DNA of 64,000 nt from Methylomonas koyamae (GTDB taxonomy: Bacteria > Pseudomonadota > Gammaproteobacteria > Methylococcales > Methylomonadaceae): NCBI RefSeq assembly GCF_006483455.1, contig NZ_PPPU01000027.1, forward strand, positions 1 to 64,000, read 5' to 3'. The notes beneath the pieces were generated by a model. That model did not search any database and was not told where the DNA came from. It worked only from the letters and a program-made list of their open reading frames with translations. Shown piece by piece: positions 1-64,000 of this stretch. The first letter of the stretch is position 1. Every line of letters begins with the position of its first letter. A program made the translations under genes and the position numbers.

Positions 1-67
1 ATGGAGCCACTTCTGTAATATGCCCTAGGTTACCTCCCAATTCCTAGGCGAACAGGATACGGCTCAT
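1..67 (-). pseudogene. 5' end of a glycosyltransferase-like gene, interrupted at codon 8
   Basis: An ATG at 67 opens MSRILFA, then a TAG at 46-44, then ELGGNLGHITEVAP in the same frame to the window edge. Many UDP-glycosyltransferase-type proteins begin MxRILFAWELGxxLGHxxxLxP, so the TAG stands exactly where a tryptophan is expected (TGG to TAG). A weak ribosome site (AAAGG) lies upstream. I infer a broken gene carried inside the Tn7-like element. The visible part is too short to be sure of the family, and the rest lies outside the window. The 213 bp between this start and the tnsA remnant show nothing I recognise. Confidence 0.45.
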
Positions 68-280
68 GTCGGTTTTACCTTTTCTAACTTATGTAAGAAG
101 TAATTCTTTGCGATGAAGAGCAAAGGCCCCGGGGAGTTGTCGCATAAATACCACCGAACCGAAATAATATTTCATCTGGCGTATTCATAATTCAAGAACC
201 AAACATCCCCGTCAACCTGGAATTGAACCTACACGCCCAATGTGATATTGAAACTTGCCGCAAACGACCTTTATCGTATT

Positions 281-964
281 TCAGACAACAATTGTCCTGG
301 CGTTAGGGAATAAAGCGGCATTCAGTAATATTGCGATTTCAACAATCGTTTTCCGCGGAAAGCTTTGGAAATGATGCACGTAGATCGCAACATGCTCCTG
401 CATTATTTCTATTTCAAGCTCGTTCCGCTGCGGTTTGGGATACAGTCAAGCGATGTTGTTAAATACGACTAATGGAATATCCTTCTCAGTCACGAGCATC
501 CACGGCACGCATTTCTGCGCCCAATATCGTCCTTCAATTTCTAATTTTTCGATTGTGCAGGTATCTTGCAAGTTTTCCGAATATTTTGCTTGAAGAGCAG
601 ATTTGGGGGATTCCGAAACGAGTATTGACCAAAAAATCAGAACTCATGATTTGGAACGCACCTTGACATTCAGGGTGCACAATCCGCGCCTCATCTGCTA
701 TTAAGCGAGTATCTTCCAATCGTAAGGGAAATTGCTCTCGGATGTCTGCCGTATCGGTATACCATTCAAGTATAAAAATATCGCCAACTCAAGGTCGGAC
801 AGAAGATGATGGGTGCGCTGTGATTTGTGCCCGAATATGCGGTGAGAACGCCCGTCGGAGGGCAAATCTCTGACTGTCAGCCAGGAGCCATGCCCTGAGC
901 CTCGCCCCTCTTTTATCCATTTTTGGTTTGTTACATCTGTAATTGCGTAAGATTTTTTCGCCAT
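281..964 (-). pseudogene. tnsA: tnsA, Tn7-type transposase endonuclease subunit, degraded
   Basis: TnsA cuts the 5' ends of Tn7 together with TnsB. The start at 964 gives MAKKSYAITDV, then KWIKEGRGSGHG, WLTVRDLPSDGR and HHLLSDLELAIFLYL, which is typical TnsA. The frame changes near 770 and continues EWYTDTADIREQFPL to MSSDFLVN. It changes again near 615-625 and continues with ALQAKYSENLQD, EKLEIEGRYWAQK and VTEKDIPLVVFNNIA. A TGA at 448-446 then sits where Tn7 TnsA has tryptophan (NNIAWLYP), after which LYPKPQRNELEIEIM and ALFPNART remain recognisable up to a TGA at 283-281. The catalytic residues E (SDLE), D (SDFL) and the Q-x-K motif (QAK) are still visible, but two frameshifts and a nonsense codon make the gene dead. 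The C-terminal part is missing or unrecognisable. Confidence 0.88.
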
Positions 965-1044
965 AAAAAAGCCACTAAGTCCTCGCTTCTTGATAAGGGT
1001 CTAGACTTAATGGCCCCAGTATGCAACTTTATTGCCCTCCTACA

Positions 1045-1069
1045 CAAATCCATACCGTCAACGCTTCCG
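1045..1069 (-). other. attTn7 target segment between glmS stop and transposon end
   Basis: These 25 bp separate the glmS stop codon from the first base of the Tn7-like right end. The five bases touching the end (ATTTG on the minus strand, 1049 to 1045) are the expected position of one copy of the 5-bp target duplication. The other copy would be beyond the left end, outside this window, so the duplication cannot be verified here. Confidence 0.7.
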
Positions 1070-2905
1070 CTATTCCACCGTGACCGATTTTGCGAGGTTC
1101 CTCGGTTGATCGACATCGGTGCCTTTTAGCACGGCGACGTGATAGGAAAGCAGTTGTAGCGGTATCGTATAGATGATCGGTGAGATGGCATTGGCGACGC
1201 TGGGCATTTTGACGATTTGCACGTTTTCGTCGGCGGCGTCGCTTTCGGCCAGGTCTTCGTCCATGAATACGATCAGCTGCCCGCCGCGGGCGCTGACTTC
1301 CTGGATGTTGGATTTGAGCTTTTCCAGCAGGTTATTGTTCGGGGCGACCGTGACCACCGGCATTTCGGCATCGATCAAGGCTAGCGGGCCGTGCTTCAAT
1401 TCGCCGGCCGGATAGGCTTCCGCGTGGATATAGGAAATCTCCTTCAGCTTCAAGGCGCCTTCCATCGCGATCGGGTAATGCGTGCCGCGGCCGAGGAACA
1501 GTGCATTGTGCTTGTCGGCAAATCGCTGCGACAACAGTTCGATGGCATTGTCCAGCTTCAGCACTTTTTCGATGTTGCCGGGCAAGGCGAACAATTGCGA
1601 AACGATGTGCTCCTCTTTGTCGGCGCTGAGTTCGAAACGGCGGCCGATGGCGATGATCAGCATCAACAAGGCCACCAACTGGGTAGTGAAGGCCTTGGTC
1701 GAGGCGACGCCGATTTCCGGGCCGGCGCGGGTCATCAACACCAAATCCGACTCTCGCACCAGCGAGCTTTCCGGCGCGTTGCAAATCACCAGCGAATGTT
1801 TGACGCCGAGCTTTTTAGCTTCCTGCAATGCGGCCAAGGTGTCGGCGGTTTCGCCGGACTGGGAAATGGTGACGACCAGGGTATCCGGGGCGACGACCGG
1901 ATTGCGGTAGCGGAATTCGCTGGCAATTTCGATTGCACAGGGAACCCTGGCGTATTTTTCGAACCAGTAGCGGGCGACCAAACCGGCATGGTAGCTGGTA
2001 CCGCAGGCTAAAATCAGAACCGACTTGATCTGGTCGAACACCTCGCCGGCGTTATGGCCGAAGGCGTTATCCTGCAAGCGGCTGTCGATGAAACGGCCTT
2101 CCAACGTTTCCGATACCGCCCAGGCTTGCTCGTAGATTTCCTTGAGCATGTAGTGGCGATATTTGCCTTTGTCGACCGCGTCGGCCTTGAGCTGGCTTTC
2201 GATGACCGGGCGGACCACGCGACGGCCGGCTTCGTCGAATATCGTCACGCCGTTGATGGTCAATTCGGCGATGTCGCCGTCTTCCAGGAAGATGAAGCGT
2301 TGCGTCACCGGCAACAGCGCGGCGATATCGGAGGCGATGAAGTATTCGCCGATGCCGATGCCGATTACCAATGGACTACCCTTGCGGCAGGCGACCAATA
2401 CGTCGGGTTGTTCGCTGTCGATCACGCCCAGAGCGTAGGCACCGCGCAAGCTTTTGATGGTTTTGCCGACCGCGTCGAGCAGGCTAGCAGCCTCTTTTAG
2501 CTCTTCGGCAACCTTGTGGACAATGACTTCGGTATCAGTTTCGGACGTGAAAACGTAACCGTTTTCCTGCAGCGAGGTCCGAAGGTTATCGTGGTTTTCG
2601 ATGATGCCGTTATGCACGACTCCGACCCGGTCCTTGCTAATGTGCGGGTGGGCGTTGCGGGTGCTGGGCTTACCGTGGGTTGCCCAACGGGTATGGGCGA
2701 TGCCGATGCGGCCTTCGATCGGATCGGCCGCAATCAATTCTTCCAATCCTTTAACCTTGCCCAATTCACGCTTCCGGAATATTTCGCCGCTGTGGATTAC
2801 AGCCAGTCCGGCCGAGTCGTACCCGCGATACTCAAGGCGCTTTAAGCCTTCAATTAAAATCGGGACCACGTTTCGTTGAGCAACACCTGCGACTATGCCA
2901 CACAT
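1070..2905 (-). CDS. glmS: Glutamine-fructose-6-phosphate aminotransferase (isomerizing)
   Basis: GlmS makes glucosamine-6-phosphate from fructose-6-phosphate and glutamine in the cytoplasm, the first step to UDP-GlcNAc for peptidoglycan and LPS. The 611 residues match the family length. The N-terminus [10 protein letters not shown] places the catalytic Cys at position 2, followed by glutaminase motifs ([22 protein letters not shown]). Two SIS sugar-isomerase domains follow ([43 protein letters not shown]), and the protein ends [13 protein letters not shown], the conserved C-terminus that also forms the Tn7 target. The start ATG overlaps the glmU stop (TAATG), so the genes are co-transcribed and probably translationally coupled. 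A Tn7-like element sits just after the stop. Confidence 0.98.
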
Positions 2906-4380
2906 TATTCTTTCTCCGACCGACAGGGATGTTGGGAGTGCAGAAGATTGTCCGGAACAATCTCTGCCGACTTACAGGGATGTGAGGAGTGCGAAGCATT
3001 GTCGGGAACAATCTCCGCCAGTTTTACCGGTCTCTGCCAAGTCGGTACGGTAAGCTGCTTGGTGCGGCTCAACGTCAATTGGTCGTCGGGCGTATCCTTG
3101 GTGATGGTGGAACCCGCACCGATCGTGGCATTTTTGCCCACTGTCACCGGCGCTATCAATTGAGTATCTGAGCCGATAAACGCGCCGTCGCCGATCACGG
3201 TTTTGAATTTATTGACGCCATCGTAATTGCAGGTGATGGTCCCGGCCCCGATATTGACTTTGCTGCCGACTTCGCTATCACCAATATAGCTCAAGTGGTT
3301 GATTTTGCTACCGCTGGCAACCGTGGATTTTTTAATCTCGACGAAATTGCCGACATGAACGTGGTCGGCCAATTCGGTTTGGGGCCGCAGCCGGGCAAAA
3401 GGACCAATTCGGCTGCCACTGCCAACGCTGGCGTCTTCAAGTACGCTGTTCGCCAATATTTCTACGTCATCGGCAATCGTCGCATTTTTGAGTAAACAGT
3501 TAGGCCCGATTTTGACGTTGGAACCGATGCGATTCGTGCCTTCGAAAATCACATTGACGTCAATATCGATGTCCTGGCCCAATTCGGCAAACTCACCACG
3601 GATGTCGATACGAGCCGGGTCCCTGAGAGTGACACCTTTTTCCATCAGCACTTGCGCTTGTTCGGCTTGATAGACTCGTTCCAGATGGGCGAGTTGGGCC
3701 CGGTTATTGACGCCCAACACCTCGTCGGCACTGCCGGCCTGACTGGTCTCGATGGTCAAACCGTCTTCCACCGCCATTTCGATGATGTCGGTCAAATAAT
3801 ATTCGTTTTGGGCATTGTTATTGCCAAGTCTGACCAGCCATTGTTTAAGTTGACTGCCTTTGCAAGCCAGAATGCCGGTATTGCCTTCCGTGATTTGCAA
3901 TTCGGCTTCGTTGGCGTCTTTTTGTTCGACGATTTTCACCACCGCATGGTCTTTGTCGCGGACGATGCGGCCATAGCCGGTCGGGTCGTCCAGATTGACC
4001 GTCAGCAAGGCCAAAGAGGTCAGGCTGACTTTATGTAACAGCGCGTTTAGGGTTTTCGCTTTCAGTAACGGCACGTCGCCGTACAAAATCAACACCGTAT
4101 CCGGATCTTCGACATGGTGGATGGCCTGTTGCACTGCGTGTCCGGTACCCAATTGCTGCTTTTGTTCGATCCAGGTGGCATCCAGCACGGCCAGAGTTTG
4201 CTTGACCGTCTCGCCACCGTGGCCGTAGATGATGTAGATTTGGTTGTTTTCCAGAGATCGCGCAGTCTCGTAGACGTGTTGCAATAGCGCTTTGTCTGCA
4301 ATTTCGTGCAGTACTTTCGGCCGGGACGAGCGCATCCGCGTACCTTGGCCGGCGGCGAGAATGATGGTTTTTATCGACAT
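2905..4380 (-). CDS. glmU: Bifunctional GlmU: N-acetylglucosamine-1-P uridyltransferase / glucosamine-1-P acetyltransferase
   Basis: GlmU acetylates glucosamine-1-phosphate and couples it to UTP, giving UDP-GlcNAc. The N-terminal pyrophosphorylase domain has [18 protein letters not shown] (about residues 8-25) and YGDVPLL. The C-terminal left-handed beta-helix carries hexapeptide repeats and the acetyltransferase signatures [30 protein letters not shown] and [11 protein letters not shown]. At 491 residues it is about 35 longer than the E. coli enzyme as I recall it (456). The extra C-terminal part is two copies of a 17-residue unit ([17 protein letters not shown] and [17 protein letters not shown]) encoded by a tandem DNA repeat, which looks like an in-frame repeat insertion after the fold is complete. 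The gene lies after a terminator that follows atpC and overlaps glmS by one base. Confidence 0.97.
2924..3018. repeat. Two-copy 51-bp-period direct repeat inside the 3' end of glmU
   Basis: The 44-bp blocks at 2924-2967 and 2975-3018 are imperfect direct copies (both begin CAGGGATGT and end GGAACAATCTCYGC). Their period of 51 bp equals 17 codons, so reading frame is kept. Each copy holds a small palindrome of the type ATTGTCCGGAACAAT, as in REP-like intergenic elements. They encode the repeated tail of GlmU. Confidence 0.85.
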
Positions 4381-4397
4381 CGCTATTCCTTAAACAA

Positions 4398-4430
4398 AAA
4401 AAGCCCGATAACGTTACGCTATCGGGCTTA
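4398..4430 (-). terminator. Rho-independent terminator between atpC and glmU
   Basis: On the minus strand, AAGCCCGATA (4429-4420) pairs with TATCGGGCTT (4410-4401) across a nine-base loop and is followed directly by a run of T. It ends the ATP synthase transcript before glmU. No clear separate promoter for glmU is visible in the remaining bases, so partial read-through is plausible. Confidence 0.85.
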
Positions 4431-4451
4431 AATTTTCACGCAATTCGTGTT

Positions 4452-4874
4452 TTATGCGCCACGCTTTCTGAGTCTGTCCAGAGTTTTCAATTGGTTAACA
4501 GCTTGGGCCAACTCGGCTTGGGCAATTGCGTAGTCGTATTTGCCGGACTTGTCTTGTAACATTTCTTCCGCTCTGGCTTTGGCTTGCAATGCCGCCGCTT
4601 CGTCAATGTCGTGGGCTCTAATCGCGGTTTCAGCCAGCACAGTCACCAAATGCGGCTGAACCTCCAAGAATCCGCCGGACACGAAAAACGCCTGCGATTC
4701 TTTGTCGCTGATTTTGACCCTGACTTCGCCGGGCTTCAGTTTGGTAATCAACGGCGCATGGCGCGGCGCGATACCGACTTCACCCAACTCGGCAGGAGCG
4801 AACACCATCTCCGCCAAGCCGGAAAAGATTTCCGCCTCGGCGCTGACGATGTCCACATGTATTGTCATTGCCAT
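4452..4874 (-). CDS. atpC: F1Fo ATP synthase subunit epsilon
   Basis: Epsilon is part of the F1 central stalk and regulates ATP hydrolysis. The 140-residue product starts [19 protein letters not shown] and contains the conserved [14 protein letters not shown] segment and an N-terminal beta-barrel sequence ([27 protein letters not shown]). The C-terminal helices ([34 protein letters not shown]) follow. It is the last gene of the atp operon, 24 bp after atpD, with AGGAG nine bases before the ATG. A hairpin terminator follows within 60 bp. Confidence 0.97.
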
Positions 4875-4898
4875 GTTAAAACTCTCCTATGAGCCGGA

Positions 4899-6293
<1,395 letters not shown>

Positions 6294-6317
6294 CTATCTA
6301 AACTTGTCTTGAATGCG

Positions 6318-7181
6318 TTACACCGCGGCGGCGCCGGCGACGATTTCGGAAATTTCCTGCGTGATCGCGGCCTGTCTGGCTTTGTTGTAGACCAGTTGCA
6401 ATTCTTTAATGATATTGCCGGCGTTGTCGGAGGCGCTTTTCATCGCCACCATCCGTGCGGCCTGCTCGCAGGCGTTGTTTTCCACCAAGCCCTGGAATAC
6501 CGCGGACTCGACGTAGCGAATCAATAAGCTGTCCAATACGTCTTTGGCGTTGGGTTCGTACAGGTAATCCCACCGGCCCTTGCTCTCTTCGCCCAGTTCG
6601 CCGACCGATACCGGCAACAATTTCTGCGTCACCGGCTTTTGGGTCATGGTGTTGACAAAGTCGTTGCTGAGCAGAAATAGCTCGTCGATATCGCCATTAG
6701 TGAACGCATCCAACATGATTTTGATCGGGCCGATAATGTCGCTCTGGTGCGGCGTGTCGCCCAATTTCGAGACTTGACCGACCAAATTGGCGTTGATCAT
6801 GCTGAAAAACGCAGCACCCTTACCGCCAATCGCACAAACATCGACGGCGATACCTTTGCTTTGCCATTGCTGCATTTCGCCCAGCACTTTTCGGAACAGG
6901 TTGGCGTTCAAACCACCGCATAAACCACGGTCGGAACTCACCACGATAATGCCCACCCGTTCTACTTCCCGTTCGATCATGAACGGATGTTTGTACTCCG
7001 GATTGGCTTTGGCCAGATGCCGAATGATCTGGCCAATTTTTTTCGAGTAAGGCCGGGTAGCCTGCATACGGTCTTTGGTTTTACGCATCTTACTCGCGGC
7101 CACCATTTCCATGGCGCGAGTAATCTTCTGAGTATTCTTGATACTCGCGATTTTTGATCGTATCTCTTTACCAACAGCCAT
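6318..7181 (-). CDS. atpG: F1Fo ATP synthase subunit gamma
   Basis: Gamma is the rotating central stalk of F1. The 287-residue protein starts [34 protein letters not shown], the typical N-terminal coiled-coil helix. It contains the conserved [16 protein letters not shown] and ends with the second coiled-coil helix ([41 protein letters not shown]). It is 45 bp from atpD and 11 bp from atpA within the operon. Confidence 0.98.
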
Positions 7182-7192
7182 GTGCGAGTCCC

Positions 7193-8734
<1,542 letters not shown>

Positions 8735-8755
8735 GTTATTTTCCCGCTCTAACTC

Positions 8756-9286
8756 TTAAAGTCTTTTAGCTAATTGATGAAGCTGACCTCTGACGGAACC
8801 GTCGATGACTTTGTCGCCGGCTTTGGCGAGAATGCCTCCAATTAACGATTTGTCGACAGACACTGACGCGTTGACTTTTTTATGCAAAAACTTCTCGAGC
8901 ATGGCGACGTACTTGCCTTGCTCGGTTTTTGTCAACGGGTATGCGCTTTGCAGCTCGACATTGACGTAACCTTCGTCGTCGGCCCTATACTGTTCGAACA
9001 TTACCGAAATCTGAGGCAACAAAGGCAATTTGTCGTTCTCGATCAACACCTTGAGAAGATTCTTGGCTTCATCGTGAATTTGATCCTGGCAAATATCCAG
9101 GACCAACTGCGCTGTATTCTGTTTGTTGACTCTGGGGTTAGCGACGATTCCAGCCAAAGCTTCGTCCTGAACCAGCAAAGCCAAAAACGTCAAAGAATCG
9201 GACCAGTTTTGGGCAGCATTGGCTTCTTTGGCCCGCTTGAAAGCGGCCTGAGCATAAGGTCTTGCTAATGTCGATATTTCAGCCAT
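8756..9286 (-). CDS. atpH: F1Fo ATP synthase subunit delta
   Basis: Delta joins the F1 crown to the b-subunit peripheral stalk. The 176-residue protein starts MAEISTLARPYAQAAFKRA, the family N-terminus. Its C-terminal part has the conserved VDKSLIGGILAKAGDKVIDGSVRGQL region. Only three bases separate it from the atpF stop, consistent with coupled translation. Confidence 0.97.
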   Translation of the reverse strand: MAEISTLARPYAQAAFKRAKEANAAQNWSDSLTFLALLVQDEALAGIVANPRVNKQNTAQLVLDICQDQIHDEAKNLLKVLIENDKLPLLPQISVMFEQYRADDEGYVNVELQSAYPLTKTEQGKYVAMLEKFLHKKVNASVSVDKSLIGGILAKAGDKVIDGSVRGQLHQLAKRL

Positions 9287-9289
9287 CGC

Positions 9290-9763
9290 TTAACCCAATT
9301 GTTCCGCCGCTTTACTGATAATGTCTTGGTGCTTGGCCTTGTCGACTTCTTCTTTCAAAATCTGCTCGGCGGCACGCAAAGCCAAAGAGGAAACTTCTTT
9401 ACGCAAACTTTCCTTGGCGTGCAACATTTCCTGTTCGATTTGAGCTTTCGCGGCTTCCAACAGGCGCTCGCCTTCTTTCTTGGCTTGTTCCTTGGCTTCT
9501 TCAACTAATTGGTTGGCGCGCTTTTGCGCGGCGCTGACGATCTCGGCCGACTGCTCCTTGGCTTCCTTCAAAACGCTTTTAGCTTTCTTTTCAGCCAGTT
9601 TAATTTCTTCCTGACCCTTCTCAGCCGCAGCCAAACCTTCCGCAATTTTGGTTTTGCGCTCTTCCAGAGCAGCAATGATCGGCGGCCAGACATACTTCAT
9701 GGTGAACCACACCAGAAGCGTGAAAGTGATCATCTGCCCGATCAGAGTAGCATTGATACTCAT
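9290..9763 (-). CDS. atpF: F1Fo ATP synthase subunit b
   Basis: Subunit b forms the peripheral stalk. The 157-residue protein has one N-terminal membrane helix ([20 protein letters not shown]) and the conserved KYVWPPI turn. The rest is a long, highly charged Ala/Glu/Lys-rich coiled coil. Length and arrangement are typical of proteobacterial AtpF. It lies between atpE (102 bp upstream) and atpH. Confidence 0.97.
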
Positions 9764-9864
9764 TGATGCTTTCCTCGTAATGCCGTTGTTAGTCTATCTG
9801 TCCGCAGTCGTACATAAACGACACGCAAAAGGCTCACGCCTTAGGTTACAGATGGTTGGGTTAA

Positions 9865-11344
<1,480 letters not shown>

Positions 11345-11602
11345 AAAACTCTCCTCGACCGTTAAGCGCGCCGATTATATCCAGCCATCGCGGTTTACGC
11401 AAGGTAAGGCCGCTACACGACTCAAAGCTAAGGCTTTGAAGCACAATCAAGAAATTGATACCACAGCGGCAATTCGTTTAACGCCCCGACAACAAAAGCA
11501 ATAGCCGTGCCAGCGGCAAAATCAATAGTATTTCTAAGGTTTGTTGAAAAAACCGTGTTGGAGATGCGACAAACCGACAAGGGCTTGCGACAACCTGCCG
11601 CA

Positions 11603-12457
11603 TCAGTGAATTTTCCCAATGATACCTTCCAACTCTTCCAGGCTGGTGTAATTGATGATCAACTTGCCCTTGCCGCCGGCCTGATGATTGATCTCGACCT
11701 TGGCGCCGGTGCGTTCCGACAGCTCGCGCTGCAAACGCAAGGTATCGGGGTCGATTCTCTTCGCCTGAGCCGCCGGCTTTTCATCGTGCATCTCACGCAC
11801 CAGTTTTTCCACCGCCCGCACGCTCAAGCTTTGCTTGACCGCTTTATGAGCAATCTCGACCTGTTTCGATTCGTCCAAACCCAGCAAGGCGCGAGCATGA
11901 CCCATTTCCAGCAAGCCTTTGCCCAGCATGGTTTTGACTTCGCCGGCCAATTCCAACAAGCGCAATAAATTAGTTACCGTGGTGCGCGACTTGCCGACCG
12001 CTTCGGCGATCTGTTGATGCGTCAGCTCGAACTCGTCCTGCAAGCGGTGCAAGGCTTCGGCCTCTTCCAGCGCATTCAAATCCTCGCGTTGGATGTTTTC
12101 GATCAAAGCAATCGCCATTACCGAACGGTCGTCGATGTCTTTCACCAGCACCGGCACTTCGGCCAGCTCCGCCAACTGAGCAGCGCGCCAACGCCGCTCG
12201 CCGGCGATGATTTCGTATTTCTCGCCAGCGATTTTGCGCACGACAATCGGTTGAATGATGCCTTGCGCAGCAATCGAATCGGACAGCTCTTTCAGCTTTT
12301 CGGGATCCATATCTTTACGCGGCTGGTACTTGCCGCGTTGCAGAAATTCGATCGGCAACTTTTGGGTGTCGTGGGTTTTTTCCGGAGCCGGGGCCGAAAC
12401 ATCGCCGAGCAACTCGCTCAAACCTCGACCCAAACCGCGTTTTTTCGGATTCATCAT
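11603..12457 (-). CDS. parB: Chromosome-partitioning protein ParB
   Basis: ParB is a CTPase clamp that loads at parS and segregates the origin region with ParA. The 284-residue protein starts MMNPKKRGLGRGLSELLGD, the typical chromosomal ParB N-terminus. The CTP-binding GERRWRAAQLA box follows at about residues 76-86, with ENIQREDLNALEEA. The helix-turn-helix is LTHQQIAEAVGKSRTTVTNLLRLL. The start overlaps the parA stop (ATGA). I found no perfect parS palindrome while reading the window. Confidence 0.97.
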   Translation of the reverse strand: MMNPKKRGLGRGLSELLGDVSAPAPEKTHDTQKLPIEFLQRGKYQPRKDMDPEKLKELSDSIAAQGIIQPIVVRKIAGEKYEIIAGERRWRAAQLAELAEVPVLVKDIDDRSVMAIALIENIQREDLNALEEAEALHRLQDEFELTHQQIAEAVGKSRTTVTNLLRLLELAGEVKTMLGKGLLEMGHARALLGLDESKQVEIAHKAVKQSLSVRAVEKLVREMHDEKPAAQAKRIDPDTLRLQRELSERTGAKVEINHQAGGKGKLIINYTSLEELEGIIGKIH

Positions 12458-13227
12458 TTGGCTGCTTTGTGTTTGCGGATCAATTCGCCGGCCAGCGCGA
12501 TATAGGCGACCGCACCGCGCGACGCTTTATCGTAAGCCAAGACCGGCACACCGTGGCTGGGTGCCTCGGCCAGGCGGATATTCCGGGGAATCGTGGTCCG
12601 GAACACTTTGTCGCCGAAATATTCGATCAATTGGTCAGACACGTCCTTGCCCAATCGGCTCCGGCTATCGACCATCGTTCTGAGAATGCCTTCCAAATGC
12701 AAACCCGGATTCACGGTATCGCGAATATTGCGCAAGGTCGACATCAACGACGACAAGCCTTCCAAAGAGTAATACTCGCATTGCATCGGAATCAAAACGC
12801 TGTGGGCGGCGACCATGGCGTTCAGCGTCAGCATATTCAACGACGGCGGACAGTCGATCAAAATGTAATCGTACTGGTCCTTGACCGGCAACAAGGCATC
12901 GGCCAGACGCCGCTCCCGATGCTGGGCCGTCATCAATTGCACTTCGGCGGCGGTCAGATCGGCATTACCCGGAATCAAATCGAACCCCAAATCCTTGTTC
13001 TTGACGATGATGCCCGAGACCGGCACCTCTTCCAGCAACAACTCGCAACTCGAATATTCCAGCTCGTCCTTGTTGACGCCGCAGCCCATCGCGGCATTGC
13101 CCTGCGGATCGAGATCGATCAACAGAATCTTGCGCTTGGTCGCCGCCAACGCCGCCGCCAGATTGACGCTGGTGGTAGTCTTGCCGACACCGCCTTTTTG
13201 GTTAGTGATCGCGATTATCTTAGCCAT
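12454..13227 (-). CDS. parA: Chromosome-partitioning ATPase ParA
   Basis: ParA is the nucleoid-bound ATPase partner of ParB. The 257-residue protein starts MAKIIAITNQKGGVGKTTTSVNLAAALA, whose deviant Walker A is KGGVGKTT. It also has IDLDPQGNAAMG and DYILIDCPPSLNMLTLNAM. Its short N-terminus without an HTH domain marks the chromosomal (Soj-like) type. It overlaps rsmG by eight bases and parB by four. Confidence 0.97.
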   Translation of the reverse strand: MAKIIAITNQKGGVGKTTTSVNLAAALAATKRKILLIDLDPQGNAAMGCGVNKDELEYSSCELLLEEVPVSGIIVKNKDLGFDLIPGNADLTAAEVQLMTAQHRERRLADALLPVKDQYDYILIDCPPSLNMLTLNAMVAAHSVLIPMQCEYYSLEGLSSLMSTLRNIRDTVNPGLHLEGILRTMVDSRSRLGKDVSDQLIEYFGDKVFRTTIPRNIRLAEAPSHGVPVLAYDKASRGAVAYIALAGELIRKHKAAK

Positions 13228-13846
13228 GCTTGAGTCTCTCTATGCGAATCAGACAACGCTCGGCATCTATGCCAGGCACCGCCAACGGGATCACTTGGTA
13301 TTCGGCGTCTATTCCGGCTAACTCTTCGACAGGCTGCTGGCCTTTCATCGCCAATAGCACGCCGTCGTCGACCAATAAATGACCGGTCATTTTAACGATG
13401 TCCGGCATTGAGGCGAAAGCCCGCATCAACACCATGTCAAACAATTCGGCAGGTTGGAACTGCTCGACCCGGCTATGCACCACTTCGACATTGCTCAGCT
13501 TCAATTCCAGCACAGCCTGCTGCACGAAACGGGTTTTCTTGGAATTGGAATCGACCAGCACGAACTTGCATTCGGGGCGGCAAATCGCCAATGGTATGCC
13601 GGGCAAACCGGCACCGGTACCGATGTCGGCAATGCGGGACGGTTTGATATGCGGCAATACCGCCAGACTATCCAGAATATGCAAACCGACCATTTCCAGC
13701 GGTTCGCGCACGGCGGTCAGGTTATAGGCTTTGTTCCATTTTGCAATCAGCTGTACGAACTTGAGCAACGATTCGGTTTGCTCGGCAGACAAATTCAACG
13801 CCAAGGCCGCAAGGCCTTGCTGCAATTTTTCCCGACAGGCTTGCAT
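13220..13846 (-). CDS. rsmG: 16S rRNA (guanine527-N7)-methyltransferase RsmG
   Basis: RsmG (GidB) methylates G527 of 16S rRNA with S-adenosylmethionine. The 208-residue protein shows KWNKAYNLTAVREPLEMVGLH, HILDSLAVLPHI, and the SAM-binding loop IADIGTGAGLPGIPLAI. The segment VLVDSNSKKTRFVQQAVLEL follows. The order mnmG-rsmG-parA-parB is conserved in gammaproteobacteria. Its ATG overlaps the mnmG stop by one base (TGATG). Confidence 0.97.
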   Translation of the reverse strand: MQACREKLQQGLAALALNLSAEQTESLLKFVQLIAKWNKAYNLTAVREPLEMVGLHILDSLAVLPHIKPSRIADIGTGAGLPGIPLAICRPECKFVLVDSNSKKTRFVQQAVLELKLSNVEVVHSRVEQFQPAELFDMVLMRAFASMPDIVKMTGHLLVDDGVLLAMKGQQPVEELAGIDAEYQVIPLAVPGIDAERCLIRIERLKHG

Positions 13847-15720
13847 CAGGCGCTTTTCTTTTTCAGATGCACCAACAACAACGAAATCGCCGCCGGTGTG
13901 ATGCCGGGTATCCGCGACGCCTGACCCAGAGTTTCCGGGCGCTGTTTTTTCAGTTTTTCGCTGACTTCATTGGACAGGCCGGACACCAGACTGTAATCGA
14001 CGTTTTCCGGCAATTTCAAATGCTCATAACGCTGGGTACGGCTGATTTCGGTTTGTTGACGGTCGATGTAACCGGCATATTTGGCCTGAATCGCCACCTG
14101 CTCGGCAACTTGCTCGTCGACTTCGGTTTCGTCGCTGAAGGTTAGCAGGTTTTCGATATCGACTTCCGGCCGGCGCAGCATATCCATCAAGTTGGCTTCC
14201 TTGAGCAGCTTTTTACCCCAATACTGCTCGGCCAACGCCGCTTCGTCGGATTCGGATCTGATCCACTTTTTCGCCAGCCTGCCTTGCAGATTGGCAATCG
14301 CTTCGCGCTTTTCCTCGAACCGGCGCCAACGTTCGTCGTCGACCAAGCCCAATTCGCGACCTTGTTCGGTCAGACGCAGATCGGCGTTATCTTCGCGCAA
14401 CTGCAAGCGGTATTCGGCCCGGCTGGTAAACATTCGGTACGGCTCGGAGGTGCCGCGGGTAATCAAGTCGTCGATCATCACGCCGATATAAGCTTCCTCG
14501 CGGCCGGGACACCAGCTTTCCAGGCCTTTTGCCAGCCGCGCGGCGTTCAAACCGGCGATCAAGCCTTGCGCCGCCGCTTCTTCATAGCCGGTGGTGCCGT
14601 TGATCTGGCCGGCGAAGAACAGCGCATTCATGTGCTTGGTTTCCAAAGACGTCTTCAGATCGCGCGGATCGAAAAAGTCGTATTCGATGGCATAACCGGG
14701 ACGGACGATTTCGGCATTTTCGAAACCGAGCATGGTACGAATGAAACGATACTGAATATCAAACGGCAAACTGGTCGAAATGCCGTTCGGATAGACTTCG
14801 TTGGTATTCAAGCCTTCCGGTTCGACGAAAATCTGGTGCGAATCGCGGTCGGCAAAGCGCACTACTTTGTCTTCGATCGACGGGCAGTAACGCGGACCGA
14901 CGCCTTCGATGATGCCGGAATACATCGGCGAGCGATCCAAGCCGGAACGGATGATGTCGTGGGTTTCCTGATTGGTCCGCGTGATATGGCAACAAACCTG
15001 GCGCGGATGCTGCTCGCGGCTGCCCATGAACGAGAACACCGGCACTGGCGTATCGCCATGCTGTTCCTGCAATTTACTGTAGTCGATGGTACGGCCGTCG
15101 ATGCGGGCCGGCGTGCCGGTTTTCAAACGGCCGATGCGGAACGGCAATTCGCGCAGTCGCTCCGCCAGTGCAATCGAAGCCGCATCGCCGGCGCGGCCGC
15201 CGCTGTAATTTTCCAGGCCGATATGGATACGGCCGGCCAAAAAGGTGCCGGCGGTCAACACCACGGCCTTGGCGTTAAATTCCAAACCCATCTGGGTTTT
15301 GACGCCGGTAACGCGGTCGCCTTGCACGATCAAATCGGATACGGCTTGTTGAAACAGCGCCAGATTGGGCTGATTTTCCAACGCGCTGCGCACCGCTTGT
15401 TTGTACAGCATACGGTCGGCCTGGGCCCGAGTTGCCCGCACCGCCGGGCCTTTACTGGCGTTCAAAATCCGGAACTGGATACCGCCCACATCGATGGCAT
15501 TGGCCATGATGCCGCCCAACGCATCGACTTCCTTGACCAAGTGGCCCTTGCCAATGCCGCCGATCGCCGGGTTGCAACTCATCTGCCCCAACGTTTCGAT
15601 GTTTTGGGTCAGCAACAGCGTTTGTGCACCGGTACGCGCCGCCGCCAGCGCCGCCTCGGTGCCGGCATGGCCGCCGCCGACCACGATCACGTCAAAGTCT
15701 TTCTGGAATTTCACAGGCAA
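13846..15720 (-). CDS. mnmG: tRNA uridine-5-carboxymethylaminomethyl modification enzyme MnmG (GidA)
   Basis: MnmG with MnmE installs the carboxymethylaminomethyl group on U34 of certain tRNAs, using FAD and a folate cofactor. The 624 residues match the family. The FAD-binding motif [19 protein letters not shown] is near the N-terminus. [24 protein letters not shown] and [19 protein letters not shown] sequence (here [13 protein letters not shown]) follow, and the C-terminus ends [20 protein letters not shown]. No ATG is in frame at the 5' end: the start is TTG at 15720 or, more likely by comparison with relatives, GTG at 15714. No strong ribosome site is seen. It heads the minus-strand block. 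Confidence 0.95.
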
Positions 15721-15768
15721 TCTATGTTCAAATAAAACGTTATTTTAATAGCTTAGCGAGAAAAAAGC

Positions 15769-15963
15769 ATGAGAAAACAAAACCCCGGCCAGGGTTTACC
15801 GGCCAAACCCAAGCATAACCCGGTCGCCAAATTCGCCCGCCAATTCAACAAGGCGCAAACCTACGCCGACAAAACCCAATACCGCCGCAAAGCCAAACAT
15901 CGCGGGCTGGAGCCTTTTGCCATCGTTTCCCGTGAGGCGATCGCAAAAGGCTTAGCCGCGTAA
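15769..15963 (+). CDS. Small basic protein of unknown function
   Basis: This 64-residue, Lys/Arg-rich protein starts MRKQNPGQGLPAKPKHNPVAKFARQ. It contains NPVAKFARQFNKA followed by DKTQYRRKAKHRG, a pattern I have seen in short uncharacterised proteobacterial proteins (possibly the DUF7230 type, from memory). It has no signal peptide or membrane segment. The charge suggests RNA or ribosome binding, but that is only inference. It is divergent from mnmG with a 48-bp gap and lies 28 bp upstream of ribA, so the two may share a promoter. The ribosome site is weak. Confidence 0.65.
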   Translation: MRKQNPGQGLPAKPKHNPVAKFARQFNKAQTYADKTQYRRKAKHRGLEPFAIVSREAIAKGLAA

Positions 15964-15991
15964 CCCGCGCATTTCAAGGATTTCCAGCTCA

Positions 15992-16600
15992 GTGAAAGCA
16001 ACCGTAGAAGACAAAGTTCAAACCCGGATTCCGACCGAACACGGCGAATTCATCCTGCATTACTACAGCAACAGCCTGGACGACAAAGAACACGTGGCCT
16101 TCGTCAAAGGCGACGTGGCCGGCAAGGACGACGTGCCGGTACGCATCCATTCCGAATGCTTTACCGGCGACGTGCTGGGTTCCCGCCGTTGCGATTGCGG
16201 CGAGCAGTTGGACATGGCACTGGACATGATCGACACGGCCGGCTACGGTGTGTTGATCTACCTGCGCCAGGAGGGCCGCGGCATCGGCCTATTAAAAAAA
16301 CTGCAAGCCTACAACCTGCAAGACCAAGGTCTGGATACCGTCGACGCCAACATCAAACTCGGCCATCTGGCCGACGAGCGCCAATACGACATCGCCGCGC
16401 TGATCCTGGACAACCTGAAGGTACATTCGATCGAGTTGATCACCAATAATCCGCAAAAAATCGACGAGCTGACCAAACTCGGCGTGCAAGTGAATAACCG
16501 GATTGCCATCGAAACCCGCATCCACCGCGATAACCTCGACTATCTGAAAACCAAGGCCGAACGCATGCGCCACATGTTGTCGGTACCAGACCGTTCCTGA
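15992..16600 (+). CDS. ribA: GTP cyclohydrolase II
   Basis: RibA opens GTP to the pyrimidine that starts riboflavin synthesis. The 202-residue product begins at a GTG (15992), with AAGGA about 11 bases upstream. The zinc ligands are visible in CFTGDVLGSRRCDCGEQL, and the nucleotide-binding and catalytic segment is YLRQEGRGIGLLKK, followed by LGHLADERQYDIAALIL and SIELITNNPQKIDEL. It is a stand-alone cyclohydrolase rather than a RibBA fusion. A gene for a LonB-type protease follows after only five bases, an odd but probably co-transcribed partner. Confidence 0.96.
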   Translation: MKATVEDKVQTRIPTEHGEFILHYYSNSLDDKEHVAFVKGDVAGKDDVPVRIHSECFTGDVLGSRRCDCGEQLDMALDMIDTAGYGVLIYLRQEGRGIGLLKKLQAYNLQDQGLDTVDANIKLGHLADERQYDIAALILDNLKVHSIELITNNPQKIDELTKLGVQVNNRIAIETRIHRDNLDYLKTKAERMRHMLSVPDRS

Positions 16601-16605
16601 ACAAC

Positions 16606-18987
16606 ATGTTAGATCACTTGAAACTGCCGGCCGCAGCGCTGAAGCTGACGATCGACCTGCCGGCCGACGCCGCTGGCCCGTATAGCGGCATCCTCGGCCA
16701 AAACCGCGCCCAGTCGGCGCTGGCATTCGGCATCGCAATGAAGGCCCCCGGTTACAACATCTTCGTGATGGGCAATCCGGGAACCGGCCGGCTATCGATG
16801 GTCAGCCACCATCTGACCGCCTACGCCGAGCAGCAAGAATCGCCGCTGTCCTATGCCTATGTCGAGAACTTCGAAAACCCGCGGGAACCGGTCGCCGTCG
16901 AACTACCGTCCGGCGAAGGCCATAGTTTTGCGAAAGACATCGAAAAGCTGATCGACAACGTGTTGGCCACCTTTCCGGCCGCATTCGAAAGCCCCAGTTA
17001 CCAGCAAAAGAAAACCGCGATCGAACGCCGTTTCAACCAGCGCTACAACGCGGCGATCGATTTGGTCGATAGCAAAGCCAGAGCGATGGGCGTGGCCTTG
17101 TACCGCGACAACGACTCGATCACCTTCCTGCCGATCCGCAACAACAAGGCGCTGGACGAGGAGCAATTTACGCTGCTGCCGGAAGCCGAGCGCGACGCCT
17201 TCCACCAACACACCGAAGAACTGGAAGAATATCTGGGCGACGTGCTGCTGGAACTGCCGCAATGGCGGCGCACACTGGCCGAAGAAATCCGCCAACTGGA
17301 TAGCGACACGATCAAACTGGCCCTGGAACCGCTACTGGCCGAACTGACCGACAAGTACCAGAACGTCGACGACGTCATCACCTATCTGGCGGAAGTCGAA
17401 AAAAACCTGAGCAATACCATCAGCGATTTCCTGATGCCGACTCGCAATCCGGAAAGCCGGGAAATCATCGCCAAGCGCCAGATGTTGGTCGAACAATATC
17501 TGCCCAACATCCTGGTGGATTGCAAACACGACGCCGCCGGCGCGCCGGTCATCTACGAACCGCACCCGATCTACCAAAACCTGTTCGGCCGCATCGAATA
17601 TCTCAGCGACCAAGGCACGCTGATCACCAACTACCGCCGCATCTGTCCCGGCTCGCTGCATCGGGCCAACGGCGGTTACTTGATCCTCGACGCCGAAAAA
17701 ATACTGACCTATCCCTTCGTCTGGGAAGGCCTGAAACGGGCACTGAAAGCCGGCAAGATCGAGATCGAATCGCCGTATTCGGAATTGGGCATCAACACCA
17801 TCACCTTGAAGCCGGAAGTAATACCGCTCAACGTCAAAGTGATTTTGGTCGGCACTCGCGATATTTACTATCTGCTGGAAGAGCTGGATAGCGAATTCAA
17901 CGAGATGTTCCGCGTCTTGGCCGACTTCGACGACTACATCAAACGCACGCCGGACAGTATCGGCCAATTCGTGCAGGTCATGAAACAACAGGCGCGCGAT
18001 GCCGGCGCCAAACCGCTGACCGACGGCGCCCTGGTAAGACTGATCGAACACAGTTGCCGGTTGGCCGAAAATCAGCAACGGCTGTCGGCGCACGTCAACA
18101 ACTGTCTGGAAATCATCGCCGAAGCCAACCTGCTGGGTAGCCAGACCGGCGCCGCGCAGATCGGCAAGGCCGAAGTCGAACTGGCGCTGGCCGCCCGCGA
18201 ACAGCGCAACGGCCGCATCGCCGAAGCCATTCTGGAAGAAATGCTGGACGGCACGATTTTGATCGATACCGACGGCGAAGCCATCGGCAAGGTCAACGGC
18301 CTGACCGTGATGGACATCGGCGGCAGCAGCTTTGGCGCGCCGGCGCGGATCACCACCACGGTGCATCCCGGCTCGCGCGGCATCGTTGATATCGAACGCG
18401 AAGTCGAACTCGGTCAGCCGATCCATTCCAAGGGCGTGATGATTCTGACCGGCTACCTCGGCCACTGCTACGCCCAGCAATTTCCGCTGGCGATCTCGGC
18501 CAGTATCGCCATGGAGCAATCCTACGGCCACATCGACGGCGACAGCGCCTCGCTGGCAGAATTGTGCTGCCTGATCTCGGCACTGACCCGCACTCCGATC
18601 AAGCAAGGTTTTGCGATGACCGGCTCGATCAACCAATACGGCGAAGTGCAGGCCATCGGCGGTGTCAACGAAAAAATCGAAGGCTTCTTCGAACTCTGCG
18701 CCGCGCGCGGTTTGACCGGCCGACAGGCGGTAATCATTCCGGCCTCGAATAAACGCAACCTGATGCTGAAACGGGAAGTGATCGATGCGGTGGAACAAGG
18801 CTTGTTCGCGATTTACGCCATTTCCAGCGTCGACGAAGCCTTGAACCTGTTGACCGGGCAGGAAGCCGGCGCGATGAACGCCGAAGGCCAGTACCCGGAA
18901 GGCAGCGTCAACTTCAAAGCCGTCGCCCGACTCAAGGAAATTTCCGAAATCACGTCCGACGACGACAAGGAAACCGAGACCGGTTAG
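16606..18987 (+). CDS. LonB-type ATP-dependent protease (peptidase family S16)
   Basis: This 793-residue protein belongs to the COG1067-type Lon-related proteases, which degrade proteins using ATP. The N-terminal AAA region starts at once (no Lon substrate domain). Its P-loop is GNPGTGR at residues 56-62, with Arg in place of the usual Lys. A helical insertion follows (about residues 130-290), then PGSLHRANGGYLILDAEKIL (Walker B region) and an AAA lid. The protease domain has the catalytic Ser647 in GDSASLAE and Lys690 in GVNEKIEGFF. The spacing of 43 equals that of the E. coli Lon dyad. It is predicted to be cytoplasmic. Confidence 0.9.
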   Translation: MLDHLKLPAAALKLTIDLPADAAGPYSGILGQNRAQSALAFGIAMKAPGYNIFVMGNPGTGRLSMVSHHLTAYAEQQESPLSYAYVENFENPREPVAVELPSGEGHSFAKDIEKLIDNVLATFPAAFESPSYQQKKTAIERRFNQRYNAAIDLVDSKARAMGVALYRDNDSITFLPIRNNKALDEEQFTLLPEAERDAFHQHTEELEEYLGDVLLELPQWRRTLAEEIRQLDSDTIKLALEPLLAELTDKYQNVDDVITYLAEVEKNLSNTISDFLMPTRNPESREIIAKRQMLVEQYLPNILVDCKHDAAGAPVIYEPHPIYQNLFGRIEYLSDQGTLITNYRRICPGSLHRANGGYLILDAEKILTYPFVWEGLKRALKAGKIEIESPYSELGINTITLKPEVIPLNVKVILVGTRDIYYLLEELDSEFNEMFRVLADFDDYIKRTPDSIGQFVQVMKQQARDAGAKPLTDGALVRLIEHSCRLAENQQRLSAHVNNCLEIIAEANLLGSQTGAAQIGKAEVELALAAREQRNGRIAEAILEEMLDGTILIDTDGEAIGKVNGLTVMDIGGSSFGAPARITTTVHPGSRGIVDIEREVELGQPIHSKGVMILTGYLGHCYAQQFPLAISASIAMEQSYGHIDGDSASLAELCCLISALTRTPIKQGFAMTGSINQYGEVQAIGGVNEKIEGFFELCAARGLTGRQAVIIPASNKRNLMLKREVIDAVEQGLFAIYAISSVDEALNLLTGQEAGAMNAEGQYPEGSVNFKAVARLKEISEITSDDDKETETG

Positions 18988-19100
18988 GCCAAACGTCAAC
19001 TTCCCCGCAAGCAACCCCGCCGACATCGGCGAACCAGACCCAGATTTGCCGTTAGCGGGTTTGGTTGCTACAGTTCCTGCACCGAATTGGAGTCCGATAG

Positions 19101-22311
<3,211 letters not shown>

Positions 22312-22315
<4 letters not shown>

Positions 22316-22890
22316 CCGTCGGCAGCATCGGTATCGGCAACCCGGCTTGGCGGCGGCAACTCTGTGCTGAACCGGGCCGGTTTTTCCAGCCGCTCCAGGC
22401 ATAAATCGCCGACTTTAGGCGTCCATAACGCCGGGTTGAGCGGAAACGGTTGGATTTGGCCGGTGCGGCGGTAGCCGCGGCGTTGGTAAAACTCGATCAG
22501 CTCCTGGCGCAACGGAATCACGGCCATCGAAAAGCGCTGCACCGGCCAGACCCGCTCTGCCCACTGTTCGGCTTGGCGCAATAGCTGTTTGCCGATGCCC
22601 TGGCCCTGAAGGCGGGGGCTGACCGCAAGCATGCCGATCTGCACCTGGCCGGCGCCATATTGCAAATGCACCGAACCTAGCAATTGGCCATGTTGCCTGC
22701 AGACCAGAATCAACGAGTCGGCGCCAGCCAACAACTTGACGATGCCGGCGGCGTCGATGCGGCGGCCTTCCAACAAATCGGCCTCGGTGGTCCAACCCAG
22801 GCGACTGGTTTCGCCGCGATAGGCGGAGTTGATCAACTCCGCCAAGGCCTCGGCGTCGTTCGCATCCGCCTTACTAAATGCCAATGCCAT
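22312..22890 (-). CDS. GNAT family N-acetyltransferase
   Basis: The start at ATG 22890 is supported by GGGAG upstream and gives 192 residues (MALAFSKADANDAEAL). GNAT motif A, which binds acetyl-CoA, is visible as MLAVSPRLQGQGIGKQLL, and motif B as FYQRRGYRRTG. The substrate is unknown; the sequence resembles small-molecule acetyltransferases. It converges with the DUF2138 gene, with stop codons overlapping, and shares its strand with the membrane-protein gene upstream (25 bp away). Confidence 0.85.
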
Positions 22891-22915
22891 CGCCTGCTCC
22901 CGACCTACCCTTCGA

Positions 22916-23386
22916 TCAAGCCAGCCAGGCTTTGACTTTGGCTTTAACATCCGCTTTCAATTGTTTGGCGAAGCGGTAAATTGCGGTATCGGCGATTTTG
23001 GCATGCGCCCAGCGCAGCCAAGCGCTAATGGTGTGGTAGATAAAAGCGATTGGCCGAAACGTCAGCAGTTGCGGTTTGGTCAGGTTGAACACCCGTGCCA
23101 CCAGTAAGGTGCCGAGCAGTTTGGCGAACACTTCCAGCAAGATCCCTTGCAGCAGCAAGCCGTGCACCAGCAGCGACAACGCGGCGAGATTGATCGGCGT
23201 CACGATCATTAATGGTACCGTAATCGCCAGCAAAGCCATCGGCGGCGAGGTTCGGCTCAGCCAAACTTCAACCCGTTCCAGGCGCAACCACAGCGCCAGA
23301 TAATGGCCGCAAGCCGACAGGAAGTCCCACAGCCATTCCTCGATAATCAACACAATGGCAAGCAGGGTCAGCAACAGTTTTTTCAT
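22916..23386 (-). CDS. Small membrane protein, function unknown
   Basis: From the ATG at 23386 (MKKLLLTLLAIVLIIEEWLW) the product has about 156 residues. It has an N-terminal hydrophobic segment, one or two further ones around AITVPLMIVTPINLAALSLLVHGLL, and a basic, Ala/Lys-rich C-terminus (KQLKADVKAKVKAWLA). I do not assign it to a named family. It lies 25 bp upstream of the GNAT gene on the same strand. An alternative start is at 23395. The 148 bp between it and the GGDEF-EAL gene show nothing clear. Confidence 0.7.
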   Translation of the reverse strand: MKKLLLTLLAIVLIIEEWLWDFLSACGHYLALWLRLERVEVWLSRTSPPMALLAITVPLMIVTPINLAALSLLVHGLLLQGILLEVFAKLLGTLLVARVFNLTKPQLLTFRPIAFIYHTISAWLRWAHAKIADTAIYRFAKQLKADVKAKVKAWLA

Positions 23387-23534
23387 CGTCGTCATCCGGC
23401 AAAAATTCAAGGGCACTATACCGAAACCGGCTCAGCGTTGTCGCCGGAAACATAAAGCCGCGTCCGGGCGATTTAGAGCCAAGCCCACCGGCCCAATGGC
23501 TTGACCCCGGTTTAACCGGCGGCGGGGTTTGGCC

Positions 23535-25406
23535 TCATCGCGCTCCGGCCGGGTTTAACCACGGGCTGCCGCCGGCCAGCAAGGCCTCGAATTCGGCGAC
23601 CGGCAGCGGCCGGCTCAGCAGGTAACCCTGGTAATGGCGGCAGCCGAAACGGCTGAGTAGCGCCAGCTGTTCCGGAGTTTCCAGGCCTTCGGCGATGACT
23701 TCCAGTCCTAGGGTTTGCGCCATCGCGATGATGGTCTGGGTGATTGCCGCGGCACTCGGATCGCTGACGATATCGCGGACGAAACTTTGGTCGATTTTCA
23801 ATTGGTCCAGCGGCAAGCGCTTCAAATAGCCCAACGACGAATAACCGGTGCCGAAATCGTCCAGCGAAAAGCGGATACCCTGGTTCTTCAGCAACTGGAT
23901 TTTATCGATCGCATCCTCGGCTCGGTTCAACAGCACGCTTTCGGTGAGTTCCAGCTTCAAGCGTTGCGAGACCGACGGGTAGTCGGCCAACAGCGCGCCG
24001 ACCTTGGCGGTGAAGTCGTGTTGTTGAAATTGAATCGCACTGACGTTGACCGCCAACGCCAGCCGGCCGAGCACAGGATCGGCTTGCCAGGCCTGAAGCC
24101 GGCAGCAGGCCTCGGCCAACACCCAATCGCCCATTTCGATAATCGACCCGTTTTCTTCCGCCAACGGAATGAATACGGCCGGAGATATCATGCCGCGCCG
24201 CGGATGGTGCCAGCGGATCAAGGCTTCGGCGCCGGTCGCCCGATTCCGGTCGTCGGCTTGGACTTGGTAATACAGCTCCAGTTGGTTGCCGCGAATCGCC
24301 GCCAGCAAGTCCGCTTCCAGTTCCAAGCGCTGCATCATCGCCGCCTGAATTCCGGGATCGAAGAAGCGAATCGTATTGCGGCCGGCGGTTTTGGCTTGGT
24401 ACAACGAGGTTTCGGCATTTTTCAGCAGACTTTCCAGACTGTCGCCGTGAGCCCGAAACAGGCTGATGCCGATGCTGAAGGTCGCCAGCAAACCGCGCGA
24501 GTCGCATTGGTATGGCGTTAGCAGCGCCTGCTGCGCCTTCTGGGCAATGGCTTCGGCCTGAATCGCCGCTTCCTGCTTCGATACCGACAACGGCCACAGC
24601 AACAAAACGAATTCGTCGCCGCCGAAACGGGCCACGGTATCGCCCTCCCGCACACAATACTCCAGCCGGCGCGCGGTTTCGACCAGAATCTTGTCGCAAG
24701 TCTCGTAACCGTATATGTCGTTCAATTGCTTGAAATGGTCGAGGTTCAGCGTCAACAACGCACCGTATTGGCCGTTGTGGCTGGCCATCGCCATCGCTTG
24801 CTGGATTCGGTCGAGCAGCAGCGCCCGGTTGGGCAGGGCAGTCAAACTGTCGTGCAAGGCCAGAAAATCGGCGCGTTGGTCGGCTTGGTGTTTGTCGGCG
24901 ATCAATTGCGAGGTATGCCGGTCGTAATGCCGGCACAGCAATATCGCCCTGGCCAAATGCGCCATGATCGGCTCAAACATCCGCGTCAGCGGCAGATGGG
25001 TTTCCGGCATGATCGGCGCCAACAGAATCACGACGCCGATGTCGGTGATCGGCAAGCGCAAAAACGCCCGGTAACGGTCCGAACTTACCGGCAATCCGGA
25101 AAACAGTGCGGCCCGATCGTCTTCCCGCGCCGCCGGCCCCAGCGCCAGGTCTGCCGGCAACGATATGGTCTCGCCGATGTGTTTAATCAATTGAAAATCG
25201 CCGATCGCGGCCAGCAGCGCCGCATCCAGACAATCGCTGCCGGCCGTTGCGCTTGGGGATAAATCCAGGCAAATGAAACCGGCCGGAAACGAGGTGAAAT
25301 ACAACAGGCGTTGCAGGGTGCGAGTCAGCAGCGGCTTCAAACTGATCTCGCCGCCGATCGTCATCGCCATTTCGTACAAAACCGGGATGACCTCGTCGTG
25401 CCTCAT
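23535..25406 (-). CDS. GGDEF-EAL cyclic-di-GMP signalling protein
   Basis: The 623-residue protein has an N-terminal GAF-like sensor region (about residues 1-165) and a GGDEF domain. The latter has the intact signature GGDEF at 262-266 and an RxxD inhibitory site just before it (R253, D256). The EAL phosphodiesterase domain has EAL at 394-396, DDFGTGYSSLGYLKRLP and the terminal HYQGYLLSRPLP. Both catalytic signatures look intact, so it could make or break c-di-GMP. No signal peptide or membrane segment is visible. Its start overlaps the stop of the FIST gene (ATGA), so the two are translated together; a FIST sensor would naturally control this output domain. Confidence 0.93.
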   Translation of the reverse strand: MRHDEVIPVLYEMAMTIGGEISLKPLLTRTLQRLLYFTSFPAGFICLDLSPSATAGSDCLDAALLAAIGDFQLIKHIGETISLPADLALGPAAREDDRAALFSGLPVSSDRYRAFLRLPITDIGVVILLAPIMPETHLPLTRMFEPIMAHLARAILLCRHYDRHTSQLIADKHQADQRADFLALHDSLTALPNRALLLDRIQQAMAMASHNGQYGALLTLNLDHFKQLNDIYGYETCDKILVETARRLEYCVREGDTVARFGGDEFVLLLWPLSVSKQEAAIQAEAIAQKAQQALLTPYQCDSRGLLATFSIGISLFRAHGDSLESLLKNAETSLYQAKTAGRNTIRFFDPGIQAAMMQRLELEADLLAAIRGNQLELYYQVQADDRNRATGAEALIRWHHPRRGMISPAVFIPLAEENGSIIEMGDWVLAEACCRLQAWQADPVLGRLALAVNVSAIQFQQHDFTAKVGALLADYPSVSQRLKLELTESVLLNRAEDAIDKIQLLKNQGIRFSLDDFGTGYSSLGYLKRLPLDQLKIDQSFVRDIVSDPSAAAITQTIIAMAQTLGLEVIAEGLETPEQLALLSRFGCRHYQGYLLSRPLPVAEFEALLAGGSPWLNPAGAR

Positions 25407-26566
25407 GCGGGATTGGTCCAGGCGGCGGTAACGACGGTGGCGTTATGGAATAAAGGATAGCCCCACAACGTGGTGTCGCCGATTTCGCCCAGGGCCAGAC
25501 CGCCGGCGATTGCCGACGCTTGGCTCAAATTCTGAAAAATCGCCAATTCTTCGCCGGCGCTGGCCGCGCCGAGATGTTGGCGCCGACCGGCGCAATAAAA
25601 CAACAGCAGTTCGCGGCCGGCCGGAGCGCCGCTGAGTTTGGACAGACCGCCGTGCAAGCTTTGCAAAGTGTCAGGCGAATCGACTTGCGGCGCATCCAAT
25701 AAGGCCAACATCGAATGCGGCGGTACTTCGCCGATGCAATACAGCGCGTTATCGGCGTCGAGCATGACCGGAATCCGCACCACGGTGGTGTGGTTGGCCC
25801 TGAGTATGCCGAACGGAAAATGCACCGCGTATTGGTAAAATTTATCGCGGGTAATCTCGACGCCGAACTTGGCTCGCACCAGTTCCTGATAAACCTCAAA
25901 CGCCGGGCGCCAGTCGATATGTATGATCCGGTTGCGGTCGGTGGACGTCGCCGGCAAGGTTTCGGCTTCGCTGCGGTAACCGTGCTCCAACACCGCCCCG
26001 TCATGCGGCTTCAGCAACAGCGCCAACACGCCGTTGCCAATAATCCGCTGGTTGTCGAACAGACAGGGCATGGCTTGAAAAGTCTCGCTACCGGCGTTGA
26101 CGCCAGCGTAATGCACGCGGTTGGCCAGACGCAGATACAGCTCGTCGAGCAGCGAGCCGATATTCGGCAGCAGCGCGTCCAGCACTAAAAACAGCGTGGC
26201 CGGCACCTGGTCCTCCAGATAGCGGCCGACATGGCCGGCTATGGTCTCGGCGGCCTCGGCCGCACCGATGGCATCCTGCCGGGCGACGTCGAACAGCGCC
26301 GCGTAGGGCATCCGGTCGAACCGTAACAAACAAACGCCGCTGCTGCGAAAGCCGGTGCCATAGATCAATTGCGGAAACATCGCGCCGCACAACGGCAGCC
26401 CGCCGCGGTTGCACAAGGCCTGCAACGCTGGAATCGACGCCTTTTCGGCTTCGGGAAACAAGGCCAGCACGCCCATTTCCGGAAAAAGCGCGCGCCACTC
26501 CGCCAACCGACTTTCGATGGCGGCTAACTCTATCGAGGGAAAATAGGCGAAACTTGCCGGCGCCAT
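25403..26566 (-). CDS. FIST domain sensory protein
   Basis: FIST domains are thought to bind small ligands such as amino acids, and are often encoded with signalling proteins. I choose ATG 26566 (MAPASFAYFPSIEL), which has GGAG about eight bases upstream, giving 387 residues. The FIST_N part shows LFPEMGVLALFPEAEK and LQALCNRGGLPLCGAMFPQ. The FIST_C part shows FYQYAVHFPFGILRANHTTVVRIPVMLDAD and SAGEELAIFQNLSQASAIAGGLALGEIG, typical of its end. It is soluble and precedes the GGDEF-EAL gene with a four-base overlap. The ligand is unknown. Confidence 0.85.
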   Translation of the reverse strand: MAPASFAYFPSIELAAIESRLAEWRALFPEMGVLALFPEAEKASIPALQALCNRGGLPLCGAMFPQLIYGTGFRSSGVCLLRFDRMPYAALFDVARQDAIGAAEAAETIAGHVGRYLEDQVPATLFLVLDALLPNIGSLLDELYLRLANRVHYAGVNAGSETFQAMPCLFDNQRIIGNGVLALLLKPHDGAVLEHGYRSEAETLPATSTDRNRIIHIDWRPAFEVYQELVRAKFGVEITRDKFYQYAVHFPFGILRANHTTVVRIPVMLDADNALYCIGEVPPHSMLALLDAPQVDSPDTLQSLHGGLSKLSGAPAGRELLLFYCAGRRQHLGAASAGEELAIFQNLSQASAIAGGLALGEIGDTTLWGYPLFHNATVVTAAWTNPA

Positions 26567-26792
26567 TGTGCACGCTCCGTAACCGTTACGGTCTAAAGCA
26601 TACTGGGCGTAGGGGAAAATGTAAAAACCGAGTGCAGCACCGCGCTGGCTGGCGCACACTTTTCGCAGCGCCTCGCCGGGCGGAGCTGGTAGATGGCAGG
26701 GAAGTACGGATTCCAATGAGATCCGCCACCGGTTCCAATTTCAACATTGCCAGTGGCGACGAGCGGCCAAAAGCCGACGGTCGGTTTGCTAA

Positions 26793-26905
26793 CGTAGGCT
26801 GGGTTGAATGTTAATGAAACCCAGCGTCGAACGCGATTATTTGAGATGTACAAATGATTGTTTTAAAGCTTTTGCTGGGTTTCGCGTTGCTTAACCCAGC
26901 CTACG
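26793..26905. repeat. Intergenic inverted repeat of the GTAGGCTGGGTT type
   Basis: The left arm (26793-26824, CGTAGGCTGGGTTGAA ... AAACCCAGC) and right arm (26874-26905, GCTGGGTTTCGC ... AACCCAGCCTACG) are inverted copies of a repeat family common in proteobacterial genomes. The element occupies part of the 433-bp gap between the FIST gene and the aldo/keto reductase gene. The rest of that gap shows no gene; both flanking promoters should lie there, but I cannot define them. Confidence 0.75.
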
Positions 26906-26999
26906 GCCCGGCATGGGTCGCGGTTTTGGAGTGGAACATACTGAGAATTGACGGCCCGACGCCGATCGCCGAAGATCAAGCTTTTTTCGGGAGCCACTC

Positions 27000-27848
27000 A
27001 TGCCAGACCACGCTTTTGTAGTTTCCGCCGCCGACGTGCGCATTCCAGGCATTCTTTACGGTACGGCCTGGAAACAGGAACGCACGGCAGAACTGGTCAC
27101 GCAAGCCATCGCTGCCGGGTTTCGCGGCATAGACACCGCCTGCCAGCCCAAGCATTACGACGAAGCCGGCGTCGGGGCAGGCATTGCCGCCGCCTGCGCT
27201 AAATCAGGCCTTGCCCGCGCCGAGCTTTACCTGCAAACCAAATTCACGCCGTTGAACGGCCACGATCCGCTACGAATTCCCTATAACCCGCGCGCGGGTC
27301 TGGCGGAACAGGTGGCGCAATCGTTCGCGGTTTCGCAACGCAATCTGCAGACCGATTATCTGGACGGCCTGGTGTTGCATTCGCCGCTGGCCGACCGCAA
27401 GCAGTTGCTGGAGGTCTGGCAAGCTATGGAAGCCTTGGCCGGGGCCGGCAAGGTTAAGCAGTTGGGCATCAGCAATTGCTACGATTTTGCGCTGTTCGAA
27501 TATTTGTACCAAACCGCCGAAATCAAGCCGGCCGTGGTGCAAAACCGGTTCTATGCCGACACCGGCTACGACAAACAAATTCGCGCTTTCTGCCGGCAGC
27601 GGCAAATCGTCTACCAAAGTTTCTGGACCTTGACTGCCAACCCGCGGGTGCTGGCGCATCCGGCGGTAACCGCTGCAGCCGGCGCACGCGGCCGGACGCC
27701 GGCGCAAATTTTTTTCCGTTATCTGCACCAACACGGTGTCGTTCCGCTGACCGGGACCTGCTCCGCAGCGCATATGGGCGAGGATTTGGCGATTTTCGAG
27801 TTTACGCTGGACGCCGACGAATGCGCGGCGATTTCGGCGCTGTTTTGA
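27000..27848 (+). CDS. Aldo/keto reductase family oxidoreductase
   Basis: The 282-residue protein is an NAD(P)H-dependent aldehyde/ketone reductase by sequence. The catalytic tetrad can be traced: Asp in GFRGIDTACQ, Tyr in PKHYDEAGVG, Lys in LQTKFTPL and His in LVLHSPL. Further barrel motifs are GKVKQLGISN and PAVVQNRFYAD, and the cofactor site lies near VPLTGTCSAAHMGEDL. The spacing in the Asp-Tyr segment is longer than in classic members. A GGGAG ribosome site is upstream. The substrate is unknown. Confidence 0.9.
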   Translation: MPDHAFVVSAADVRIPGILYGTAWKQERTAELVTQAIAAGFRGIDTACQPKHYDEAGVGAGIAAACAKSGLARAELYLQTKFTPLNGHDPLRIPYNPRAGLAEQVAQSFAVSQRNLQTDYLDGLVLHSPLADRKQLLEVWQAMEALAGAGKVKQLGISNCYDFALFEYLYQTAEIKPAVVQNRFYADTGYDKQIRAFCRQRQIVYQSFWTLTANPRVLAHPAVTAAAGARGRTPAQIFFRYLHQHGVVPLTGTCSAAHMGEDLAIFEFTLDADECAAISALF

Positions 27849-27883
27849 CCGGATAATCCGACGTCGTTCGTACCATAGTCGCG

Positions 27884-27911
27884 TTGCCTGTGGCCGCAAC
27901 TCACTTATAAT
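27884..27911 (+). promoter_or_regulatory. Candidate sigma70 promoter of the TonB receptor operon
   Basis: TTGCCT at 27884-27889 and TATAAT at 27906-27911 are separated by 16 bp. Transcription would start about 24 bp before the ATG at 27942. The -10 box is perfect and the -35 box weaker. Confidence 0.5.
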
Positions 27912-27941
27912 GCGGGACAACTTTTGCCTTCATCCCATTCC

Positions 27942-29981
27942 ATGGCCTCAACTCGCCTGATTCGCCAATTCGCCGGCCTGTGCCTGACGCTGCTATCAGC
28001 GCAACTGGCGATGGCCGCCGACGACGACGCGGACGCACTGGACAGCACCAGCGAATTGCTGTCCTTGAGTTGGGACGAACTGACCGAACTGAAAGTATCC
28101 GGTCTGGCCCGCCAAGCGCAAACCGTCAAAGACACGCCAGCCGCGGCGTTTGTGATCAGCGCCGAAGATATTCGCCGTTCCGGCGCCGCCAGCCTGCCGG
28201 AATTGTTGCGGATGGCGCCGGGTATGGCCGTGGCCCGCGTCAACAGTTGGAATTGGGGCGTTAGCGCCCGCGGCTTCAACGATCTCTACGCCAACAAACT
28301 GCAGGTCATGATAGACGGCCGCAGCATTTACGATCCGCTGATCAGCGGCGTTTACTGGGGTCAGCATATTCCGCTGCTGCAAAACATCGAGCGGATCGAA
28401 GTGCTGCGCGGCCCCAGCGGCAGCCTGTGGGGCGCGAATGCGGTGAACGGCGCGATCAATATCGTCACCCGCTCGGCGGCCGACACCGAGGGCGGCTTGC
28501 TGACCGCCGCCGGCGGCACCGAGGAGCGCGGCTTCGGCGGCGTCCGTTACGGGCAAAAGCTGTCCGATTCGACGTATCTGCGCGGCTCCATCAATGCGCT
28601 AGTGCGCGACGCCAGCGTGGATATGGCCGGCCTGCACAATACCCACGATACCGGCAACGCCGAAACCGCCAATTTCCGCCTGGACAGCCAATTGACCGAA
28701 CGCGATCAACTGATGCTGGAAGCCACCGCCACCCGCTACCGGCTGCACGGTTTTTTGACCGGGGTGTCGTCGGCCACGCCGCCTTATTGGCGCCAGGACG
28801 ACTTCGGCAAGGACGGCGTATCCGGCAGCCTGCAAGGCAACTGGACCCACCAGTTCGACGGCGAGCGAGAACTGCGGGTGAACATGGCCTTTACCCAGAC
28901 CGACTGGCAAATGGCCACCAATCGGATGAGCCGCTCGCATTACAATCTGGACATTCAGCATAGCCAACCTCTGTTCGGCAACCACCATTTGCTGTGGGGC
29001 CTGAATTACCAGATCATCGACGACCGTTTCGACAATACGCTGACGCTGGGTTTCGAGCCGGACCGCTTTACCCAACACAACATCGGCCTGTTTGCCCAGG
29101 ACAACATCGATCTGCTGGACAATCTGCAATTGACGCTGGGTAACCGGGTCGAAAACTTCACTTACACCGGTTGGGAAACCGAACCCAACGCCCGGCTGAT
29201 CTGGACCCCGCACAAAAACCATCGGCTGTGGGCCGGAGTCTCCCGGGCCGTGGCATTACCCAACCGCGCCCAGCAAAGTATCCGGCTATTTCTGCCGGTC
29301 CCCGGCCAACAGTCGTTATTTTTTCTGGCCGACGCCAATCAGGACATGCGCACCGAAAACGTGGTGGCTTATGAGCTGGGCTGGCGCTGGCAGGTCAACA
29401 GCCGGCTGGATCTGGACAGCACCGTGTTTTACAACATTTACGACCGGATTCAGGGCGTCAAGGCCAGCGGTTTTACCGCCAATGCTCAAGCGCCGGGTTT
29501 TCCGCTGCCGATTCTCGACCTCAGTGTCGGCAACTACCGGCAAATGAAAAGTTACGGCCTGGAACTGGCCGCCAACTACCGGGTCAGCCACGATTGGCGC
29601 CTGCAGGCCTCCTATACCGGCATTCGCTTCGACAACGACGCCGACAGCCGGCAGCCCTGGTTTCTGGACCCCTTGGCCGAGGAAAAAGTCAATCCGCAGC
29701 ATAGTTTGTCGCTACGCTCGATGCTGGACCTGACCGACGATATCGAACTGGACGCCTGGGCGCGTTACGTGGACCGCATCAGCGTCAACCAAGTCCGCAT
29801 TCCGGATTACATTTCGCTGGATTTGCGGCTCGGTTGGCGGCCGGCCAAGAATCTGGAACTGTCGCTGGTCGGGCAAAATCTGCTCGACGGGCAGCGTCCG
29901 GAATTCAACGACGTGGTGTACATTCCGGTCTCCAGCCAGATTCAACGCGGTTATTTTGCCCAACTGTCCTGGCGGTTCTAG
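27942..29981 (+). CDS. TonB-dependent outer-membrane receptor
   Basis: The ATG at 27942 gives a clear signal peptide (MASTRLIRQFAGL to LAMAAD). The plug domain shows FVISAEDIRRSGAASLPELL, VSARGFNDLYANKLQVMIDG, ERIEVLRGPSGSLWGANAVNGAINIVTR. A long beta-barrel follows and ends in aromatic-terminated strands (FAQLSWRF). The C-terminal Phe is typical of outer-membrane proteins. The mature protein is about 650 residues. The YfiR-family gene follows 13 bp later, then a hybrid histidine kinase. This trio is found in other proteobacteria, so the receptor may sense or import a ligand for the signalling pair. The substrate is unknown. Confidence 0.93.
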   Translation: MASTRLIRQFAGLCLTLLSAQLAMAADDDADALDSTSELLSLSWDELTELKVSGLARQAQTVKDTPAAAFVISAEDIRRSGAASLPELLRMAPGMAVARVNSWNWGVSARGFNDLYANKLQVMIDGRSIYDPLISGVYWGQHIPLLQNIERIEVLRGPSGSLWGANAVNGAINIVTRSAADTEGGLLTAAGGTEERGFGGVRYGQKLSDSTYLRGSINALVRDASVDMAGLHNTHDTGNAETANFRLDSQLTERDQLMLEATATRYRLHGFLTGVSSATPPYWRQDDFGKDGVSGSLQGNWTHQFDGERELRVNMAFTQTDWQMATNRMSRSHYNLDIQHSQPLFGNHHLLWGLNYQIIDDRFDNTLTLGFEPDRFTQHNIGLFAQDNIDLLDNLQLTLGNRVENFTYTGWETEPNARLIWTPHKNHRLWAGVSRAVALPNRAQQSIRLFLPVPGQQSLFFLADANQDMRTENVVAYELGWRWQVNSRLDLDSTVFYNIYDRIQGVKASGFTANAQAPGFPLPILDLSVGNYRQMKSYGLELAANYRVSHDWRLQASYTGIRFDNDADSRQPWFLDPLAEEKVNPQHSLSLRSMLDLTDDIELDAWARYVDRISVNQVRIPDYISLDLRLGWRPAKNLELSLVGQNLLDGQRPEFNDVVYIPVSSQIQRGYFAQLSWRF

Positions 29982-29994
29982 GTTGAGTAAGACG

Positions 29995-30506
29995 ATGCGC
30001 CTTTGTCTATATATGCTACTCAACCTCTGCGTTTGGCTGCCGGTTGCGGGCGGCCAGGCGGCGGAATTAGGTCCTGCCGAACGCGAATACCAACTAAAAA
30101 CCGCCTATTTGTTTCATTTCGCCGAATTGACCCGCTGGCCGGAAGCCCGGCCCATCGTCATCTGTTTGCGCGGCTCCAGCCCGTTACGGAAATTTCTGCC
30201 GATTTTGGAAGGGCAAACCATCGACGGCGCGCCGGTACATGTCGATCTCGAACCCGGTCCCGATATCGATAGCTGCAGTATTTTGTTCCTGGCCGAAAAA
30301 GACTTGCTGACCGCGGAAGTCGCCGGGCAAGCCCGGGCCAGGCACGTGTTGCTGGTCGGCGACAGCGAGGGCTTCGCCGCGGCCGGCGGCATGGTGCAAT
30401 TCAGCTTGCGCGACAACAAACTGAAACTGGTGGTAAATTTAGCGCCGGTAAATTCCGCCCACTTAAAATTGAGCTCCAAATTGCTTCGGATGGCCGAACT
30501 AATCGA

Positions 30507-30510
<4 letters not shown>
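29995..30510 (+). CDS. YfiR family periplasmic protein (DUF4154)
   Basis: Starting at ATG 29995 ([16 protein letters not shown]), the 171-residue product has a signal peptide ending near GGQAAEL. The mature part contains [18 protein letters not shown], the hallmark N-terminal segment of YfiR/DUF4154, and the C-terminal [20 protein letters not shown] with ELIE at the end. In Pseudomonas, YfiR is a periplasmic repressor of a membrane diguanylate cyclase. Here the downstream partner is a hybrid histidine kinase with a periplasmic loop, joined by an ATGA overlap, so I infer that it regulates that kinase. Confidence 0.88.
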
Positions 30511-32444
<1,934 letters not shown>

Positions 32445-32452
32445 ACCTCGGC

Positions 32453-32929
32453 TTACTTACCCCACGGCATGACCGGTACCGTCGATACGCTGTTGGCCGG
32501 CGCGCCTTCGATCACCTTGCGGCTGATCGCCAGATAGACCAGGGTGTTGTGTTTGGCGTCCCACAAGCGGGTAATGTTGGTGGATTTGAACAGTAACGAG
32601 GTGCTTTCCGAAAAGACGGTTTCTTCGTCGGGTAATTTGGCCGGCAACGCAATCGGGCCGATCTGGCGGCAGGCCAGCGAGAACTGCGACGGGTCTTCCG
32701 CCAACCCCAAGCCGCCAGAAATGCCGCCGGTTCTGGCCTGACTGATATGGCAAATCACGTTCGGAATCTTCGGATCTTCGAACACGTCGACGCAGACTTT
32801 ATGATTGGCGCCGATCAACTTCCAGGCCGTAGTCACGCAACCGACTTCGTCTGCCAGCGCCGGTGCAGCGGCGGCGATGGTCAAGCCGCACGCGATGCGG
32901 CCGCCGTGTTTGAGCAAGGTTTTCAACAT
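32453..32929 (-). CDS. creA: CreA family exported protein
   Basis: The 158-residue product has a signal peptide (MLKTLLKHGGRIACGLTIAAAAPALA). The mature sequence starts DEVGCVTTAWKLIGANHKVCVDVFEDPKIPNV and contains CHISQARTGG and SLACRQIGPI, which match the CreA family. CreA is a small periplasmic protein of unknown function, named after the E. coli creABCD locus. No creBCD genes are nearby. It converges with the hybrid kinase gene, with eight bases between stops. Confidence 0.9.
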   Translation of the reverse strand: MLKTLLKHGGRIACGLTIAAAAPALADEVGCVTTAWKLIGANHKVCVDVFEDPKIPNVICHISQARTGGISGGLGLAEDPSQFSLACRQIGPIALPAKLPDEETVFSESTSLLFKSTNITRLWDAKHNTLVYLAISRKVIEGAPANSVSTVPVMPWGK

Positions 32930-32968
32930 AATAGTCTCCGCAGGGTTTTCGAAAAACGGGCAGGCGCG

Positions 32969-33445
32969 TCAGGGTAACAAGCGCCAATCGCTAAAACAAG
33001 CGGCCTGACCGTAATAGCGTCGCCACTGGTCGTAAACGTTCCAAACCACGGCGTGCTCGATCAAAAAACGCTTACCGGACTTGGCGATGCGCACGCCGGA
33101 ATAGTCGTCGATATAGCCGCGGCTGGAGACTTGCGCCAACAAGCGCTCGCGTTCTGCGCGGTTAACCGGTTCCGCCGAAAACCGCGACGGCAGGCCGACC
33201 AACTCCTGCCACTCGAATTCGAACAGGGCCAGGGCTTGGCAGTTGGCGTAGTTGAATAGCGGATCGGCATCGGCAGTATGCGACAGCAGCGCGAATCCGG
33301 CGTGAAAGGCGGCCTCGCCCAAGGACTGGCCTGGCCGCGGCTGCAGCAGCGGCGTGCCGAGCAATTCCCGGTAGCTGTCCAATACCAGGCCGATATGCCG
33401 GCTATGAAAATCGTTGGCGGGGCTGGGAACGGTCAAGTCAAGCAT
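32969..33445 (-). CDS. MEKHLA domain protein
   Basis: From ATG 33445 the product has about 158 residues (MLDLTVPSPANDFHSRHIGLVL). Motifs such as SYRELLGTPLL, DPLFNYANCQALALFEFEW and RFLIEHAVVWNV match the MEKHLA domain, a PAS-like module named in plant HD-ZIP III proteins and found alone in bacteria. A ligand-sensing role is assumed from the PAS relation only. An upstream TTG at 33463 would overlap the RES toxin stop, so it could be the third gene of that operon. The C-terminus ends FSDWRLLP. Confidence 0.8.
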   Translation of the reverse strand: MLDLTVPSPANDFHSRHIGLVLDSYRELLGTPLLQPRPGQSLGEAAFHAGFALLSHTADADPLFNYANCQALALFEFEWQELVGLPSRFSAEPVNRAERERLLAQVSSRGYIDDYSGVRIAKSGKRFLIEHAVVWNVYDQWRRYYGQAACFSDWRLLP

Positions 33446-33459
33446 ACGGGTTGATTGGG

Positions 33460-34158
33460 TCAAACGCCGGAACGGTAAAGTTCTTTTTTATACACGGCGC
33501 TGATCCGGTTGCCGTCCCAGACGTAACAATAATGCGCCCCCTGTTTCACCGGAGACAACCAGCGCGGTTTGAACACGGCGACGCATTCGCCGCCGGCGGC
33601 ACGTACGCTGGAATAGGCAATCCCATTCGAACCGTCGGCGCGCAGTTGCTTGGCCAAGGCCTGTGCCGCCGCGTAATGTCCGGTATCGCTAGCGTAAATA
33701 TCCGGCAGTTCGCTTTGTTTAGCGCGGATGTCGTGCAGTTCGGCGTCCAGGTCCGAGGCGTAAGAACGCATGTCGATCTCGATTGGCGCTTGCCGGGTCG
33801 CCGCCAAGAAGCGGGCGCGATGGAAAGCGGTTTCGGCGATTGCGGTATCGACATCCTTGGCCGCGTAATAGACGCCGAAACTGCCGTCGGAGAAGCGGCT
33901 GCCTTCCGGATTCAAATGAGTGAACGCAGCCATGATCGGCGTGGTTCCGGGGCCGGAGATTCTATCCGCCGCCGCCACCAGCCGTATTTCACCGGCCTCG
34001 TCGCGCAGACGGTCGTTGGTCAAGGCCTCGATTGCGAACACCACTTCCAGATCGGCCGGATCGGCTACCCGGTCGAACAATCCGGTCGGCGGAAACCGGC
34101 TGGGTACCAAGCGCCAACACGGCCGCCAGTCGATCCGCGCCGTTGCGATCGATTTCAT
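33460..34158 (-). CDS. RES domain toxin (NAD+-degrading)
   Basis: RES toxins deplete NAD+ in the cell and are neutralised by an Xre/MbcA-type antitoxin. The ATG at 34158 overlaps the antitoxin stop (ATGA), giving 232 residues. Family motifs are WRLVPSRF, then EALTNDRLRDE, the block GSRFSDGSFGVYYAA with AIAETAFHRARFL, and SNGIAYSSVRAAGG, which supply the Arg, Glu and Ser that name the family. The protein looks intact. Confidence 0.92.
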   Translation of the reverse strand: MKSIATARIDWRPCWRLVPSRFPPTGLFDRVADPADLEVVFAIEALTNDRLRDEAGEIRLVAAADRISGPGTTPIMAAFTHLNPEGSRFSDGSFGVYYAAKDVDTAIAETAFHRARFLAATRQAPIEIDMRSYASDLDAELHDIRAKQSELPDIYASDTGHYAAAQALAKQLRADGSNGIAYSSVRAAGGECVAVFKPRWLSPVKQGAHYCYVWDGNRISAVYKKELYRSGV

Positions 34159-34559
34159 GCCCAACCGCACTGGGCGTCCAGATATTGGCGTACCACGTAT
34201 AAATCGGCGACCCGGCCCGACAACATGCGCTGCAACGCGCTTTGCCCGGAAAACGGCGCGGCCTGATTGGCTTGCTGCAACCAGGCGTCGGCGGCTTCGG
34301 CTTGCGGCAGCAGAATTTGCAGGGCTTTATAGATACCGAAAATGTAAGACAAACGCTCCAGCTTGTCCGGATTCAGGCTGGCGCTTTCCGGGCTTTTTTT
34401 CCATTTGAAATAGGTGCTGCGCGAATCCAGCCCCAGCAACTTCATGGCTTGCTCGACATTCAGCCGCCAGACGTCGGCAATATTGAAAAAGGTGCGTAAC
34501 GCGGCGCCCGCCACGACGGCACTGTCGGCCGGTAATGCTGCTTGTGCGGTCGATAACAT
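34155..34559 (-). CDS. Xre/MbcA/ParS-type antitoxin of the RES toxin
   Basis: Starting at ATG 34559 (MLSTAQAALPADSAV), the 134-residue protein has an N-terminal helix-turn-helix part (NVEQAMKLLGLDSRSTYFKWKK). The C-terminal toxin-binding domain is typical of the MbcA/ParS/Xre family (LERLSYIFGIYKALQILLP, SALQRMLSGRVADLYVVRQYLD). It is the first gene of the pair and overlaps the toxin by four bases. A promoter with an inverted repeat between its -35 and -10 boxes lies just upstream, as expected for autorepression. Confidence 0.92.
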   Translation of the reverse strand: MLSTAQAALPADSAVVAGAALRTFFNIADVWRLNVEQAMKLLGLDSRSTYFKWKKSPESASLNPDKLERLSYIFGIYKALQILLPQAEAADAWLQQANQAAPFSGQSALQRMLSGRVADLYVVRQYLDAQCGWA

Positions 34560-34593
34560 AAGCCCCCCATACAACTCATTTGAACTTTATGTA

Positions 34594-34622
34594 AAAATAA
34601 GTCTATTTATGGACTTTGTCAA
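34594..34622 (-). promoter_or_regulatory. Promoter and operator of the RES/Xre operon
   Basis: On the minus strand TTGACA (34622-34617) and TATTTT (34599-34594) are 17 bp apart. The spacer plus one base forms an 18-bp dyad, AAGTCCATAAATAGACTT (34616-34599), whose outer five bases are perfectly inverted. A repressor bound here would block RNA polymerase, so this is a likely antitoxin operator. Confidence 0.7.
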
Positions 34623-34637
34623 TCAAATCGCTGGCCG

Positions 34638-34976
34638 CTATTTGGTGTAGGTATATTCGGCCACCACGTCTCCTTGAAAAACCAAGATCAACAATTGGTC
34701 ATCGGACTTTTCCCTGACCAGACCGTAAGACATGCCTTGGATATAGCCTCTACCGTAGGCATCGGAATAGCTATAAGTCCATGTTTCGAAATCGGACGAT
34801 TTCGTCGTGGACACCGGTTCACCGAAATGTTGCCTGATCATCGCTTTGGTCGTGACACCCTTTCTGATCTGGGAGACGTAGGTATCGTCAAATTTACGCC
34901 CTTGCGATGCAGCGGCGCAGCCGCCGACGATTATCGTCGCGACAGTCATGCAGAATACGATCAATAAATTTCTCAT
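34638..34976 (-). CDS. Small lipoprotein, SmpA/OmlA (BamE)-like
   Basis: The ATG at 34976 follows GGAGGGTGAG and gives 112 residues. The signal peptide ends in a lipobox (VGGC, Cys20), so the mature protein is probably lipid-anchored. The segment SQIRKGVTTKAMIRQHFGEPV is the conserved GxT...hxxhhGxP core of the SmpA/OmlA fold, and a beta-strand end follows (LLILVFQGDVVAEYTYTK). It is not BamE itself, being shorter and far from the usual neighbours. The role is unknown, perhaps in the cell envelope. Confidence 0.78.
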   Translation of the reverse strand: MRNLLIVFCMTVATIIVGGCAAASQGRKFDDTYVSQIRKGVTTKAMIRQHFGEPVSTTKSSDFETWTYSYSDAYGRGYIQGMSYGLVREKSDDQLLILVFQGDVVAEYTYTK

Positions 34977-35035
34977 CGAACTCACCCTCCAACAAAAATT
35001 GGTCAAGACTACGAAACCCGAAGCAGACCGGCAAA

Positions 35036-35976
<941 letters not shown>

Positions 35977-35984
35977 GCTTCGCA

Positions 35985-36013
35985 CCTGTATCGCAATGGG
36001 TTGCGGCTATAAT
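35985..36013 (+). promoter_or_regulatory. Candidate promoter of hldE
   Basis: A perfect -10 box TATAAT lies at 36008-36013, 35 bp before the hldE ATG. The -35 region around 35985-35990 (CCTGTA) is weak. Confidence 0.4.
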
Positions 36014-36048
36014 AGCACCCTTCGAATCACGGATAACTTCACACAGCC

Positions 36049-37479
36049 ATGCAATTACCCAACTATTCCAACGCTCGGGTGCTGGTGGTCGGCGACCTGA
36101 TGCTGGACCGCTACTGGCACGGCCCGACCTCGCGTATTTCTCCGGAAGCGCCGGTGCCGGTAGTGCATGTCAAACAGGACGAATTCCGCGCCGGGGGCGC
36201 CGGCAACGTGGCGCTGAACATTGCCGCGCTGGGCGCCAAAGTCTCGGTGCTGGGTTTTACCGGCGAAGATCAGGCGGCAAACGCGCTGGAAAAATTGCTG
36301 AAAGACGCCGGGGTGTTATGCCTGTTCCAGGCAATACCGAATTATCCGACCATCACCAAACTCCGGGTGATGAGCCGCCATCAACAACTGATCCGGCTCG
36401 ATTTCGAAGACGGTTTTCAACAAATCGACAGCGAGCCGTTGCTGCATCTGTACCACGCCGAACTGATGCAATCGCAGGTGGCGGTACTGTCCGATTACGG
36501 CAAAGGCACCTTAAACCAAGTGCAGCAATTCATTACCCTGGCCCGGCAACTGAAAAAGCCGGTGTTGGTCGATCCGAAAGGCAGCGATTTTTCGATTTAC
36601 CGCAATGCGACCTTGATCACGCCGAACCTGGGCGAATTCGAGGCCGTGGTCGGCCGTTGCAGCAACGAGGCGCAAATCGTCGAACGCGGCCTGAATCTGA
36701 TCGATACGCTGGCGCTGGATGCCTTGCTGGTCACCCGCGGCGAGCACGGCATGAGCCTGCTCTGCAAGGATGCCGAACCGCTGCATTTGCCGACCCATGC
36801 CCGCGAGGTATTCGACGTGACCGGCGCCGGCGACACCGTGATTTCGGTGCTGGCCGCCAGCCTGGCGGCGAAAAAACCGCTGGCCGAAGCCACCCAACTG
36901 GCCAACATCGGCGCCGGCATCGTGGTCGGGAAAATGGGTACCGCCACGGTCGATACCGACGAACTGGCCGCCGCGCTGCAAGGCCCGCGGGCGCGGCACA
37001 AGGGCGTCTGCACCCTGCCGGAACTGCTCAAGGAACGCGCCGCCGCCAAACAGAACGGCGAAAAAATCGTCGCCACCAACGGCTGTTTCGACATCCTCCA
37101 CCCCGGCCACGTCCGTTACTTGCAGCAAGCCAAAACCCTGGGCGACCGCCTGGTGGTGCTGGTCAACAGCGACGATTCGGTCAAGCGTCTGAAAGGCCCG
37201 GAACGCCCGGTCAACGATTTGGAACACCGGATGGAAATGCTGGCGGCGCTGGAATGCGTGGACTGGGTGGTGGCGTTCGCGGAAGACACGCCTAAAGCCG
37301 TGATCGACCAGTTACTGCCCGATATCCTGGTCAAAGGCGGCGACTATAGCGACATCACCAGCATCGCCGGCCACGACAGCGTGCTGGCCGCGGGCGGCGA
37401 GGTGAAGATACTGTCGTTCATCGCAGGCCATTCGACCACCGGCATCATTCAGACCATCCGCGATAAATCCCGGCCTTGA
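36049..37479 (+). CDS. hldE: Bifunctional heptose-7-phosphate kinase / heptose-1-phosphate adenylyltransferase
   Basis: HldE makes ADP-heptose for the LPS inner core. The 476-residue protein has an N-terminal ribokinase-like domain ([28 protein letters not shown] at residues 9-36, [16 protein letters not shown], and the anion hole [14 protein letters not shown]). The C-terminal nucleotidyltransferase domain has [20 protein letters not shown], with the HxGH motif, and [13 protein letters not shown]. Length and order are as in E. coli. It converges with the metallo-hydrolase gene. Confidence 0.97.
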
Positions 37480-37495
37480 TTTCGATTGCCGACCG

Positions 37496-38401
37496 CTAGC
37501 CGGACTGGTCCGGCTGGTAAGGCAACGAATATTGATCGCCTTCCCGCGCCAGCCAGATCGGAAATCCTAAGCGCTCGGCTTGCAACAGACGGGCATAAAT
37601 CGAATCCAGATCGGCGTCGCTGCGGGTCGGCTCGTGGTGAGTCAAAAACAGTTGTTTGACCCGAGCTTCGGCGGCAATCTCCAGCGCCGAGCGGTAGGTG
37701 CCGTGGCCCCAGCCACGGCGGTCGGCATATTCGGCGTCGGTGTAGGAACTGTCGATGATCAGCGCGTCGACGCCGGCCATCGCTCCGATCACTTCTTCGT
37801 TCTTCTGATCGATCAATTCCTGCATCGCCTCGTAACCGGGATGCTGTTCCGGATAAGGGTTCAGCGGCGGCTCGTAGTCGCCGGTGAAAAACAGCGAACC
37901 GCCGGCGTCATCGTCGACCCGATAGCCGAAGTTGAACACCGGATGGTTCAGCACGGTGGGCGTGACGCGGACGCTGCCGATCCGGATCGGTTCCCCGGCT
38001 TTCAGCGTGGTGTAACGCACCTCGGCCTTCAGTTGCGCTTCGCTGATCGGGAAATAGGCGTGCTGCAACTGCACCCGCATCGCCCGCTCGATGCCCTGAT
38101 GGGTCACCGGTTCCAGGCCGCCGTATATATTGATGCGGTTACCGGCTCGGAACATCGGCAGAAAAAACGGCAAGCCCTGGATATGGTCCCAATGAGTATG
38201 GGTGATCAGAATATGCGCGGTCAAATCGCGTTTTTGCAGCAGCGTTTGCGCCAGCGCATGGATGCCGGTGCCGGCGTCGAGAATGATCAGATCACCGGCG
38301 CTGCTGGTGATTTCGATGCAGGTGGTGTTGCCGCCGTAGCGGACCGTATTCGGCCCCGGCGTGGCAATCGAGCCTCTGACGCCCCAGAACTTGAACTTCA
38401 T
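37496..38401 (-). CDS. MBL-fold metallo-hydrolase
   Basis: The start at ATG 38401 (MKFKFWGVRGSIATPGPNTVRYGGNTTC) fits family members, giving 301 residues. The metal motif is ILITHTHWDHIQGLPFF (HxHxDH), with further ligands in FFTGDYE, LIIDSSYTDAEY and LTHHEPTRSD. The WGVRGS start is typical of a subgroup that includes cyclic-nucleotide and phosphodiesterase-type hydrolases. The substrate is unknown. It lies ten bp after polA on the same strand, so it may be co-transcribed. Confidence 0.88.
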   Translation of the reverse strand: MKFKFWGVRGSIATPGPNTVRYGGNTTCIEITSSAGDLIILDAGTGIHALAQTLLQKRDLTAHILITHTHWDHIQGLPFFLPMFRAGNRINIYGGLEPVTHQGIERAMRVQLQHAYFPISEAQLKAEVRYTTLKAGEPIRIGSVRVTPTVLNHPVFNFGYRVDDDAGGSLFFTGDYEPPLNPYPEQHPGYEAMQELIDQKNEEVIGAMAGVDALIIDSSYTDAEYADRRGWGHGTYRSALEIAAEARVKQLFLTHHEPTRSDADLDSIYARLLQAERLGFPIWLAREGDQYSLPYQPDQSG

Positions 38402-38411
38402 GCCTGCCGGC

Positions 38412-41141
38412 CTAATGCGCTTCGTCCCAGTTGGCACCGGTGCCGGCTTCCACCAGCAAGGGCACGGCCAACTCGGCGGCAGCGGACATGATGCCGGTGA
38501 TTTTGGCAATGCTGTCCGTGAGAATGGGCTCGGCCACTTCGAACACCAGTTCGTCGTGCACCTGCATGATCATTTTCAGGTCGGCGCCGCTAGTTTCGAT
38601 CCAGTCGTGGCAGGCGATCATCGCCCGTTTGATGATGTCGGCAGCGCTACCCTGCATCGGCGCGTTGATCGCGGTGCGTTCGGCGTACTGGCGTTGCGCG
38701 GCGTTGCGGGCGTTGATGTCCGGCAAATACAGACGGCGGCCGAAGAGGGTTTCGACATAGCCTTGCTGCTTGGCCAATTCCCGCGTGCTGTCCATGTAGT
38801 GCTTGACGCCGGGGTAACGGCTGAAATACAGGTCGATGTAAGACTGGGCCTGATTGCGCGGCAAGCCCAATTGCTGCGCCAAGCCGAAGGCCGACATGCC
38901 GTAAATCAGGCCGAAGTTGATCGCCTTGGCCGAGCGGCGCAAGTCGTGGGTGACCTGATCCGGCGCCACTTCGAACACTTCGGCGGCGGTAGCGCGGTGT
39001 ACGTCCTCACCGGCGGCAAAGGCTTTCAGCAAACCCGCGTCGCCGGACAAATGCGCCATGATCCGCAATTCGATCTGCGAATAATCCGCCGCAACGATTT
39101 TGTAGCCGGACGGGGCGATAAAGGCTTGGCGGATTTTGCGGCCTTCCTCGCTACGGATCGGAATGTTCTGCAGGTTGGGGTCGGTCGACGACAACCGCCC
39201 GGTCGCCGCCACCGCCTGGTGGTAGGAGGTATGCACCCGCCCGGTTTTGCGGTTGATCTGCTGCGGCAGTTTGTCGGTGTAAGTCGATTTCAATTTGCTC
39301 AGGCCGCGGTGTTCCAGAATCAGTCGCGGTAACGCAAAATCCACCGCCAATTCCTGCAATACCGATTCATCGGTCGACGGCTGGCCTTTCGGGGTTTTTT
39401 TCAGTATCGGCAGATTCAGCCGGTCGTACAGGATTTCCTGAATCTGTTTCGGCGAACCCAGGTTAAAAGCCGAGCCGGCCAGATCGTGGGCCTGGATTTC
39501 CAGGCCTATCATCCGGTCCGCCAATTCCTGGCTTTGCTGGGCCAGCATGTCGCTGTCGATCAGCACGCCGTTTTCCTCGATTTTGGCCAGCACTTTGACC
39601 AGCGGCAGCTCGATATCGTTATACAAGGCCCACAAACTGGGCCGTTGCTGCAATTCGGCGGACAGGGTCTGGTGCAGGCGCAAGGTGATGTCGGCGTCTT
39701 CGGCGGCGTATTCGGTGGCGAGATCGATCGCCACTTCGGCAAAACCGATCTGCTTGGCGCCCTTGCCGCAGACGTCCTCGAAGTGAATGGTATCGACACC
39801 CAGGTAATGTTTGGCCAGGTCGTCCATATTGTGTTTGGTCGCGGTACTGTTCAACACGTAGGATTGCAGCATCGTGTCGTGGCGGATACCGCGCAACGCG
39901 ATGCCGTGGTTGGCCAGGACGTGGGCGTCGTATTTCAGGTTTTGGCCGAGCTTGGCGTGGTCCGGGTTTTCCAGTAACGGTTTCAAAGCCTTCAGCACGC
40001 TCTGCCGATCCAGTTGCGCCGGCGCGTCCGGGTAATCGTGCGCCAGCGGTAAATACGCGGCTTGGCCGGCTTCGATTGCAAACGAAACGCCGACGATCTC
40101 GGCTTCGCTGTAATTCAGGCTGCTGGTTTCGGTATCGAACGCGAACAGCTCGGCTTGTTCCAGCCGGACCAGCCAGGCGTCGAATTCGGCTTGGCTGAGG
40201 ATGGTTTGGTAATCTTTTGCGACCGGCGCCGGTTTCGGCGCTGCGGCTTGCCCGACCGGTTCGGCTGTGGTTGCTGAGGCGTCGCCGTTCAGCGTTTTCA
40301 ACCAACTGCTGAAGCCCAGACTGCCCAACTGCTGTTTCAACGCGGCGATATCCGGTTCCTTACGTTTCAGATCGTCCAGGCTGTAATGCAAGGCCACGTC
40401 GCATTTGATCGTGGTCAATTCCCGCGATAGCGGCAATTGGCCCAAGGCCTCGCGCAGGTTGTCGCCGATTTTGCCTTTGATTTGGTCGGCGCTGGCGATC
40501 AGGTTGTCCAGCGTGCCGTATTCCTGCAGCCATTTGGCGGCGGTTTTCGGTCCGACCTTGGGCACGCCGGGGATGTTGTCCACCGCGTCGCCCATCAAAG
40601 CCAGATAATCGATGATTTGTTCCGGCTTGACGCCGAATTTGTCCTGAACCCCGGCAATGTCCATCACCGCGCCGGTCATCGAGTTTTCCAGGATGATCTG
40701 CTCGTTGACCAATTGCGCCATGTCCTTGTCGCCGGTGGAAATGATGACATTGAAGCCCTGGCGGGCGGCGTTTTGCGCCAGACTGCCCAGCACGTCGTCG
40801 GCCTCGACCCCGTGTTCGATGATCAGCGGCAACCCCAAAGACCGGATCAAGTCGTGCAGCGGTTGAATCTGCACCCGCAATTCGTCCGGCATCGGCGGCC
40901 GGTGCGCCTTGTATTGGTCGTACAACTCGTGACGGAAGGTCTTGCCCGGCGCGTCGAATACCACAGCGAAGTAAGGCGTGTTGTAGTCGTTGATTAACTT
41001 GCGCAACATGTTGGAAACGCCGTAAACGGCGTTGGTCGGTTCGCCTTTACTGTTGGTCAGCGGCGGTACGGCGTGAAAGGCGCGAAACAGAAACGACGAA
41101 CCGTCGACGAGAATCAGTTTGTGGATGGCGGAATCGGACAT
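38412..41141 (-). CDS. polA: DNA polymerase I
   Basis: Starting at ATG 41141 (MSDSAIHKLILVDGSSFLFRAFHAVPPL) the product has 909 residues. The 5'-3' exonuclease domain comes first (GDKDMAQLV, MGDAVDNIPGVPKVGPKTAAKWL). The 3'-5' exonuclease domain keeps its Asp-x-Glu motif (AFDTETSSL). The polymerase domain has VAADYSQIELRIMAHLSGD (motif A), RRSAKAINFGLIYGMSAFGLA (motif B) and MQVHDELVFEV (motif C). All three activities appear intact. It is used in repair and Okazaki-fragment processing. Confidence 0.98.
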   Translation of the reverse strand: MSDSAIHKLILVDGSSFLFRAFHAVPPLTNSKGEPTNAVYGVSNMLRKLINDYNTPYFAVVFDAPGKTFRHELYDQYKAHRPPMPDELRVQIQPLHDLIRSLGLPLIIEHGVEADDVLGSLAQNAARQGFNVIISTGDKDMAQLVNEQIILENSMTGAVMDIAGVQDKFGVKPEQIIDYLALMGDAVDNIPGVPKVGPKTAAKWLQEYGTLDNLIASADQIKGKIGDNLREALGQLPLSRELTTIKCDVALHYSLDDLKRKEPDIAALKQQLGSLGFSSWLKTLNGDASATTAEPVGQAAAPKPAPVAKDYQTILSQAEFDAWLVRLEQAELFAFDTETSSLNYSEAEIVGVSFAIEAGQAAYLPLAHDYPDAPAQLDRQSVLKALKPLLENPDHAKLGQNLKYDAHVLANHGIALRGIRHDTMLQSYVLNSTATKHNMDDLAKHYLGVDTIHFEDVCGKGAKQIGFAEVAIDLATEYAAEDADITLRLHQTLSAELQQRPSLWALYNDIELPLVKVLAKIEENGVLIDSDMLAQQSQELADRMIGLEIQAHDLAGSAFNLGSPKQIQEILYDRLNLPILKKTPKGQPSTDESVLQELAVDFALPRLILEHRGLSKLKSTYTDKLPQQINRKTGRVHTSYHQAVAATGRLSSTDPNLQNIPIRSEEGRKIRQAFIAPSGYKIVAADYSQIELRIMAHLSGDAGLLKAFAAGEDVHRATAAEVFEVAPDQVTHDLRRSAKAINFGLIYGMSAFGLAQQLGLPRNQAQSYIDLYFSRYPGVKHYMDSTRELAKQQGYVETLFGRRLYLPDINARNAAQRQYAERTAINAPMQGSAADIIKRAMIACHDWIETSGADLKMIMQVHDELVFEVAEPILTDSIAKITGIMSAAAELAVPLLVEAGTGANWDEAH

Positions 41142-41291
41142 GTGCGGTCGAAAGACAGATAGATGCCGGAACGATACAGGGCGAGCCAGAGCGCTGCAAG
41201 CGTAGAATTTCACACGCCGCCGGCGCACGCTTTTCTCGGCGGTGCTTAGCGCAGTAGACTATTGCTATCCGCAACTTAGCAGAGAACGGCC

Positions 41292-41888
41292 ATGGCCCTT
41301 GCCAAACTCAAAACCCGCATCAGCCCGGAACACTATCTGGCCGGCGAACGCCAGTCCGAGCTCCGCCACCAGCTCATCGACGGCGAAGTCTATGCGATGA
41401 CCGGCGGCAGTGAGAACCACAACTTGCTGGAAGGTAATATTTTCAATCTGTTCAAAAACGGCCTGAAAGGCAAGCCGTGCAAGACTTTCATGTCCGATAT
41501 GAAACTGCGCATCGCCGACGATTTTTTCTACCCGGACGTGATGGTGGTTTGCGGCGAAGACAAGCAGGACAACTACTACAAAACCGCGCCGGTCGTGATC
41601 GTGGAAGTGTTGTCCAAAACCACGCGCAAATTCGACCAGACCGCCAAACGTCTGCGCTGCCAGACCCTGCCGACGCTGGAGGAATACGTGCTGGTCGAGC
41701 AGGATAAAGGCGAGATTCAGGTATTCCGCCGCAACCAGCATTGGCAGTCGTTTTATTACTATCTGGGCGACCAGATCGAATTCGCAGCGCTGGATCTTAG
41801 CCTGAGCGTGGCCGATATTTACGAGCAGGTCGATAACGAGGACGTCGTGGCGTTCAACCAACAGCCGCCGGCCGAGTCGCTGCCTTAA
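41292..41888 (+). CDS. Uma2 family endonuclease
   Basis: The 198-residue protein belongs to the Uma2/DUF820 group of PD-(D/E)xK nuclease-like proteins, very common in cyanobacteria and methanotrophs. Visible core: HQLIDGEVYAMTGGSENHN, YPDVMVVC (Asp), and the VVIVEVLSKTTRKFDQTAKR strand with Glu and Lys. Function in vivo is not known. A clear paralogue lies at 43330-43923, on the far side of the symporter gene. The two differ in many positions, so the duplication is old or they were acquired separately. Confidence 0.88.
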   Translation: MALAKLKTRISPEHYLAGERQSELRHQLIDGEVYAMTGGSENHNLLEGNIFNLFKNGLKGKPCKTFMSDMKLRIADDFFYPDVMVVCGEDKQDNYYKTAPVVIVEVLSKTTRKFDQTAKRLRCQTLPTLEEYVLVEQDKGEIQVFRRNQHWQSFYYYLGDQIEFAALDLSLSVADIYEQVDNEDVVAFNQQPPAESLP

Positions 41889-41898
41889 GCAGGCGCCG

Positions 41899-43149
41899 TC
41901 AGGCCGGATTTTGCCGCGGTTGATCGACCAGCGCGGCGATGACCAAATCGCCGCTGACGTTCAAGGTGGTGCGACACATGTCCAGAAAGCGGTCCACCCC
42001 CAGAATCAGACCCATGCCTTCGGCCGGTATCCCGACCTGCTGGGTCAGAATCATGATCAAAGGCAGCGAGCCGCCCGGTACGCCGGCGGTGCCGATGCCG
42101 GCCAGGATCGACATCAAAACCACCTGCACCTGTTGCGCCAACGATAGATCGACGCCGTAGACCTGGGCCAGAAACAATACGGTAATGCCTTCGAACAGCG
42201 CCGTGCCGTTCTGGTTGGCGGTGGAGCCTATCGTCAGCACAAAGCGCGAAACTTCCGGGCTGAGTTTCAATTCCCGTTCCGCCAGTTCCAATGAGCGCGG
42301 TAATGTGGCGTTGGACGACGCAGTCGCGAAGGCATACAAATACACGTCGCGGCATTGCCGGAAAAACGGCCAGGGCGCGATACCTCTGAATAGCCTTAAC
42401 ATTGCGCTATAAACCAGACCTTGTTGCAACAGCAGGCCGGCGACCACCACCAGCACGTAGAATCCCAGCGAGAACAAAATCTGGTGGCCGAATTTAAAGG
42501 TGGATTGAAACACCAGCGCGAATACCGCCCACGGCGCGAATTGCATCGCCGCGTCCACTATCCGCAGGCAGGCGGCGTAAGTTTCCTCCAACAACGCCAG
42601 CCAACGCGACGGTTTGCCGCCGTTCGCTGCCGCGAGAGCAGCACCGAACGCCAACGAAAAAAACATCAACGACAGCATCTCGCCGTCCAGGGCCTGCACG
42701 GCGCTGTTGAACGGGTTTTTCGGGATGATCTCCAGCAACGATTGCACCACCGGCTTGGCTTGCGCCACGTGTTGGCGGATCTTGTGCACACCGGCCTCGT
42801 CGCCGAGCAGTTGCGAAATATCCAGACCGGTGCCGGGCTGCAGCAGATTTACTAGCGACACGCCGATCACCACCGACGCCGAGCTGGCAATCAGCGTAAA
42901 TAATAAAGTGCGCTGGGCAACCCGCGCCAAACCGTGGTGGCTGCTGAGCTGGTAAACGCCCAGCATCAAACCGCTCATCACCATCGGCACTACGATCATG
43001 AAGATCAGCCGCAGAAAAATCTGGCCGACCGGTTCCAATAGGTAGCGGTTGAATACCTGCAAGCCGGCGTGGTCGGCAAAACCGTGGCAGGCCAGGCCGG
43101 CGGCGGCCCCCAACCCTAGGCTGAGCAATAATCGGTGATGGTTTTTCAT
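41899..43149 (-). CDS. Dicarboxylate/amino acid:cation symporter (DAACS family)
   Basis: From ATG 43149 (MKNHHRLLLSLGLGAAAGLACHGF) the product has 416 residues with about eight membrane segments. Family signatures are FLRLIFMIVVPMVMSGLMLGVYQL, the serine-rich reentrant loop FATASSNATLPRSLELAE, the helix 7 motif TIGSTANQNGTALFEG (NxT-like) and GIGTAGVPGGSLPLI. It would import glutamate, aspartate or C4-dicarboxylates with Na+ or H+. Another start at 43158 is possible but too close to its Shine-Dalgarno sequence. It converges with the first Uma2 gene. Confidence 0.93.
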   Translation of the reverse strand: MKNHHRLLLSLGLGAAAGLACHGFADHAGLQVFNRYLLEPVGQIFLRLIFMIVVPMVMSGLMLGVYQLSSHHGLARVAQRTLLFTLIASSASVVIGVSLVNLLQPGTGLDISQLLGDEAGVHKIRQHVAQAKPVVQSLLEIIPKNPFNSAVQALDGEMLSLMFFSLAFGAALAAANGGKPSRWLALLEETYAACLRIVDAAMQFAPWAVFALVFQSTFKFGHQILFSLGFYVLVVVAGLLLQQGLVYSAMLRLFRGIAPWPFFRQCRDVYLYAFATASSNATLPRSLELAERELKLSPEVSRFVLTIGSTANQNGTALFEGITVLFLAQVYGVDLSLAQQVQVVLMSILAGIGTAGVPGGSLPLIMILTQQVGIPAEGMGLILGVDRFLDMCRTTLNVSGDLVIAALVDQPRQNPA

Positions 43150-43329
43150 GGCAGACATCCGCTCGGCAGTCGCAATAGCCTGGATAGTAGGTCTTTTCGC
43201 CGGATTTGTTAACTTTGCCGTGGTTCGGCGCGTCTTGTATTTCCCGGGCCGATCTCTAACAATACCGACACTCGGCCTGCCGGCCGGGCATTCGGTTATT
43301 TCCTTGAACAGTTGTAGGCGGGGCGCATC

Positions 43330-43923
43330 ATGGCTTTCCACACCGATCAACCCGATGTTTATTTGACGGAAGACGAATATCTGGCCAGCGAGGCGGCTGC
43401 CGAAGTCAAGCGCGAGTATATCGACGGCCAGGTCCGCGCGATGACCGGTGCCGGTTATAACCACAATTGCATCGCGGCCAACATTCTCGGCGAGTTCAGA
43501 AGTCATCTAAAAGGTACGCCCTGCGCGACGTTCAAGGCCGAAATCAAACTGCAGATCGGCAAGGATTACGTCTACCCGGACGTACTGGTGGATTGCAGCA
43601 ATATGTCCGGAAACGACCTATTTTCAACGGCGCCGGTCATAATCGTGGAGGTGTTGTCCCGCTCCACCCGTAAAACCGACACCACCACCAAACTGATCCG
43701 CTACATCAACCTGCCGTCGTTGCAGGAATACGTGCTGATCGAACCGGACATCGTTTCGGTGCAAGTCCTGCGCCGCGCCAACCACTGGCTATCCGAGTAC
43801 TATTTTCTCGGCGACGACGTGACGTTTACCTCGATCGGGCTAACGCTGAAAGTGGAGGACATTTACGACCGGGTCGAGAACCGCGACATCAACGAATTCC
43901 GCGAACGGGCGCAACAACCATGA
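43330..43923 (+). CDS. Uma2 family endonuclease (second copy)
   Basis: The 197-residue paralogue of 41292-41888 has the same core: REYIDGQVRAMTGAGYNHN, YPDVLVDC and VIIVEVLSRSTRKTDTTTK. Its Asp, Glu and Lys positions are kept. The stop overlaps the start of the Rof-type gene (ATGA at 43920), so the two proteins are made together. No antitoxin-like or DNA-recognition partner is visible. Function is unknown. Confidence 0.88.
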   Translation: MAFHTDQPDVYLTEDEYLASEAAAEVKREYIDGQVRAMTGAGYNHNCIAANILGEFRSHLKGTPCATFKAEIKLQIGKDYVYPDVLVDCSNMSGNDLFSTAPVIIVEVLSRSTRKTDTTTKLIRYINLPSLQEYVLIEPDIVSVQVLRRANHWLSEYYFLGDDVTFTSIGLTLKVEDIYDRVENRDINEFRERAQQP

Positions 43924-44159
43924 CCCAACCCATTGACTGCAACCTGCACGATTACCTGGAAATTGCCTGTATCTACGGCTACCGCGTCAAACTGACGCTG
44001 ACAGACGGCAGCGTGGTGGCAGGCAAAGCTGTCGACACCGTGACGACCGCAGACAAACGCGAATATTTGCAGCTCGATACCGAGCGGGTGGAAACCAATC
44101 GCTTGGCCAAGTTGGAGGTACTGACGCCGGGAGCCAAATTTAGCGAAGTGCGGTTTTAA
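43920..44159 (+). CDS. rof: Rof-type Rho-binding antiterminator
   Basis: Rof binds Rho and blocks factor-dependent transcription termination. The 79-residue product aligns by eye with E. coli Rof: PIDCNLHDYLEIACIYGYRVKLTLTDG against PINCDDYDNLELACQHHLMLTLELKDG, then KREYLQLD and ETNRLAKLEVL. The length is also similar. It is translationally coupled to the Uma2 gene, an unusual partner for a Rho regulator. Confidence 0.85.
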   Translation: MTQPIDCNLHDYLEIACIYGYRVKLTLTDGSVVAGKAVDTVTTADKREYLQLDTERVETNRLAKLEVLTPGAKFSEVRF

Positions 44160-44189
44160 ACCTCAGAAATTACAACCCGGAATCCGCTT

Positions 44190-44621
44190 ATGGACGCTCT
44201 ATCCAACATCCCCACCGTGGCCCACGTGATTCAACAGGCGGTCGCACCGGTATTTCTGCTGACCGGGGTCGCCGGCATTCTCGGCGTGTTGACCAGCCGC
44301 CTGGGACGGGCGGTGGATCGGTTTAGAACCTTGAATATGCTGTTCGAAAACGGTGCCGACGAACACTATCCGGAAATGCGGATTTTGGCCCGGCGCGCCC
44401 ACTGGATTCATTGGGCGATTAGTTTGTGTACCGTATGCGCTTTGTTGATCTGCCTGTCCATCGTCGCCCTGTTCGTCGGTACCGAAATCGCCGTCGATCC
44501 GTCTCCGGTGGTTTCGTTTCTGTTCGTGGCCGCCATGCTGGCCTTGATCGGCGGCTTGCTGTGCTTTTTACGGGAGATCGCGCTGGCGACCGGAATGATT
44601 TCGCTGCCGGGGCCGAAATAA
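44190..44621 (+). CDS. DUF2721 family membrane protein
   Basis: The 143-residue protein starts MDALSNIPTVAHVIQQAVAPVFLLTGVAGILGVLTSRLGRAVDR, the typical DUF2721 beginning. Three membrane segments are visible: the first at residues 20-38, then WAISLCTVCALLICLSIVALFVG, and VSFLFVAAMLALIGGLLCFL. A cytoplasmic loop with the conserved RAHWIHWAI lies between. Function is unknown. It is 30 bp after the Rof-type gene and ends just before a strong hairpin. Confidence 0.85.
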   Translation: MDALSNIPTVAHVIQQAVAPVFLLTGVAGILGVLTSRLGRAVDRFRTLNMLFENGADEHYPEMRILARRAHWIHWAISLCTVCALLICLSIVALFVGTEIAVDPSPVVSFLFVAAMLALIGGLLCFLREIALATGMISLPGPK

Positions 44622-44631
44622 TGACTTAGGA

Positions 44632-44657
44632 AACGGTGGGCAACATTGCCCACCGTT
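44632..44657. terminator. Hairpin between convergent genes
   Basis: AACGGTGGGCAA (44632-44643) and TTGCCCACCGTT (44646-44657) form a perfect 12-bp inverted repeat with a two-base gap. It lies between the convergent DUF2721 and hydrolase genes. There is no T-run on the plus strand, so it may be a bidirectional terminator or an mRNA end-protecting hairpin. Confidence 0.6.
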
Positions 44658-44698
44658 CGCTTCGCCTGGCCGCAAACAAGCAGCCCCAAGCTTACCGA

Positions 44699-45649
44699 CT
44701 AAAGCTTGCGTTTAAAAAAAAGAACCGTTTTTTCGCGCGCGTCATAGGCCTGCTCCACATTCGGAATCATATTGACCGTACCGCCCCGGCCCAAATGCGA
44801 AAAATTGTCGGTGATCGCAATCGGCACCATTAATCGATCCCAAGCATGCGTGGCATCTGGGTAACTAACCACATCTACCAGCGCTTGTTCGTCGGCCGCA
44901 AGACCTGATTTCAACGCCAGACAAGGCGCTGCGCTTTCGTCGTATTCGTCCAACCCGCCGATCTGGATCAGCACCGGCGCGCCGGTTAACGGATTCCCGT
45001 TCGGGCTACCGAAACTGAAATAAGGCAGTCGCGGATTGTTGTAGCCGTAACATAACGGATAGTTGGCGACGTGGGCTTTGAAATGCCGGCCGCCGCCGTA
45101 TTGTTGAGTAACCTGTTCGGTCGCGCTGGCCAGGGTCATGACGCCGCCCCAGGAAAAGCCCAAGACGCCGATTCTTTCCGGGTCGATCTCGGCTTGGTTG
45201 CTTAAAAACTCCAGCGCGGCAAAGGCATCGGGATAGGTCAGAATCGGTAAAGCCGGACGATTGGCGGCCGAGGCAACGCCGCGGGCTTCCCACATGTCGA
45301 GTTCCAGCGTGGCAATACCGGCCTGCTGCAGCTCGCTGGCATAGAAGTCGCCGCGCGCATCCACACCGGCGGAGCCATGTAAAATCACCACGGCCGGCAA
45401 ACCGGCGTGCTTACCGCGGCAGTGTCTCTTTCCCGGCAACGACAACTTGGCTTTGACGGTTAACGCGCCTTGACTGACCACCCCACCCGGAACGCCCGGA
45501 TTGAAAGCCAACTTTTCCGATTGAATCTCGACAAACTCGATTTTGGGTCGGCTTTGCGCAGCGCAATTTGCACCGTCGTGAGCCTGAACGCCGGAAAATG
45601 CGCTCGATAGTAATATGCCGGCGAATAAGGCATCGCGGAATTTGCTCAT
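44699..45649 (-). CDS. Exported dienelactone-hydrolase-family hydrolase
   Basis: The 316-residue product has a signal peptide (MSKFRDALFAGILLSSAFSGVQA). The alpha/beta-hydrolase core shows PAVVILHGSAGVD and the nucleophile in VLGFSWGGVMTLAS (G-x-S-x-G). A candidate Asp is in GGLDEYDES and the His is in PDATHAWDR. It resembles dienelactone hydrolase-like esterases, but the export signal and lack of catabolic neighbours leave the substrate open. The gene is followed by a region without genes up to 46364. Confidence 0.85.
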   Translation of the reverse strand: MSKFRDALFAGILLSSAFSGVQAHDGANCAAQSRPKIEFVEIQSEKLAFNPGVPGGVVSQGALTVKAKLSLPGKRHCRGKHAGLPAVVILHGSAGVDARGDFYASELQQAGIATLELDMWEARGVASAANRPALPILTYPDAFAALEFLSNQAEIDPERIGVLGFSWGGVMTLASATEQVTQQYGGGRHFKAHVANYPLCYGYNNPRLPYFSFGSPNGNPLTGAPVLIQIGGLDEYDESAAPCLALKSGLAADEQALVDVVSYPDATHAWDRLMVPIAITDNFSHLGRGGTVNMIPNVEQAYDAREKTVLFFKRKL

Positions 45650-45798
45650 AGTCGTTTCCTGTTCGGATGGAAGAATTAAACCCGGAATCGGCTTAACCGA
45701 ATTCTAGGCACTGATCTAATGCGCTAGGAAGTATAGTCGCCGCGGAACCTGCGAGTGGACTCGCCGAAATTCAATCGATATAAGGAATCGGACAATCT

Positions 45799-45830
45799 GT
45801 AGGCCGGAACAAGCCGAACGGTGTTTCCGG
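45799..45830. repeat. Short intergenic palindromic repeat (GTAGGCCGGAA type)
   Basis: GTAGGCCGGAACAAGCCG ... GTGTTTCCGG forms an imperfect hairpin (CCGGAA with TTCCGG). The GTAGGCCGGAATAAGCG family of intergenic repeats is widespread in proteobacteria, from memory. The region 45650-45879 around it holds no gene that I can support. Confidence 0.5.
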
Positions 45831-45879
45831 AAATTTAATGCGTGTCATGAACCGAATACGGTGCGACAAATGCTAATAA

Positions 45880-45899
45880 GCTAGACCTGACCCTGTTTT
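45880..45899 (+). repeat. Left copy of a 20-bp direct repeat bounding the AT-rich island
   Basis: GCTAGACCTGACCCTGTTTT here matches GCTAAACCTGACCCTGCTTT at 48614-48633 at 18 of 20 bases. The copies flank the AT-rich segment with the MACPF-collar gene. The last bases of this copy begin the 8-bp tandem array. Confidence 0.75.
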
Positions 45900-45972
45900 C
45901 CTGTTTTCCTGTTTTCCTGTTTTCCTGTTTTCCTGTTTTCCTGTTTTCCTGTTTTCCTGTTTTCCTGTTTTG
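45893..45972 (+). repeat. Tandem 8-bp repeat (CTGTTTTC), nine perfect copies plus one variant
   Basis: Nine exact head-to-tail copies of CTGTTTTC run from 45893 to 45964, followed by CTGTTTTG at 45965-45972. There are no spacers, so this is a simple microsatellite-like array and not a CRISPR. Such arrays change copy number by slippage. It is 390 bp upstream of the MACPF-collar gene, too far to be in a core promoter of that gene. Confidence 0.97.
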
Positions 45973-46364
45973 AAACTCAGTCAAATGGGCTTTAGCGTGA
46001 GGGTGTCGTGGATGCTGCGAGGGAAGTGCGCTGACATGTGATAATCTGTGAAAAAGATGTTGTCAGCGAAATTATAATAACAAAAACAATTAGTTATGTC
46101 AATAATTGATTATTATGACTGCAACGATCTGCCATTGTTTAATTAGTTGTTGTTTATACGAACACCTCCCGCTCCGGTCAAATTAGCTAAGGCTTAGGAA
46201 ACTAAATAACGCAGAAATGGCACTAGAGTTTTTGCGAACACTTTTAGAACTGATAAGCTAATCATGCTGACTTATGGAAATTCTAAGCTTTATAAATCGG
46301 CCAGCAATCATTCGGATTGTTTAGTAAGCAACACATTTAACCAACATACTTTATTGGAGCGAAA
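45973..46364. other. AT-rich intergenic stretch upstream of the MACPF-collar gene
   Basis: About 390 bp without a supportable gene. Base composition turns AT-rich from about 46060 onward. A promoter for the gene at 46365 should lie here, and several AT-rich hexamers occur, such as TATAAT near 46072. I cannot choose a convincing -35/-10 pair. Confidence 0.5.
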
Positions 46365-47618
46365 ATGCAGTTAGGATACATAGCAAACACTGATTACAAA
46401 TTAACTCTTACACCAGGTAATGCTGTTGACATAGCTAATGGAGTAGGGGTAGATATGAGTGATTCCCTATTTCCAAAATTTAGGACACAAATTTTTGGAA
46501 AAGGGGAGGCATTTAAACACGACTCCCCAACTGACTTGATCATAGACAGTTGCACCGTGTACGAGTCTACTGATTATAAGGAAGAAGCCAGACAACTAGC
46601 TACGTCCTTTTCTGCACACTTTGGAGTTACAACTGGGAATGCGGCATACTCTAAGGCGCGAAATGAAGTTGACACAAAGAAAATATTTTATATTGAGATC
46701 GCGCAAATAGGCGAAGGCATGGCGATTGATAAAAATGATATTAAATGGGAATCGCCTCCAATTGCTGAAAGCTTAAATGACCCTAAGGAAATTCTTGACC
46801 AATTTCTGCTGGATTCGGGGAGTCATTATATAAATCGTGTGTATTATGGAAAACTAATTATAATCCGAGCAGCCATCAAAACGACAAGCATATCTGAACG
46901 CGATTCATTCTCCGCATCAGTAAAAGCCGCTGCCGCTTCATGGGGAGGAGGCGCAAGCATTTCTTCATCTCACGAACAAGTTTTAAGAAGCTCAAATGTG
47001 GAATTAGTAGCTTCAATTGTTTCTGGGGGTGTAACCGGATTAAATTTGGCCCTAACAAGTTATGAAGATATTAAGGTTATTATAGAAAAAATAAAAAATG
47101 GCACTATTATAATCAATAACGGTCCAGTCAAATGCGACGTAACTAGTCTATGGCACACTATTAGCGCATATCCAAAAATAAGGAAGGTGTTATCTTTTCC
47201 AAAGGTAGAGCCAATTCAACCAATCTTCGGTGTACCTAAAGGAACAATTATCGCTTGGTACCCAACTCCCGAGAGCATTATTTTTGATGACGTCAATACT
47301 TCGCAAATAAAATCAATAGTCATGCCAGCAGGATGGACTATCTGTGATGGTAAAAACAACACCCCTAATCTAGTAGGTAACTTCATCCGAGGTATTGTGA
47401 GCCCATCAGAGTCTGGTCTACAAGGTGGTCAACCGTCACACTTTCACACTTGTAGCGGTATTACAGGCGGTGAAACAAACGGAATGCAGGGACCAAACGA
47501 AGGAGCTGATAATTATGCTGGTAAAAACTGGCAGCATCAGCATAATTTTTCTGCTTCCACATCAGAAAGCTCCAATATTCCTCCTTATATCGGATTGATT
47601 TACATTATGAAGTTATAA
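46365..47618 (+). CDS. MACPF pore-forming domain fused to a phage tail-collar domain
   Basis: The 417-residue protein follows GGAG six bases upstream of the ATG. Residues 1 to about 290 look like a MACPF/perforin domain. The signature GSHYINRVYYG (Gly152-Ser-His-Tyr-Ile) resembles the Y-G-T-H-[FY]-x6-GG motif. It is followed by a Ser/Ala/Gly-rich membrane-hairpin-like stretch (SFSASVKAAAASWGGGAS), an SGG turn, and the W-x-x-x-I...P-x-x-x-x-V-L ending. Residues about 300-417 resemble the tail-collar domain: GTIIAWYP, PAGWTICDGKN (Gly323-Trp324), TPNLVGNFIRG, several His-rich turns (SHFHT, WQHQHN) and IPPYIGLIYIMKL. No signal peptide is present. Codon use and AT content differ sharply from neighbours, indicating transfer. 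It is probably a toxin or effector. Confidence 0.75.
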   Translation: MQLGYIANTDYKLTLTPGNAVDIANGVGVDMSDSLFPKFRTQIFGKGEAFKHDSPTDLIIDSCTVYESTDYKEEARQLATSFSAHFGVTTGNAAYSKARNEVDTKKIFYIEIAQIGEGMAIDKNDIKWESPPIAESLNDPKEILDQFLLDSGSHYINRVYYGKLIIIRAAIKTTSISERDSFSASVKAAAASWGGGASISSSHEQVLRSSNVELVASIVSGGVTGLNLALTSYEDIKVIIEKIKNGTIIINNGPVKCDVTSLWHTISAYPKIRKVLSFPKVEPIQPIFGVPKGTIIAWYPTPESIIFDDVNTSQIKSIVMPAGWTICDGKNNTPNLVGNFIRGIVSPSESGLQGGQPSHFHTCSGITGGETNGMQGPNEGADNYAGKNWQHQHNFSASTSESSNIPPYIGLIYIMKL

Positions 47619-47826
47619 TTATTAAGTCAAATATAAGATATACATCTTTTAATAACGTCTCCACTAGAAAAATAAAATTTTTTAATAGTTTATATATCGG
47701 AAAGATAGGCATAATTCGCCACATATAAGTCCTCGCTTTTGTAAATAAATAAAACCTAAATATTCACGTTTTATATTTTTACTCAAACGAGGGCATTAAC
47801 CAAATTTAGACAAAAAATTCTAATTT

Positions 47827-47856
47827 GAAGGTGAATGAACCCTTTTCATCACCTTC
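47827..47856 (+). promoter_or_regulatory. Hairpin in the leader before a short ORF
   Basis: GAAGGTGAATGAA (47827-47839) and TTCATCACCTTC (47845-47856) can pair with one bulge across a short loop. It ends six bases before an AGGAG ribosome site. It could be a terminator-like or RNA regulatory structure. The rest of 47619-47826 is AT-rich with no gene seen. Confidence 0.5.
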
Positions 47857-47872
47857 AATCCAGGAGTTTTTT

Positions 47873-47926
47873 ATGTCTCGGTTGCAGATTTATATCGGCA
47901 AAAATACCCACCGTATCGCTTTTTAA
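47873..47926 (+). CDS. 17-codon ORF, leader peptide or frameshifted start of the next gene
   Basis: ATG at 47873 follows AGGAG with ideal spacing and encodes MSRLQIYIGKNTHRIAF before TAA at 47924-47926. The next gene (ATG 47950) has no ribosome site of its own. Its frame is open upstream as RQKYPPYRFLTNPAARTP, overlapping this ORF in the -1 frame. Either this is a leader peptide coupled to the next gene, or a base change in the A-run near 47900 separated the true start from the rest. The sequence alone cannot decide. Confidence 0.4.
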   Translation: MSRLQIYIGKNTHRIAF

Positions 47927-47949
47927 CCAATCCCGCCGCACGAACGCCA

Positions 47950-48588
47950 ATGACCAAGACCGAGGCGCAGTTGCTGTTGAACAAAGCCAACAAAGCCTCA
48001 AACTTTCTATTTGCCAGTGTGGTCACTCTGATTGCTCGGCGCGGATATTTGGCGCTAGGGTTTGTAAAGCCGCATGATTGCTTAAGAAAATACACTGAAA
48101 TTTCCAACGCCTACATTTGCCGACTCATCCAGGCCTCAGACACCTACCTACAAATGGACCCAAAATTACTACATTTGCAATGGGTTTCTGAAAGCGCGCT
48201 AAGGCCGCTTGTCCACTTGCAGACAAAGGATCTTCAGGCAATTTGGGGCTGGGTTCTGAAGCATCGTGACGGTGACGCTCGCATTACTAGCCGAGATATG
48301 AACCTCGCCATTGACGCACTAAACATTCTCAGCCACGAAATTTGCGCTGTTGAACATCAAGCCGCTGTTACCGTCAGAATAGACCGAGAATTACTACCCA
48401 AATTCCATCGGCACATTTTTCGCATTGCAGATGCCATTCGGGATGAAAATATTAACAGTAAAACCGAGTGGGAAATAATTTCAAAAATGATCTACCATCA
48501 GTTGCTAAAAAACTTTATTGATCCAGGCAAGCACGCCAACGTTGATAAGCAGTCGCATCGCAGAAAGGGGTCAGGCCTAGAAATATAG
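47950..48588 (+). CDS. Uncharacterised protein, possibly DNA-binding
   Basis: The 212-residue product starts MTKTEAQLLLNKANKASNFLF. I do not recognise the family. Residues about 22-95 (VVTLIARRGYLALGFVKPHDCLRKYTEISNAYICRLIQASDTY, then SESALRPLVHL) resemble a helix-turn-helix arrangement like that in ParB-like or plasmid regulator proteins, so DNA binding is a guess. There is no signal or membrane segment. The last codons (GSGLEI and stop) are formed by a copy of the GGGTCAGG repeat. The start lacks a ribosome site; see the ORF at 47873. It lies inside the island defined by the direct repeats. Confidence 0.6.
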   Translation: MTKTEAQLLLNKANKASNFLFASVVTLIARRGYLALGFVKPHDCLRKYTEISNAYICRLIQASDTYLQMDPKLLHLQWVSESALRPLVHLQTKDLQAIWGWVLKHRDGDARITSRDMNLAIDALNILSHEICAVEHQAAVTVRIDRELLPKFHRHIFRIADAIRDENINSKTEWEIISKMIYHQLLKNFIDPGKHANVDKQSHRRKGSGLEI

Positions 48589-48633
48589 CAAATCCTTTCA
48601 AGGATGCTTAATTGCTAAACCTGACCCTGCTTT
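48567..48633. repeat. Inverted repeat and right copy of the island direct repeat
   Basis: GGGGTCAGGCCTAG (48567-48580) and its partner CTAAACCTGACCCTG (48616-48630) are inverted copies about 35 bp apart, able to form a long imperfect hairpin like a REP or transposon-end structure. The right arm belongs to the 20-bp direct repeat (48614-48633) shared with 45880-45899. Confidence 0.7.
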
Positions 48634-48692
48634 GCATTGCCGAACGGAAATTAGTCGTATCGCTTCACTTCACGGCCGAATCGGGTAAACAA

Positions 48693-48929
48693 TCAAAATT
48701 CATCACCCGGCAAAGGTTCCCGCCTAGGTACTTTTGCCAAAATTGCCTGAAGAGCCGATGCATCGGCCCGTTCGGCTCTAGCTTGCAGATATTCCTCGGT
48801 GGCGATTGCCGAAACCTTTTCCGCTACCGCACTGGCAATGAATTGGTTGATTGAAACGCCTTCTTTGCTTGCCAATTCTTTAATGTGGCGGTGAACTGAA
48901 TCGGGTAATCGTAAACTGAGCGCACTCAT
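48693..48929 (-). CDS. Ribbon-helix-helix antitoxin-like protein
   Basis: The 78-residue protein has a typical N-terminal RHH fold (MSALSLRLPDSVHRHIKELASKEGVSINQFIASAVAEKVSA) and a charged C-terminal tail that could wrap a toxin (QAILAKVPRREPLPGDEF). Its ATG overlaps the stop of the PIN gene (ATGA). It is therefore second in the operon, unlike most pairs, where the antitoxin comes first. Confidence 0.88.
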   Translation of the reverse strand: MSALSLRLPDSVHRHIKELASKEGVSINQFIASAVAEKVSAIATEEYLQARAERADASALQAILAKVPRREPLPGDEF

Positions 48930-49339
48930 AGCAATCTCTCCAACAGGGTTTTAGGCGTAATCGCTTCCACTCCGAATTTTTCAATGCTGACAAAATCTTT
49001 CAGGTTGTGGGTGACAATGGTTTTTACCTCAGCGGCAACAGCTAGTTCCAAAACCAAATCATCCTTCGGATCCGGTAGATAGGGCCGCCATAAAAAATAC
49101 ACTTTCTGATGCCTACCAAACCCACATAAACTATCCAGGATCACCTCAATTTCAGTATCGGTCAATTGAAGCATGGTTTGATTCCGCTTCAATATTTCTT
49201 CGTATTCGAACAGCAGCGGTGTCGATATCACTAGACTCAGTTGCTTAGCAGCCAAAAGCTCCAACACTTTAAATGACGCTCCGCTGGCCGAATATAAGCC
49301 AGCGAACAGCACATTGGTGTCCACGATGATTTCCGTCAT
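48926..49339 (-). CDS. PIN domain toxin-like ribonuclease
   Basis: Starting at ATG 49339 (MTEIIVDTNVLFAGLYSASGASF) the product has 137 residues. The first catalytic Asp is in VDTNVL. Further acidic residues lie in LLFEYEEIL (Glu) and in DPKDDLVLELAV (Asp), with ETH-type closing sequence TIVTHNLKDF. This matches the COG1569-type PIN family of toxin components, which cut RNA. It overlaps the RHH antitoxin downstream by four bases. Confidence 0.88.
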   Translation of the reverse strand: MTEIIVDTNVLFAGLYSASGASFKVLELLAAKQLSLVISTPLLFEYEEILKRNQTMLQLTDTEIEVILDSLCGFGRHQKVYFLWRPYLPDPKDDLVLELAVAAEVKTIVTHNLKDFVSIEKFGVEAITPKTLLERLL

Positions 49340-49405
49340 ACCAAATACGGTATCACTAATGTTGCATGCCGACAAATATCCAAATCGGGCAAATAAATGT
49401 CCCGA

Positions 49406-52400
49406 TCATTTAACTGCTACTGTTCCAGCCACCCCATTCCCCCTGACCGCCTCGTTATACATATCAAACCCACTAGCCGGCGGGATCGAGGCGTTGCCGG
49501 GGCGGGTGGCTTTCCAGACTTGGTATAGCTTCAATTCGGCGCCGGGTTGCAGTTTGGCGACGCGGATGATGCGGTCCGGGTAGCGTTGGGTTTCCTTGAT
49601 GCCGGCCCAGTAGCTGTCGTCGCCGGCTTGCAGTTTGGCGTCGGCCAGGTAGGTCTGGTCGTTTTCCTGGCCCTCCGCCAGCGACGGGATGCCGTCCTCG
49701 ATCACGACGAAGTCGCTGCCGGCCGGCAAGCGGTTGGATTCGGCGCTGCGTTTGATTTTGACTTCGCTGACCACGACGTCGCCGATGTGCAGCGCCTGGC
49801 TCAGGTCGACCGGTTCACCGCCGCCGGCGGTAATCCGGCGGAAATTGCGTTGCACGCTGAGGCCGTTGTCGCGGGCGGTGACGGCCGGGTACGGCAGTTC
49901 GACTTGCAAGGTGGCGGATGCGATATCGGTTTCGCTGAGATCGGCGATATGCAGATCGGCCAGTTCGGCGGCGGCCGGCAACTTATCGAACCGGCCCAGA
50001 TAGCCGCCGGGAATGGGTTGCAAGCTGCCCAACGTGGCGGATGCATTGGCGACTTTCAAGGTCCGGGCTTTTTGGCTTTGCGCGGCGGCGGCTTCCTTGC
50101 TCAATAACTCGCGGGTGTTGAAGATAACTTGGGCGGTATCGTAGGTCGAAGTCCAGTAGCCGTGTTGCTGGGTCTGCAACAACAGCCGCTTCAGTCTGCT
50201 TTCCAATGCCGGCGGCAAGTCGCCCGCAGCCTGCAATGCGCCTAGCCCGGCGGATATTATGCTGGGCAAGCCGAAGCGAAAGCCGAGCCGCTCATACGAT
50301 GGACCGGGTTGGCTCTGATAAGCGGCCGGATCGATCGCCTCCAGCGCCTGTTGCAGGCGTTTGCCCAAACGCTTGGCCAGATCGGGCTGGCCTTTCATCT
50401 GCTGGTTGAAGGCATGCCAGCTTTGGTTTTTGTAGGCCGCCAAGATGCGCAGCGCCGCAGTCAAGTCTTCGGCACCGGCTTGCGGGTCGGCGCCGACTTT
50501 TTCGACGAACTCGGCTTGCCGCTCCCACGGCGCCTGGTAGATGTAACCGACCGCCGAATAAGCGGCCAGCGTAAAGCCGTCCAGCACTTGCTCGGTATTG
50601 GCTTGTTGGGCCAGCCACTCCGCGCCTTTGTTGTAAGCCGAGGTGGTGCCTTCCAGTTTCAATTCCTCGGCATATTTCAAGGCCTGCATCGCGATCATCG
50701 TCACCGGCACGCTGGGCTCCGGATCGTTGGCCCACAACGCAAAGCCGCCGTCGGCTTTTTGGTTTTGGATCAGTTTCCGGATACCCAACGCCGCATTCTG
50801 CTTGGCGCGCTGCAAGGGTTTTTCCAGCGGCCCCAGTTGCTCGGGCTTGAGGCCGGCGCGTTCGATCAGGTCCAGCAACACCAGGTTCGGCACCGTGCTA
50901 TGCGCCAGTTGTTCGGTGCAGCCGTAAGGGTATTGCACCAGCATCGCCGCCGCCTGCAAGGCCGCGCCAAGCAGGCCGGAGTTGACCCGTACCGTCAGTT
51001 GCGCGGCTTGGGCCTGCTCCGGAATATCGAAATGCAAATGACCGTCGCGGCGTTCGGCAGCATAGACTTGCGCCATCGCTGCCGGCTGAATCGGCAAATC
51101 GAATTCCTCGGCACCACCGACTTTGACTGTGTTCGGCGCGGTCAACGCCGCTTTTAAGCTGGCATTGCCGGCTTGCGGGCCGGCGGTCAGACGCAGCGGC
51201 CATAGTTGCTCGGCTTTGGCGGCCAAGTCGGCGCTCGGCGTTAAATTGATGTCCTGGCCTTGCAGATTGTCGCTCAAACTCAGATTGCCGGCGACTTTGA
51301 CCGGTTCGGGCCAATGGCTGGTCAATTTGACCGCCAATTCCACTTCGTCGCCGCTACGTAAAAATTGCGGGCCGACCATATCGACGGCGATGTCGGTTTT
51401 GGTGCGGAACTGGCCGGTGGTTTCGCCGAGGCGGCCGTCCTGGTCGCTGGCCACGGCGGTGACCAGCCATTCGGTGACGTTGGCCGGCATATCGACGTCG
51501 ATCGTCGCCGCGCCGTTGGCGTCGGTGACCACGTGCGGGAACCAGCCGGCGGTGTCGCGCATGGCTTTTTTCGCCAGTTTGCTTTGGCTTTTCAAGGCAC
51601 TCAGCGCGAAGTTAGGCTTGCGCAGCAAGTCGGCGTAGCCGTAGCCTTGCAAGTCGTCGGAATAGTAGGTCGACAGATTGCTGCGTTGTAGCGGATAGAA
51701 AAAGTCGAAAATGCCGGGGCGGAATTCGGCTTGCACCGCGTAAACGGCGCGATCAACAATCGATACCGCCAGCTCGGTATTTGCCGCCGGGCTGCCGTCG
51801 GCGCGTTTGACCTGCAATTTGATTTGGGTGGGTTTGAGCGGTTCGGCTTCGGCCTGAGCCGGCTCGATGGCGATTTGCAGCCGCTTCTCCAGCGGCACGA
51901 TACGGAAGCCCAACGTCTGCTCCTTGTACTTGCCGCCGGCCACCGGCACCGTGACGGTGTGGTAGAAGCCGGTGCCGTATTCGGGTTTGGCGGTCACTTC
52001 GAACCAGCGGCTGCGGCCTTGGGCCTGGGCGCTGCGGCTATCGAACAATTTGGCGCCGGCCACGGTTTCCCAGATCGCCCCGGCTTCGTTATTGCCCCAG
52101 GCCTTGGGCAGCAAGGCAAACACTTTGGCGTGCTCGCCGGGACTGAGGATCGTGGTTGGCGTGTACAGCTCCAGTTCCGGATTGTCGGCCACCGCCTCGC
52201 CGCCGTTGCCGGCGACGATCAAGGTGGCCGGTTGCGAAGTGGAACTGTGGCTCATGCTGCGGCCGTCCAGCGTTTCCAAACGCGCCACGGCCGTCAAGCG
52301 GCCGAACTCTTTCAACGCCGGTATGCTGAGTTTTTGCTGGCCGTTGGCGTCGGTGGCAATATCCAATTTCACCAGACTGCGCTTGCCGCTGCCGGGCTGT

Positions 52401-54313
52401 TCCAGCATCACGTCGACCACGCCGCCGGCCTTGGCTGCCGGTTTGCCGTCGGCGTAACTGGATTGCAGCAAAATCTGCAAATCCTGATCGCCGACCGCCG
52501 CGACAGTTTTGTTAAAGCGCAGTGCCGGCTGGGCTTCGGCCAGCGTGGCGTAAATGCTGTCGGTCAAAATCGCGCTGCCGCCGGCGGCATCCTGGGCGCG
52601 GACCATTAATGTATAAATCCATTCCTGTTCCGGTTTCGGCGACTTGGCGTCGGTTTGGGCTTCGGCCGGTACGGTAAATTCGAAACTGCCGTCGCCGTTG
52701 TCGGCCAGTTTGGCGGCGGTTTCCCACGGATTGCTGGCTTCGGCGGCCTGGCGAGCCTCAATCGAACTGAACAGGCGCTGCGGCTGGGTCAACGGTGCGG
52801 CGGATTTGATCTGGCCGAAATAATCGTTGCCGGCCGACAAGCCGGCGCCGGCCTCGGTCACGAATTGCGGCGCCTCGAATTTTTTGCGGTACAAAAATAC
52901 TTCGAATTTGACGTTCTGCGGGATGCCGCCGCTGTAACGCTTGGCGCGGAATTTCAGATTGAACGCTTGCCCGGCCTGCACAGTCGGGCTGCGTTCCAGC
53001 CATTCCAGGTAAAAGGTCGGTTTAATGTAATCGCGCACCCGAAATTCGCCGCCGTAGGCTTTATGGTCGATCTCGGCCAGCAAGCGGTACAAGCCCGGCG
53101 TCTGGCCTGGATCGAGCTCGAAGCTGCCGGAAAACGAGCCGAAGTCGGTCAGTTGGCTATGGCCTTGCAAGCCGGTGGCGTTGCCGTCGGCGCGGACTAA
53201 TGACACGTCGGTTTGTTTGGATTGAAAGGCCGGAATCCGCAATTGGCCGTCCTGCAAATTGCGGACGATGCCTTTGTAGAAAAAGGTCTCGCCGGGCTTG
53301 AAGATCGGCCGGTCGGTCATCACGAATAGCGCATCGTCCTTGGCCTGAGTCGGCAGAAAATCGGTCGCGGTCAACGCCGTGCGCGCTGCTGCGTTGGCGT
53401 TGGCGTTGGCGTTGGCGGCCGGCGCGTCGACCCGGACCAGCAGTTTGCCGTCCAGCACCCCGTCGGGATTGTTGAAGCGCAGTTCGCCGGCGGCATCGGT
53501 CGCCCCCGGCAAGTTCTGCCAACGGCCGCGGCCGTCGCGGACGCTGACTTTGGCATTGGCCAGCGGCTGCAAATCGCGGTTCATCGCCCGCACCAGCAAT
53601 TGCTCGCTGGATTGCTTGACCTGCACCGCCAGGCTGCTGACCTGAATCAGACACTGCGCCTCGGTCTTTCCTTGCACCGCCTGCAACAGATACAGGCCGT
53701 CCGGCAACGGCTCGAGGGCGATCTGCCGAACTTTGTAGCGGTGCTCGCTCCAGGTGTCCTCGTTGAACCACCAGCCCAGATCGTGGGTTTGCTGGCCGTT
53801 GCGCAGCAAGTCCAGATAGGTTTCCTTCACCACTTGAAAGCCCTTGGGCGGGGCGACCAGGATTTGCTGCGGCACGGCCGCCAACGGCTTGTCGGTCACG
53901 GTCAAGACCGAGCCGCTGAACGGCGTGTCTTTCAACGACTTGCGAAATTCCACATCCAGCATGCCGCGCAGCAATTTCAGCGGCGATTCGGCGTTGTTCA
54001 ATCCTTTTGCAAAATAATGGCCGGGATTGAGCTCGCTGACCGGCTGCTCGTAACTGCGGCTGACGTTGAATTGGCCGTCGAGAAAGCTTTCCAGATTGTC
54101 GGCTTTCAGCACCCGGATCAGCATCGGCTGGTCGGTAACGGTGTAATCCAGGCGGATGCTGGGCGATTCGGTGTTGCTGAAACTGCGTTCGGCGGTCAGG
54201 TAGAACGGGCTGCCGGCGACGACGGCAAGCGGTGCGAGCATCAACGCAAGCCCAATTGCCACGGCAAAACCCGCTAGCCGGTCGCGCAACACTGCATTCA
54301 GAAATCGGTACAT
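49406..54313 (-). CDS. Bacterial alpha-2-macroglobulin with thioester motif (YfaS/ECAM-type)
   Basis: Bacterial alpha-2-macroglobulins are periplasmic protease traps. The ATG at 54313 has GGGAGG seven bases upstream and gives 1635 residues. The N-terminus is a cleavable-type signal (LAGFAVAIGLALMLAPLAVVAG) with no lipobox Cys, unlike lipoprotein-type ECAM. MG domains follow (DRPIFKPGETFFYKG is the typical MG2 start). The macroglobulin core shows DTAGWFPHVVTDANGAATI and the thioester PYGCTEQ (Cys1132). The thioester helical domain follows (QNQKADGGFALW), and the C-terminus forms the receptor-like domain. Its expected partners (DUF2135, DUF1175 and DUF2138 proteins) are at 19116-22315 rather than here. 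Confidence 0.92.
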   Translation of the reverse strand: MYRFLNAVLRDRLAGFAVAIGLALMLAPLAVVAGSPFYLTAERSFSNTESPSIRLDYTVTDQPMLIRVLKADNLESFLDGQFNVSRSYEQPVSELNPGHYFAKGLNNAESPLKLLRGMLDVEFRKSLKDTPFSGSVLTVTDKPLAAVPQQILVAPPKGFQVVKETYLDLLRNGQQTHDLGWWFNEDTWSEHRYKVRQIALEPLPDGLYLLQAVQGKTEAQCLIQVSSLAVQVKQSSEQLLVRAMNRDLQPLANAKVSVRDGRGRWQNLPGATDAAGELRFNNPDGVLDGKLLVRVDAPAANANANANAAARTALTATDFLPTQAKDDALFVMTDRPIFKPGETFFYKGIVRNLQDGQLRIPAFQSKQTDVSLVRADGNATGLQGHSQLTDFGSFSGSFELDPGQTPGLYRLLAEIDHKAYGGEFRVRDYIKPTFYLEWLERSPTVQAGQAFNLKFRAKRYSGGIPQNVKFEVFLYRKKFEAPQFVTEAGAGLSAGNDYFGQIKSAAPLTQPQRLFSSIEARQAAEASNPWETAAKLADNGDGSFEFTVPAEAQTDAKSPKPEQEWIYTLMVRAQDAAGGSAILTDSIYATLAEAQPALRFNKTVAAVGDQDLQILLQSSYADGKPAAKAGGVVDVMLEQPGSGKRSLVKLDIATDANGQQKLSIPALKEFGRLTAVARLETLDGRSMSHSSTSQPATLIVAGNGGEAVADNPELELYTPTTILSPGEHAKVFALLPKAWGNNEAGAIWETVAGAKLFDSRSAQAQGRSRWFEVTAKPEYGTGFYHTVTVPVAGGKYKEQTLGFRIVPLEKRLQIAIEPAQAEAEPLKPTQIKLQVKRADGSPAANTELAVSIVDRAVYAVQAEFRPGIFDFFYPLQRSNLSTYYSDDLQGYGYADLLRKPNFALSALKSQSKLAKKAMRDTAGWFPHVVTDANGAATIDVDMPANVTEWLVTAVASDQDGRLGETTGQFRTKTDIAVDMVGPQFLRSGDEVELAVKLTSHWPEPVKVAGNLSLSDNLQGQDINLTPSADLAAKAEQLWPLRLTAGPQAGNASLKAALTAPNTVKVGGAEEFDLPIQPAAMAQVYAAERRDGHLHFDIPEQAQAAQLTVRVNSGLLGAALQAAAMLVQYPYGCTEQLAHSTVPNLVLLDLIERAGLKPEQLGPLEKPLQRAKQNAALGIRKLIQNQKADGGFALWANDPEPSVPVTMIAMQALKYAEELKLEGTTSAYNKGAEWLAQQANTEQVLDGFTLAAYSAVGYIYQAPWERQAEFVEKVGADPQAGAEDLTAALRILAAYKNQSWHAFNQQMKGQPDLAKRLGKRLQQALEAIDPAAYQSQPGPSYERLGFRFGLPSIISAGLGALQAAGDLPPALESRLKRLLLQTQQHGYWTSTYDTAQVIFNTRELLSKEAAAAQSQKARTLKVANASATLGSLQPIPGGYLGRFDKLPAAAELADLHIADLSETDIASATLQVELPYPAVTARDNGLSVQRNFRRITAGGGEPVDLSQALHIGDVVVSEVKIKRSAESNRLPAGSDFVVIEDGIPSLAEGQENDQTYLADAKLQAGDDSYWAGIKETQRYPDRIIRVAKLQPGAELKLYQVWKATRPGNASIPPASGFDMYNEAVRGNGVAGTVAVK

Positions 54314-54653
54314 TTCAACGCCTCCCGGCCGACGATTATCGATTGCCAATCCCGGCGCAGCGCGCCCGAACCGGCATTAATTTCGCAGTAGCATAGCCGC
54401 TAATTGGAGAAATGAAACGCTTTTGCACAGGCCCGGCTGTAGTGGCTGTGCCGTGGGCCGATTGCGGTCCCGCCAGGCGTTTTTCATGCAGCGGAATTGA
54501 AGGGATCGCCCTACATATTTCCTTACGTTTGGTGAGGATTGGGCTATAATTTAGACATAGATCACAAAAAGCCGGGGCAGGGAGCTGGCAATCGCGCCGC
54601 AAGCTGCCGGTACACGCTTTCGAGGGATCGCTCTGCGGTAAAGGGGGGTGAAC
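54314..54653. other. Divergent intergenic region with candidate promoter of the GRE operon
   Basis: This 340-bp gap separates the alpha-2-macroglobulin gene and the GRE operon. A perfect -10 box TATAAT lies at 54545-54550 on the plus strand; the -35 region 17 bp upstream (CTTACG) is weak, which may indicate an activator. Transcription from it would give a leader of roughly 95 bases. I see no clear FNR palindrome (TTGAT-N4-ATCAA). An AAGGGGGG ribosome site precedes the GRE start. Confidence 0.45.
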
Positions 54654-57626
54654 ATGTCTGTTCCATATCCAGCAGCCGACGGCGGTATTTCGGTAGAGCT
54701 CGGCAAGAGTTCCGCAGGACCGGCATCCGAGTCCGGCAAAGTCGATTTATTTCCCATCGCCAATCCAGACTTCCGGAAAATTAAAACCCTGAAGGACTTG
54801 GCGCTCCGCAGCATCACGCTGGCCCAATTCCCGGTCGTCAGCGCCTGGCGCGAAAAGCTGTTTTCGCCGGCAGGTACGCCGGAAATCTGCGATGAATTGC
54901 CGCGCCTATTAACCGAATTTCTGCGCCGGCCCGAAAGCCAAACCTTGCCGCCTTACACCCGGCGCGCCCAAGCGCTACGCCACATCTTCGTCAACAAAAC
55001 CGCAATCGTGCATGCCGACGACTTGCTGCCCGGCCAAACTACCACCAGCTTCGTCGGCCCAGTGGTTTACGCCGATACCATAGGCTATTGCATTTGGCCG
55101 GAACTGAAAACCGTCACCACCCGCGCCCAAAATCCGTTCAAGATTCGCCCGGAAGTGGCCGAGCGACTAAACCGGGAGATATTTCCATTCTGGCTGGAGC
55201 AAAAGCCAATCCAGGAACTGGCCCGTTACAGCGATTACGATAGCGCCGCCTATGAGAACCGCGACCGGATCGGCGGCAATTATCCGGAGTCGATCGATCC
55301 GCCCTTGCGTAAAAAAGCCGGAGAAACCCCGAAAGCCCAGGAATTGATGGAAAGGGTAGCGTTCTTCCTGTCCGATAAGGCCACCTGCGTTTCGCATACC
55401 GTGCCGGATTTCGAACGGGTGTTGAAATACGGCTTCGATGGCTTGATCGAACGCGCCAAACAGGATATCGCCAGCGGCGCGGCCGCTACGCCGGACCAAG
55501 TCGAGTTTCTACAGGGCGTGATTGCGGTATACGAAGGCGCCAAACTATACGCCCAGCACTTGGCCGAGGCTGCCGACCGCGCCGGCAATCAAGTGCTGGC
55601 GACCATCTGCCGGAAGATTCCGGCGCAGCCTGCCGAAACCTTGCACGAAGCGCTGGCCGCGGTCTGGATTTGTTACCACCTGCTGTTGCAGGAAAACACC
55701 AATTTCGGTTTTTCCATCGGCCGCCTGGACCAAATCCTCAACCCCTTCTATCTGGCCGATTGGCAAAAACTGGATAACCCTCAAGCGCAGGAGGACTATA
55801 CCCGGCGGGCGGTGGAACTGGTCAGCCATTTTTTCCTGCATTGTTCCGACCACGTCCCGTTGTCCACCTCCGGTTCGGAAACGCTGTTTGCCGGCAGCGG
55901 CTCCAATCAGGCGTTGACTGTGGGCGGCACCCGTTACGAAAACGGCCAGGTCGTCGATGCGGTCAACGACATGACCTACATCATCCTCAAGGCCACCGAG
56001 ATCCTGGCTATCCGCGACCCGAACGTGCACGCCCGCTATCATCGGGATGTGCATCACCGCGACGCCCAAGGCAATTCGCTGCCCGTTGAAGTAATGGACC
56101 CGTATCTGAAACGGATTTGCCAGGTCAATATCCTGACCCGAGCCACGCCGGCGTTGCATGGCGACGCCGCTGTGGTGCCGGCCATGGCCAGTTACTACGC
56201 TGCCCATGCCGGTATCGGTTCGGAAGAAGCCTTGGCCGATGCCTACGATTACACCTCCATCGGATGCATCGAAGAAAACGCCGCGCACAAACATTACGGC
56301 AACACCGGCTCGACTTTGATGGTGTTGCCGGCAGTATTGGAGCTGGCTTTGTACGGCGGCAAACATCGCAGCGACGGCGTGGCGCCAAAATCGCCCAACC
56401 TGTTTTACGGCGACGCCCGTTACACCACGCCGCCGCTGCTCCAAATCGATAGCATGCCAGCCTTTATCGAGGCCTTTAGGTTTCAACTGAACGAGATGGC
56501 CCGCCACGTCGTGCAATGCAACAATTACTTCGGCCGTTTCTACGAACAATCCCGGCAGTCGCCGTTTTTGTCCGGCTTGTTTACCGGGCCGACCAATACC
56601 CCGGACAGTGACGGCGCCAGTTTTCGCGATGTCTCCGCCGGCGGCGCCAAATACAACTCAGCGGGGATTGCCGTGATCGGTTTGGCCGACGTGATCGACT
56701 CGTTTTGCGTGTTGGACACCCTGGTATTCGGCGGCAAAGTCACGGCCGGCGAATTGTTGGCGGCAATGCAGGCCGATTTCGACACCGGCAGCTTGCAGCC
56801 CAAAAGTTTCTGGGCTTCATTGCGGGAGCGGGTACAAAACTGGCTGCATCCGGAAGATGCGCCATTGCCATTACCGACGTTAAGCGCCGACCGCCTGAAT
56901 CAAATCAAACAGATGATCCGGCTGGCACCCAAGTACGGTGCCGGCGTCGATCAAACTCCCGGCGGCATTTACAACAACGCTACCGCCGTCAAATACACCC
57001 ACCTGCTGACCGAAATGTTGCAAGAGGTATTTGCCCAATACCGCACCCATCGCGGCGGGCGCTATCTGCCCGGTTACTGGAGCATGACCAACCACGCCGG
57101 TTTTGGGATGTTGACCAAGGCCACACCCAACGGCCGGCGCAGCGGCGAATCCTTCGCCAGCGGCATCACGCCCTGCCCTGGTGTGGTCAAAGCCAACGGC
57201 GAGCCGGTCAATTTGCTGGATCACATGCTGTCGGTCACGTCGGTGAATGCCAATACCGTGCAGAACGGTTATACCTATAACCTCAGTCTAACCACCCGCG
57301 ATCGCGGCCATTTCGAAGAGGACACCGAATTGTTCTCGCGTTACATGAAGGCCTTTGCCGACCAAAACGGCGTGCTGGTGCAAATGTGCGTGTCGTCGAT
57401 CAACGATCTGGTCGCCGCCGACCGCGCCGCCGCCGCCGCCGGGGAATCCGGGGCCGGCGAGGCCGAACATAAAGCGCTGGAGCCGTTCAAGGATCTAATG
57501 ATACGCGTGGCCGGCTACTCGGCGTATTTCGTCACGCTGAGTCCGCAGATGCGCAAAGAGATTATTCAACGCGCCAATTTCGGGCTGGACACCGGCGCCG
57601 AGCAACATACGCTCAACGCAATTTAA
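54654..57626 (+). CDS. Glycyl radical enzyme of the PFL/dehydratase family
   Basis: GREs use a glycyl radical and a thiyl radical for difficult anaerobic reactions. The ATG at 54654 follows AAGGGGGG, giving 990 residues, long against the 750-850 usual for the family. The active-site Cys538 lies in SIGCIEENA, with Glu540 two residues later. This Cys-x-Glu pattern occurs in dehydratases and C-X lyases (glycerol dehydratase, CutC), whereas PFL has Cys-Cys. The radical Gly954 is in RVAGYSAYF near the C-terminus. Other landmarks are SHTVPDFERVLKYGFDGL and STSGSETLFAGSG. About 60 N-terminal residues precede the core. No microcompartment shell genes are nearby. The activase is two genes downstream. 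The substrate is unknown, and the product is oxygen-sensitive by family. Confidence 0.92.
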   Translation: MSVPYPAADGGISVELGKSSAGPASESGKVDLFPIANPDFRKIKTLKDLALRSITLAQFPVVSAWREKLFSPAGTPEICDELPRLLTEFLRRPESQTLPPYTRRAQALRHIFVNKTAIVHADDLLPGQTTTSFVGPVVYADTIGYCIWPELKTVTTRAQNPFKIRPEVAERLNREIFPFWLEQKPIQELARYSDYDSAAYENRDRIGGNYPESIDPPLRKKAGETPKAQELMERVAFFLSDKATCVSHTVPDFERVLKYGFDGLIERAKQDIASGAAATPDQVEFLQGVIAVYEGAKLYAQHLAEAADRAGNQVLATICRKIPAQPAETLHEALAAVWICYHLLLQENTNFGFSIGRLDQILNPFYLADWQKLDNPQAQEDYTRRAVELVSHFFLHCSDHVPLSTSGSETLFAGSGSNQALTVGGTRYENGQVVDAVNDMTYIILKATEILAIRDPNVHARYHRDVHHRDAQGNSLPVEVMDPYLKRICQVNILTRATPALHGDAAVVPAMASYYAAHAGIGSEEALADAYDYTSIGCIEENAAHKHYGNTGSTLMVLPAVLELALYGGKHRSDGVAPKSPNLFYGDARYTTPPLLQIDSMPAFIEAFRFQLNEMARHVVQCNNYFGRFYEQSRQSPFLSGLFTGPTNTPDSDGASFRDVSAGGAKYNSAGIAVIGLADVIDSFCVLDTLVFGGKVTAGELLAAMQADFDTGSLQPKSFWASLRERVQNWLHPEDAPLPLPTLSADRLNQIKQMIRLAPKYGAGVDQTPGGIYNNATAVKYTHLLTEMLQEVFAQYRTHRGGRYLPGYWSMTNHAGFGMLTKATPNGRRSGESFASGITPCPGVVKANGEPVNLLDHMLSVTSVNANTVQNGYTYNLSLTTRDRGHFEEDTELFSRYMKAFADQNGVLVQMCVSSINDLVAADRAAAAAGESGAGEAEHKALEPFKDLMIRVAGYSAYFVTLSPQMRKEIIQRANFGLDTGAEQHTLNAI

Positions 57627-57639
57627 GAGGAGAACTGTC

Positions 57640-58293
57640 ATGCATGCCGGATTTCCCTGTTTATTACCGAATTTACAAAAAACCTTGCAGTTGGGTGCCA
57701 ATGCCGCGATTGATGCCGGCGAACTGCCGGCTGTTTTGGATAAAGCCCAAGGCCGCTTGTTGGCCAGCGGCATGGCTGTCGCGCTGCGTTTGGGGTTTGG
57801 CTATTTGCTGCGCGATTGCCAGCTGGATGCCGCGCAAGCGGCCAAGGCCAATGCCTTTTTCGAGGAAAACTTCATCATCATTGATCCCCTGGCGCCTGGC
57901 GGCCAACGCTACTATCAGGGCAAGTTTCTGATCCGCACCAGCCGGCGCGGCGACGACATGAACGTGTTGCTCAAGTTCTGTCCCAATCCCGATGCCCTGT
58001 ACATCGACACGCCGTTCGGCCGGGCCTTGAATTCGCTGGCACTGGTTGCTACAGAGGTGCTGGACGAAAACCAGGCCGACCGGATCGAGCACGATCCCAG
58101 TAAAGTCGATCTGGTAGTGAAATTTAAAGACGTGCAATCCATCATCGGCCTGCTGGGCCGTGGCGGGGTCGACATCGTCGGTTTGCTGCTGGAAAACCTG
58201 GTGCAACTGACCGGCCACGTCGGCCATCTGTTTAAATTGGGCGCTATCGCCACGGACATCCAGTTGTCCCTGGATATTCCCAAAGCGGCCTAG
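57640..58293 (+). CDS. Uncharacterised protein with SCP2-like C-terminal region
   Basis: The 217-residue protein follows GAGGAG by an ideal distance and lies 13 bp after the GRE gene. Residues about 60-135 include FFEENFIIIDPLAPGGQRYYQGKFLIR, a repeated Gly-Arg turn and DALYIDTPFGRALNSLAL. Residues about 150-215 (KVDLVVKFKDVQSIIGLL, then NLVQLTGHVGHLFKLGAI) resemble the end of sterol carrier protein 2 domains, where a hydrophobic strand is followed by a G-x-h-x-x-h-h-x-L segment. I infer lipid or hydrophobic-substrate binding with moderate to low confidence. No signal peptide is visible. Confidence 0.5.
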   Translation: MHAGFPCLLPNLQKTLQLGANAAIDAGELPAVLDKAQGRLLASGMAVALRLGFGYLLRDCQLDAAQAAKANAFFEENFIIIDPLAPGGQRYYQGKFLIRTSRRGDDMNVLLKFCPNPDALYIDTPFGRALNSLALVATEVLDENQADRIEHDPSKVDLVVKFKDVQSIIGLLGRGGVDIVGLLLENLVQLTGHVGHLFKLGAIATDIQLSLDIPKAA

Positions 58294-58308
58294 CATTGGA
58301 GAGCGGAG

Positions 58309-59205
58309 ATGGACCACAAAGCTTTCATCTTCGATATCAAACGCAACACCAGCGAGGACGGGCCGGGTATCCGCACCACGGTGTTTTTCAAAGGCTGTCC
58401 GCTGAGTTGCAGTTGGTGTCAAAATCCCGAGGGTATATCGCCGGGGCCGTCCCTGTCCTTTCGTGCCGAATTATGCCGGCCGGACCAGTGCGAGCGGCCT
58501 TGTCTTAAAGCTTGCCGATTAAAAGCCTTAACGCTGCAAGACCAACAACTGCGGCTCGATCGAGAACGTTGCGACCAATGCGGACGCTGCGCGGCGGTAT
58601 GTTCGCAGCATGCCTTGGAGCTGGTGGGCCAATGGCTGAGTGTGGACGAGCTGTTTTATCGAGTCGCCATCGATAAACCGTTTTTCGACGCTACCGGCGG
58701 CGGCGTCACGGCGTCCGGCGGCGAATGCACCACGCACATGAATTTTCTGCACCATTTTTTTAAAAAACTGAAAGCCGCCGGTATTCATACCGCCATCGAA
58801 ACCAACGGCATGTTCAATTTCGGCCGTTTTACCCGCCTGTTGCTGCCATGGCTGGATTTGGTCTATTTCGACTTAAAACTGATCGACGAAGCCGCCAGCA
58901 TCCGCCACACCGGCCATTCCAACCGGCCGATTCTGGACAATTTGTTGCGTCTGACCGAGTGCGCCGAGATTCCGGTCAAAGTCCGTATTCCATTAATCCC
59001 CAACATTACCGCCACCGACGAGAATCTGCGCGGCATCGCCCGGTTCTTGCGGGAGCACCGGATCGAGCAGGTCAGCGCCCTGCCTTATAACCCCTTATGG
59101 CTGGACAAGCTGCAGCGCTTTGGGATCGATACCGACTATCGGTACGCCGCCTTCATGAGCGATGCCGAGATCGAACGCTGCGTCGATAGCTTGCAGGCCT
59201 GTTGA
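58309..59205 (+). CDS. Glycyl radical enzyme activating enzyme (radical SAM)
   Basis: This 298-residue radical SAM enzyme would install the glycyl radical on the GRE. The SAM cluster motif is C30-x3-C34-x2-C37 in KGCPLSCSWCQNP. Two further four-Cys sets follow: C56, C61, C65, C69 and C88, C91, C94, C98 (CDQCGRCAAVC). They predict two extra 4Fe-4S clusters, as in activases of dehydratase-type GREs rather than the short PFL activase. The G-G-E-like motif is TASGGE. It is in the same operon, with GGAGA before the ATG. Confidence 0.95.
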   Translation: MDHKAFIFDIKRNTSEDGPGIRTTVFFKGCPLSCSWCQNPEGISPGPSLSFRAELCRPDQCERPCLKACRLKALTLQDQQLRLDRERCDQCGRCAAVCSQHALELVGQWLSVDELFYRVAIDKPFFDATGGGVTASGGECTTHMNFLHHFFKKLKAAGIHTAIETNGMFNFGRFTRLLLPWLDLVYFDLKLIDEAASIRHTGHSNRPILDNLLRLTECAEIPVKVRIPLIPNITATDENLRGIARFLREHRIEQVSALPYNPLWLDKLQRFGIDTDYRYAAFMSDAEIERCVDSLQAC

Positions 59206-59222
59206 TTTCAAGGAGAGTCGTC

Positions 59223-60281
59223 ATGCAAACCGATTTCCATCATGCCGTGACTTATGTCGCCGCCCGCACCGCCGGCTTCACTCACCAGGATGCCGACATC
59301 GTTGCTTATTCGGCGCAATACGTGGACGACGCCGTTAGCGATGGCCTGGTCCATTTCGACAACAACGCCTTTTACGCCAGAATTCATTCCTCGCACAAAA
59401 GCGCCGACATCGGCAATTTGAACAACGACCAAAACCTGATGATCTGGTTGCCGTTCCATTTTCTGCCGGGCAACGGCGGCAAGGGGCAGGGTCAGGACCC
59501 GGACGGTACGTTTATCCAAAAAATCGTCTGTCTGCCCGACAGCCCGCCGGCCAAGGAAATGGTGCAGGCAGCGGTCGACGATAAAGGCAAACCGTACAGT
59601 CTGCATCGCTTGGGAATTGCCTTGCATGTGTATGCCGACACCTGGTCGCACCAGGGTTTTGCCGGGGTGATACACGAAATCAACGAAGTGGAACACGCGC
59701 GGGAGTTGAAAAGCTCCGGCATGTACAGCAAACAGCTGCAGAATGTATTGGAGGATATCCTGGACGATGTGATTCCGCCGCTGGGCCATGGCCGGGCCAA
59801 AGATTTTCCGGACCTGCCGTTCTTGCATTGGCAGTATCGGAACGGTCGCGGTGCTTGGATCGTTCGCGACAACCCGACGGATTTTTGCGCGGCTGCGGAC
59901 GCGATGTGCAAAGTGATGCAACAGTATCTGGGCAAGGCGCAGAATGGATTGCCGGCCGCCGACAAAACGCTGCTGGCAAAAATATTTCTTGAGTTAAAGG
60001 TCAAGGACGACAAAGCCCGCCATCGGCAATGGCTGGAAATCGTCAAGAACGGCTTCAAGGGCGAGAAATTCAGCTTCGGTACGGCGGAGATTAGTTATGC
60101 CGCCGAAGGCGTCAATTCCTGGAAGGAAAAAGCGCTGGGCAGCAGTTGGGACATGCGGGTACATAAATACACGCCGGCATTTTTGAGTAGTCACTGGAAG
60201 CTGTTTCACGACGCGCTGCAACTGCATCGTTTGACCGTACTGCACGACATTTTGCCCAAGTACGGCATTTGCGCCGGCTAA
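59223..60281 (+). CDS. DUF6765 family protein, putative metal-dependent hydrolase
   Basis: The ATG at 59223 follows AAGGAGAG, giving 352 residues (MQTDFHHAVTYVAARTAGF). The N-terminal TDFHHAVTYVAARTAGF and IVAYSAQYVDDA fit what I recall of DUF6765. The segment LHVYADTWSHQGFAG (His135, Asp139, His143) recalls the His-x3-Asp-x3-His helix of zinc-dependent phospholipase C and S1/P1 nuclease folds. Early FHH and a DD pair could complete a metal site. The hydrolase idea is inference. It has no signal peptide. It lies between the activase (17 bp upstream) and the lipase in the GRE operon. Confidence 0.65.
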   Translation: MQTDFHHAVTYVAARTAGFTHQDADIVAYSAQYVDDAVSDGLVHFDNNAFYARIHSSHKSADIGNLNNDQNLMIWLPFHFLPGNGGKGQGQDPDGTFIQKIVCLPDSPPAKEMVQAAVDDKGKPYSLHRLGIALHVYADTWSHQGFAGVIHEINEVEHARELKSSGMYSKQLQNVLEDILDDVIPPLGHGRAKDFPDLPFLHWQYRNGRGAWIVRDNPTDFCAAADAMCKVMQQYLGKAQNGLPAADKTLLAKIFLELKVKDDKARHRQWLEIVKNGFKGEKFSFGTAEISYAAEGVNSWKEKALGSSWDMRVHKYTPAFLSSHWKLFHDALQLHRLTVLHDILPKYGICAG

Positions 60282-60303
60282 GCCGGCAAGCGGGAGAGTC
60301 GCC

Positions 60304-61167
60304 ATGAACCCCAACACCGCAGCCGATCTACCCTGCCGGACTTTATACCCCATCGTGCTGTTGCACGGTATCGGTTACCGCGATGACATGTTGATGCTGA
60401 ACTCCTGGGGCCGAATTCCGAAAACATTGGAAGCCGCCGGTGCCAGGGTGTTTCAAGGCGGACTGGATGCCTGGAACAGCCACGAAAATAGTGCGCTGGC
60501 ACTGAAGCCGAATATTGAGCAAATACTTAGCGAAACCGGCGCGGCAAAGGTCAATATCGTCGCCCATTCCAAAGGCGGCCTGGAAGCGCGCTACCTAATC
60601 TCCAAACTGGATATGGCCGATAAGGTGGCCAGCTTGACCACGGTTTGCACCCCTCATCACGGCTCGGCCGTGGCGGATTTGGTGGCCGGTGACATTCCCG
60701 ATACCGATAAACTGCTGAGCATAAATTTCTTCAAACGCCTGGCGCAGCGATTGGGATTCGGCGCGATGGACATCCTGGCCAGAATCACCGGTGACAAAAG
60801 CCCGCAAGCCGGCATGGCCATAAGGCAACTGACGCGTCACTATCTGGCGGAATTCAATCGGCAAGTGCCGGACATGTCGGGCGTTTATTACCAAAGCTAC
60901 GGCACGCTGATGCGCCGGGCGATCGACGATCCGGTGTTTGCCGCCACCCATGTGTTGCTGAAACGGATAGAAGGCGACAACGACGGCATGGTCTCCACGC
61001 AATCCTGCCAATGGGGCAGATTTCGCGGGCTGATCGGTGATAGCAACCCGGACAAAGGCTTGTCGCACGGCGACTTGGTGGACTATCGCGGCGTACTGCT
61101 GACGCATTTCGATATTCCGGCGGTGTATCTCGACATCGTCAAAGATCTAAAACAGCAAGGCTTTTAA
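60304..61167 (+). CDS. Alpha/beta-hydrolase, triacylglycerol lipase-like
   Basis: The 287-residue protein has the lipase oxyanion motif VLLHGIGY (residues 18-25) and the nucleophile Ser89 in VAHSKGGLEARYL. The segment TTVCTPHHGSAVADL is also typical of the Pseudomonas/Burkholderia-like lipase group (TxxxPHxGs). A candidate acid is in GDNDGMVS and the His is likely in GLSHGDLVDY. There is no signal peptide, so it acts inside the cell, unlike secreted lipases. A GGGAGAG ribosome site precedes the ATG. It is fifth in the GRE operon. Confidence 0.85.
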   Translation: MNPNTAADLPCRTLYPIVLLHGIGYRDDMLMLNSWGRIPKTLEAAGARVFQGGLDAWNSHENSALALKPNIEQILSETGAAKVNIVAHSKGGLEARYLISKLDMADKVASLTTVCTPHHGSAVADLVAGDIPDTDKLLSINFFKRLAQRLGFGAMDILARITGDKSPQAGMAIRQLTRHYLAEFNRQVPDMSGVYYQSYGTLMRRAIDDPVFAATHVLLKRIEGDNDGMVSTQSCQWGRFRGLIGDSNPDKGLSHGDLVDYRGVLLTHFDIPAVYLDIVKDLKQQGF

Positions 61168-61223
61168 GCTGGGCTTATACGTCCGGCCTAAGCCAAAAAT
61201 ATAACAAATACAGGGGAAGGACC

Positions 61224-63617
61224 ATGAACAACTATCTCGATGTCGCCAATTTCCCAACCGCGTCAGAGCAAGAACAGCAAGCACTGGCAAGCGCTCTCGA
61301 CGCCATTATCAACAACGATCTCCAAGTCGGCGCACTGCCTATGCTCGGCAGCTATCGCAAGATTTTGGGCGATAACCTGCGCCGGGATGAGTGGGACGGT
61401 ATCCATGAAAAGCTGCTGACCCTATTCAAGTGCGGTACTAGTACGCCGCTGGACGGGCCGATGATAGGTGTGTCGATGTCCATCCGCGACAGCGATTATT
61501 TCAAGGAAACCGCCAAGCAGCACGGCGAAAACCGTTCGATGCTGGCGCATCTGGAATGGATGGCGACCTTGTGGAATGTTACTTACGCCAGTACCGGTTT
61601 ATGGATGGGTAAGACGTTCGAGCCGGTGGCAAAAGAGGTGTTTGCCGCCAAATGCGGCCACGATCCGGTCGCGATCTTTAACTACGATCCGGAAACGACT
61701 CGCATTGGCCGGAATTTTTTCCGCGAACCGGACGATCCTAATTTCATTCAAAGCTTGGGTATGCCGGTGCTGACCCAGTTCTGGAATCTGCGGGATCGGC
61801 CGTTGGGTACCAATGCGCAGGGCTTTGATAGCCAATTGCTTGCGCAAAATTTGGCCAAGGAAAAAGCCATCCCGTATGTAAAAACCGGCGGAATTTTCCT
61901 GGCGATGCCTGGCAGGTCCGTGGTTGGAGAGATGAACGGCAAAGCCGTTTATCAGCTTAATTACCGTTGGCACGATTTGCATCCGGCGTTCCCGATGACG
62001 CGGCTAATCGACGAGTTGGTGCAGATCGAGGACGGCGTCTATTTGGGGCAGTTGGTCATGGCCACTCATCATTACAGCTTGGGTACGCTGCAGATACCTC
62101 TGTTCGGTGATCATCCGCCGGAATGGGAACTGGGCGAAGCCTATACCGGCGACAATTCGGTCGATTATGGCTACCAAAATAATGGTTTCTTTTTGATGAT
62201 AGATACCGCACGGGCCAGGGAAGCGTTTGCGGACGAAGCCTTCCCCAATTTACGGCCTCGGCCCGGCGAACGCGGCTGGAAGGAGCTTGGCTACGATAAA
62301 CCGGTGTCTACCATACCGGGCGCTGCACCGCATGGCGTGGATTGGGCGACTGGTTGGCGCGACGATCCCGAGTTGCAGCGTAAATTCACCACATTTTGCC
62401 TGGAAGCATCGCCAAAAAGTGACGATGGCGATGTGCGCGAATTACTACAGCCGGGCGAATCCATTTTGCAAATGTTGCAACGCCAGCAGGGCAAAATTTC
62501 CGCCGCCAGCGGTTTCGACGATCACCTACGGCATTTTGAAGTGTTGAATCGATTGTTTCGCGCCGGCGTTGCTCCCGGCATTGTGGATGGCGTGTTTCAA
62601 GGGCAGGGTAGAGGTTACAGCACCCGGTTCGATGCCCCGGAAGCGCGCGATTGGTATGGGCAAAGCGATCCGTGCAGCGGCTTTGACTATTACCACGGTG
62701 CCACGCTGAATTTGCATTGGGGCTTTGGCGACAGTTTTATCGCCAATATCGCCCGCTCATTGCAGGAACACAGCATGATTCCGGCCGCGCTGGCCGACAA
62801 ACTGCAAACCGATCCGCGCGCGCCAAATTTGCTGAATGCGGTGTGGGCCAATATCGGCCGCTTTATTTTTCCTTGGGCCGGCAAGTCTTTCGAGCGTATC
62901 AGCGGCCGCAAATTGAGTATGCTGCTGGACGAAAGCGACGACTTGGCGCAACGCTATCCGGAGCGGGTAGCCGAACTAAAAGCCCATCCGGCCAGCTTTC
63001 CGCATTACGCCTTGGTCGAGAAAAACCGCGAACACTATTGGCAGCAGCCGGGCGTTTACGCCGAACATCTGCGCAGCGGCAGTTGGGACCGGGGTATGTC
63101 GAAAACCGACAAGGCGTTCTGGGAACGGGAAGCCGCCGCGCATTGGGTATTTGGCAATAACATCCAGGACTCGCGCATCCTGCCCACCGATGCCCTGTTC
63201 CGGGTCTTGGATATGAACTACCACCCGCCGCTACCCTCCATCCAGCAATTGGCCGATGCCGGCCCCTCGCCGTTCGTCAGGCAGGGCTACAGCTTTTTGG
63301 GGGTGGACGACAGGCCGTCGATCTTGCCGATGAACAACGGCCCGGATAAGGCCAAGCAAGTGTTCCAGTTCCATTACCGCTACCCGCTGATCGGCGGACC
63401 GGCCCCGATCGGCACCTGTCTGGACGAACTGGTGGAAATTGCCGAAGGTTTGTTCCTGGGCCAACTGATTTACTCCACCGCCTTGCTGGTGCCGTTTCAC
63501 TCGGCCACCGATCCGGCGGAATACCAATACCAGCTATTCGGCTATTTCCTGTTGCTGGATAACACCTGGGAACAACACCGGCAGGCGATAGGGTTTGATA
63601 TCAATACGGCCGGTTGA
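61224..63617 (+). CDS. Large protein with an internal duplication, function unknown
   Basis: The 797-residue product follows AGGGGAAGGA. I do not recognise the family. Two diverged copies of one unit can be seen, about residues 70-335 and 440-785. Matching parts are STGLWMGKTFEPVA with IFPWAGKSFERIS, GKAVYQLNYRWH with AKQVFQFHYRYP, LIDELVQIEDGVYLGQLVMAT with CLDELVEIAEGLFLGQLIYST, and NNGFFLMIDTAR with LFGYFLLLDNTW. No signal peptide or membrane segment is seen, and aromatic residues are frequent. Last in the GRE operon, it may bind or process the same hydrophobic substrate (inference). Confidence 0.8.
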   Translation: MNNYLDVANFPTASEQEQQALASALDAIINNDLQVGALPMLGSYRKILGDNLRRDEWDGIHEKLLTLFKCGTSTPLDGPMIGVSMSIRDSDYFKETAKQHGENRSMLAHLEWMATLWNVTYASTGLWMGKTFEPVAKEVFAAKCGHDPVAIFNYDPETTRIGRNFFREPDDPNFIQSLGMPVLTQFWNLRDRPLGTNAQGFDSQLLAQNLAKEKAIPYVKTGGIFLAMPGRSVVGEMNGKAVYQLNYRWHDLHPAFPMTRLIDELVQIEDGVYLGQLVMATHHYSLGTLQIPLFGDHPPEWELGEAYTGDNSVDYGYQNNGFFLMIDTARAREAFADEAFPNLRPRPGERGWKELGYDKPVSTIPGAAPHGVDWATGWRDDPELQRKFTTFCLEASPKSDDGDVRELLQPGESILQMLQRQQGKISAASGFDDHLRHFEVLNRLFRAGVAPGIVDGVFQGQGRGYSTRFDAPEARDWYGQSDPCSGFDYYHGATLNLHWGFGDSFIANIARSLQEHSMIPAALADKLQTDPRAPNLLNAVWANIGRFIFPWAGKSFERISGRKLSMLLDESDDLAQRYPERVAELKAHPASFPHYALVEKNREHYWQQPGVYAEHLRSGSWDRGMSKTDKAFWEREAAAHWVFGNNIQDSRILPTDALFRVLDMNYHPPLPSIQQLADAGPSPFVRQGYSFLGVDDRPSILPMNNGPDKAKQVFQFHYRYPLIGGPAPIGTCLDELVEIAEGLFLGQLIYSTALLVPFHSATDPAEYQYQLFGYFLLLDNTWEQHRQAIGFDINTAG

Positions 63618-63630
63618 AATTGCGATGGTT

Positions 63631-63680
63631 GACCACGAAAACAGGATTTTTAACCACGAAAGACACGAAAATCGCGAAAG
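63631..63680. repeat. ACCACGAAA-type short intergenic repeat
   Basis: The motif ACCACGAAA occurs twice (63632-63640 and 63653-63661), followed by GACACGAAAATCGCGAAAG. TTAACCACGAAAGACACGAA-like sequences are common intergenic repeats in proteobacteria (from memory). The element separates the GRE operon from the convergent hsdS gene. Confidence 0.4.
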
Positions 63681-63685
63681 GGTTT

Positions 63686-64000
63686 TTACCGTTCTGCTTC
63701 GTTATCCAGTGGCAACGGCACCTGCGATAAATCCAGCTTGCCCTTGAAGGCTTGTTGGCTCAATGCGCCGTAGAGGTTTTCGAGATCGGTCAGGCTTTTT
63801 TGGTAGCGGGATTTGAGGCTTTCGACTTTTTCGACGATGGCGGCGAACTTTTGTCGATCTTCTGTTTCAGGCCGGATGACCTGCAAAGGCCGCAATGTTT
63901 CGATGTTGATATTCGCTCTTGCTGCTTCAGGCGCTCTTGCCCTGAGTACGGGTTTCCAAAATCTAAGCAGAAATTCAATGAAAACAGCTTCCGTTATTTC
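63686..64000 (-). CDS. hsdS: Type I restriction-modification specificity subunit HsdS, C-terminal part (cut by window edge)
   Basis: HsdS gives sequence recognition to type I restriction-modification enzymes. The frame is open to the window end and reads FIEFLLRFWKPVLRARAPEAARANINIETLRPLQVIRPE, then FAAIVEKVESLKSRYQKSLTDL (the conserved coiled-coil spacer) and LENLYGALSQQAFKGKLDL, which is the typical HsdS C-terminus. About 104 residues are seen; the target-recognition domains lie beyond the window. It converges with the GRE operon. hsdM or hsdR should be in the next region if the system is complete. Confidence 0.88.
   Translation of the reverse strand, partial: EITEAVFIEFLLRFWKPVLRARAPEAARANINIETLRPLQVIRPETEDRQKFAAIVEKVESLKSRYQKSLTDLENLYGALSQQAFKGKLDLSQVPLPLDNEAER

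Follow-up and report, generated by a model that had tools for sequence, protein, structure and literature searches.

What does a glycyl radical enzyme (GRE) do when it is encoded among lipid-type partners? The question is raised by a locus of Methylomonas koyamae in the 64,000-nucleotide stretch analysed here, referred to as the window. The first-pass annotation, made from the sequence alone, had described six same-strand genes with short gaps as a candidate undescribed system. All six ORFs are indeed present on the + strand (54654..63617) and are separated by short gaps (Table 1). Their core, a GRE next to an SCP2-like protein, suggests an undescribed form of anaerobic lipid breakdown or remodelling, and a search of the open-access literature found no description of a GRE/SCP2-like module.

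Table 1. Features of the GRE locus, in window coordinates.
Feature	Position	Strand	Evidence
Glycyl radical enzyme (GRE), ~990 aa	54654..57626	+	PF02901 E 2.8e-98, conserved Cys-x-Glu and glycyl loop
SCP2-like protein, 217 aa, most constant GRE partner	57640..58293	+	
GRE-activating radical SAM enzyme, two extra ferredoxin-type clusters	58309..59205	+	TIGR02494
DUF6765 protein, possible cytosolic zinc-phospholipase-C-like hydrolase	59223..60281	+	PF20551 E 4e-104
Serine lipase (alpha/beta hydrolase, AHSKGG)	60304..61167	+	Similar solved structures are triacylglycerol lipases
797-aa protein with internal duplication; model shows two GXWXG/DUF4334-like (calycin-type) barrels	61224..63617	+	
Promoter block	54552..54565	+	Conserved in 5 Methylomonas loci

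ATG 54654 is the likeliest start codon of the GRE: AAAGGGGGG lies just upstream, and the Met is kept in 15/15 aligned sequences. Numbered from this codon, the residues named earlier, Cys538, Glu540, and Gly954, are correct; from the alternative GTG 54648 they would be 540/542/956. The protein scores 330.7 bits against PF02901 (cut-off 24.3) and carries the active site GCIE and the glycyl loop RVAGYSAYF, with Cys-x-Glu and the loop conserved in the 15 aligned sequences. It thus combines PF02901, the catalytic Cys, and the RVxGYxxxF pattern of the PFL-like glycyl radical enzyme superfamily; PF01228 stays below its cut-off (18.9 vs 22.2). Several GRE homologues bear the automatic names formate acetyltransferase or pyruvate formate lyase family protein. 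The first-pass label "dehydratase-type" stands for Cys-x-Glu and for a retained His aligned with glycerol dehydratase His164, but not for the diol-dehydratase aspartate, since the Asp447 position holds Gly or Ser. His164 and Asp447 are, we assume, functional residues of the 1,2-diol dehydratase GREs (glycerol/propanediol), and with Gly or Ser at the latter position a 1,2-diol reading is not compelled.

The GRE falls below the curated cut-offs of the characterised families tested: the PFL2/glycerol dehydratase subfamily (TIGR01774, 319.4 vs 678.2), pyruvate formate-lyase (TIGR01255, 29.8 vs 994.2 bits), choline TMA-lyase CutC (TIGR04394, 191.5 vs 1050 bits), trans-4-hydroxyproline dehydratase (NF043068, 143.1 vs 1100), the sulfopropanediol dehydratases HpsG/HpfG (NF048011/NF048009, 197.3 and 173.6 vs 1000), and the arylacetate decarboxylases HPAD and IAD (NF033715/NF033718, 63 vs 1150 and 120 vs 1100). 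Isethionate lyase and X-succinate synthase are weaker PDB matches (7kq3, E 3e-30; 4pkc, E 5e-16), and identity to the listed plasmid-borne GREs is only 23-26%; a GRE with 93% identity is listed for Methylomonas sp. DH-1. In a quick tree, built without benzylsuccinate synthase, isethionate lyase, and decarboxylase rows and carrying a long-branch warning, the GRE forms its own group (SH-aLRT 100; 28 members, found by GRE similarity), separate from the references used. The GRE is the only PF02901 protein in its genome. A profile search of that genome returned no PF00936 shell protein, bearing out the reported absence of shell genes; PF00936 occurs in 2/21 module genomes, on contigs that, judged by their length, are not the GRE contig, and the locus itself lacks the BMC shell gene of a GRE-associated microcompartment.

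The activase scores 260 bits against TIGR02494 (cut-off 174) and contains CPLSCSWC (CxxxCxxC) plus eight further Cys, as the three clusters read by the first-pass annotation would require. Neither Pfam nor NCBIfam gave a match to the SCP2-like or the 797-aa protein at an E limit of 1. The Pfam SCP2 profile matched none of the 23 SCP2-like members scanned and reached a sub-cut-off score (18.5 vs 21.3) with the shorter SCP2-like partner in L061; an NCBIfam search of the family gave nothing, and a sequence search of the PDB nothing useful. The predicted structure nevertheless has the SCP2 lipid-carrier fold, upholding the original call at the level of the model. Its top solved Foldseek match is UbiJ, which acts in quinone synthesis, and no Foldseek match of any kind reached E 0.001. 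An SCP2 fold alone, here a predicted one, is no proof of lipid binding.

The two halves of the 797-aa protein share 38% identity over 101 columns (half-vs-half E 5.6e-15), so the proposed duplication is significant. Pfam gave nothing useful, the PDB no match by sequence, sequence-profile comparison with GXWXG/DUF4334 no significant result, and plain Foldseek with the model nothing significant. In a VIA second look at the model (pTM 0.50), the best match was the barrel of 4mve, a solved GXWXG/DUF4334 chain (Tcur_1030). True GXWXG/DUF4334 genes adjoin the GRE in L062 and the DUF6765-GRE pair in L064, two distant GRE clusters; among gammaproteobacteria, the family was found in 1/75 genomes, not including the genome studied here.

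For the DUF6765 protein, ATG 59223 is the most likely start, rather than TTG 59202, because AAGGAGAG precedes it. The Pfam match in Table 1 confirms its identity, and its conserved His/Asp set comprises H13, H14, D42, D43, H86, H142, D146, H150, and H196 (numbered from TTG 59202); no PDB match was found by sequence. The lipase, whose identification also proved sound, has 1cvl as its best PDB match (E 5e-23) and combines an alpha/beta hydrolase fold, AHSxG, and similarity to solved lipases, as Family I serine lipases do. No signal peptide was seen by eye.

How widely these genes travel together was examined in the 55 GRE loci flanked on either side by 1.5 kb or more; those truncated by a contig end were left out (e.g. 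L010, L013, L014, L025, L027, L028, L030-L032, L036, L038, L043, L046, L055-L057). The presence sets behind the counts are partly hand-written, with L059, L060, and L064 among the SCP2-like positives and L054 among the DUF6765 positives. An SCP2-like gene adjoins the GRE in 54/55 loci. The exception, L053, is one piece of a GRE that is broken in two, with the pieces at separate sites of a single chromosome record; the SCP2-like gene accompanies the other piece (L049). This linkage spans many phyla and two GRE subgroups about 30-34% identical. Counted anywhere in the fetched stretch, the activase is present in 52/55 loci, the 797-aa protein in 39/55, and DUF6765 in 31/55. Seven of the loci had entered through the 797-aa protein itself; without them (n=48) the counts are 47 for the SCP2-like protein, 46 for the activase, 32 for the 797-aa protein, and 28 for DUF6765. 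The loci are not independent, because many of those from Nitrosomonas and Methylomonas are close relatives; the recurrence across phyla argues against a chance neighbourhood. The 797-aa protein was absent from the whole genome in 14/23 searched, mostly picked for a locus lacking it, and DUF6765 in 13/19 module genomes searched.

The six-gene system proposed in the first-pass annotation thus stands in part. The SCP2-like, activase, 797-aa, and DUF6765 genes recur well beyond Methylomonas, whereas an intact lipase occurs in 4/55 loci, all Methylomonas, plus the window itself; a Desulfobacterota genome has a single truncated remnant in the corresponding place. We accordingly rejected the lipase as a core part.

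A metallophosphoesterase, in some cases calcineurin-like or PhoD-like, lies in 7/24 loci without DUF6765 and in 0/31 with it (p 0.0017, or 0.014 with near-identical loci collapsed; the test used the very loci in which the exclusion had been noticed). The list is unevenly sensitive, because it combines a motif search over all predicted ORFs with one locus (L047) judged by eye. Neither protein was found in 17/55 loci, including the four from Nitrospirota. Outside the module, DUF6765 loci (L098-L102) share no common neighbour, except that L101 resembles L102. An Fe-alcohol dehydrogenase lies two genes after the activase in L065, in L113 the gene immediately before the GRE encodes a GMC oxidoreductase, and gene-neighbour clustering gave no further family in more than 10 loci.

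Hosts of the module include Nitrosomonas, Nitrospira, methanotrophs, anammox bacteria, and Gallionella, with Methylomonas, Nitrosomonas oligotropha, and N. aestuarii among the cultured isolates, so direct testing is possible. The module occurs in 6/12 genomes of the own, same-species, or same-genus set. No relative was encoded in any of 33 pattern stretches from viral contigs.

The promoter block, conserved in an alignment of five Methylomonas upstream regions, may be a degenerate CRP/FNR-type site, a suggestion of low confidence. Against TTGATNNNNATCAA, which we take to be the FNR consensus, L002-L004 have two mismatches, and the best match of the window, at another position, has three; the control for this Methylomonas comparison used mononucleotide shuffles. 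Perfect FNR-type boxes precede the operon in five Nitrosomonas loci. These are 5 of the 6 perfect matches across 279 kb from 15 loci grouped as Nitrosomonas, two of them labelled only Proteobacteria. Four further perfect boxes lie in 795 kb of other loci, none before the operon, and most loci, including Methylomonas, have no perfect box upstream. A sigma-70 promoter scan gave nothing above chance.

We tentatively favour the view that the module is a conserved, horizontally spread system for O2-independent processing of a protein-carried lipid. Three features make a hydrophobic GRE substrate plausible: a fold shared with lipid carriers, a barrel resembling a carrier, and partners that resemble phosphoesterases. 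We infer the following order of steps. A phosphoesterase (DUF6765 here, calcineurin-like or PhoD-like elsewhere) would remove a phosphate or head group by phosphoester cleavage, and in Methylomonas the cytosolic lipase would also take off an acyl chain. The SCP2-like protein and the duplicated GXWXG-like barrel protein would then hold the hydrophobic alcohol. Once the activase had installed the glycyl radical, the GRE would subject the carried substrate to a radical 1,2-elimination of dehydratase or lyase type, yielding an aldehyde or ketone to be handled by ordinary dehydrogenases.

The SCP2-like and barrel proteins could instead be structural or assembly partners of a GRE with a small soluble substrate, the former serving as a scaffold in the manner of UbiJ and not as a lipid shuttle. 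We consider this unlikely, if worth serious attention: UbiJ-SCP2 is the top solved fold match, the SCP2-like protein is about as constant as the activase, and extra small subunits occur in some GREs (HPAD, benzylsuccinate synthase), but the lipase, DUF6765, the GXWXG-like barrel, and the other phosphoesterases of the same clusters are left unaccounted for. Somewhat less probable again is a biosynthetic role, in which the GRE would serve the O2-free synthesis or modification of a special membrane lipid (e.g. a vinyl-ether or deoxygenated glycerolipid) in hosts at oxic-anoxic boundaries. The hosts named above, which use few carbon sources, fit this idea, and with no further family in more than 10 loci no dedicated catabolic operon is visible; yet the patchy distribution within one genus is unlike that of an essential membrane lipid, and the hydrolases suggest breakdown.

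Two narrower readings carry little weight. A hopanoid polyol (bacteriohopanepolyol) would match a sterol-carrier-like protein, and HpnH is above cut-off in 9/22 module genomes (Methylomonas, Crenothrix, three Nitrosomonas, two anammox bacteria, two Terriglobia). It is not above cut-off in the other 13, including Nitrospirota, Chromatiaceae, Sedimenticola, and the isolate Ruminiclostridium sufflavum, the remainder being mostly MAGs that may be incomplete; on this distribution we rejected the hopanoid substrate as very improbable. Least probable of all is an ordinary pyruvate formate-lyase or known dehydratase (glycerol, choline, propanediol, hydroxyproline, sulfonate) with incidental neighbours. 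The automatic homologue names speak for it; against it stand equivalog scores far below cut-off, as with CutC, GCIE in place of Cys-Cys, the separate group in the quick tree, and neighbours that recur across phyla.

If protein-carried lipid processing is the right reading, radical chemistry would reach membrane-derived substrates through a family of GREs associated with lipid carriers, an anaerobic lipid route would be open to Nitrosomonas, Nitrospira, Methylomonas, and anammox bacteria, and DUF6765, GXWXG/DUF4334, and the duplicated family, which has no name, would gain suggested functions. It is possible, at a scarcely lower level of confidence, that a GRE class acts on lipid handed over by dedicated carriers (SCP2 and a GXWXG-type barrel) and uses radical elimination to cut or remodel phospholipid-derived alcohols when oxygen runs out. 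Such a class would serve nitrifiers, methanotrophs, and iron oxidisers that are nominally aerobes, along with strict anaerobes and anammox bacteria.

To our knowledge, the substrates of the characterised GRE families included in these tests are small soluble compounds. The B12-independent glycerol/propanediol dehydratases share with the present enzyme the GRE domain, Cys-x-Glu, the His164 equivalent, and the glycyl radical loop; the present enzyme differs in Gly/Ser at Asp447, a WSMTNH motif, lipid-type partners, and a genome free of shell genes. CutC is likewise a Cys-x-Glu GRE with a dedicated activase, but its row lacks the histidine kept here, and no microcompartment genes accompany our enzyme in its genome. 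Pyruvate formate-lyase has a Cys-Cys active site (ACC in the PflB row) where the present enzyme has GCIE. Among the partners, the DUF6765 protein may be related to zinc-dependent phospholipase C (PF00882), to judge by its His/Asp pattern and by weak profile matches in 3/17 DUF6765 members (best E 0.0098), and differs in having no secretion signal, judged by eye. The SCP2-like protein carries N-terminal helices additional to those of UbiJ, sterol carrier protein 2, and the alkylsulfatase C-terminal domain, and the 797-aa family, whose model is closest to GXWXG/DUF4334, departs from it in being duplicated or encoded as two genes.

The six-gene glycyl radical enzyme (GRE) operon with lipid-type partners proposed in the first-pass annotation is real, with all six genes on the plus strand. 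Strong ribosome sites precede the GRE (ATG 54654), the gene for the SCP2-like protein, a 217-aa protein with a predicted sterol/lipid-carrier fold, and the DUF6765 gene (ATG 59223). An alpha-2-macroglobulin-like gene, read by eye on the minus strand, flanks the module on one side. The GRE is the sole PF02901 protein in the 4.54 Mb host genome, and its closest named relatives are from Methylomonas (93% to Methylomonas sp. DH-1). Within the genus, the distribution of the module is patchy; the SCP2-like gene was found in 6 of the 12 genomes listed under the host itself, its species or its genus. In the family survey, the internally duplicated 797-aa protein occurred in 7 of 151 genomes, all among the eight with an SCP2-like match.

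Coordinates of the module and of individual features in the window and compared loci
Locus	Feature	Position	Strand	Remarks
Window	Six-gene module	54654 to 63617	+	Order GRE, SCP2-like, activase, DUF6765, lipase, 797-aa protein
Window	Fragment resembling type I restriction-modification specificity subunit	63686-64000	-	By eye; directly downstream of module
L061	Acetoacetate-decarboxylase-like gene (PF06314)	8141-8818		Directly upstream of DUF6765-GRE; Clostridia MAG
L033	MVQ[VIM]D[LI]PA-start family	9306-9872		
L039	MVQ[VIM]D[LI]PA-start family	13840-14451		
L047	MVQ[VIM]D[LI]PA-start family	9337-9903		
L059	MVQ[VIM]D[LI]PA-start family	9242-9976		
L110	797-aa-type gene, broken up by an inserted, largely masked ORF	9223-13007		
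L113	GRE gene reading as two ORFs	4450-7038		GMC oxidoreductase directly upstream

A scan of genome contigs yielded 64 loci, with Desulfobacterota regions added via the 797-aa protein, and partners were counted in the 55 loci where the GRE has 1.5 kb or more of sequence on each flank. Most of the original gene set was conserved, namely the SCP2-like gene (54/55), the radical SAM activase (52/55), the 797-aa protein (39/55) and DUF6765 (31/55), but the lipase was intact in only four loci, all Methylomonas. Seven of the 55 loci were recruited via the 797-aa protein and thus carry it by selection; without them the counts are 47/48, 46/48, 32/48 and 28/48, respectively. Among searched genomes whose locus lacks the gene, DUF6765 was found elsewhere in 6 of 19 and the 797-aa protein in 9 of 23, each often being absent altogether. 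Where complete, the Nitrosomonas order is 797-aa protein, GRE, SCP2-like, activase, DUF6765. Three points are new here: the defining companion of the GRE is the SCP2-like protein, not the lipase; the module is spread across many phyla; and the duplicated 797-aa protein is predicted by modelling to resemble GXWXG/DUF4334 barrels.

The 797-aa family occurred in 10 of 297 genomes of the Desulfobacterota survey, adjoining a GRE in six (L109, L111, L113-L116). In L108, which has a short-type GRE, the two genes share one cluster, three to five genes apart; its six-gene order matches that of the window, with an N-terminal remnant of the lipase between DUF6765 and the 797-aa gene. Two regions (L079, L112) stop at contig edges, and L110 (19 kb fetched) is the single case on a long contig in this set without a nearby GRE.

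DUF6765 contains an HxxxDxxxH core plus further invariant His/Asp residues, and 3 of 17 members weakly match the zinc-dependent phospholipase C profile. A calcineurin-like or PhoD-like metallophosphoesterase was present in 7 of 24 loci lacking DUF6765 versus none of 31 with it. This exclusion (p 0.0017; 0.014 once near-identical loci were collapsed) is only a lead, since one data set served both to notice and to test it, and neither protein was seen in 17 of the 55 loci. L065 has a PHP-domain match under the cut-off plus an Fe-alcohol dehydrogenase, and L047 a second alpha/beta hydrolase. The MVQ[VIM]D[LI]PA-start family, known here from Magnetococcales, Terriglobia and two anammox bacteria, adjoins the GRE or the GRE-SCP2 pair; all four of its loci lack DUF6765, and the single member scanned had no Pfam match. 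In two genomes that belong to the Methylomonas family but lack the module, longer DUF6765 proteins (L101, L102) are encoded among genes resembling, by eye, a type VI secretion cluster; DUF6765 may serve another purpose there.

In L018, L019, L021, L041 and L053 the operon is preceded by a perfect box of the FNR consensus, TTGATNNNNATCAA, accounting for five of the six perfect matches in 279 kb (15 Nitrosomonas-type loci). The other loci (795 kb) contain four, none in front of the operon. In a 35-locus set that includes several close relatives, perfect boxes occurred in four loci and one-mismatch boxes in four, versus 0.03 and 0.63 expected from mononucleotide shuffles. The promoters of the Methylomonas loci have a block in common that is weaker and imperfect. 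These promoter motifs make low-oxygen expression likely in part of Nitrosomonas, and it may also occur in Methylomonas. Bacteriohemerythrin-like genes, recognized by eye, lie within the stretch fetched around the module in L016, L034, L037 and L051, and may be linked to oxygen handling.

Among 27 activases compared beside that of the window, eight (L017, L019, L021, L022, L029, L034, L037, L052) lack any Cys in the 75-residue stretch that follows CxxxCxxC, indicating loss of the ferredoxin-like auxiliary domain. Their paired GREs are 66-71% identical to the window's, providing a natural experiment on the role of the extra clusters.

The best explanation, a tentative one, is that a hydrophobic, probably phosphoester-derived substrate would be converted by radical elimination; the version of this proposal in which the substrate is a hopanoid is strongly weakened. 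No report of this GRE with SCP2, DUF6765 or GXWXG proteins was found in the literature covered, which was largely open-access.

The window GRE scores far under the cut-offs of the curated pyruvate formate-lyase, CutC, HypD, sulfopropanediol dehydratase and arylacetate decarboxylase models, and of the broad subfamily model TIGR01774. Seven comparison GREs were also scored (four from its group, three others); none reached the cut-off of an equivalog model, and TIGR01774 was passed by two outsiders. In a quick 38-row tree, which the program flagged for meeting long branches, the 28 GREs of its group formed one group (SH-aLRT 100) separate from CutC, PflD, HypD, YbiW, a pdu-linked GRE and PflB. 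Within the group are a long clade of ~945-1000 aa (Pseudomonadota, Nitrospirota, anammox Planctomycetota, Acidobacteriota, Desulfobacterota) and a shorter set of ~800-850 aa (Bacillota, Spirochaetota, Fibrobacterota, Lentisphaerota, Acidobacteriota). The 11 members of the group displayed from the GRE alignment all have SHTxP, Cys-x-Glu, WSMTNH and the glycyl loop. Compared with glycerol dehydratase, the group keeps the His aligned with His164, whereas it has Gly or Ser where that enzyme has Asp447.
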